The translations under genes and the position numbers were made by a program. A stretch of 32,158 bases of DNA. It comes from Smithellaceae bacterium (GTDB taxonomy: Bacteria; Desulfobacterota; Syntrophia; Syntrophales; Smithellaceae). A model generated the notes under the pieces. It had not been told where the DNA came from and made no database searches. It saw nothing but the letters and a program-made list of their open reading frames with translations. Where the stretch lies: positions 1 to 32,158 of the forward strand of contig JAQUVQ010000033.1 of the NCBI GenBank assembly GCA_028693285.1. Direction: 5' to 3'. This document shows positions 1-32,158 of this stretch, in pieces (the first letter of the stretch is position 1; every line of letters begins with the position of its first letter).

Positions 1-2
1 GA

Positions 3-137
3 TTGGAGGGCACCCTTTACGACGGGATCACCAGGGTTGAGAAAGCCGCCTTCCAAACCCTGCTGGTCACCGAAGATTTCAAAGAAGGCGCCAAGGCGTT
101 TCTGGAAAAGAGACCGGCGCAGTTCAAGGGCCGTTAG
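3..137 (+). CDS. Enoyl-CoA hydratase/isomerase family protein, C-terminal fragment
   Basis: Only the last 44 codons are inside the window; the gene enters from the left edge and stops with TAG. The visible peptide runs LEGTLYDGITRVEKAAF, then LLVTEDFKEGAKAFLEKR and ends AQFKGR. A helix containing TEDxxEGxxAFxEKR followed by a short basic tail ending FxGR is the usual C-terminus of crotonase-fold enoyl-CoA hydratases, so the gene probably hydrates an enoyl-CoA in beta-oxidation or a related acyl-CoA pathway. The active-site glutamates lie upstream of the window, so substrate and exact activity cannot be judged. A strong hairpin terminator follows about 20 bp after the stop. Acyl-CoA enzymes further along the window fit this context. 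Confidence 0.72.
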   Translation: MEGTLYDGITRVEKAAFQTLLVTEDFKEGAKAFLEKRPAQFKGR

Positions 138-156
138 GGAAAATGGCGTAAAAACG

Positions 157-190
157 AAAAACGGCGGCCGGTTTGGCCGCCGTTTTTTTT
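157..190. terminator. Bidirectional rho-independent terminator
   Basis: A perfect 9-bp stem, ACGGCGGCC at 161-169 and its complement at 175-183, encloses a 5-nt loop. It is followed by eight T on the plus strand and preceded by an A-run, which gives a U-tract on the minus strand. It sits between a plus-strand gene ending at 137 and a minus-strand gene ending at 196, so it can serve both converging genes. Confidence 0.9.
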
Positions 191-195
191 GAGGA

Positions 196-813
196 CTACA
201 GGGTATAGAGTTCCCGAAGATCCGCCTGCGGATAGGAAAGCTCTCCGCCTTTGTCAATGACCTGATTGCGGTATTTTTTGACGGAAAGAACTTCCAGCGT
301 TTCAATGTGCTGAATGCTCTTGAGCTCCTTGGCCTTGCCGAGCATCTTTTTGTAGCTGTCGTAGGATTCCGTGATGATTTCCACGATAAAGGAGTTCGCG
401 CCCTGCACGTGCAGAATGGAGCTGACAATGCGCATTTTTTTCAGGAGTTCGATCAGCTTTTCGTCATGGTGGGGATTGTCGATAAGCATGAAAAAGTGAA
501 ACCGGTCCGTCAGATCCTTGTAATCCTTCAGGTCAAAATCGTTTTTTTGCTTGAAGACCTGGATGACTTTCTGCGTCTGCACGGAAATCACGGCGGGCAC
601 GCCCGAGGAAAGCCGGAGCGCCTTGAGCCGGTTGATCCAGTCATGAAGCTGCTCCCGGTCGTCAAAATTGGAGTCGATGAGGTAGCTGTGCCGGCCCATC
701 ACGTGGAAGATGGAAACGGCGTGCGGGTTTCCTCTCAGAAAAGTCATCAACCCGTCTTCTTCCCCCCAGTTTTGCACAAAAACCAGCGCGTGCAATATCG
801 TATTTTTCGGCAT
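196..813 (-). CDS. Tandem RAM (Lrp/AsnC ligand-binding) domain protein without HTH
   Basis: A 205-residue protein. The start at 813 (MPKNTILHALVF) is chosen because GAAGGAGG lies directly upstream; an upstream in-frame codon at 915 has no such site. Two copies of a beta-alpha-beta-beta-alpha-beta pattern typical of Lrp/AsnC effector domains are visible. One is at about residues 35-95 (VSIFHVMGRHSYLID, then GVPAVISVQTQKV). The other is at about 125-185 (IVSSILHVQGANSFIVEI, then IQHIETLEVLSVKK). No helix-turn-helix precedes either one. Proteins with free RAM domains can bind amino acids or similar small ligands, but this one has no evident DNA-binding part and no enzyme motif. It is a single-gene unit, closed by the shared terminator. 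Its function is not known; a sensor or partner protein is only a guess. Confidence 0.75.
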   Translation of the reverse strand: MPKNTILHALVFVQNWGEEDGLMTFLRGNPHAVSIFHVMGRHSYLIDSNFDDREQLHDWINRLKALRLSSGVPAVISVQTQKVIQVFKQKNDFDLKDYKDLTDRFHFFMLIDNPHHDEKLIELLKKMRIVSSILHVQGANSFIVEIITESYDSYKKMLGKAKELKSIQHIETLEVLSVKKYRNQVIDKGGELSYPQADLRELYTL

Positions 814-971
814 GCTTCCTCCTTCGAATCCCGTCCCGGCTGCGTGGAAAATGAATGCCGGACAGCTTTTGTTTTTACGGCACGAAGTATATGAAACAAA
901 GCGCGGAAGTGTCAAGCGGCATTTCAGGAGCGCGGCGGGCCGGGAACGGAAGAACCGTGGCGGAAAAGGAA

Positions 972-1005
972 AAGGGGGCGGCCTTCACAAGAATGCCGCC
1001 CCCTT
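972..1005 (-). terminator. Terminator of the liv/CoA-transferase operon
   Basis: The arms at 972-982 (AAGGGGGCGGC) and 995-1005 pair perfectly over 11 bp around a 12-nt loop. Read on the minus strand, the stem is followed by a T-rich tract (complement of 957-973). It lies just beyond the last gene of the minus-strand operon, which ends at 1058. Confidence 0.75.
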
Positions 1006-1021
1006 CCTTTCAGCCTTCAGT
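1006..1021. repeat. Heptad repeat remnant (CCTTCAG type)
   Basis: Short run of 7-bp units: a partial TTTCAG, then CCTTCAG, then a degenerate TCTGCAG. It is the same unit that forms the termini of the four-helix-bundle cassette at 18808-19227. It lies between the operon terminator and a perfect palindrome. Confidence 0.55.
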
Positions 1022-1025
1022 CTGC

Positions 1026-1049
1026 AGGGAACAGTCGCGACTGTTCCCT
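1026..1049. repeat. Perfect 24-bp palindrome
   Basis: The sequence AGGGAACAGTCG is followed immediately by its exact reverse complement, with TCGCGA at the centre and no loop. It lies 8 bp past the stop codon of the substrate-binding protein gene on the minus strand. A loop-free palindrome is a poor classical terminator, so a protein-binding site or dispersed repeat is more likely. A related CTGCAGGGAA-headed inverted repeat occurs at 10458-10486. Confidence 0.8.
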
Positions 1050-1057
1050 ATAATCAA

Positions 1058-2419
1058 TTACTTCCTCAACTCCGCCGGTGTTTTGTAGCGTTTGGGATCC
1101 ACCCATTTGGACACCAGCTTTTCGTTTTCCTCGCAGGACTCATGCAGGAAGGCAATCTTGCCGCCCTCCTGGAACTGGACGATCAACTGCAGAAAGTAGC
1201 CGGGATAAGTCTTCCAGGGATTAGCCGCGTCAACTCTCACGCGGGAATGATAGAAAGGTTTAATTTTCCGGGTTTCATATTTCATCTTGCCCAGGGAGTA
1301 GACGGTTTCCACATCTTCCATCGCTTTGATCAAGGTTTTGATGTTGCCGGTTCCCTTGGCTCTTTCGATGGCTGACTTGAAATGGTAAATATCGGCATAC
1401 GCGATGTGGACATGGATCTGCATGGGGATTTTGCGCGCATGCGCTTTTTTCACCAGGGGGATGGTTTTGGGCGTCAGCGGGATCGTATCCAGATCCGTGT
1501 AGGAGCTGATCACGCCCAAGCCCTTGCCGCCCGTCATTTTCCAGTAATCCTGGGTCTGGGCGACGCCGCCGTAGAGATTCACCTGGATGTCCCGGGCCGC
1601 GGAATCAGACCACTGTTTGGCAAAGGATTCCGTGTCCGTAAACCACGAGCTGATGTAGAAAATCAAATCGGCGTTGGATTTTTTGATGTCCTGCAGAATC
1701 GGCAGATACATGGTGCCGCGGGGTTTGACCGCCTTGCTGTACACCACTTCCAGACCGCAGTCCTTGGCCATTTTTTCCCAGGTGGGCAGATTGATGTAGC
1801 TGATGCCTTTGCGCCATTCCGTCGTCCAGGCCAGATCCTCCCACAGGAAAGCGATCCTTTTCGTTTTCTGATACTGGGGCATGGTCTTGCAGAAGAAATA
1901 TTTCGTCTGGGCATAATGCGCCGGCTCCGGATCCCAGTCGCGGAAGCAGTGATTGTATTTCGGCCACTCATCGATGATGCGCGCCGTCAGTTCGGCGCCC
2001 ATCGGCCCGTTGAAGATCAGAATGTGCGGGTATTCCTTGAACAGCATTCCGGACGCTTCCTGAACGGCCAGGCAGATTTCCGTCCGGCCTTCGACGGAGA
2101 TGAACTTCGCCTTGTCCTCAATGACCAGTTTGCGAAACGCCTCAACGGACAGAGACGTGTCGCCCTTGTTGTCCATGACCACATACTTGACCGGCCGGCC
2201 CATGATCCCGCCGGTGGCGTTGATTTCCTCCGCCGCCATTTTCTGGATGTCCATGCACGGACGGGTGCCCGGCGATCCGACCATGCCGATGTAGCCGATC
2301 ACAAACGGCTCTCCCTTCGGCTGCGCCACTGCAACGGATGGTAAGCTGATAGCCATCGCAACCAGCCCTGCCAGCGCCGTCACGACGCCCCACTTGACTC
2401 TGCTTGCTCTTTTCATCAT
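1058..2419 (-). CDS. ABC transporter substrate-binding protein (branched-chain amino acid/organic acid type)
   Basis: A 453-residue periplasmic binding protein of the type I fold (Peripla_BP_6, LivK-like) that would deliver substrate to the LivHMGF-like permease encoded upstream in the same operon. The start at 2419 (MMKRASR) follows AGGAGGGG. A classical signal peptide is visible: basic MMKRASRVK, a hydrophobic stretch to about residue 30, then an AVAQ cleavage region. The mature protein opens with FVIGYIGMVGSPGTRPC and AAEEINATGGIMGRPVKYV, the N-terminal signature of the family. Later segments such as RIAFLWEDLAW and ADLIFYISSW belong to the two-lobed fold. It is the last gene, 69 bp after the CoA-transferase pair. 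Binding of an aromatic or aliphatic acid rather than an amino acid is inferred from those neighbours. Confidence 0.88.
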   Translation of the reverse strand: MMKRASRVKWGVVTALAGLVAMAISLPSVAVAQPKGEPFVIGYIGMVGSPGTRPCMDIQKMAAEEINATGGIMGRPVKYVVMDNKGDTSLSVEAFRKLVIEDKAKFISVEGRTEICLAVQEASGMLFKEYPHILIFNGPMGAELTARIIDEWPKYNHCFRDWDPEPAHYAQTKYFFCKTMPQYQKTKRIAFLWEDLAWTTEWRKGISYINLPTWEKMAKDCGLEVVYSKAVKPRGTMYLPILQDIKKSNADLIFYISSWFTDTESFAKQWSDSAARDIQVNLYGGVAQTQDYWKMTGGKGLGVISSYTDLDTIPLTPKTIPLVKKAHARKIPMQIHVHIAYADIYHFKSAIERAKGTGNIKTLIKAMEDVETVYSLGKMKYETRKIKPFYHSRVRVDAANPWKTYPGYFLQLIVQFQEGGKIAFLHESCEENEKLVSKWVDPKRYKTPAELRK

Positions 2420-2488
2420 GTTTCCCCTCCTGTTTATCAAAATTCCCCTTAAAAATACGATCAAATTTCTGCCGAATATTTGATCCTT

Positions 2489-3811
2489 CTAATCGTTTAA
2501 ATATTTTTTCCGGATATATTCATTGTCCCCGCCGATTTCGCTGGCCACCCATTTGACCCGGGGGGGCGATTCGGACATTTTTACAAAATTGGAGCTGATG
2601 GTGTATTTGCCCAGCTTTTCGTCCTCCACCTCCTGAAAAGCCTTCCGGATGTGCCACTGCTTGTTTTGCATCGCTTCCTCCGGCGTCATCAGCTTCATGA
2701 CGATGGGCACGCCGCCGCCCCGCCACTTGGAGCGGGCGGATTTTTTGCTGTAATTGAGCGCCATCTTCACCAGCTCGTCGCCGGTGTACAGCAGCGTTTT
2801 TTCCTCGATGATCTTGTGCAGGTGGATGGCCTGCTCCAGAATGTCGGGAATGCGGTCCGACGAATAGCGCCAGTCGTCTTCCTGCTCCCACAGGCCCAGA
2901 ACCTTCAAGAGCGCTCGGAAATCATGGTCCCGCGGCGCGGCGATCGCCACAAAGCCGTCCTTGCATTTCCAGTGGCCGTACGGATAGAGAATGAAGTCCA
3001 GAACGCCGATTCGCGGGCGGGCTTTTTCCCAGGTAAAGCCGATGGTGGCGGGCATGCCGACCATGGAGGAATACGCGTCCATTCCGGCGACATCCACCAT
3101 CTGTCCCCGGCCGGTGTTTTGCCGGTGGAGAAGTGCGACCGTGCCGCCCAGGGCCGCGGAAAGCCCGGAGATATACCAGCCCGCCCACATTCCGCCTCTA
3201 AGAGGCCAGGTATAGGGCTCCGGCTCATTGGGCGGGGCGCCCATCTGCGCGGGAAGCCCCGATCCCGCCTGGGACGTAATGTCCGTATCCGGCATTTTCG
3301 CGGATTCCCTGGCTTTATCCGTGTATTGTCCGTAGGCGGAAAGCGCAATGTAGATCAACCCCGGATTCTCCGCGGCGAGCCGGCGGTAGCCGATTCCCCA
3401 GCCGTCCATCTCGCCGGGCGCAAAGCTTTCGATCACCACGGCCGCTCTGGAGGCCAGCCGGGCGAAGGTTTTCCGGTCCTCCTCGCGGTTTTTCACATCC
3501 AGCGTCATGTACCGCTTGTTGCGGCCCTCGAACATGAAGGGAATGCCCACCCCCTGAACCGTCACGCCGAAAGGCGTGATCCGGCGCGCCGGATCGCCTT
3601 CCGGAGGCTCGATTTTGACGACCTCCGCGCCGAATTCCGCGAAGAAACTGGCGGCGACAATGCCCGCAAAATTGGCCGAGCTGACATCCAGCACCAGAAT
3701 GTCGTCGAGCACTTCCGGTTTCCCTTCGGCGTTCATCATTTCGGCGAGGATTTTCCCCCGGTCGCCGCCCTTGCCGCCGTGCCGAGTATAGACTTCTTCC
3801 CTGGGGCTCAT
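2489..3811 (-). CDS. CoA transferase family III (CaiB/BaiF), second subunit
   Basis: A 440-residue family III CoA transferase, which moves CoA between carboxylic acids through an enzyme-bound aspartyl-CoA thioester. The N-terminal Rossmann-like part carries LVLDVSSANFAGIVAA and FGAEVVKIEPPEGDPAR (about residues 39-76). VVIESFAPGEMDGWGIGY (125-142) is a family signature. Asp177 in TDITSQAGSG aligns with the catalytic aspartate of the family (D followed four residues later by Q and then SG). The start ATG overlaps the stop of the preceding transferase gene (ATGA), so the two are translationally coupled and probably form a heterodimer in the manner of BbsE/BbsF. Their place between a liv-type permease and its binding protein suggests activation of the imported acid. 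The substrate cannot be read from the sequence. Confidence 0.85.
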   Translation of the reverse strand: MSPREEVYTRHGGKGGDRGKILAEMMNAEGKPEVLDDILVLDVSSANFAGIVAASFFAEFGAEVVKIEPPEGDPARRITPFGVTVQGVGIPFMFEGRNKRYMTLDVKNREEDRKTFARLASRAAVVIESFAPGEMDGWGIGYRRLAAENPGLIYIALSAYGQYTDKARESAKMPDTDITSQAGSGLPAQMGAPPNEPEPYTWPLRGGMWAGWYISGLSAALGGTVALLHRQNTGRGQMVDVAGMDAYSSMVGMPATIGFTWEKARPRIGVLDFILYPYGHWKCKDGFVAIAAPRDHDFRALLKVLGLWEQEDDWRYSSDRIPDILEQAIHLHKIIEEKTLLYTGDELVKMALNYSKKSARSKWRGGGVPIVMKLMTPEEAMQNKQWHIRKAFQEVEDEKLGKYTISSNFVKMSESPPRVKWVASEIGGDNEYIRKKYLND

Positions 3812-5163
3812 TTTCCAACCTCTTTTCCGTAGTTGTAGATGGGGTCCTTGCTCAGGTCGTAATAGACCGGCGGCTTCAGGCCCGGCCGGTCGTCAAATGT
3901 CCCGACGACTTTTTTCTTTTCCAGCTTTTCAATCTCCGCTTCGCTCAACCCCAGAAATTTCTTGAGCACAATCCGGTTGTGATACCCCAGCGGCCGCGCC
4001 AGCCACTTGGTGCGTGAAGGCGTTCCGGAAAGCATGGCGGACGGGCCGGCAATCGCCAGATGGCCGTACATGTCGTCTTTGAAAAGCACCACGCTGCCGC
4101 GCTTGCGGCGCCATTCCTCATTGGCGATCATGTAGTCGTCCGCCACCTCCGCCGCCGGAAAATTTTTATCGTCGGCCAGGCGGATCACATCGGCTAAGGA
4201 CTGCGACCGGACCCAGTCCACCGCGATTGCATGGAGCGCTTTGGCGTTTTCCGGCTTCAGCCGCTCCAGCGTATCGGCAAAACGCGGATCCGACGGCAGC
4301 TCCGGCCGGCCGATGGCCAGGGCAAAATGCTCAAACTGTTCGGACGTCGCGCAGGCCAGCGCCAGAAACTTGTCGTCTGCCGTTTTAAAGACAGCCGCCG
4401 GCACCATCGTGGGATCGACGTTTCCGGTGCGGCCGATCGCTTTTTGGGTCACGGAATAATAGGTATAATGAAACAGGGTCCGCATCAGGCCTTCGGTCTG
4501 CGCCATGTCGATGTACTGTCCCTTTCCGGTTTTCTTCCGGTAGTACAGCGCCATCAGCACCGCCAGGCAGGCAAAATTCCCCGGCACGAAGTCGCCCACG
4601 TAGTCCGGCAGTTTGTAGAAATTGTCCGTGTCCGGATAGCCGTTCAGCGTCAGCACGCCGCTCGCGCCCTGGGCCAGCAGGTCCCAGCCCGGAAAATACC
4701 GCATCGGACCGAACTGGCCGTAGGTCGAACAGCTCAGGAAAATGATGTTCGGATTGATTTTGGAGATTTTCTCGTAGCCGATGCCCCAGGCGTCCGCCGT
4801 CCCGGGTGCAAAGTTTTCAATGACCACGTCCGCATCTTTGGCCATTTGATAGATCAGTTCTTTGGATTCCTTGAGCTGCAGGTTCACCGAGAGAAAATAC
4901 TTGTTCTTGGTGATGTTGTGCCAGATGGGGTTTGAGTGCTTCCAGTATTTGCCCCAGTAGGTCGCCGGACGCCACAGGTCGCCGTAAAAAGGCAGCTCCA
5001 GCTTGATCACTTCCGCGCCGTAATCCGCCAGAAGCCTCGCCGCAATCGGCCCGAAGATCACGTGGGAAAAGTCCAGCACGCGGATGCCTTTGAGCGCTTC
5101 GGGCTTTTGGTCCGCCTCATCGGGATTGAAAAGTTTTGCCGTATAAGAAAAATAATCTTCCAT
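3808..5163 (-). CDS. CoA transferase family III (CaiB/BaiF), first subunit
   Basis: A 451-residue paralogue of the neighbouring transferase. IRVLDFSHVIFGPIAARLLADYGAEVIKLE (from residue 27, with the conserved GAEVIK) forms the CoA-binding start of the fold. VVIENFAPGTADAWGIGY follows at about 113-130. The catalytic aspartate is Asp161 in PGWDLLAQGASG, the canonical motif. Both subunits of this pair therefore keep the nucleophile. The gene begins 2 bp after the livF stop codon, with GGGGAGAT as ribosome-binding site, and ends in a 4-bp overlap with the second subunit. Family members include formyl-CoA, carnitine-CoA and benzylsuccinate-CoA transferases; the two-subunit arrangement most resembles the last, but a specific substrate is not assigned. 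Confidence 0.87.
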   Translation of the reverse strand: MEDYFSYTAKLFNPDEADQKPEALKGIRVLDFSHVIFGPIAARLLADYGAEVIKLELPFYGDLWRPATYWGKYWKHSNPIWHNITKNKYFLSVNLQLKESKELIYQMAKDADVVIENFAPGTADAWGIGYEKISKINPNIIFLSCSTYGQFGPMRYFPGWDLLAQGASGVLTLNGYPDTDNFYKLPDYVGDFVPGNFACLAVLMALYYRKKTGKGQYIDMAQTEGLMRTLFHYTYYSVTQKAIGRTGNVDPTMVPAAVFKTADDKFLALACATSEQFEHFALAIGRPELPSDPRFADTLERLKPENAKALHAIAVDWVRSQSLADVIRLADDKNFPAAEVADDYMIANEEWRRKRGSVVLFKDDMYGHLAIAGPSAMLSGTPSRTKWLARPLGYHNRIVLKKFLGLSEAEIEKLEKKKVVGTFDDRPGLKPPVYYDLSKDPIYNYGKEVGK

Positions 5164-5165
5164 CG

Positions 5166-5870
5166 CTATCTCCCCAAGTATGCCTTTTTCACCAGGTCGT
5201 TTTTCATCAGGTCCGCCGCTCTTCCCTCCAGAACGATTCTTCCCTCCTGAATGATGTACCCGCGGTCGGCCAGCTGCAGCGCGCGCAGGGCGTTTTGTTC
5301 GGTCAGCAAAATGGTCAGTCCCGTCTCGCGAAGCTTGCCCAGCGTTTGATAGACATCGTCCACGATGAGCGGGGCCAGGCCGATGGAAGGTTCGTCCACC
5401 ATCAGCAGATGCGGATTGGCCATCAGTCCCCGGCCGATTTTCAGCATCTGCTGCTCGCCGCCGGAAAGGAGGCGGGCGGACATGTTGGAGCGTTCCTTCA
5501 GAATCGGAAAAAGACTGTACACATACTGAATCGTCTGTTTTCTTTTGGACCAGGATGTTTTCCGGTAGGCGCCCAGCATCAGATTTTCCTTCACGGTCAT
5601 GAACGGAAAGCTCTTCATGCCTTCGGGAACCTGCACAATCCCCCGGTCAACGATTTTGTGGGACGGCAGGCCCTGAATGGCTTCGTCGCGAAAGATCACT
5701 CTTCCGCTGGTGCCCGTCATCATGCCCTGCACGACGTTGAGGATCGTGCTCTTCCCCGTGCCGTTGGATCCCAGAATGGTCACGATTTCCGACTGCCGGA
5801 CATTGAAGCTGACTCCATGCAGCGCCGGAATGACGCCGTAAGACGCGCTCAGATCACTGACTTCAAGCAT
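5166..5870 (-). CDS. livF: ABC transporter ATP-binding protein, LivF-like
   Basis: A 234-residue ATPase of the branched-chain amino acid/amide transporter family, working with LivG on the cytoplasmic face of the LivHM permease. The start at 5870 (MLEVSDLSASYG) follows GGAGGGAAT; an upstream in-frame codon lacks a site. Walker A is GSNGTGKST at 34-42, the ABC signature LSGGEQQ is at 135-141, Walker B is LLMVDE at 155-160, and the switch histidine position is replaced by the Gln usual in LivF (LLTEQN, 188-193). The N-terminus overlaps the end of livG by 8 bp. All ATPase motifs are intact, so this is an active nucleotide-binding subunit. Confidence 0.92.
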   Translation of the reverse strand: MLEVSDLSASYGVIPALHGVSFNVRQSEIVTILGSNGTGKSTILNVVQGMMTGTSGRVIFRDEAIQGLPSHKIVDRGIVQVPEGMKSFPFMTVKENLMLGAYRKTSWSKRKQTIQYVYSLFPILKERSNMSARLLSGGEQQMLKIGRGLMANPHLLMVDEPSIGLAPLIVDDVYQTLGKLRETGLTILLTEQNALRALQLADRGYIIQEGRIVLEGRAADLMKNDLVKKAYLGR

Positions 5871-6609
5871 ATTCCCTCCAACCTCTGCCCAGATACGCCT
5901 CAATCACGTCGTCATTGCTCACCACCTGATCCGGCGTGCCTTCGGCCAGTTTGGCCCCGTAATTGATCGCGACAATCCGGTCGGCCGCCTCCATCAGGAC
6001 CGCCATGACATGCTCGATCCAGAAGACGGTGATGCCGAACTCCTCCTTGGCTCTGCGGATCATACGGGTGGCGTTTTTGGCCTCCCCCGGATTCAGGCCG
6101 GCCATGACCTCGTCGATAAACAGAAGCTGGGGTGTCGTGGCCAGGGCTCTCGCCAGCTCCAGCATTCTCAGTTCGTAAAACGTCAGGTCGCGCGCCAGAA
6201 TGTTGCGCTTGCTGAAGAGCCCGACGAATTCCAGATAATGCGTCGCGTCATACATGGCGTCCTGAAAGCTCTGGTGGACTCTTTTTTTGCCGGATATGGA
6301 GCTGGCCAGCACGCTGGTCAGCGCGGTGAGCTCCGGGAAGGGGCGCGGAATCTGGTAGGTGCGGGCAAGCCCCCTGTGCGCCCGCTCGTGCGGCTTCATG
6401 CGCGTGATGTCCACGCCGTTCATTTCCACCTTGCCCGACGTCGCGGGAAGATACCCCGTCAGGCAGTTGACTACGGTGGATTTGCCGGCGCCGTTGGGAC
6501 CGATGAAGCCCAGCGTCTCCCCCTGGTAAATTTCAAAGGACACGTCGTTGACCGCCACGATTCCCCCGAAACGCTTGGTCAGATTGCTTACTTTCACCAA
6601 TGGAGTCAT
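5863..6609 (-). CDS. livG: ABC transporter ATP-binding protein, LivG-like with a divergent signature
   Basis: A 248-residue LivG-type ATPase. Walker A is GPNGAGKST at about residues 37-45 and Walker B is LLFIDEVMAGLNPGEA near 157-172. The C-terminus ends AYLGRGWREYA, as in other LivG proteins. The ABC signature is unusual: where LivG proteins normally have L-S-Y-G-Q, this protein has LTFYELR, so the conserved glycine is missing. The D-E-P after Walker B is D-E-V. The rest of the helix (LELARALA) is normal. Since the partner LivF keeps a perfect signature, one of the two composite ATP sites may be degenerate, a known arrangement in asymmetric ABC transporters. It is co-transcribed with livM, with a gap of only 6 bp. 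Confidence 0.9.
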   Translation of the reverse strand: MTPLVKVSNLTKRFGGIVAVNDVSFEIYQGETLGFIGPNGAGKSTVVNCLTGYLPATSGKVEMNGVDITRMKPHERAHRGLARTYQIPRPFPELTALTSVLASSISGKKRVHQSFQDAMYDATHYLEFVGLFSKRNILARDLTFYELRMLELARALATTPQLLFIDEVMAGLNPGEAKNATRMIRRAKEEFGITVFWIEHVMAVLMEAADRIVAINYGAKLAEGTPDQVVSNDDVIEAYLGRGWREYA

Positions 6610-6615
6610 GGCTTT

Positions 6616-7656
6616 CTACCTCCGCACGTGAATGGTTGGCAGATATTCGCGATACCGGCGCTTCCGGTAAAGGCCGAAGAGCCCTTCCGGAAGGACAAAC
6701 AGCAGCGCCAGAAGGATAATGGGGAACAGCACCGGCTGGATCGGCCCCATAAACCGGATCATCAGCATCTCCAGGAAAGCGACAAAATAGCCGCCGACGA
6801 CGCAGCCGAAAACCTGGGCGCGTCCGCCGATCATCAGCACCAGCAGAACCTTCAGCATGAAGGTCAGCGGCAGATACGTAATGCCGGCAAACGAACTGAA
6901 GTAGTGCGCGTAAAACCACCCGATGATGCCGATCATCGTGGAGGCGGAGACAAACGCGATAATTTTGATTTTGCTGATGTGGATGCCGATGGAATGGGCG
7001 ACGTCCTCGTCATCGTTGATCGACGCCATCAAAAGGCCGTAGCGGGACTTGAGAACCTTGTTGATGATCCACAAATAGACGAACATGATCACCGTGGAAA
7101 TGTAGCCGATCACCAGAAAGTTGATTTTGGAGTTTCCGGTGTCGAGAAGCGGCACAATGCCGAAAAGGCCGGTGTCGCCCTTGAAAATGTCCGGATAGAT
7201 GAAGGTCACCTCCAGAAATACCAGCGGCAGCAGCAGCGTCAGGAGCACATAGTACAGGCCGCGCGCCATGATGACCAGCGGGCTGAAGATCAGCGCCGCA
7301 ATCATGGACGTCAGAATGGCGAAGGGCAGAGTGGTCAGCGGCCCCCACCCGTAGGCGATGCTCAAAAGCGCCGCCGAATACCCCCCCACTCCGATGTAAA
7401 ACTGAGGGCCGAAGTTCATTCGCCCCGTGCCGATGGTCATCAGCGCCAGGGGCATCGCGATGGCGGCGTAAATATTGGCCGAAATCATGGTGTTGATCAG
7501 ACCGGGGCTGACAAAGTAGCAAACCGTCGGAAAGATAAACAGGACAGCGGCCCAGATCAGCGTGTTGCGCCAGTACCGCGGCTCCAGGACCCACTCCCAT
7601 TTCTTGGTTCCCAACCGGATGACAATGCGGTCCCGCTTTAATTCCATCTCTACCAT
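6616..7656 (-). CDS. livM: ABC transporter permease, LivM-like
   Basis: A 346-residue integral membrane protein with about eight to nine hydrophobic segments, beginning after a charged, roughly 30-residue N-terminal stretch (MVEMELKRDRIVIRLGTKKW). Family marks include MTIGTGRMNFGPQFYIGVGGYSAALL (starting near residue 110), YGLLMASINDDEDVAHSIGI (the cytoplasmic loop that contacts the ATPases) and GGRAQVFGCVVGGY. The protein ends in a basic tail (PEGLFGLYRKRRYREYL). The start at 7656 follows AAGGAG at a longish spacing, and the gene overlaps livH by 7 bp. It forms the translocation pore together with LivH. Confidence 0.9.
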   Translation of the reverse strand: MVEMELKRDRIVIRLGTKKWEWVLEPRYWRNTLIWAAVLFIFPTVCYFVSPGLINTMISANIYAAIAMPLALMTIGTGRMNFGPQFYIGVGGYSAALLSIAYGWGPLTTLPFAILTSMIAALIFSPLVIMARGLYYVLLTLLLPLVFLEVTFIYPDIFKGDTGLFGIVPLLDTGNSKINFLVIGYISTVIMFVYLWIINKVLKSRYGLLMASINDDEDVAHSIGIHISKIKIIAFVSASTMIGIIGWFYAHYFSSFAGITYLPLTFMLKVLLVLMIGGRAQVFGCVVGGYFVAFLEMLMIRFMGPIQPVLFPIILLALLFVLPEGLFGLYRKRRYREYLPTIHVRR

Positions 7657-8525
7657 AGCGATTCACTCCTTGCTAACCCCTGGGGTCGAATGATCAAAAT
7701 GACCATGACGAGAATCAGCGCCGATAAATTCATGAAACGAGGCTCTCCGAGGACAAAACAGACAAAGGCGTGGGCAAATCCGATCAAAAAGCTGGCCAGA
7801 ATGGTTCCCTTGATGTTGCCCAGTCCTCCCAGCACCGCAACCAGGATCGCGGTCACCATGTACATCCAGCCCATCCCCGGGTCCAGCGACCAGACCGGCG
7901 CGACAATGAGCATGCCGATAATCACCGGCAGCAGCACCAGCATCATGGTGAACATATAAAGCCATTCAACGTTGATGCCGACGATTTTCGATGAATAAAT
8001 GTCCTGGGACAGGGCGCGGATGGCCATGCCCGTTTTGGTTTTCAGGAAGAAGAAGACAAACGCGCCCGTCATCGCCAGCGCGATGAAGGAGCCGATGATC
8101 AGCTGCTTGGGCACCACGGCGTCTCCGAACTGATAGGTGCCTTCGGCCAGGGTGGTTTCCAGGTACACTCCCGCCTGAATCGGATAAAAGTAGTTGGCCG
8201 CCTGTTCCACGATCAGCGCGACCAGCAAAAGCGCCGTCAGAAGGACATCCTCGGTCGTCATGTATTTTTTTATCATGCCCTTGTAAATAATGATGGAAAC
8301 TATAAACTGGACGGCGATCATGCCGAAGATGGAAGGGATCAGAGGCCAGCCCAGCGCCGACATGAACATCCATGTGCCGTAAACCGTGAGAGGAAAGATA
8401 TAGGCGTACCCGAGATGAAAAATCCTGAGCACTCCGCAGATCAGAGAGAAGCCAAGGGCAAGCAGAAGATAAATGGACCCCATCACAAACGTGAAGACCA
8501 GAACATTCTCAATATACGTCACCAT
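7650..8525 (-). CDS. livH: ABC transporter permease, LivH-like
   Basis: A 291-residue permease with about eight hydrophobic helices. Typical LivH elements are GSIYLLLALGFSLICGVLRIFHLGYAY (the LxxGxxxIxxG-like first helix region), GMAIRALSQDIYSSKIVGI (the ATPase-contact loop) and AVLGGLGNIKGTILASFLIGF near the C-terminus. It is the first gene of the minus-strand operon, so the operon promoter should lie in 8526-9273. The start codon at 8525 has only a weak site (GGGTGAAAAGG). The gene order livH-livM-livG-livF followed by two CoA transferases and the binding protein is visible directly. Confidence 0.9.
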   Translation of the reverse strand: MVTYIENVLVFTFVMGSIYLLLALGFSLICGVLRIFHLGYAYIFPLTVYGTWMFMSALGWPLIPSIFGMIAVQFIVSIIIYKGMIKKYMTTEDVLLTALLLVALIVEQAANYFYPIQAGVYLETTLAEGTYQFGDAVVPKQLIIGSFIALAMTGAFVFFFLKTKTGMAIRALSQDIYSSKIVGINVEWLYMFTMMLVLLPVIIGMLIVAPVWSLDPGMGWMYMVTAILVAVLGGLGNIKGTILASFLIGFAHAFVCFVLGEPRFMNLSALILVMVILIIRPQGLARSESLW

Positions 8526-9273
8526 GCCTTTTCACCCTTTTTGATGGATCGAAATTTTTTCATTGCTACGCTTATGAGAAGGTCCCCCCGTTTTCCGGGA
8601 ACCCCTTCTTTCGTCTGAATCAGCGCCGGATCGGGAAACCGGCGCGCCATGCATCAACGAAACAGCCCCCGCACCCGGACATCGCCGGGCCGGCGGCTTT
8701 GGGAAAAAGCGCGGATGAATGATTTTCGGAAAACGGAAAATGACTGACGGTTAGTAACGGGTTGTGAGTCTGTGAGGCATCCTTTTGGGAATGAGGCGGG
8801 TGGATTTGAGTTTCGGCAATCCGTTTTAACGGAAAAACGATTGCGAACACAAGGCCTCCAAAGCTTCCGGAAGTTGTATCTGTTCCACCTTCAGGAAAAC
8901 CGTTTGGACATTCGTTCCAGGATTCGGCTTCCAACAGTCATGCGCTTTTCAGCGGCTTTGTTACGGCACCCCGAAACATTTGGCACTTATAGCAAAAAAG
9001 TTTTTTACTGCTTAAAATAAGTTGGCGGGTTTGTCAACGGAAAATATTCCGGCGGGTTTTTTTACAACGGCGGCATGGGGAAGAAAGGGGGCCGTTTTGT
9101 GCAGGACCGCCCAATAATTCCTTGCCTCAGAGAACAATTCTTGATAAATGCGCTCTAAACAAAAATAGTTTTTGATGGAATTCAGGGTAAAGACCGCTTT
9201 GCAAAGCTGTGGCCGATTGTCCATCTGTATTGCAATGCTTGAAACTCAAAATAAAGATCAGCGAGGTAAAGTT
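8526..9273. other. Divergent intergenic region without a supported gene
   Basis: These 748 bp separate the livH start (minus) from the thiolase start (plus). Short open frames exist, but none has recognisable protein character or a convincing ribosome-binding site. The left half is GC-rich. The part from about 8980 to 9250 is AT-richer and holds several T-runs, as expected for promoters of both transcription units. I could not identify a specific promoter, riboswitch or operator with confidence. Confidence 0.5.
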
Positions 9274-10455
9274 ATGAAAGAAGTTGTCATTGTCAGTGGA
9301 GCCAGGACGGCTATCGGAGATTATATGGGGTCGCTTTCAAGTCTGAACGCCGTTCAACTGGGTATCATTGCTTTAAAAGGCGCCATCGCCAAAGCAGGAA
9401 TCGATAAAAGCTTGATTCAGGAAGTGATTGCCGGCCATGTAAACCAGGCCGGGGCGCCGGGCAACAGCGCCCGTCACATCGCGCTGGGCGCGGAACTGCC
9501 GGTAGAATCCTTTGCTTTTACCGTTCATCAGCAGTGCCCCTCTTCCATGCGCGCATCCGAAATGCTGTCCCAGGAGATTATGCTGGGCAAAATTGATATC
9601 GGCGCGGTCGTCGGCGTTGAAAGCATGAGCAACGCCCCCTATCTGCTGTTTGGCGCCCGCAAAGGCTACCGGCTGAACGACGGTGAAAAGATTCAGGACA
9701 GCCTGATGATCGGCGGCCTGGTCGATGTGTCTTTAGGCTACCACATGGGCGTTACGGCGGAAAATATTGCCGACCAATACCAAATATCCCGCCGGGAGCA
9801 GGATGAATGGGCATTGATGAGCCATCAGCGGGCCTGTGCCGCCATTGAAAAAGGCTGGTTCAAGGATGAAATCATTCCCGTGGAGGTCAAAACCAGAAAA
9901 GGGCCGGTTATGTTCGAACGTGATGAACACCCCCGGGCCGACACCAGCATGGAGAGTCTGGGTAAACTCAAACCCGTTTTCAAGAAAGACGGCACCGTCA
10001 CGGCGGGTAATGCCTCCGGTTTAAACGATGCCGGCTCCAGCATGATCATGATGGCGGCCGAGAAAGCCAAAGAACTCCGTCTTAAGCCCATCGCCCGCGT
10101 GGTGGCATCCGCCCCCGGCTCCGTCGAGGCCCGCATCATGGGCATGGGCGTGGTTCCGGCCATTCACAATGCACTGAAATTCGCCAAAATGAAACTGGAA
10201 GACATGGACTACTTTGAATTGAACGAAGCCTTTGCCGCCCAGGTCATCGGCTGCAACCGTGAGTTGAAAGTCCCTCTGGACAAGGTCAATGCCGTCGGTT
10301 CCGGCATCAGCATGGGCCATCCGGTTGGCGCCACCGGCGCAAGATTGATCATCACCATGATGAATGAACTCAAGCGCCGCGGCAAGAAATTCGGCTGCGC
10401 GGCCCTTTGCGGCAGCGGCGGCACCGGCCACGCGTTTATTATTGAAATGCTGTAG
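9274..10455 (+). CDS. Thiolase (acetyl-CoA C-acetyltransferase family)
   Basis: A 393-residue thiolase, which condenses two acyl-CoA molecules or cleaves a 3-oxoacyl-CoA with CoA in the cytoplasm. The start at 9274 (MKEVVIVSGARTAIG) follows GCGAGGTAAAG; in-frame codons upstream give a tail not typical of the family. The nucleophile is Cys88 in VHQQCPSSMRA, the oxyanion-hole motif is NEAFAAQ at 317-323, the active-site histidine is His349 in MGHPVGATGAR, and the base is Cys379 in CAALCGSGGTG. These positions match biosynthetic/degradative thiolases of about 390 residues. The context around the nucleophile (CPSSMRA rather than CGSGLKA) and GSGISMGHP rather than GGAIALGHP are variants that may reflect a different acyl chain preference. 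It is followed by a hairpin and then the 4-hydroxybutyryl-CoA dehydratase-like gene. Confidence 0.9.
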   Translation: MKEVVIVSGARTAIGDYMGSLSSLNAVQLGIIALKGAIAKAGIDKSLIQEVIAGHVNQAGAPGNSARHIALGAELPVESFAFTVHQQCPSSMRASEMLSQEIMLGKIDIGAVVGVESMSNAPYLLFGARKGYRLNDGEKIQDSLMIGGLVDVSLGYHMGVTAENIADQYQISRREQDEWALMSHQRACAAIEKGWFKDEIIPVEVKTRKGPVMFERDEHPRADTSMESLGKLKPVFKKDGTVTAGNASGLNDAGSSMIMMAAEKAKELRLKPIARVVASAPGSVEARIMGMGVVPAIHNALKFAKMKLEDMDYFELNEAFAAQVIGCNRELKVPLDKVNAVGSGISMGHPVGATGARLIITMMNELKRRGKKFGCAALCGSGGTGHAFIIEML

Positions 10456-10457
10456 CT

Positions 10458-10486
10458 GCAGGGAATGGTTTAAAACCATCCCCTGC
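10458..10486 (+). terminator. Inverted repeat/possible terminator after thiolase
   Basis: GCAGGGAATGGTT at 10458-10470 pairs with 10474-10486, with one mismatch and a very small loop; only a short T-run follows. It could be a weak terminator between thiolase and the next gene. Alternatively it is a relative of the palindrome at 1026-1049, which also begins CTGCAGGGAA. Confidence 0.45.
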
Positions 10487-10510
10487 TTTCGGGGGCAAAT
10501 CCCGATCCGT

Positions 10511-10526
10511 TGGTTGACATCAACAA
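10511..10526. promoter_or_regulatory. Possible operator/promoter element upstream of the AbfD-like gene
   Basis: GTTGACATCAAC (10513-10524) is a 12-bp interrupted palindrome that includes a consensus -35 hexamer, TTGACA. An AT-rich TTATAAA begins 20 bp later, which is longer than the usual 17-bp spacing, so the promoter assignment is weak. A symmetric site overlapping a -35 box would suit a dimeric repressor. Confidence 0.3.
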
Positions 10527-10602
10527 ATAAGTGACCAAATTATAAACCAACACATCAAACACCAGGCGACTCATCCCAAGTCGCAATATCAGGAGGAACA
10601 CC

Positions 10603-12063
10603 ATGGCCCTAAAGACGCCAGAGCAGTACGAAGAGAGCATGCGTAAGATGAACTTCAAGATATACCTCATGGGGGAACTCGTGGAGAACTGGGTGGACAA
10701 CCCCATCATCCGTCCATCCATGAACTCCGTCAAAATGACCTACGCGCTGGCCCAGAAGCCGGAATATGAGGATCTGATGACGGCCAAATCCCATCTTACG
10801 GGAAATAAAATCAACCGTTTCACCCACTTGCATCAGAGCACCGACGATTTGATCAAAAAAGTCAAAATGCAGCGGCTTTTGGGCCAGCAGACCGCATCCT
10901 GCTTCCAGCGGTGCGTAGGCATGGACGCCATGAACGCCGTGGACAGCACCACCTACGAAATGGACCAGAAACTGGGCACCCAGTATCATGAACGATTCAT
11001 CAAATTCATGAAAATGGTCCAGGAAGAAGACCTGACCGTGGACGGCGCCATGACCGACGTCAAGGGCGACCGGGGCCTGGCCCCCCATCAGCAGGCCGAC
11101 CCGGACCTGTACGTCCATGTCGTCGAGAAAAACGACAAAGGCATCGTCGTTCGCGGCGCCAAAGCCCATCAGACCGGCGCCGTCAACTCCCACTGGATTC
11201 TGGTCATGCCCACCGTCGCCATGGGCAAGGACGACGCGGATTACGCCGTTTCCTTTGTCTGCCCGGCGGATGAAAAGGGCATCTTCTATATTTACGGCCG
11301 CCAGTCCTGCGATACCAGAAAACTGGAAGGCGGCACCATTGACGTAGGCAATTACCAGTTCGGAGGCCATGAAGCCCTGATGGTCTTTGACAACGTCTTC
11401 GTTCCCTGGGAAAACGTCCTCATGTGCGGCGAGACAGAATTCAGCGGCATGCTGGTCGAACGCTTTGCCGGCTACCATCGCCAGAGCTACGGCGGCTGCA
11501 AAGTCGGCGTTGGCGATGTTCTCATCGGTGCGGCGGCGCTGGCGGCGGATTACAACGGAGCGGCCAAGGCCTCTCATATCAAGGACAAGCTCATTGAAAT
11601 GACGCATCTGAACGAAACGCTCTTTTCCTGCGGCATTGCCTGCTCCGCCCAGGGGCATAAGACCGCATCCGGCACCTACCTCATCGACCTTCTGCTGGCC
11701 AACGTCTGCAAGCAGAACGTCACCCGATTCCCCTATGAAATCTGCCGGTTGGCCGAAGACATTGCAGGCGGCATGATGGTCACCATGGCTTCCGAAAAGG
11801 ATTTCAAGAATCCGGAACTCGGCAAGGTTCTGGAGAAGTACCTGAAAGGCAACGCCAATGTAACCTGTGAAGACCGAGCGCGCATCATGCGACTGGTGGA
11901 AAACCTGACCTTGGGCACGGCGGCCGTCGGTTACCGGACGGAATCGATGCATGGCGCCGGTTCGCCCCAGGCCCAGCGCATCATGATCGCCCGCCAGGGC
12001 AACCTGGAGCACAAGAAGAAACTGGCCAAAAACATCGCCGGCATCAAAGAAGAAAAGAAATAG
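10603..12063 (+). CDS. abfD: 4-hydroxybutyryl-CoA dehydratase/vinylacetyl-CoA isomerase-like protein
   Basis: A 486-residue flavin/[4Fe-4S] protein of the 4-hydroxyphenylacetate-3-monooxygenase fold. AbfD converts 4-hydroxybutyryl-CoA to crotonyl-CoA by a radical mechanism. The cluster ligands and catalytic residues known from the Clostridium aminobutyricum enzyme are visible: Cys100 and Cys104 in TASCFQRCVGMDA; Glu257 in GGHEALM; and His292, Tyr296, Cys299 and Lys300 in YHRQSYGGCKVG. The C-terminal glutamate is Glu447 in TESMHGAGSPQAQRI. Length and start (AGGAGGAACACC before ATG) are normal. The complete set makes the activity likely, though other members of this family act on related hydroxyacyl-CoAs. 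A strong hairpin follows the stop. Neighbouring thiolase and AOR-ADH genes suggest C4 acyl-CoA metabolism. Confidence 0.88.
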   Translation: MALKTPEQYEESMRKMNFKIYLMGELVENWVDNPIIRPSMNSVKMTYALAQKPEYEDLMTAKSHLTGNKINRFTHLHQSTDDLIKKVKMQRLLGQQTASCFQRCVGMDAMNAVDSTTYEMDQKLGTQYHERFIKFMKMVQEEDLTVDGAMTDVKGDRGLAPHQQADPDLYVHVVEKNDKGIVVRGAKAHQTGAVNSHWILVMPTVAMGKDDADYAVSFVCPADEKGIFYIYGRQSCDTRKLEGGTIDVGNYQFGGHEALMVFDNVFVPWENVLMCGETEFSGMLVERFAGYHRQSYGGCKVGVGDVLIGAAALAADYNGAAKASHIKDKLIEMTHLNETLFSCGIACSAQGHKTASGTYLIDLLLANVCKQNVTRFPYEICRLAEDIAGGMMVTMASEKDFKNPELGKVLEKYLKGNANVTCEDRARIMRLVENLTLGTAAVGYRTESMHGAGSPQAQRIMIARQGNLEHKKKLAKNIAGIKEEKK

Positions 12064-12068
12064 TTTCC

Positions 12069-12108
12069 CCGGTGCTTCCGCCGGCCAAAAATCCGGCGGA
12101 AGCACCGG
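12069..12108 (+). terminator. Terminator after the AbfD-like gene
   Basis: A perfect 16-bp stem (CCGGTGCTTCCGCCGG at 12069-12084 and its complement at 12093-12108) with an 8-nt A-rich loop begins 6 bp after the stop codon. It is followed by T-rich DNA (TTTCACTTTT). Confidence 0.85.
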
Positions 12109-12132
12109 TTTCACTTTTAAAAAACTTTTACT

Positions 12133-12169
12133 TTAGCCTTCGGCCTTCAGGCTGATAGCTCCTCAGCCT
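12133..12169. repeat. Degenerate heptad repeat (CCTTCGG/CCTTCAG)
   Basis: TTAG-CCTTCGG-CCTTCAG-GCTGATAG followed by CTCAGCCT. It contains the same 7-bp unit as the termini at 18808 and 19204 and ends with an inverted portion (GGCTGA against TCAGCC). No gene is enclosed. It may be a decayed or minimal copy of that repeat family. Confidence 0.5.
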
Positions 12170-12245
12170 ATTATTTCATTGACTTGCCCCTGTTGTCTTC
12201 TGTATATTCCAGCCACACAGGCTTTCGATCCTGACTGGGGAATTT

Positions 12246-15095
12246 ATGAAAATCCTGCGCGTGTCGCTGAATGACCAAAAAGTATTCGCCGAACCGCTTC
12301 CGCCGGAGTGGACTCATCTGGGCGGCAGCGCTTTGATCGCGAAAATCCTCAACCGGGAAGTCCCGCCGCAGTGCGATCCGCTGGGGCCGGAAAACAAGTT
12401 CATTGTCGCGTGCGGTCCGCTGGCCGGCACGCGCGCGCCGCAACTGGGACGCATGTCCGTCGGCGCGAAAAGTCCGCTCACCCAGGGCATCAAGGAAGCC
12501 AACTCGGGCGGTCCCGCCGGTCAGTATCTGGACCGTCTGGGATTGCGCGCCATCGTGTTCGAGGAATTGCCGCAGGACGGCAAACTCCGCGTGCTCGTGG
12601 TGACAAAGGATGAGGCAAAACTGGCGCCGGCCGAAGAATACCGCGGTTTGAAAAATTACGACCTGGTTTCCGCCATCCATAAAAAATATTCCGACAAAGT
12701 CGCCGTGATCTCCACGGGAATTGCCGGAGAGCGCCGGTACAAGGGAGCGTCCGTATCGCTGACCGACATTTTCGGCGATCCCTCGCGCAACGCCGCCCGC
12801 GGCGGCCTGGGCGCGGTGATGGGCTCCAAAGGCCTCAAGGCCATCATTCTGGATCCGACCGGAACCGGGCAGGTGGCGCTGGCCGATCCGGACGCCTTCC
12901 GCAAAATCGTCCGCGACTGGGCGGAAGTGATGAAGCACGACGTCACGATCAGTCTTTACACGCGCTTCGGCACGCCTTTTGCGATCAACAACTCCGCGGG
13001 CCACGGCACCCTTCCGGCCCTCAATTACCGTTCCGGACGCCCCGAAAATTTCACGGCGGTCAGCGGCAACAACATCCAGAGAATCCTGTTCGAGCGCGGC
13101 GGAAAAATGCACGGCTGCATGCCCGGCTGTCTGGTGCAGTGCTCGATCATCTATCCGGACAAAGAGGGCAAAAAAATCTGCGCGGCGTATGAATACGAAA
13201 CGATCGCTCTTCTGGGAACCAACCTGGGCATCACCGACAACGACGCCATCGCCCGGCTGAAGTTCCTGTGCGACGACATCGGCCTCGACGGCATCGAAGC
13301 GGGCAGCGCCCTGGGCGTCGCGGCCGAAGCGGGCAAAATGAACTGGGGCGACGCCAAAGGCGCGGAAAGCCTGCTTTTGGAAATCGAAAAGGAAACGCCG
13401 CTCGGCTTCGCGCTCGGCAACGGCGTCGTGACAACGGCCCGTTTCCTCAACGTGGAACGCATTCCCGCCTTCAAGGGCCAGGCCCTGCCCGCCCACGATC
13501 CCCGCGCGGTCAAGGGAACGGGCGTCACGTACTTTTCCTCGCCCATGGGCGCGGACCACACGGCCGGCCTCACCTACCGCCAGCCCAAGGAAAAGAAAGA
13601 CCAGATTCAGACCTCTCTTGCGACGCAGATCAAGGCGGCGGCCTGCGATGCGATGGGCTACTGCCTCAACGCCGTTCCCGGCGGCGAATCCGTTTATCCT
13701 TTCTTTGCCGGGCTCATGAACGCGCGCTACGGCCTTGCGCTGACAGAAGAGGACATTCTTGCTGCCGCCAAGGAAACCCTGCGCGACCAGCTGGCTTTCA
13801 ATGAGCAGGCACAGTTCAGCAGGATCGATACGACGATTCCCGCCTTTTTCCGCGAGGAGCTCGTCGCCCCGACCAGTTCCGTCTTCGACGTCGACGAAGC
13901 AGAAGTGCGGAATTTATGGAAGGGCCTCGACACGTTCCGGGAAAAGAAAAAAGTCCGGGAAATCCGCATCCCGCCGATGCCCGACATTCTGATGGGCGAA
14001 GGCGTCGCAAAATCCATGGGCCGGAAAATCCGCGACATGAAGGTGTCAAAGATTTTCCTGGTCACCGATCCGTTCATGTTCAAAAGCGGCCGGGCCGCCG
14101 AAGTCGCCGACATTTTGAAGAAAAGCGGCATTGAAGCGGAAATATTCGCCGAGGTCGAACCGGACCCGCCCATTGAACTCATCGAACGCGCGGGCGCCCT
14201 GTACAGGGAAACGGGCTGCAACGGCATTTTGGGGCTGGGCGGCGGCTCTTCGCTGGACACGGCCAAAACGCTGGGCCTGCGCGTCACGCATTCAGGGGAC
14301 CTGCGCGAATACGAAGGCATTGTCGGCGGCGGCGGCAAAATCAAGCCCGTCTTTCCGCCGATCATCTGCCTGCCGACCACCTCCGGCACCGGCAGCGAAG
14401 TCAATCCCTGCGCCGTTTTGACGGACAAGGCCCGCGATTTGAAGTTCATTTTGATGAGCAATCACTTCATTCCCAGGCTCGCGGTGATCGATCCGCTCTT
14501 CACCAAAACCATGCCGCCGGGTCTGACCATTGAATCCGGCATCGACGCTCTGTCGCACTGCATCGAAGGCTATGTTTCGCTTGCGACGCCTTACCATCCC
14601 TACTTCGAATCCAAGGCGCTTTACGGCATCAAACTCATCGGCCGGAGCCTCATTACCGCCTGCCGCGAGCCGGACAACCTGCGCGCGCGGACCGACATGT
14701 GCATGGCGGCCCTCTGCGGCGGCCTGGCGTTTCTCAAAGGCCTGGGCCTGGGGCATGCCCTCACCCACGCCATCGGCGCGCATTATCATGTGCCGCACGG
14801 ACGGGCGGCCATTTTCGGTTTGCTGGGCTTCGTGATGGCCAACAGGGAAACCTGCCGCGACGCGTTTTCGGACATGGCCTACCTCATCAACCGCTCCGAT
14901 GACCTGGAAGGAGCGCTCCGCCGGCTTTACACAGAACTGCAAATCGACCTGCGGCTCAAATCCTACGGCATTTCCCGGGAAGCGCTCAAGGAAATCGCCT
15001 TTTACACATCGCGCGACGCGGTCAACATGGCGACGGATCCGACATCGCCCGGCCAATCGAAAATTCTGGAGATGCTCACGTCCCTGTATGAATGA
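12246..15095 (+). CDS. Fusion of aldehyde:ferredoxin oxidoreductase and iron-containing alcohol dehydrogenase
   Basis: One uninterrupted 949-codon frame. Residues 1 to about 565 are a complete tungsten-type aldehyde:ferredoxin oxidoreductase. The N-terminal pterin domain has LGGSALIAKIL and the ARGGLGAVMGSKGLKAI motif at 184-200. The [4Fe-4S] cysteines are Cys291, Cys295 and Cys299 in HGCMPGCLVQC, and the fourth is Cys473 in DAMGYC. Residues from about 572 to 949 are a complete group III iron alcohol dehydrogenase. GLGGGSSLDTAK (663-674) binds NAD(P), and the iron ligands are Asp767, His771, His837 and His851 (IDALSHCIEG, GHALTHAIG, PHG). Such a protein could reduce a carboxylate to aldehyde with ferredoxin and on to alcohol with NAD(P)H, or the reverse, possibly passing the aldehyde between sites. 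The start has a modest site (CTGGGG). Substrate is unknown; succinate semialdehyde/4-hydroxybutyrate is suggested only by the upstream AbfD-like gene. Confidence 0.9.
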   Translation: MKILRVSLNDQKVFAEPLPPEWTHLGGSALIAKILNREVPPQCDPLGPENKFIVACGPLAGTRAPQLGRMSVGAKSPLTQGIKEANSGGPAGQYLDRLGLRAIVFEELPQDGKLRVLVVTKDEAKLAPAEEYRGLKNYDLVSAIHKKYSDKVAVISTGIAGERRYKGASVSLTDIFGDPSRNAARGGLGAVMGSKGLKAIILDPTGTGQVALADPDAFRKIVRDWAEVMKHDVTISLYTRFGTPFAINNSAGHGTLPALNYRSGRPENFTAVSGNNIQRILFERGGKMHGCMPGCLVQCSIIYPDKEGKKICAAYEYETIALLGTNLGITDNDAIARLKFLCDDIGLDGIEAGSALGVAAEAGKMNWGDAKGAESLLLEIEKETPLGFALGNGVVTTARFLNVERIPAFKGQALPAHDPRAVKGTGVTYFSSPMGADHTAGLTYRQPKEKKDQIQTSLATQIKAAACDAMGYCLNAVPGGESVYPFFAGLMNARYGLALTEEDILAAAKETLRDQLAFNEQAQFSRIDTTIPAFFREELVAPTSSVFDVDEAEVRNLWKGLDTFREKKKVREIRIPPMPDILMGEGVAKSMGRKIRDMKVSKIFLVTDPFMFKSGRAAEVADILKKSGIEAEIFAEVEPDPPIELIERAGALYRETGCNGILGLGGGSSLDTAKTLGLRVTHSGDLREYEGIVGGGGKIKPVFPPIICLPTTSGTGSEVNPCAVLTDKARDLKFILMSNHFIPRLAVIDPLFTKTMPPGLTIESGIDALSHCIEGYVSLATPYHPYFESKALYGIKLIGRSLITACREPDNLRARTDMCMAALCGGLAFLKGLGLGHALTHAIGAHYHVPHGRAAIFGLLGFVMANRETCRDAFSDMAYLINRSDDLEGALRRLYTELQIDLRLKSYGISREALKEIAFYTSRDAVNMATDPTSPGQSKILEMLTSLYE

Positions 15096-15137
15096 TGCGC
15101 AATGGCATTGAAATCCGCCGCATAAGGAAGGCAGACC

Positions 15138-16814
15138 ATCAATAAAATATTCGGCAATACTTCAGGCCTCGGCGCCCAGCAAATCAAATCTCTGGAAAGG
15201 CTTTACCGGCGGGCCAACCCGCCCGAAAGTCTGATCAGTCATGAACTGGCGCGGGAGATTTCATATTTGTCCGGATCGCTCAACCGGCAGATCGGCCTGC
15301 TGATCAACCGCAAGGGCGAAATCAGCATGGTGATTCTGGGCGATCACAAAGGCATCTTTATCCCCGGTCTGGACGCATTTCGCGCCGCCTCCACCCGGTT
15401 CAAGGGACTGCGGCTGATCCATACGCATTTAAACGGCGAAGACCTTTCCCCGGAGGACCTGACGGACCTGTCCCATCTGCGTCTGGACATGATCGGCGCT
15501 CTTCAGGTGCACCAGGACGGCGCGCCCGGCAAGCTTTTCTGGGCGCACCTGATTCCGGAAAATCCGCAGGGCGCCTACTGGCTGATCCACGATCCCCAGG
15601 AACCGCACCGGCTGACTCTGAATTTCATATCCTTCATCGCCGCGCTGGAGGATGAATTTGCAAAGCGGCAAAAAATCCGCAGGATCGAAGCGGCGGAAAA
15701 AGCCATTCTGGTCCGGGTGGAAAAAAATCCCCTTTTGGGAGCGGAAGCCTCGCTGGAAGAGCTGCGGCAACTGGCGTCAACCTGCGGAGTGGAGGTTTTT
15801 GACGCGCAGATTCAATACCGGCCGCAGCCGGACCCGAAATACCTTGTCGGCAGGGGCAGACTGTCGGACATTGATCTTCGGGCCACCCAGATCGGCGCGA
15901 ACCTGCTGATCTTTGACCATGAACTGACGCCCGCGCAGGTGCGCTCCATCGGCGATTTTACCGGACTCAAAGTAATCGACCGCACGCAGGTGATTCTGGA
16001 TATCTTTGCCCGCCGCGCTCACAGCCGCGAAGGAAAAATTCAGGTGGAGCTGGCGCAGCTCAAGTATCTGCTCCCGCGTCTCATGCACAAAGACACGTCC
16101 TTATCAAGACTGGCGGGCGGCATCGGGGGGACGGGCCCGGGGGAAACCAGGCTGGAAATCGACCGCCGCCGAATCCGCGAGCGCATTCACCGGCTGGAAA
16201 AAGATTTGAAATCCGTGGCCAAGTCGCGCGGCCAGCGAAGGGGCAGAAGGGAAAAATCGGGCCTTCCGGTGATTTCCATTGTCGGCTATACCAACGCGGG
16301 CAAGTCCACGCTGCTCAACACGCTGACGCAAAGCGCCGTCCTCGCGGAAGACAAGCTGTTTGCCACCCTCGACACGAAAAGCGCGAGGCTGCGGTTTCCG
16401 CGGGATACGGAAGCCATCATTACGGACACGGTCGGTTTTATCCGGAACCTGCCCCGGGAACTGTTCAGCGCTTTCCGGGCGACGCTTGACGAACTTCAGG
16501 AAGCGGACCTGCTGCTGCACGTCATTGACGTGAGCGGCAGCCGGTTTGAAGAACAGATTGCGGCGGTCGAAAGCATCCTGGAAGAGCTGGAAATCCACGA
16601 CAAGCCGGCCATTCGCGTTTTCAACAAAACGGACCGCCTTGAAAACAAGGCTCTGCTGGAGAATCTGTGCAGGCGGTTTGACGCCGTACCCGTATCCGCT
16701 CTGGACAAAACCACCCTCTTCGGACTTCTGGAAAGGATTGAAGCGGCGCTGCCGAATACAAACTTTTCAGGACGGGGGAATTATGATAGTGAAGCGGGGG
16801 AAAGTGACGAGTGA
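15138..16814 (+). CDS. hflX: GTPase HflX, probable ATC start
   Basis: A ribosome-associated GTPase of the HflX family that splits stalled or stressed ribosomes. The frame is open from a TAA at 15123. Family-like sequence (FGNTSGLGAQQIKSLERLYRR) begins immediately after position 15141, upstream of the first ATG/GTG/TTG codon (TTG at 15267). The best start is ATC at 15138, 6 bp after AAGGAAGG; this gives 558 residues. G1 is GYTNAGKST at 383-391, G3 DTVGF at 430-434, and G4 NKTD at 496-499. The glycine-rich stretch GGIGGTGPGETRLEIDRRRI and the preceding LAQLKYLLPRL are HflX-specific. Either an uncommon initiation codon or a single-base sequence change from ATG explains the start. It stands alone between metabolic genes. 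Confidence 0.88.
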   Translation: MNKIFGNTSGLGAQQIKSLERLYRRANPPESLISHELAREISYLSGSLNRQIGLLINRKGEISMVILGDHKGIFIPGLDAFRAASTRFKGLRLIHTHLNGEDLSPEDLTDLSHLRLDMIGALQVHQDGAPGKLFWAHLIPENPQGAYWLIHDPQEPHRLTLNFISFIAALEDEFAKRQKIRRIEAAEKAILVRVEKNPLLGAEASLEELRQLASTCGVEVFDAQIQYRPQPDPKYLVGRGRLSDIDLRATQIGANLLIFDHELTPAQVRSIGDFTGLKVIDRTQVILDIFARRAHSREGKIQVELAQLKYLLPRLMHKDTSLSRLAGGIGGTGPGETRLEIDRRRIRERIHRLEKDLKSVAKSRGQRRGRREKSGLPVISIVGYTNAGKSTLLNTLTQSAVLAEDKLFATLDTKSARLRFPRDTEAIITDTVGFIRNLPRELFSAFRATLDELQEADLLLHVIDVSGSRFEEQIAAVESILEELEIHDKPAIRVFNKTDRLENKALLENLCRRFDAVPVSALDKTTLFGLLERIEAALPNTNFSGRGNYDSEAGESDE

Positions 16815-16844
16815 AAAGACAGGTCAGAGGTAATGGGTAATGGG
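16803..16844. repeat. Short heptad-periodic sequence
   Basis: Seven-bp units AGTGACG-AGTGAAA near 16803 and TAATGGG-TAATGGG at 16831-16844, spanning the end of hflX and the gap before the nucleotidase gene. The unit differs from the CTTCAGC heptads but the period is the same. Confidence 0.4.
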
Positions 16845-16885
16845 TTGAAGGACTCACCATGACAGAAAAGGAAAAAGGGAAAATA

Positions 16886-18871
16886 ATGAAATTAAGATAT
16901 ATCATTGCTGTCTGGGCCATCGTGTTTTTCGCCGCCAGTGGTTTGGCTGCCGAAAAATCGATTACCATTGTACACACCAATGACATGCACTCCCACCTGC
17001 AGGGATTTTCGCCGGAGATCGACTATCAACCGATGAAGCTCCATGCCGACGAGACCCTTGGCGGCTGGTCGCGCGCGGCAAGCGTTATACAAAAATTCAG
17101 AAGAGAAAAAAACAATCCGGTCCTAGTCGTGGATGCGGGCGATTACACGATGGGGTCTTTTTTTCACATGCTGAACCGTGAAGAGGCTTTCGAACTGCGC
17201 CTGCTCAACGCCATGGGCTATGACGTTGTTACGCTGGGCAACCATGAATTCGACCTCAAGCCGGCAGGGCTGGCCGCCGCCCTCAGAACGGCCAAAGCCA
17301 AAGGCGGAGCGCCGCAGATCGTTTTCGCCAGCGCCGTATTTGACCGGCAAAAGCCTGAGCTGGCGGATCTGGAAGACGCGTTTTCCCAAACCGGCGTGAA
17401 AAGCTGCACGATCCTGGAGCGGGGCGGACTGAGAATCGGCGTCTTTGGAATTCTGGGAAAGGACGCCATCGAGGTCTCTCCTTTCGCCAAACCCCTGAAA
17501 TTCCGAGACCCCATCGAGACCGCCCGGGACATGGTGAATATCCTTCGGAATCGGGAAAAAGCGGACCTGGTGGTCTGCCTCTCGCACGGCGGACTTCGCG
17601 ACAACCCCAAAAAATCCGAAGATGAAATCCTGGCCTCCGAAGTCAAAGGCATCGACGTTATCGTCAGCGGTCACACGCACACCGTGCTCGGCAAGCCGAT
17701 CATCGTCAATGACACTATCATCGTTCAGGCCGGGAGTTACGGAAAGCAGGTCGGCGTTCTGGATATCGCCTGGGAATCAGGCCGGGTGACACTGAAAAAC
17801 TACGCCTTGATCCCCGTCAACAGTTCCGTTGCCGGAGATCCGAAGATTCAGAAGATGATCGACGCCTTCAAACAGCAGCTCAACACGCGCCTGCTCGGTT
17901 TGCAAAATCTGTCCTACGACCGGATCGTCGCCGAAACCGCGTGGGATCTGAAACTCGTTGCCGGTGAATCGCCCCTGGGCAATCTGCTGGCCGATTCCAT
18001 CCGCTGGTCCGTCAACCGGGTCTCGTTCGATCCAAACGATCCGTCAAGCCGGGTGGTGGTTGCCGTCGAATCCAACGGCGTCATACGTGACGACCTGCTT
18101 CGGGGAAAAACCGGAAAGATCGGCTTCGGCGATCTGTTCCGCACGATTCCGCTGGGCATCGGCGTGGACGATACCATGAGCTATCCCCTGATTTCCTGTT
18201 ACCTGTACGGGCATGAAATCAAAAGAGCGCTGGAAATTCTGACCAGCGTGCGGCCGCTCAAAAGCAATGATGACTATTATCTGCAGCTCTCCGGGCTCCG
18301 CTTTTCCTATAATCCGCGCCGGGTTTACTTTGACCGCGTCACCGCCATAGCAATCGGCAGCGAGGAAGAGGGATACCGGCCCCTAGATTACAGCCGGTCC
18401 AACCGGCAATTGCACCGGATCGCAGCCAATATTTACAATGCGACTTTTTTGCAGATTGTGGGCCGGTTTACCTATTCGCTTTTGGAAATCGTTCCGAAAG
18501 ACAAAAACGGAAAGCCTCTGGCAAAACTCTCCGACGCGCTCGTGGACGCCGACCCGGTCCTGCCCGGCATTCAGGAGCTGAAAGAATGGGAGGGCGTCCT
18601 TCGGTACGTTCAGTCCTTTCCGGACACCAACGGCAACGGCATTCCGGATCTTCCGGCTAAATATTCGGGAACACTCGGCCGCATCGTGGAGGCGCCCAGC
18701 TGCAACCCGGTCCATCTGTTCTCCAAACCTGCCGCCTCGACCATCATCGTGCTGGCGGCGGCAGGCGTCGTTTTGTTGTTGATTGTTGCAGCGGTTATGG
18801 TAAGAAAAGGCCGAAGGCTGAAGGCTGAAGGAAGCAAGAGTGCGGGATCATACAAAACTGAAGGCTTTTGA
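16886..18871 (+). CDS. 5'-nucleotidase/2',3'-cyclic phosphodiesterase family protein, membrane-anchored
   Basis: A 661-residue exported metallophosphoesterase. The start at 16886 (MKLRYIIAVWAIVFF) is preferred over ATG at 16859 because it gives a clean signal peptide (cleavage near ASGLAAEK) and follows an AAGGG-rich site. Two-metal motifs are in order: HTNDMHSH at 30-37, DAGD at 83-86, GNHEFD at 118-123, then SHGG and SGHTHT. The 5'-nucleotidase C-terminal domain (LVAGESPLGNLLADS, then ESNGVIRDDL) follows. A C-terminal hydrophobic segment (TIIVLAAAGVVLLLIVAAV) and basic residues anchor it in the membrane. The last about 20 residues (RRLKAEGSKSAGSY...) are encoded by a heptad repeat and the start of the next gene, so the tail looks acquired. 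Likely role: periplasmic nucleotide salvage; the substrate is not certain. Confidence 0.85.
   Translation: MKLRYIIAVWAIVFFAASGLAAEKSITIVHTNDMHSHLQGFSPEIDYQPMKLHADETLGGWSRAASVIQKFRREKNNPVLVVDAGDYTMGSFFHMLNREEAFELRLLNAMGYDVVTLGNHEFDLKPAGLAAALRTAKAKGGAPQIVFASAVFDRQKPELADLEDAFSQTGVKSCTILERGGLRIGVFGILGKDAIEVSPFAKPLKFRDPIETARDMVNILRNREKADLVVCLSHGGLRDNPKKSEDEILASEVKGIDVIVSGHTHTVLGKPIIVNDTIIVQAGSYGKQVGVLDIAWESGRVTLKNYALIPVNSSVAGDPKIQKMIDAFKQQLNTRLLGLQNLSYDRIVAETAWDLKLVAGESPLGNLLADSIRWSVNRVSFDPNDPSSRVVVAVESNGVIRDDLLRGKTGKIGFGDLFRTIPLGIGVDDTMSYPLISCYLYGHEIKRALEILTSVRPLKSNDDYYLQLSGLRFSYNPRRVYFDRVTAIAIGSEEEGYRPLDYSRSNRQLHRIAANIYNATFLQIVGRFTYSLLEIVPKDKNGKPLAKLSDALVDADPVLPGIQELKEWEGVLRYVQSFPDTNGNGIPDLPAKYSGTLGRIVEAPSCNPVHLFSKPAASTIIVLAAAGVVLLLIVAAVMVRKGRRLKAEGSKSAGSYKTEGF
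18808..18831. repeat. Left 24-bp inverted terminal repeat of the four-helix-bundle cassette
   Basis: Three and a half heptads: AGGCCGAAGGCTGAAGG followed by CTGAAGG. It matches the reverse complement of 19204-19227 at 22 of 24 positions. It lies within the 3' end of the nucleotidase reading frame. Confidence 0.85.
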
Positions 18872-19196
18872 GCTGGCGGACAATCTTGTTGATTTAGTTT
18901 ATAGAGCAACAGAAAGCTTTCCAAAAGAAGAGTTATTCGGACTTACTTCGCAAATTCGTAGGTCGGCGATTTCAATACCTTCAAATATTGTTGAAGGGTG
19001 CGCAAGACACACTCAAGCCGATTATATAAGATTTCTTTATATTGCATTCGGTTCGTTAAGAGAACTGCATTATCAGTTGAATTTATCCAAGCGGCTGGGC
19101 TTCCTGACAAATGAAGCATTATTGAGTATTGAACCAAAAGTTACTGAAACTGAAAAAGTGCTGAACGGCTTGATCAAATCTTTGCAAAGAGATTGA
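18840..19196 (+). CDS. Four-helix-bundle protein (S23/IVP family)
   Basis: A 118-residue, all-helical protein of the 23S rRNA intervening-sequence (S23) family, TIGR02436-like. The signature stretches are KLKAFELADNLVDLVYRAT, FGLTSQIRRSAISIPSNIVEG (residues 33-53) and ADYIRFLYIAFGSLREL. The GTG start at 18840 (RDHTKLKAFELA) follows AAGGAAG and overlaps the nucleotidase 3' end by 32 bp. The gene is visibly AT-richer than its surroundings. It is enclosed by 24-bp inverted heptad repeats, with only 8 bp between each repeat and the coding region. Members encoded in rRNA inserts bind nucleic acid or oligomerise, and relatives accompany diversity-generating retroelements (Avd), but chromosomal stand-alone copies have no established function. 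Context points to a small mobile cassette. Confidence 0.9.
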   Translation: MRDHTKLKAFELADNLVDLVYRATESFPKEELFGLTSQIRRSAISIPSNIVEGCARHTQADYIRFLYIAFGSLRELHYQLNLSKRLGFLTNEALLSIEPKVTETEKVLNGLIKSLQRD

Positions 19197-19203
19197 TTTT
19201 CAA

Positions 19204-19227
19204 CCTTCAGCCTTCAGTCTTCAGCCT
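19204..19227. repeat. Right 24-bp inverted terminal repeat of the four-helix-bundle cassette
   Basis: CCTTCAG-CCTTCAG-TCTTCAG-CCT, starting 8 bp after the four-helix-bundle stop codon. It is the inverted partner of 18808-18831 with two mismatches. The following operon's first ATG is 23 bp further on. Confidence 0.85.
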
Positions 19228-19249
19228 AACCCCCTCAGGATGTTTTAAC

Positions 19250-19810
19250 ATGAACAAAGAGTTTATTGCCATCCGCTGGCACGGACGCGGCGGCCAGGGC
19301 GCGATCACGGCGGCCAAGATTGTGGCCGGCGCCGCATTCGCCTCCGGCTACGCGGGCGTGGTCATGGCGCCGACCTTCGGCACCGAGCGCAGAGGCGCGC
19401 CGGTCATGACGTCGCTCAAGATCTCGAAGAAGAAAATTTACGATCTGTCGCCCATCGAAACGCCGGACATCGTCGTCGTCCTGGACCATCTTCTCCTCAA
19501 GGAGGCGGATGTCACCCACGGCCTCAAGCCAGGCGGCATCATCGTCCTGAATACGCCGATGGCCCACGAATCCTATCATTTTGAGGACTACCGGCTGGCC
19601 ACCGCGGACATCACGGCCATCTCCGTGGAAGCGGGGCTGCCGCACGGCATGGTCAACACCGGCATTATCGGCTCCCTGGAAAAAGCCACGAACCTCCTGG
19701 GAATCGACCTTTTGATTTCCGGCATCGCAGAGGAATTCCGCACGCGAAAACCGGAAAAGAACTCCCTGGCGGCCAAAATCGCCTACGAGAGAACCGTGGC
19801 GGGAGGCTGA
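19250..19810 (+). CDS. 2-oxoacid:ferredoxin oxidoreductase, gamma subunit (operon 1)
   Basis: A 186-residue gamma subunit (Pfam POR), the domain that helps bind CoA in the tetrameric enzyme oxidising a 2-oxoacid to acyl-CoA and CO2 with ferredoxin. The start at 19250 (MNKEFIAIRWHGRGGQGAITAAK) is set by the RWHGRGGQG motif at the N-terminus; AGGA lies upstream. FGTERRGAPVMTSLKIS and LKPGGIIVLNTP are further family marks. Next gene begins 2 bp after the stop. The order gamma-delta-alpha-beta is that of archaeal and many anaerobic bacterial pyruvate/2-oxoisovalerate oxidoreductases. Sequence differences from the second operon (29711-30259) mark it as a distinct paralogue, perhaps with another 2-oxoacid. 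Confidence 0.9.
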   Translation: MNKEFIAIRWHGRGGQGAITAAKIVAGAAFASGYAGVVMAPTFGTERRGAPVMTSLKISKKKIYDLSPIETPDIVVVLDHLLLKEADVTHGLKPGGIIVLNTPMAHESYHFEDYRLATADITAISVEAGLPHGMVNTGIIGSLEKATNLLGIDLLISGIAEEFRTRKPEKNSLAAKIAYERTVAGG

Positions 19811-19812
19811 AC

Positions 19813-20121
19813 ATGGGAACAAGAAATTACAGAAGAAAAACGTCCCACAGCGAACACGGGGCGGGAGACGGAGGAAGAACGGGGTCCTGGAGAGTGGAGC
19901 GGCCGGTCCTTGACCCAAGCCTCTGCATTCCCTGCAAGAGAAACAAGGAGGCCTGCTTCATCTGCTGGCTGTTCTGTCCCGATGTCGTGATCTCGCGGAC
20001 GATTCCGCCCACCATCAACCTGGAATACTGCAAGGGCTGCGGCATCTGCGCCGAAGAGTGCCCCACCAAGGCCATCACCATGGCGGATGAAGCCAAATTC
20101 GCGGAAGAAGACAAGGAGTAG
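19813..20121 (+). CDS. 2-oxoacid:ferredoxin oxidoreductase, delta (ferredoxin-like) subunit (operon 1)
   Basis: A 102-residue subunit with two [4Fe-4S] sites that passes electrons to soluble ferredoxin. The second site is canonical: Cys73, Cys76, Cys79 and Cys83 followed by Pro (CKGCGICAEECP). The first is unusual: Cys38, Cys41, then an inserted basic stretch KRNKEA, and Cys48, Cys51, Cys55-Pro. There are thus five cysteines where the family has CxxCxxCxxxCP. The paralogue at 29419-29697 has the normal spacing. Which four bind the cluster cannot be told. The N-terminal GSWRVERPVLDPSLC is typical of PorD. Start and stop leave 2 bp and 5 bp to the neighbouring genes. Confidence 0.88.
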   Translation: MGTRNYRRKTSHSEHGAGDGGRTGSWRVERPVLDPSLCIPCKRNKEACFICWLFCPDVVISRTIPPTINLEYCKGCGICAEECPTKAITMADEAKFAEEDKE

Positions 20122-20126
20122 ACGCG

Positions 20127-21326
20127 ATGCATATTATCGAAAACGGAAACGCCGCAGCGGCTCTGGGCGTCAAGCTCTGCCGGGCCAATGTGATCGCGGC
20201 CTATCCCATCACGCCCCAGACGCCGCTCACGGAAAAGCTCTCCGAATACGTTGAATTAGGCGAGATGAAGGCGGAATATATTCCCGTGGAAAGCGAGCAC
20301 TCCGCGCTGGCGGTCTGCATTGCCGCTTCCTCCGCCGGCGCCCGGGCGTTTACGGCCACCAGCGCCAACGGACTGCTGTACATGCACGAGCAGGTGCAGT
20401 GGGCATCGGGCGCGAGGCTGCCGATTGTCATGTGCGTGGTCAACCGGGCGGTGGGGGCGCCCTGGAATGTCTGGAACGATCAGCAGGATTCGATTTCGCA
20501 GCGGGACACGGGCTGGATACAGATCTACTGCGCGGACCACCAGCAGATTATCGACACGGTCATCAAGGCCTACTGGCTGGCGGAGCAGGTGAGCATTCCC
20601 GTGATGGTCTGCTACGACGGTTATATTTTATCCCACACGTTCATGCCGTTTGATCTGCCGGAACCGGAAAAGGTGGACGCCTTTTTGCCGCCGTTCAAAC
20701 CGGATTATTTTCTCAATCCCCTTGAACCGGCCAATCTCAACACGGTGACGCTGCCGGACGTGCGGATGGATGTCAGGGGCGAACTGGCCCACGGATACAT
20801 GGAAATCCGCTGTCTGCTGCAGGAAGACCTGCGCAAAGCGCTCCAAACCGCGGGCGAAGCGGAAAAACGCTTTGCCGGAATCTTCGGCCGCAAAGCCGAT
20901 CCCTTCATCGAACCGTACCGCTGCGACGATGCGGAGCATGTCGCCGTCGGCCTGGGATCGATCACCTACCAGATGCGCGTTTGCGTGGACCAGTTGAGAG
21001 CCGAAGGAATCAAAATCGGCGTGATGGGCGTTCGCTATTACCGTCCGTTTCCGGATGAGGCAATCGCCTCGGCCCTGAAAGGGAAAAAAGGCGTGATCGT
21101 CGTCGAAAAGGCCCTGAGCTACGGATACGAAGGCGCCCTGATGTCGGATTTGAAGTCGGCGCTGTATGAATACCTGGCCGGAACCGGATCGCTTCCGGTC
21201 GTCCAGAATTTTATCGCGGGTATCGGCGGACGCGAAATCAGAACCGATGATTTGACGCAAACCCTTCGCGCCGCGGCTAAAGGCCGGGTTTCCAAAGAGC
21301 CCCTCTGGATCGGGCTCAGGCTATAG
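20127..21326 (+). CDS. 2-oxoacid:ferredoxin oxidoreductase, alpha subunit (operon 1)
   Basis: A 399-residue alpha subunit carrying the pyrimidine-binding part of the thiamine diphosphate site. AAYPITPQTPLTEKLSEY opens the domain, and the catalytic-region glutamate is in VESEHSA at about residues 54-60. ATSANGLLYMHE and QRDTGWIQIYCAD follow. The C-terminal half has the transketolase-C-like portion (VGLGSITYQMR, RYYRPFPDEAI). The ribosome-binding site AAGGAG lies 8 bp before the ATG. The segment NVWNDQQDSISQRD replaces the NIHxDHSD-type loop common in pyruvate enzymes, which argues against assuming pyruvate as substrate. It pairs with the beta subunit starting 9 bp downstream. Confidence 0.9.
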   Translation: MHIIENGNAAAALGVKLCRANVIAAYPITPQTPLTEKLSEYVELGEMKAEYIPVESEHSALAVCIAASSAGARAFTATSANGLLYMHEQVQWASGARLPIVMCVVNRAVGAPWNVWNDQQDSISQRDTGWIQIYCADHQQIIDTVIKAYWLAEQVSIPVMVCYDGYILSHTFMPFDLPEPEKVDAFLPPFKPDYFLNPLEPANLNTVTLPDVRMDVRGELAHGYMEIRCLLQEDLRKALQTAGEAEKRFAGIFGRKADPFIEPYRCDDAEHVAVGLGSITYQMRVCVDQLRAEGIKIGVMGVRYYRPFPDEAIASALKGKKGVIVVEKALSYGYEGALMSDLKSALYEYLAGTGSLPVVQNFIAGIGGREIRTDDLTQTLRAAAKGRVSKEPLWIGLRL

Positions 21327-21335
21327 GAGAATGCC

Positions 21336-22238
21336 ATGCAGGCAAAATCAACCATTTTAAGTTTACCGACGGAAGAATTGGTTCATCCGGGAACGCGGGC
21401 GTGCACGGGCTGCGGCCTGTCCATCGCCTACCGGGTAGGCCTGAAAGCGCTGGGCAAAGATACGATTCTGGTGGTGCCGCCCAGCTGCCTCACCGTACTG
21501 CAGGGGCTTTTCCCGGTGGCCTCGACGAAGCTGCCCTGCCTGAACGTGACGTTCGCTTCAACGGCCGCCGCCGCGACGGGCATTCTGGCCACGCTCAAGG
21601 CCCGGGGCAACGAGCATACCACGGTTGCCGGCTGGGCGGGCGACGGGGGAACCAGCGACATCGGCCTGCAGGCGCTCTCCGGCGCGGCGGAGCGCGGCGA
21701 CAACTTCATCTACTTCTGCTACGACAACGAAGGCTACATGAACACGGGCGTGCAGCGCTCCGGCACAACGCCCATCGGCGCCATCACCGCAAACACACCG
21801 TTCAAGGGGAAGCTTCAGCAGAAAAAGGACGTGCCGGCCATCATGGCCGCGCACCATTTAAGCTACGTCGCCGCCTGCTCCGCGGCCTATCCGCTGGACC
21901 TCTACGACAAAATCAAGAACTGCCTCGCGCTGCCCGGCACGAAGTATTTCCACATTCACATTCCCTGCCCGCCGGGCTGGGGCTATGATCCCCGCTACGG
22001 AATCAAAATCGGGCGGCTGGCCGTGGAAACGGGCTATTACGATCTTTATGAAATCGTCAACGGCGAATTCCGTCTGACGGCCGCTTCGGAAAAGCTGATT
22101 GAAAAACGGAAGCTGGTGCCTGTCCGCGAATACTTCCGCGCTCAGTCCCGCTTCCGGACGCTCACCGACGCGCAGATCGACGACATTCAGAAAACCATCG
22201 ACGAGAAATGGGCGGGATACTACAAAAAAGACGAGTGA
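21336..22238 (+). CDS. 2-oxoacid:ferredoxin oxidoreductase, beta subunit (operon 1)
   Basis: A 300-residue beta subunit with the diphosphate-binding motif of thiamine diphosphate, GDGGTSDIGLQALSGAAERG (102-121), continuing into CYDNEGYMNTGVQRSG. The cluster cysteines are Cys23 and Cys26 (ACTGCG), Cys51 (PPSC) and Cys211 (CPPGW). In most pyruvate enzymes, and in the second operon here, the third cysteine lies in ATGCxE; here it is VVPPSCLTV, so the neighbouring Gly and Glu are changed. The cluster should still form, but substrate preference may differ. Together with its gamma, delta and alpha subunits it forms a complete enzyme. AGGAG precedes the start. Confidence 0.9.
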   Translation: MQAKSTILSLPTEELVHPGTRACTGCGLSIAYRVGLKALGKDTILVVPPSCLTVLQGLFPVASTKLPCLNVTFASTAAAATGILATLKARGNEHTTVAGWAGDGGTSDIGLQALSGAAERGDNFIYFCYDNEGYMNTGVQRSGTTPIGAITANTPFKGKLQQKKDVPAIMAAHHLSYVAACSAAYPLDLYDKIKNCLALPGTKYFHIHIPCPPGWGYDPRYGIKIGRLAVETGYYDLYEIVNGEFRLTAASEKLIEKRKLVPVREYFRAQSRFRTLTDAQIDDIQKTIDEKWAGYYKKDE

Positions 22239-22314
22239 TCATCCCCGGACGCTTGCGGCGGGAACCTCGATCCGGCGGCGATTTTACCGGCAAAAGTTGA
22301 CTTGCATCATTCTC

Positions 22315-23232
22315 TTATCGGGCAGGCAAACGGCCTTGGGCGTTAAGCTTGTCCATGATTTTCCGTATTTCGGGCAGTGCCGCCGTAGCCGCCTTTTCCC
22401 CTTCAAAGATCGCCTGGTTGAATTTCTCCATGTCGGTCGATCCGATTTCCTCCACGTTCGGACGGATGACGACGTCGGCGTTTTTCAACTGGGAGGCAAC
22501 GTTTTTGGCGTACATGATGTTGAACGTTTTCTGCATGGTGTTCATCACCCCGCTGGGGGCGGCTTTATTCAAGCCGCCGGAGATATCCACGGCGATTACG
22601 ACATCCGCGCCATATCGCCTGGCCACATCCACGGCCACCGGACTGACCACGCCGCCGTCCACATACGTATCCTTCCCGATCCTGACCGGTTGAAACACCC
22701 CCGGCACGCTGCAGCTGGCGTGCACGGCGACGCCGGTATTGCCCCTGCCGAAAACCATTTCCTCGCCGGTGCCGGCGTTGGTCGCCACGGCGTAAAAAGG
22801 AATTTTGAGCTTCTCAATGGGGGCGTGGTTTACGCCGGCATTGATAAAACTTTCGAGCTTTTCCCCCTTGATGAGTCCCCCCTTCCAAATCTTCCAGTCG
22901 TAGTCGATCACCTTTTCCTTTTCCATCTTCATGGCAATCGCCTGCAGCTCAAAGGCGTTTTTGCCCGACGCGCAAAGGCTTCCCACGATGCTGCCCGCGC
23001 TGGTGCCCACCACCATGTGAACGGGAATTTGCTGAGCCTCCAAAACCTTCAAAACGCCGATATGCGCGAAGCCCTTGGAGGCTCCGGCCCCCAGGACGAC
23101 GGCGATTTTGGCCGGCTGGACCGGTTTTGCGGAGAACATCGAGCAGGCGGCCAGAAGCGCCGCCAGAAAAAACAACATCACCGGAAGGCGGGCCGCCGCG
23201 AGCCGACGATGGATCAGAGGATTGCGTTTCAT
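22315..23232 (-). CDS. Patatin-like phospholipase, lipoprotein
   Basis: A 305-residue lipid acyl hydrolase. A lipoprotein signal is clear: MKRNPLIHRR, a hydrophobic run, then LLAAC with the lipidated Cys30. The patatin elements are GAGASKGFAHIGVL (48-61, the oxyanion-hole glycine-rich loop), GTSAG (76-80, nucleophile Ser78) and DGG (192-194, catalytic Asp192), as in RssA-type proteins. It should act on phospholipids or other acyl esters at the cell envelope. It converges on operon 1 of the oxidoreductases and is not obviously linked to its neighbours. The upstream site AAAGGG is weak but the start fits the signal peptide. Confidence 0.88.
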   Translation of the reverse strand: MKRNPLIHRRLAAARLPVMLFFLAALLAACSMFSAKPVQPAKIAVVLGAGASKGFAHIGVLKVLEAQQIPVHMVVGTSAGSIVGSLCASGKNAFELQAIAMKMEKEKVIDYDWKIWKGGLIKGEKLESFINAGVNHAPIEKLKIPFYAVATNAGTGEEMVFGRGNTGVAVHASCSVPGVFQPVRIGKDTYVDGGVVSPVAVDVARRYGADVVIAVDISGGLNKAAPSGVMNTMQKTFNIMYAKNVASQLKNADVVIRPNVEEIGSTDMEKFNQAIFEGEKAATAALPEIRKIMDKLNAQGRLPAR

Positions 23233-23358
23233 ATGATTTTCCCTTTTGGATTCCTCAACCGGAAATTTTTCATCAAACCCCGCGTGATGTTATACTGCAG
23301 CCGGTGAGAAATGGCAACGGGATGTTCGAAGAAAGGAAATCAGAAAGCCCCTTGCCGG

Positions 23359-24108
23359 TTATTTCCAGGCTTTTACCATGACGTAGGGGCAAGTGGTCAC
23401 GGGCCGTCGCTCGACCGGGTAAAAACCCGCCCGGCCTGCGGCGTCCGCAAGCTGATCTTCCGACAGGCTCTGCCCGAAGACGACGCGGCGCAGTCCCCAG
23501 AAAAGAAGGCCCCGGGGCACAAAAGGAACTGGGAAGCGTTTGCCGAATTCCCGCAGTTCGTCATCCGGCGTCTTGCGGTTCGTTTCCGCGATCATCAGGC
23601 AGCCGCCCGGCTTGATGACCCGCCGCAGCTCCGAAAGCCCCCGGCGGGAATCGGACCAGTGCTTGATCGATCCCACGCTGACCGCCGCGTCAAAGGCCGC
23701 TTCCGGAAACGGCAGGGACTGAACATCGTTTTGCTGAAAAGAACAGTTGAAAATTTTTTTCTGCAGGCGGTAGCGCTCGGCCCGGCGAACCTGCATTCGG
23801 GAAAAGTCGATTCCCGTAAAACGGGCTTTGGGATTTCTCGACGCCAGCAGCAGCGACAGGTAGCCCCGGCCCGCGCCCGCCTCGAGAATCCGCGCCCCGT
23901 CTTGCACCTTCAGTTCTTCCGCGATGGATTCGTAAAGCCCGGCGATCAGCGGGTAAATCCGCTGGTTGTAAAGGAAACCCAGAGTGTCCCAGACGAGGCG
24001 AGCGTCCCGCATCCCGGTCAGAAGCCGGATCACCCCGTGACCCGAATCCTTCATGCATCCGTTTTCTTCCGGGCGAATCGTTGCGCGATGTTCTGGGACT
24101 GTCTTCAT
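23359..24108 (-). CDS. Class I SAM-dependent methyltransferase
   Basis: A protein of up to 249 residues with a Rossmann-type methyltransferase core. Motif I is ILEAGAGRGYLSLLL (74-88), the ribose-binding acidic residue is Asp101 (FTGIDFSRMQ), the adenine-side motif is QQNDVQSLPFP (126-136), and the post-II helix is RVIKPGGCLMIAET (163-176). It resembles the UbiE/Methyltransf_11 group; the substrate is unknown. Two starts are possible. ATG at 24108 has no clear ribosome-binding site, and ATG at 24054 (MKDSGHG) has GGAAG somewhat far upstream. The N-terminal 18 residues are therefore doubtful. It lies beyond the terminator of the large minus-strand operon. Confidence 0.8.
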   Translation of the reverse strand: MKTVPEHRATIRPEENGCMKDSGHGVIRLLTGMRDARLVWDTLGFLYNQRIYPLIAGLYESIAEELKVQDGARILEAGAGRGYLSLLLASRNPKARFTGIDFSRMQVRRAERYRLQKKIFNCSFQQNDVQSLPFPEAAFDAAVSVGSIKHWSDSRRGLSELRRVIKPGGCLMIAETNRKTPDDELREFGKRFPVPFVPRGLLFWGLRRVVFGQSLSEDQLADAAGRAGFYPVERRPVTTCPYVMVKAWK

Positions 24109-24121
24109 AAATGCTTTGTTT

Positions 24122-24166
24122 CTTTAAAAAGCCCGGCCTGATATTTTCAGGACCGGGCTCAATTTT
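24122..24166 (-). terminator. Terminator of the oxidoreductase-diaphorase operon
   Basis: AGCCCGGCCTGA (24130-24141) pairs with 24147-24159 with a single bulge. Read on the minus strand the stem is followed by TTTTTAAAG; on the plus strand by CAATTTTT. It lies 28 bp past the last gene of the operon (stop at 24195). Confidence 0.8.
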
Positions 24167-24194
24167 TCACAGGCGAGGCGCAACAGGCAACGGT

Positions 24195-24908
24195 TCAGCG
24201 GCATTCCGTACAGACGGACAGCTCTTCCATGGACGCGCCGGTTTTTTTGCTGATGAATTTCAACTGGTCCACGGGAGCGAAAAATTTGCCGCACTTGGAG
24301 CAGGCCTGCATTTTAAAGGAACGCCCCCATATCCTGCGCTTGTCGCCGGTCGAGGTCATTTCGATATGCCCGGTGGGGCAGACATAGGCGCACGCGCCGC
24401 AGCCGATGCAGACTTCCGATTTCTCGTTATACGGCGTGCCGACTTCCTTGCAGGAACCCCGGGAAAACAACCCGATGGCGCTCACGCCGACCACTTCCTC
24501 GCAGACGCGCACGCAGGAGCGGCACAAAATGCACTTGCCCTTATCCTGGTCTGCGGCATACCGGGGCTGCGGCTCCACACCCATGTCCCGGGCCATCTTT
24601 TGCAGTACGTCGGATTCCGGGCAGCGCGAAAGAAGCAATTCCATGACCAGCCGGCGGACATTGAGAACCCGCTCACTTTTTGTGTCAACAATCAGCCCTT
24701 CTTCCACGCCGTAGAGGCAGGAGGTGACGATGCGCGTCCGGTTTCCCTTCCTGATTTCCACCACGCACAGGCGGCACGCTCCGGACCGTGAGATCGCTTC
24801 ATGCGCGCAGAGAGTGGGGACTGAAATGCCCGCGCCGCGTATGGATTCCAGAAGCATCGCCCCTTTGGGCGCCGACACTTTTTTTCCGTCTATCATCATA
24901 TTTACCAT
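24195..24908 (-). CDS. NADH dehydrogenase/hydrogenase iron-sulfur subunit (NuoG/HoxU/HydA N-terminal type)
   Basis: A 237-residue electron-transfer subunit; start at 24908 (MVNMMIDGKKVSAPKG) after GTGGAG. An N-terminal plant-type [2Fe-2S] domain has Cys34, Cys45, Cys48 and Cys64. A two-cluster ferredoxin domain has Cys126, 129, 132, 136 and Cys167, 170, 173, 177. The intermediate His-Cys3 motif normal in NuoG/HydA is not recognisable (only SRCPESD remains). The C-terminus adds a small CxxC...CxxC knot (Cys203, 206, 233, 236), possibly a zinc ribbon or rubredoxin-like site. There is no H-cluster or molybdopterin domain, so it resembles a HydA or formate dehydrogenase electron-entry arm without the catalytic part. 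It follows the NuoF-like gene by 14 bp. Confidence 0.85.
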   Translation of the reverse strand: MVNMMIDGKKVSAPKGAMLLESIRGAGISVPTLCAHEAISRSGACRLCVVEIRKGNRTRIVTSCLYGVEEGLIVDTKSERVLNVRRLVMELLLSRCPESDVLQKMARDMGVEPQPRYAADQDKGKCILCRSCVRVCEEVVGVSAIGLFSRGSCKEVGTPYNEKSEVCIGCGACAYVCPTGHIEMTSTGDKRRIWGRSFKMQACSKCGKFFAPVDQLKFISKKTGASMEELSVCTECR

Positions 24909-24922
24909 GGCTTGCTCCACCT

Positions 24923-26770
24923 TTACTTCACTTTGATTGCGTCGAATTTGCAGCTCTGGATGCACGCGCCGCAGCGGGTGCACTTGTCTTTATCAATGCT
25001 GTGGGCCTTCTTCTTTTCGCCGGTGATGGCCTGCGTGGCGCAGACCTTGACGCAGACGCCGCAGCCGGTGCATTTTTCCGCGTCGATGCTGTAGGCAATG
25101 AGCGCCTTGCAGACGCCCGCCGGACACCGGTGCTCGCGAATGTGCGCGTCATACTCTTCGCGGAAATACCGGATCGTGCTTAAAACCGGGTTGGGGGCGG
25201 AGCCGCCCAGGGCGCAAAGCGAGCCGTCGGCTATCGCCTTCCCCATGGCCTCCAGAATCTCCACGTCTCCTTCCCTGCCTTTTCCCGCGCAGATGTCCTC
25301 CAGAATGTCGCTCATCCGGCGAACGCCTTCGCGGCAGGGCACGCACTTGCCGCAGGATTCTTCCTTCAGAAACTCCAGGAAATACCGGGCAACGTCCACC
25401 ATGCAGGACGTTTCGTCCATGACGATCATGCCGCCGGAGCCCATCATCGACCCGACTTCGTAAAGCTTGTCAAAATCCACGGGAATATCCAGCAGGCTCT
25501 CCGGAATGCAGCCGCCGGAGGGGCCGCCGGTCTGGACGGCCTTAAACTTCTTGCCGTTGGGAATGCCGCCGCCCATGTCGTAGATGATTTCGTAGAGCGT
25601 CGTGCCCATCGGGACTTCAATGAGGCCCGTATTGTTGATCTTGCCGACCAGCGAGAAGATTTTCGTTCCCTTCGATCCTTCGGTTCCGATGGTGTTGTAC
25701 CAGTCCGCCCCCTTGTTGATGATCAGCGGAACGTTGGCCCAGGTTTCCACGTTGTTGAGAACGGTGGGCTTGTCATACAGGCCCTTTTCCACCGCGTGGA
25801 CGTATTTGGCGCGCGGCTCGCCGGCGCGGCCTTCCACGGAGGCAAACAGGGCGGAGGACTCGCCGCAGACGAACGCGCCCGCTCCCTTGGTGATTTGAAT
25901 ATCAAACGAGAAATCCGTGCCCAGGATATTTTTTCCCAGAAGCCCCATTTCCCGCGCCGCCTCAATGGCGATGCTCAGGTGCGTCACCGCGAGAGGATAT
26001 TCGTTCCGGACATAGATGTAGCCCTGCTTCGAGCCGACCGCATAGGCGCCGATGATCATGCCTTCGATCACGCTGTGGGGGTTGCCTTCCATGAGACTGC
26101 GGTCCATGTACGCGCCGGGATCGCCTTCATCGCCGTTGGCGATGACATATTTGGGATCGCCATGCGCCCTGCGCACGCCTTCCCATTTGACGGCCGCGTG
26201 AAAGCCGCCGCCGCCGCGGCCTCTGAGGCCCGCTTTTTTCACTTCGCTGATCACCTGTTCCGGCGTCATTTCGGCCAGCACTTTGCCCAGCGCCTGATAG
26301 CCGTTGATGGCAAAATAATCTTCAATGCGCGCCGGATCGATCATGCCGTTCTGGCCGAACACAACGCGGCACTGCTTCTTGTAGAAGGGCAGGTCCTCCT
26401 CGCGGAAAAGGGTTTTTTTCGTTTCCGGGTGGCGATAGAGCAGCCGGCTGATGACTTCGCCTCTGGCGACGGTCTTGGAGATGATTTCCGGAACGTCTTC
26501 GACCTTCACATGCTGGTAAAAATACTTGTCGGGGTGAACGACCAGCATGGGGCCCTTTTCACAGAACCCCAGGCATCCGGTGGCCAGCACGTCCACTTCG
26601 CTTAAATTTTGCTTTTTTAATTCGGCTTCCAGCGCTTCTTTCACCTTGAGGCTGCCGGATGCGCGGCAGCCGGTGCCGGCGCAAATCGCGATAAACTTTT
26701 TCTTCGGACCGTAATACAGGGTCAAATTATCCATGATCTGGCGGGCTTGAGTATCCGGATTTTCGTTCAT
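24923..26770 (-). CDS. NADH dehydrogenase (diaphorase) subunit, NuoF/HydB/HoxF type
   Basis: A 615-residue flavoprotein that exchanges electrons with NAD(H). Its domains in order are: a thioredoxin-like [2Fe-2S] region with Cys30, Cys35, Cys66 and Cys70; the FMN/NADH-binding core starting at [10 protein letters not shown] (181-190) with [14 protein letters not shown] and [13 protein letters not shown]; an SLBB part; the [4Fe-4S] motif [12 protein letters not shown]; and a C-terminal two-cluster ferredoxin ([11 protein letters not shown] and [11 protein letters not shown]). This long form is the one found in HydABC-type bifurcating hydrogenases and NAD-dependent formate dehydrogenases. Start overlaps the NuoE-like stop (ATGA). 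Whether this one bifurcates cannot be judged from motifs alone. Confidence 0.92.
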
Positions 26771-27252
26771 GACTTCGCCCCCTCTTCATTGATCTTTTTG
26801 ATGATTTTATCCACTTTGCTGATGGTGACCTGACCGTGGTAGTCGGCATTGATCACCACAACGGGCCCGAGCGCGCAGGCGCCGACGCAGTTGACGGTTT
26901 CCAGAGAAAATTTTCCGTCCTTCGTGGTTCCCCCCGGCTTGATGCCCAGCGTGGTTTCGAACCGGTCCTGAAGGATGGCCGCGCCGCGGACGTGGCAGGC
27001 GGTCCCCTTGCAGATCTTGACGACATGCTTTCCGCGCGGCTTCAAACTGAAGGCCGTATAAAACGTCGCGGCCTCATAGACGCGGCTCATCGGCACGTTC
27101 ATCGCCCTGGCCGCCGCTTTCAGGGCTTCCTTCGGAAGGTAGTTGAAGGTCTCCTGAATATCCTGCAAAACGGCGATCATGGCGCTTTTGCCGCCCCCGT
27201 GTTTTTTGACAATCTGTCTGGTTTTTGCTGCAACACCTATCGGTTTCGTCAT
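26767..27252 (-). CDS. NADH dehydrogenase subunit, NuoE/HydC type
   Basis: A 161-residue thioredoxin-fold [2Fe-2S] protein that pairs with the NuoF-like subunit. Cluster ligands are Cys81 and Cys86 (CKGTAC) and Cys122 and Cys126 (CVGAC). The helical N-terminus ([19 protein letters not shown]) and [10 protein letters not shown] are typical. ATG at 27252 (MTKPIGV) is chosen, 7 bp after GAGGTGAG; a GTG four codons upstream sits inside that site. The gene starts 36 bp after the beta subunit of oxidoreductase operon 2 on the same strand, with no terminator in between, so it is probably co-transcribed with it. Confidence 0.92.
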
Positions 27253-27288
27253 TTTTTCTCTCACCTCGGTATTCTTTCAATTTCTCTT

Positions 27289-28242
27289 TTATTCATTGCC
27301 GGTTTTGAGAAATTTGGCTTTCTCCGCAAGTTTCCTGAATTCGACCGTCACCCGCTCCTGGATCACTTCAATTTCATCCGGAGTCAGATGACGGAAGCGC
27401 CCCTGCGGCTTGAAGTAATCCTTGATCGGCTTGAGTTTCTTCGGCATATCCGGAGACAGACGATAATGGCCGTGCTCCACTTCAAACAAGGGGAACACGC
27501 CGGTTTCCACGGCAAGGCGACCTATGGATACTGCCGTGTGCGACGGTGAACGCCAGCCGGTCGGACACATGGAAAAACAGTGAATATAAGACGGCCCTTT
27601 GATGCTTTTGGCCTTTTCAATCTTGCGGATGAAATCCAGCGGATAGCTGGGACAGACGGTGGCCACATAGGGAATCTCGTGGGCGACCATGATTTCCGGC
27701 ATGTTTTTCTTCCAGGTTTTCTGGCCCATGCTGACCTTGCCCGCGGGCGCGGTGGTGGTGGAGGCGCCCATCGGCGTGCCGCTGGAGCGCTGAATGCCCG
27801 TGTTCATGTAGGCTTCGTTGTCAAAGCAGACAAAGATCATATCATGGCCGCGCTCCATCGCGCCGGAAAGCGCCTGAAAGCCGATGTCCATGGTGGCGCC
27901 GTCGCCGCCCATGCCGACGACTTTAATGTAGCGGTCGTCGATCCTGCCTTTTTTGCGCAGCGCTTTGAGGCCGGCTTCAATACCGGAAGCAACGGACGCC
28001 GCGTTTTCAAACGCCACGTGAATCCAGGGCACCTGCCACGCCGTGGTGGGAAACATGCTGGAAACGATTTCCATGCACCCCGTCGCGGAAGCGATGACGG
28101 TATTTTCACCCAGGGCCTTGCACATCAATCGGACGGCCAGCACCTCGGCGCAGCCGGAGCAGGCGCGATGCCCGGAGGAAAGCAATTCCTGTTTATTGAT
28201 CAGCCTTGGGGCAAATAAATCAAAATTTTCTACAATATTCAT
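27289..28242 (-). CDS. 2-oxoacid:ferredoxin oxidoreductase, beta subunit (operon 2, pyruvate-like)
   Basis: A 317-residue beta subunit with canonical features. The cluster cysteines are Cys28 and Cys31 (ACSGCAEVLAVR), Cys56 in ATGCMEI and Cys226 in CPTGW. The thiamine diphosphate motif is GDGATMDIGFQALSGAMERG (113-132), followed by CFDNEAYMNTGIQRS. The ATGCxE motif is intact, unlike the beta subunit of operon 1, so pyruvate is the more natural substrate here. Its start codon shares one base with the alpha-subunit stop (TAATG). It is the last oxidoreductase gene before the NuoE-like gene. Confidence 0.92.
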   Translation of the reverse strand: MNIVENFDLFAPRLINKQELLSSGHRACSGCAEVLAVRLMCKALGENTVIASATGCMEIVSSMFPTTAWQVPWIHVAFENAASVASGIEAGLKALRKKGRIDDRYIKVVGMGGDGATMDIGFQALSGAMERGHDMIFVCFDNEAYMNTGIQRSSGTPMGASTTTAPAGKVSMGQKTWKKNMPEIMVAHEIPYVATVCPSYPLDFIRKIEKAKSIKGPSYIHCFSMCPTGWRSPSHTAVSIGRLAVETGVFPLFEVEHGHYRLSPDMPKKLKPIKDYFKPQGRFRHLTPDEIEVIQERVTVEFRKLAEKAKFLKTGNE

Positions 28243-29417
28243 TATTCTCTTACCCCCCAGAATTCGTAGGTGTCCGCGGCTTTATTTTTTGTATCCGCCA
28301 GAACCTTGTCCACCATGCCGACAAACTCTCCCACGGCCACGTCGCGTCCGCCCAGTCCGAAAATGTAGTTGTAAATCAAAGGGCGGCTGGCTTCAGCATA
28401 AAGCGCTGATTTGATTTCCGAAAACACCGGGCCGCCGGGGCCGCCAAAAGATATGGCGCGGTCGGTCACAATCAATTTCTTTACGTTTTTTAAAACGGCT
28501 TTGATTTCCGAGTGAGGGAAAGGACGCCAGAGTCTCAATTTTACCAGACCTGCCTTGACTCCCCTGCCCCGAAGCTGGTCGATCGCCATCTGCGCGGTTT
28601 CGCCCATGGACCCCATCGTCAGCATCAGCACATCCGCGTCATCGGCCTTGTAGGTTTCCACCGGCTTGTAGGAGCGGCCGAACATTTTGGCCCACTCGTC
28701 CCAGACGTCCAGAATGACCTTTTTGGAATTCAGGAGGGCTTCATCCTTGGCTTTCATGATTTCCGTAAAATAGTCGGACATGGCGAAGGCGCCCATCGTC
28801 ACGGGTTTGGCCGGATGCAAGGTCGCGTGCGGCACAAAGGGCGGCAGAAACGCATCGACTTCTTCCTGTGAGGGCATTTCAAACGGTTCCACCATGTGCG
28901 TCAACTGAAAACCGTCAATGTTGACATTGACCGGCAGCATAACGTCTTTGTGCTCGGCGATTTTGAAAGCCATAATGGACATGTCGATCGCCTCCTGGCC
29001 GTTTTCCACGAACACGGAGATCCATCCGGAATCACGCTGGGGCATGATGTCTGTGTGGTCGTTTAAAATGTTGAGCGGACCGGACACCGCCCGGTTGGCG
29101 ATTGCCATGGTAATCGGCAGACGCATGGCCGAAGCAATCGGCAGCAATTCATGCATATACATCAACCCCTGCGAACTGGTTGCCGTGTAAGAACGGGCGC
29201 CTGCGCCGGAGGCGCCGATGACCGCGCTCATGGCCGAATGTTCGGATTCCACCGTCACGAATTCGGCGTCAATCTGGCCGTTGGCGACCAGATCGGAAAG
29301 ATGCTCCGCGATGTGCGACTGGGGAGTGATGGGATAAACGGCTGCCATGTCGATATTGCAGAGCCCGACAGCTTCCGCGACGGCAACTGCCACTTCCATT
29401 CCGATGCGCTTGCCCAT
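28242..29417 (-). CDS. 2-oxoacid:ferredoxin oxidoreductase, alpha subunit (operon 2)
   Basis: A 391-residue alpha subunit. The start at 29417 (MGKRIGMEVAVAVAEAV) follows GGAGGGATAAC, one base after the delta-subunit stop; longer in-frame extensions run through the delta gene and are rejected. AAVYPITPQSHIAEHLSD and VESEHSAMSAVIGAS form the thiamine diphosphate pyrimidine domain. NILNDHTDIMPQRDSGWISVF is close to the loop of pyruvate enzymes. The C-terminal domain contains TMGSMGETAQMAIDQL and LRLWRPFPHSEI. Compared with the paralogue at 20127-21326 the overall layout is the same but the substrate-loop residues differ. Confidence 0.92.
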   Translation of the reverse strand: MGKRIGMEVAVAVAEAVGLCNIDMAAVYPITPQSHIAEHLSDLVANGQIDAEFVTVESEHSAMSAVIGASGAGARSYTATSSQGLMYMHELLPIASAMRLPITMAIANRAVSGPLNILNDHTDIMPQRDSGWISVFVENGQEAIDMSIMAFKIAEHKDVMLPVNVNIDGFQLTHMVEPFEMPSQEEVDAFLPPFVPHATLHPAKPVTMGAFAMSDYFTEIMKAKDEALLNSKKVILDVWDEWAKMFGRSYKPVETYKADDADVLMLTMGSMGETAQMAIDQLRGRGVKAGLVKLRLWRPFPHSEIKAVLKNVKKLIVTDRAISFGGPGGPVFSEIKSALYAEASRPLIYNYIFGLGGRDVAVGEFVGMVDKVLADTKNKAADTYEFWGVRE

Positions 29418-29418
29418 G

Positions 29419-29697
29419 TTATCCCTCCTCCACCATCTTGATCGCGCGGGGCCAGCATTCGTGCGAACAGATGCCGCATCCCTTGCAATAATCCAGATTC
29501 GCCTTGAAAAAACCGTCTTCGCCCTGCTGAACGCATCCCTCGGGGCAAAAGACGTAGCAGATTCCGCACTTGATGCATTTCGCGTCATCCCATACCGGTC
29601 GTTGAGACCGCCAGCTTCCCGTATGATATTCTCCGGCGCTTCCCGGCTCGGAAACCACGCAGCCAATGGGAAGTTCTTTCCATGTTTTCAATGCCAT
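29419..29697 (-). CDS. 2-oxoacid:ferredoxin oxidoreductase, delta (ferredoxin-like) subunit (operon 2)
   Basis: A 92-residue delta subunit with two canonical [4Fe-4S] motifs: Cys41, 44, 47, 51 (CIKCGICYVFCPEGC) and Cys71, 74, 77, 81 (CKGCGICSHECWP). The N-terminal GEYHTGSWRSQRPVWD is the usual PorD lead-in. It begins 13 bp after the gamma-subunit stop and ends one base before the alpha start. It provides the electron exit to ferredoxin or, given the operon, possibly straight to the diaphorase subunits. Confidence 0.92.
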   Translation of the reverse strand: MALKTWKELPIGCVVSEPGSAGEYHTGSWRSQRPVWDDAKCIKCGICYVFCPEGCVQQGEDGFFKANLDYCKGCGICSHECWPRAIKMVEEG

Positions 29698-29710
29698 TGA
29701 GATCTACCTC

Positions 29711-30259
29711 TTAATTGTATATGGTTATTTCGTCGTAAGCCCGTTTCATCGCGTTGAGATTTTTCTGGGCGATTCTGCCGAAACGGTGTTCTATGGCTTC
29801 CTTCATCGCGTCCAGCTTCATAATGCCGGTTACCTTGAGAAGCGCGCCGATCATCGTGGTGTTGGCGATCGGCACCCCCATTTCCTTGCGGGCGATGCCC
29901 GTGCCGTCCACCAGCGCCAGCGTTCCTCTGTAATCGAGCGCCGTGCGAATCTCTTCCGGCGATTTCGGCGTATTGACGATCAATTTGCCGTCCGGCTTCA
30001 GGCCCTCGGTCACGTTGACCAGTCCGATCAAACTGGAATCCAGCACCAGCACCACGTCCGGTTCATAGATTCCCGAGCGGACATTGATTTTTTTATCGGC
30101 AACACGGGTAAATGCCGCGACAGGCGCGCCTCTTCTTTCCGGACCGAAACTGGGAAATCCCTGAGCGAACTTTCCGGCGGCGATGGCCGACACGGCCAGC
30201 AACTCCACCGACGTGACCGCTCCCTGACCGCCCCGTCCATGCCATCTTACTTCAATCAT
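29711..30259 (-). CDS. 2-oxoacid:ferredoxin oxidoreductase, gamma subunit (operon 2)
   Basis: A 182-residue gamma subunit opening directly with MIEVRWHGRGGQGAVTS, the family hallmark. FPSFGPERRGAPVAAF (near 37-52) and LKPDGKLIVNTPKSPEEI follow. AAGGAG lies 11 bp before the start. It is the first gene of a run gamma-delta-alpha-beta-NuoE-NuoF-FeS subunit with gaps of 36 bp or less, ending at the terminator near 24130. The 104-bp gap upstream (30260-30363) is AT-rich and should hold the operon promoter, but no well-spaced -35/-10 pair was found. Confidence 0.92.
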   Translation of the reverse strand: MIEVRWHGRGGQGAVTSVELLAVSAIAAGKFAQGFPSFGPERRGAPVAAFTRVADKKINVRSGIYEPDVVLVLDSSLIGLVNVTEGLKPDGKLIVNTPKSPEEIRTALDYRGTLALVDGTGIARKEMGVPIANTTMIGALLKVTGIMKLDAMKEAIEHRFGRIAQKNLNAMKRAYDEITIYN

Positions 30260-30363
30260 GTATCGCAGTCTCCTTCATTGAATGTTTACAAAATGACCGT
30301 TTTCCTTAATATAGATGGTTTTTTGAGTCAATATCTTTTCTTGATTATTCAAATGAACCGCTA

Positions 30364-30924
30364 TTACGGGAAGATGCGCCACTTGTTCTGCTCGGTTTTG
30401 TACAAATCGTTTCCCCGCGAATCGTTTGCGACGACAAGCGGCAGGTCCGAGACAGTGAGAATGCGGATGGCTTCCGGGCCCAGGTCTTCATAGGCGACCA
30501 ATTCCATTTTTTTGACGCATTTTGCCGTGAGAGCGGCGATGCCGCCGATGGCGCCGAAATAAACCCCGCCGTATTTTTTGACGGCGGCCGCCACTTCCCG
30601 AGAGCGGCTGCCTTTGCCGATCATGACCCTCAACCCCTGTTCCATCAGCAAAGGCGTAAAGGCATCCATCCGGCAGCTGGTCGTCGGCCCGATGGAACCG
30701 ATGACCCTTCCGGGTGGCGTTGGCGAGGGAGCGGCGTAAAAAATGGCGGCCGTCTTCAGATCCACCGGCAGCGGCAGACCTTTTTGGACGGCATCCAACA
30801 TGCGACGGTGCGCCGCGTCGCGGGCCGTGTAAAGATCTCCGCTGAGCAGAACCATGTCGCCGGCTCGTAGAGAAGCAATAACTTCATGGGTCAACGGCGT
30901 ATGAATTTTTTGTGTTGTTGCCAT
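30364..30924 (-). CDS. Fumarate hydratase class I, beta subunit
   Basis: A 186-residue C-terminal half of the class I, [4Fe-4S]-dependent fumarase, which in this two-subunit form supplies part of the substrate pocket. IHTPLTHEVIASLRAGDMVLLSG begins the fold. GSIGPTTSCRMDAFTPLLM (near 76-94) and the GKGSRSREV loop are signature segments, and FGAIGGIAALTAKCVK follows. The protein ends DSRGNDLYKTEQNKWRIF. The ribosome-binding site (AAAGGACGG) is 13 bp before ATG, rather far. It is separated from the alpha gene by 216 bp that contain a G/C-rich hairpin and a palindromic repeat. Confidence 0.88.
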   Translation of the reverse strand: MATTQKIHTPLTHEVIASLRAGDMVLLSGDLYTARDAAHRRMLDAVQKGLPLPVDLKTAAIFYAAPSPTPPGRVIGSIGPTTSCRMDAFTPLLMEQGLRVMIGKGSRSREVAAAVKKYGGVYFGAIGGIAALTAKCVKKMELVAYEDLGPEAIRILTVSDLPLVVANDSRGNDLYKTEQNKWRIFP

Positions 30925-30947
30925 TTACCATTACCGTCCTTTGACCG

Positions 30948-30968
30948 CCCCTCCCCTTGTGGGAGGGG
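30948..30968. repeat. G/C-run hairpin between fumarase subunit genes
   Basis: CCCCTCCC at 30948-30955 pairs perfectly with GGGAGGGG at 30961-30968 around a 5-nt loop, followed by further GGGGAGGGG at about 30974-30982 and a C-run at about 31007-31015. It lacks a T-tract on either side, so it is not a standard terminator; the G-tracts could form other structures. Confidence 0.6.
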
Positions 30969-31026
30969 ATTGAGGGGAGGGGTAAACCGTTTATCACCCT
31001 CCCCCACGTGTGCGCTGACAAGTTAT

Positions 31027-31153
31027 GACGACTTTGTCAAATGCATCAGAGTCAAGGCGCGCAAGGCCTTGGAAGTGAGGCGTATTTTTCATACGCCGCA
31101 ACGCCTCAAGGTCGAAGCGCAACGCAGCATATGGGGCATTTCACAGAGTCGTC
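31027..31153. repeat. MITE-like palindromic repeat, copy A
   Basis: A 127-bp unit bounded by 18-bp inverted arms (31027-31044 and 31136-31153, 16 of 18 pairs). Inside are an 8-bp palindrome AAGGCCTT, a 7-bp hairpin GGCGTAT/ATACGCC (31079-31097), and the core GAAGCGCAACGCAGCATATGG. The same core and hairpin position recur in copy B at 32032-32148, in the same orientation. The right arm contains the stop codon of the fumarase alpha gene. Confidence 0.8.
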
Positions 31154-32013
31154 TCCTTGTGTCGGGCGACATGACATTGTATATTCACCGCCACCGGCAG
31201 CGAGGCAATGTGACAGGGCAGCATCTCCGCGTGAACGGCCAGCGCAGTAACACGGCCACCCAGACCCGCCGGGCCTATTCCCGTCGCATTGATTTTTTTG
31301 AGAAGCTCGCCTTCCATGCCCGCCAGGCGTTTGTCTTTTTTATTTTTTTTGCCCACCGGGCGCAAAAGCGCTTTTTTTGCGAGGATGCAAGCCTGTTCGA
31401 GCGACCCGCCGATTCCCACGCCCACGATAATCGGCGGACAGGGATTGGCGCCGGCTTTTTCCACGATTTCCAGAATAAATTTTTTAATGCCTTCGACTCC
31501 CGCCGAAGGCGTCAGCATTTTGGCCGCGCTCATGTTTTCGCTGCCGCCGCCTTTAGGCATGGCGGTGATTTTTAATTGATTGCCCGGTACGACGTCCATG
31601 TGGATGATGGCCGGAGTGTTGTCTTTTGTGTTGGCACGGGTCAGCGGATCGCAGACCGATTTTCGCAAGTATCCGTCCTGATAGGCCTTTCTTACGCCTT
31701 CTTCAATCGCTTCCCGTAAATTGCCGCCCGCAATGCGGACATCCTGGCCCATTTCGACAAACAAAACGGCCAGGCCCGTATCCTGGCAAATCGGCATCGC
31801 CTCGCGCCCGGCGATTCCGGCGTTTTCAAGAATTTTCTCAAGCACCTGCCGGCCGACGGGCGATTCTTCGCGCTTTAATCCCTTGCGCAGAGCGGAAACC
31901 ACATCCGCCCCCAGAATCGTATTGGCTTCGATAAAAAGCTTCTTAACCGCCGCCGCTACGCGCCTGGTATTGATCCGCCGTAATTTTGTTTTGGTCGTAA
32001 TTTCCGTATCCAT
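31141..32013 (-). CDS. Fumarate hydratase class I, alpha subunit
   Basis: A 290-residue N-terminal subunit of class I fumarase, which interconverts fumarate and malate using a [4Fe-4S] cluster. Probable ligands are Cys76 in PICQDTG, Cys192 in GANPCPP and Cys280 in [20 protein letters not shown] and [10 protein letters not shown] are family-typical. ATG at 32013 ([14 protein letters not shown]) is preferred to an upstream in-frame codon at 32130, because that extension would run through repeat copy B. The last residues (ETTL) and TGA fall in the arm of repeat copy A, so the repeat supplies the C-terminus. The beta subunit is the next gene on the strand. Confidence 0.88.
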
Positions 32014-32031
32014 ACAACTGTTTTCTCCATC

Positions 32032-32148
32032 ACGCTTTAAAACAGTCAGAGGCAAGGCGCGCGAATATTGAGGAATGAGGCCTACTTTTGCGTAGGCCGC
32101 AGTGACGAAAGATGAAGCGCAACGCAGCATATGGCTGTTTTAAAGCGT
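32032..32148. repeat. MITE-like palindromic repeat, copy B
   Basis: A 117-bp unit with perfect 14-bp inverted termini ACGCTTTAAAACAG (32032-32045) and its complement (32135-32148); the arms extend to 18 bp with one mismatch. It contains a 7-bp hairpin GGCCTAC/GTAGGCC (32079-32098) and shares the GAAGCGCAACGCAGCATATGG core with copy A. It lies just upstream of the fumarase alpha start. The terminal arms differ from those of copy A although each is self-complementary. Confidence 0.82.
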
Positions 32149-32158
32149 CATGCTACAT

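Follow-up and report, generated by a model that had tools for sequence, protein, structure and literature searches.

An open reading frame at positions 12246-15095 of the analysed window (a 32,158-nucleotide stretch of DNA from a Smithellaceae bacterium) encodes a complete aldehyde:ferredoxin oxidoreductase (AOR) of the AFOR family followed by a complete iron-containing alcohol dehydrogenase (Fe-ADH). This single protein probably interconverts an alcohol, its aldehyde and its carboxylic acid, with the aldehyde predicted to pass between the two active sites and with oxidation as the likelier net direction. The original prediction that an AOR and an Fe-ADH are joined in a single frame was borne out by the open reading frame and by four Pfam domains, which are arranged as follows:

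12246..15095, + strand: AOR-Fe-ADH fusion gene (949 amino acids, ATG start, single open frame)
12249..12854, + strand: AFOR_N, the predicted tungstopterin-binding part (residues 2-203; PF02730, E 6.5e-56)
12912..13865, + strand: AFOR_C (residues 223-540; PF01314, E 1.1e-47)
13116..13142, + strand: C291-x3-C295-x3-C299, predicted [4Fe-4S] ligands (fourth ligand C473 at 13662-13664)
13866..13982, + strand: C-terminal tail of the AOR (FDVDE...LWKGL), followed by a short linker to the ADH (residues 541-579)
13983..14495, + strand: N-terminal nucleotide-binding domain of the Fe-ADH (residues 580-750; D608, GGGS 665-668; PF00465, E 2.4e-45)
14526..15086, + strand: C-terminal domain of the Fe-ADH, ADH_Fe_C (residues 761-947; PF25137, E 1.7e-32; predicted metal ligands D767, H771, H837 and H851)

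All four matches exceed the curated Pfam cut-offs (189.7 bits against 29.8 for AFOR_N and 163.5 against 27 for AFOR_C). Unfused AOR relatives end within the region of residues 541-579, for example at ...FDVDPEEVASIWERL.

Residue conservation was scored over 135 aligned main-type fusions, three fusions of a second type and 18 AOR rows without an ADH half, the latter comprising 17 unfused AORs (including the source genome's own C88 AOR) and one fusion truncated by a contig end (G098). The ligand positions proposed beforehand for both halves proved correct, the proposed GGGS motif lies at residues 665-668, and the ligands, which had been described as intact on both sides, are near-invariant across the main-type fusions. 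C291 is present in 134 of the 135 and C295, C299 and C473 in every one, while all four cluster cysteines are found in the three second-type fusions. The cluster spacing is CX3CX3C instead of CX2CX3C, and a pairwise alignment places M288 opposite the first cluster cysteine of Pyrococcus AOR (C288). As C291, C295 and C299 also occur in all 18 AOR rows without an ADH half, this spacing is characteristic of the lineage rather than a sign of decay. E318 and H438, the counterparts of the catalytic E313 and H448 of Pyrococcus AOR, are present throughout (135/135 main-type, 3/3 second-type and 18/18 rows without an ADH half). On the ADH side, D767, H771 and H837 are found in all main-type fusions and H851 in 134 of them; we take this D-H-H-H set to be the four metal-ligand positions of Fe-ADHs. 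D608 and the GGGS motif are likewise present in 135/135. D608 follows the second strand and suggests NAD(H) as the cofactor of the ADH half, assuming that it plays the role of Asp39 in FucO. A MoaA-type gene for pterin synthesis (PF06463) was detected in the source genome.

The predicted structure of the fusion protein is confident (pLDDT 89, pTM 0.86) and its halves match a solved AOR and a solved Fe-ADH, respectively. By sequence, the AOR half is nearest to AOR proper and not to FOR, WOR5 or BamB, with phmmer scores of 189 bits for 9mqx, 181 for 1aor, 170 for 9g7j, 146 for FOR, 98 for WOR5 and 73 for BamB. The archaeal-type AORs (1aor of Pyrococcus, 9g7j of Clostridium autoethanogenum and the bifurcating 9mqx) are the closest solved relatives of this half in both sequence and fold, from which the fusion differs by its CX3CX3C motif, its fused ADH and an identity of 28-31% over the structural alignment. 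The ADH half has the domains and motifs of group III iron-containing ADHs and shares the full fold and the four metal-ligand positions of Zymomonas ADH2 (3owo) and the methanol dehydrogenases of Bacillus (8zwd, 8zrl) at 29-30% identity. None of the curated ADH profiles assigned a specific name to this half above its cut-off; the ErcA profile (NF041833) scored 257.8 bits against a cut-off of 550, followed by the 4-hydroxybutyrate dehydrogenase profile (NF058672) with 232.4 bits against 500.

The fusion would most likely be a CoA-independent analogue of AdhE that uses ferredoxin and NAD(H). The ADH half would convert R-CH2OH to R-CHO with NAD(H) as cofactor, and a tungsten-dependent AOR half would convert R-CHO and H2O to R-COOH while two ferredoxins are reduced; both steps would be reversible. 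The aldehyde is predicted to move from one active site to the other, and because it would be an unfavourable and reactive intermediate whichever direction is taken, a coupling of the two sites would pay. We infer the use of tungsten, the activity, the substrate, the direction and the transfer of the aldehyde. In a syntrophic cell, the net reaction is more likely to run oxidatively, from a short-chain alcohol or a hydroxy acid, and to give NADH and reduced ferredoxin; the source bacterium is close to Smithella, which is a partner-dependent anaerobe. A search of the source genome gave no match to an FeFe hydrogenase, and the genome therefore lacks the electron-confurcating partner described for Solidesulfovibrio.

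Net acid reduction is nevertheless a real possibility. Ferredoxin would then supply the electrons for reducing the acid, and the ADH half would pull the resulting aldehyde on to the alcohol, so that electrons are discarded, which is the direction described for separate AOR and ADH enzymes. Syntrophs are usually short of low-potential electrons, and this argues against a fusion that is mainly an acid reductase, an assignment that is possible but less likely. Two papers also describe acid reduction by AORs as slow (PMC6365974, PMC10816221). In favour of this direction, the second of these reports that acetate reduction by an AOR of Thermoanaerobacter doubled, from 7 to 14 mU per mg, when AdhE removed the acetaldehyde.

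The genes upstream of the fusion raise the question of a more specific substrate. The following features precede it in the window, the two genes being neighbours and no part of the enzyme:

9172..10455, + strand: acetyl-CoA C-acyltransferase (thiolase; TIGR01930, 419.6 bits against a cut-off of 240.55)
10603..12063, + strand: homologue of 4-hydroxybutyryl-CoA dehydratase (AbfD)
12069..12108, + strand: intrinsic-terminator-like hairpin between the dehydratase and fusion genes (16 pairs, 13 of them G-C)
12179..12208, + strand: promoter-like TTGACT-18-TATATT of the fusion gene

The neighbour survey covered the four genes shown on each side of the fusion at 38 loci. In the genus, a dehydratase homologue lies immediately upstream in all nine loci that could be read (nine of the 38 examined in total) and is preceded by a thiolase in eight of them, and its identity is indicated by the best PDB match of the window's copy, 1u8v (E 4.3e-233). 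A fusion specific for succinate, succinate semialdehyde or 4-hydroxybutyrate could thus feed or drain the adjacent dehydratase, an idea that is possible but doubtful. It is consistent with the second-best rank of the 4-hydroxybutyrate dehydrogenase profile on the ADH half, albeit below its cut-off, and with one genome in which the dehydratase and fusion genes overlap by ATGA without a spacer. In addition, the fusion gene of the sister genus is located near succinyl-CoA ligase-like and FrdAB-like genes, and in G229 a dehydratase homologue (71% identical) is encoded on the opposite strand, two genes from the second-type fusion. However, the hairpin and the conserved promoter-like site separate the dehydratase from the fusion gene, and on these grounds a thiolase-AbfD-fusion operon for 4-hydroxybutyrate was set aside and kept as a rival only. 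The TTGACT-18-TATATT pattern was found in 7 of 8 tested upstream regions of the genus, and when seven spacers are aligned, its hexamers stand out as the principal invariant columns. A promoter-like score of at least 10 was obtained for 8 of the 28 upstream regions scanned, outside the genus for that of G022 only. Hairpin stems of at least 12 pairs were returned by a strict script in only 4 of 8 spacers, and inverted repeats were seen by eye in others. Three congeners lacking the fusion (L114, L115 and L116) also argue against a dedicated link, as their thiolase and dehydratase genes are followed by a gene of aminotransferase length and a homologue of enoyl-CoA hydratase, with Pfam identities established for L116 only; separate AOR or ADH genes are not present in this slot. 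Outside the genus, the four genes shown on either side of a main-type fusion never place a dehydratase gene next to it, and neighbourhoods vary between lineages, many of the 38 loci having no recognised metabolic neighbour. Furthermore, 116 of the 155 genomes of the order encode a dehydratase homologue, and co-occurrence of AbfD with the fusion therefore says little.

A role of the fusion in aldehyde detoxification or dismutation, in which the AOR half would oxidise and the ADH half reduce an aldehyde supplied, for example, by a nearby benzoylformate-decarboxylase-like enzyme, is improbable. A gene for a TPP-dependent decarboxylase-like protein does lie at most four genes downstream in 7 of the 38 loci, but all of these belong to the genus, and within four genes on each side none was seen outside it or in the window.

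The fusion is present at full length in one frame in 21 of the 155 genomes of the order and in pieces in seven more. Within the genus, 10 of 20 genomes gave no match, five of them being less than 90% complete, and the fusion is therefore probably dispensable. A protein search returned 2435 matches; the best 120, which were listed, all contain AFOR and Fe-ADH Pfam domains and 109 of them have at least 900 amino acids, with the query (residues 380-760) spanning the junction and hence biased toward fusions. That the frame stems from an assembly error or from chance read-through across two neighbouring genes has a negligible probability and is refuted by conservation: interrupted related loci (G046, G057 and G118) are the sole point in its favour, against a single open frame in 21 genomes of the order, ligands that are invariant in each half and an intact fusion on four of five named public MAG contigs, four of the five being contigs already contained in the genome searches. 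The earlier view that this is not a read-through of decayed genes is thus upheld by the many genomes, the invariant ligands, the confident two-domain model and a second, independent fusion, as well as by an ADH-ADH-AOR cluster of unfused genes elsewhere in the source genome.

The second type of AOR-Fe-ADH fusion was found in three other genomes (G463, G264 and G229) as frames of 985-989 amino acids. Domain order and ligands are as in the main type (3/3), overall identity to the main type is 36-38%, the ADH half falls in the tree among stand-alone Fe-ADHs from other bacteria, and an acyl-CoA ligase gene follows in two of the three. Tests on the trees of the AOR domain and of the ADH domain both reject a common origin of the two types, and these sequences indicate that AOR and Fe-ADH were joined at least twice. 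The original prediction mentioned neither the second fusion nor the separate promoter-like site or the 4-hydroxybutyryl-CoA dehydratase gene. It was also considered that this group of AORs generally travels with an ADH. Against this, tblastn searches of 16 fetched stretches found no ADH gene near unfused AORs, the sister ones included; the pairing is therefore not general in the group. In the order, the ADH clade of the main type exists practically only within the fusion (27/28 genomes). Two ADHs of stand-alone size, P0189 (388 amino acids) and P0208 (392 amino acids), are placed with the main fusion clade, and because they fall in, the main fusion is not supported as a clade of its own (34/41). 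They may be ancestors, fissions or fragments. Many matches of the search for stand-alone ADHs look like fusion pieces on short contigs.

The same two enzyme activities as predicted for the fusion are known from the two-protein AOR-ADH pathway of Thermoanaerobacter and Solidesulfovibrio, which according to PMC10816221 and PMC10084766 relies on ferredoxin between acid and aldehyde and on NAD(P)H between aldehyde and alcohol. In contrast to this pathway, both enzymes are here combined in one polypeptide with a short linker. The fusion also differs from AdhE, of which it would be an analogue in working but not a member, in that its N-terminal half belongs to the AFOR family and not to the CoA-dependent aldehyde dehydrogenase (ALDH) family; no PF00171 (ALDH) match was obtained for the protein at E 0.001, and the source genome contains no ALDH frame of AdhE size. 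No paper reporting an AOR-Fe-ADH fusion was found among the matches listed in searches of titles and abstract starts of open-access literature. According to the abstract of PMC9295118, no enzymes other than AORs are known to reduce non-activated acids with low-potential donors. The AOR-ADH route is weakest at its unfavourable aldehyde step, and a natural single-chain AOR-ADH with at least two origins suggests that, for energy-starved syntrophs, the coupling of the two sites repays a fusion. We tentatively propose that a CoA-free counterpart of AdhE was built at least twice in anaerobes from a tungsten AOR and an iron ADH and may combine an AdhE-like filament, internal passage of the aldehyde and exchange between ferredoxin and NAD at the level of the unactivated acid. 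As AORs and Fe-ADHs each pair via a dimer interface of their own, a fusion with a short linker would polymerise into a filament. The protein would give uncultured Smithella-like bacteria a redox module that links the ferredoxin and NAD pools, and it could serve directly for studies of aldehyde transfer and for acid-to-alcohol conversion. In their sources, some proteins of the fusion type carry the name 'aldehyde:ferredoxin oxidoreductase' and others the name 'iron-containing alcohol dehydrogenase', and annotators should be aware that one fusion protein can be named after either half alone.

The ATG-started frame at 12246-15095 on the forward strand encodes a single chain of 949 residues, along which the Pfam domains AFOR_N, AFOR_C, Fe-ADH and ADH_Fe_C follow in this order (E-values 6.5e-56 to 1.7e-32). 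The original prediction of an aldehyde:ferredoxin oxidoreductase (AOR) and an iron alcohol dehydrogenase (Fe-ADH) in one open frame was thus borne out, and every ligand residue that it had named was found under its assigned number. Among solved proteins, residues 2-541 were best matched by AORs proper (9mqx, 189 bits; 1aor, 181; 9g7j, 170), ahead of other AFOR members (FOR, 146 bits; WOR5, 98; BamB, 73), and the closest solved sequences to residues from about 576 to 946 were iron alcohol dehydrogenases. Both families are already known and fusion sequences are already in databases under single-domain names; no description of an AOR-Fe-ADH fusion was found in the open-access papers searched. The source genome (2.68 Mb, 99% complete) is close to Smithella, as a Smithella sp. 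contig encodes a fusion 95% identical to the window protein.

That the frame is not a chance read-through, as had been suggested, and not an artefact is supported by 21 of 155 genomes of the order Syntrophales, in which at least 900 of the 949 residues were matched in one open frame. These matches lie at 22 loci because one genome (G065) has two tandem fusion loci. The fusion was present in pieces in seven of the 155 genomes (G118, G057, G071, G050, G098, G046 and G111), broken by contig ends or by a stop or frameshift. A phylum sample of 395 genomes contained this main type at full length in nine and in pieces in three, a second type of fusion in three, and others with an unfused AOR only. 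Some genomes belong to both samples, and scoring was limited to a few top candidates in each genome, so that the order and phylum counts are minimum values. When proteins were searched with residues 380-760, a query that by design favours fusions, both domain types were present in all of the best 120 of 2435 matches, and 109 of these 120 were at least 900 aa long.

Conserved sites were analyzed in an alignment of 135 main-type fusions (the window protein, 109 database proteins and 25 loci, near-identical copies counted), three second-type fusions and 18 AOR rows lacking an ADH half (17 unfused, plus G098, severed at a contig end). C295, C299, C473, E318, D437 and H438 of the AOR half and the GGGS motif, D608, D767, H771 and H837 of the ADH half are invariant in the 135 main-type fusions, and C291 and H851 are absent in one row each (G100 and P0058, respectively). 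M288 aligned opposite the first cysteine of Pyrococcus AOR. Since C291, C295 and C299 were kept in all 18 rows lacking an ADH half, CX3CX3C is a motif of the lineage. The unfused AOR of genome G194 ends with ...FDVDPEEVASIWERL, and at this point the fusion continues with ...FDVDEAEVRNLWKGLDTFREKKK into the ADH. Because unfused AORs such as this one stop where the fusion continues, the alignment indicates that the fusion consists of a complete AOR and a complete ADH with a short linker between them.

Phylogenetic trees indicate that AOR and Fe-ADH have been joined at least two times. Well-supported branches of the AOR-domain tree (53 rows) force two changes for the 33 fused rows, 30 of which form the main clade; the fusions of G463, G264 and G229 fall beside the unfused AORs of G012, G020 and G021. 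The ADH tree (54 rows, 53 different) groups this second type with stand-alone Fe-ADHs of other bacteria, separate from the main type (98/95). A single common origin of both types was rejected on both trees, as forcing all fused rows together lowered the log-likelihood by 237 for AOR (p-AU 6e-43) and by 168 for ADH (p-AU 2e-66). This tree gives no support to a clade made up of the main fusion ADHs alone, since the stand-alone-sized P0189 and P0208 fall beside them. A main-type ADH was found at E <= 1e-60 in 28 of 154 order genomes; 27 of these matches are the fusion or a piece thereof, and the lone exception is 38% identical. The second-type frames (L099, L100 and L101) span 985-989 aa, and two of the three have an MMPL-family gene upstream, either immediately adjacent or separated by one small frame, with an acyl-CoA ligase gene downstream.

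Outside the window, contig C88 of the same genome (80208-84593, L143) carries unfused Fe-ADH, Fe-ADH and AOR genes in one direction. The first ADH frame extends to 81374 and the second can start at 81371, a possible 4-base overlap; the second ends at 82627 and the AOR starts 19 bases downstream, at 82647. With this cluster, AOR-ADH pairing takes three forms: main fusion, second fusion and gene cluster. A general pairing is opposed by a tblastn search with eight ADHs, in which none of the 16 stretches retrieved from around unfused AORs showed an ADH gene. Among these AORs were those of G155, G163, G194, G235, G229 and G015 (L094-L098, L065), which share about 52-54% identity with the AOR half and are sister to the main fusion clade in the AOR tree.

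By analogy with separate enzymes, the fusion most likely performs the AOR-ADH pathway in one chain, one step by each half. In Solidesulfovibrio, ethanol oxidation to acetate by Fe-ADH and AOR, yielding NADH and reduced ferredoxin, is proposed (PMC10084766); in Thermoanaerobacter, the opposite direction, acid reduction, is described, with a rate that doubled when AdhE removed acetaldehyde (PMC10816221). As the aldehyde is the unfavourable intermediate in either direction, its hand-over within the fusion would help. We favour oxidation as the net direction in this syntroph; we infer this direction, as well as the substrate, the metal and the hand-over. The fusion is predicted to work like AdhE, an aldehyde dehydrogenase (ALDH)-ADH fusion, but is not a member of the AdhE family. 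No AdhE-sized ALDH frame was found in the genome, which has three ALDH matches in frames of 459, 464 and 560 aa. A conventional ALDH-ADH pair is encoded there by separate, adjacent genes (C31:7509-10081).

The fusion gene lies among the following window features:

1058-12063: substrate-binding protein, two CaiB-type CoA-transferases, LivFGMH-like transporter, thiolase, 4-hydroxybutyryl-CoA dehydratase homologue
18840-19196: 118-aa protein between a presumably 5'-nucleotidase-like gene and an oxidoreductase gene set
19193-22238: 2-oxoacid:ferredoxin oxidoreductase gene set (alpha subunit by Pfam)
24195-27264: NuoE/NuoF-like cluster beside the second oxidoreductase set
27289-30259: second, separate 2-oxoacid:ferredoxin oxidoreductase gene set (alpha subunit by Pfam), both sets within 12 kb

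Within the genus, the gene of the dehydratase homologue (matching 1u8v, E 4.3e-233) precedes the fusion in all nine readable loci, with a thiolase gene ahead of it in eight. Portions of the 1058-12063 set also occur in congeners that lack the fusion (L114, L121, L130). In the window, a 16-pair terminator-like hairpin followed by TTGACT-18-TATATT separates dehydratase and fusion genes. The promoter-like pattern was detected in seven of eight upstream regions tested in the genus, with 1 to 4 of 100 base-shuffled versions of each region scoring as high, and in the spacer alignment its hexamers stand out as the main invariant columns. Given the hairpin, the recurrent site and the invariant hexamers, the fusion gene is probably transcribed as a separate unit. 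One assembly (G062, L041 near 6840) is missing the spacer, along with its terminator and promoter, so that the stop codon of the dehydratase gene overlaps the start codon of the fusion gene (ATGA); this reflects either a real deletion or an assembly collapse. Of the tandem fusion genes of G065 (L046, 7982-13900), the first has no copy of the conserved promoter-like site.

In three congeners that lack the fusion, its slot is taken by aminotransferase-length and enoyl-CoA hydratase-like genes (Pfam on one). Among 38 fusion loci, an acyl-CoA dehydrogenase gene lies directly downstream in nine and a benzoylformate-decarboxylase-like gene at most four genes downstream in seven; at many others, no neighbour matched the reference set used. 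The two oxidoreductase sets and the NuoE/NuoF-like cluster sit in a genome without a FeFe hydrogenase match. We take the 118-aa protein to resemble the four-helix-bundle / 23S intervening-sequence family.
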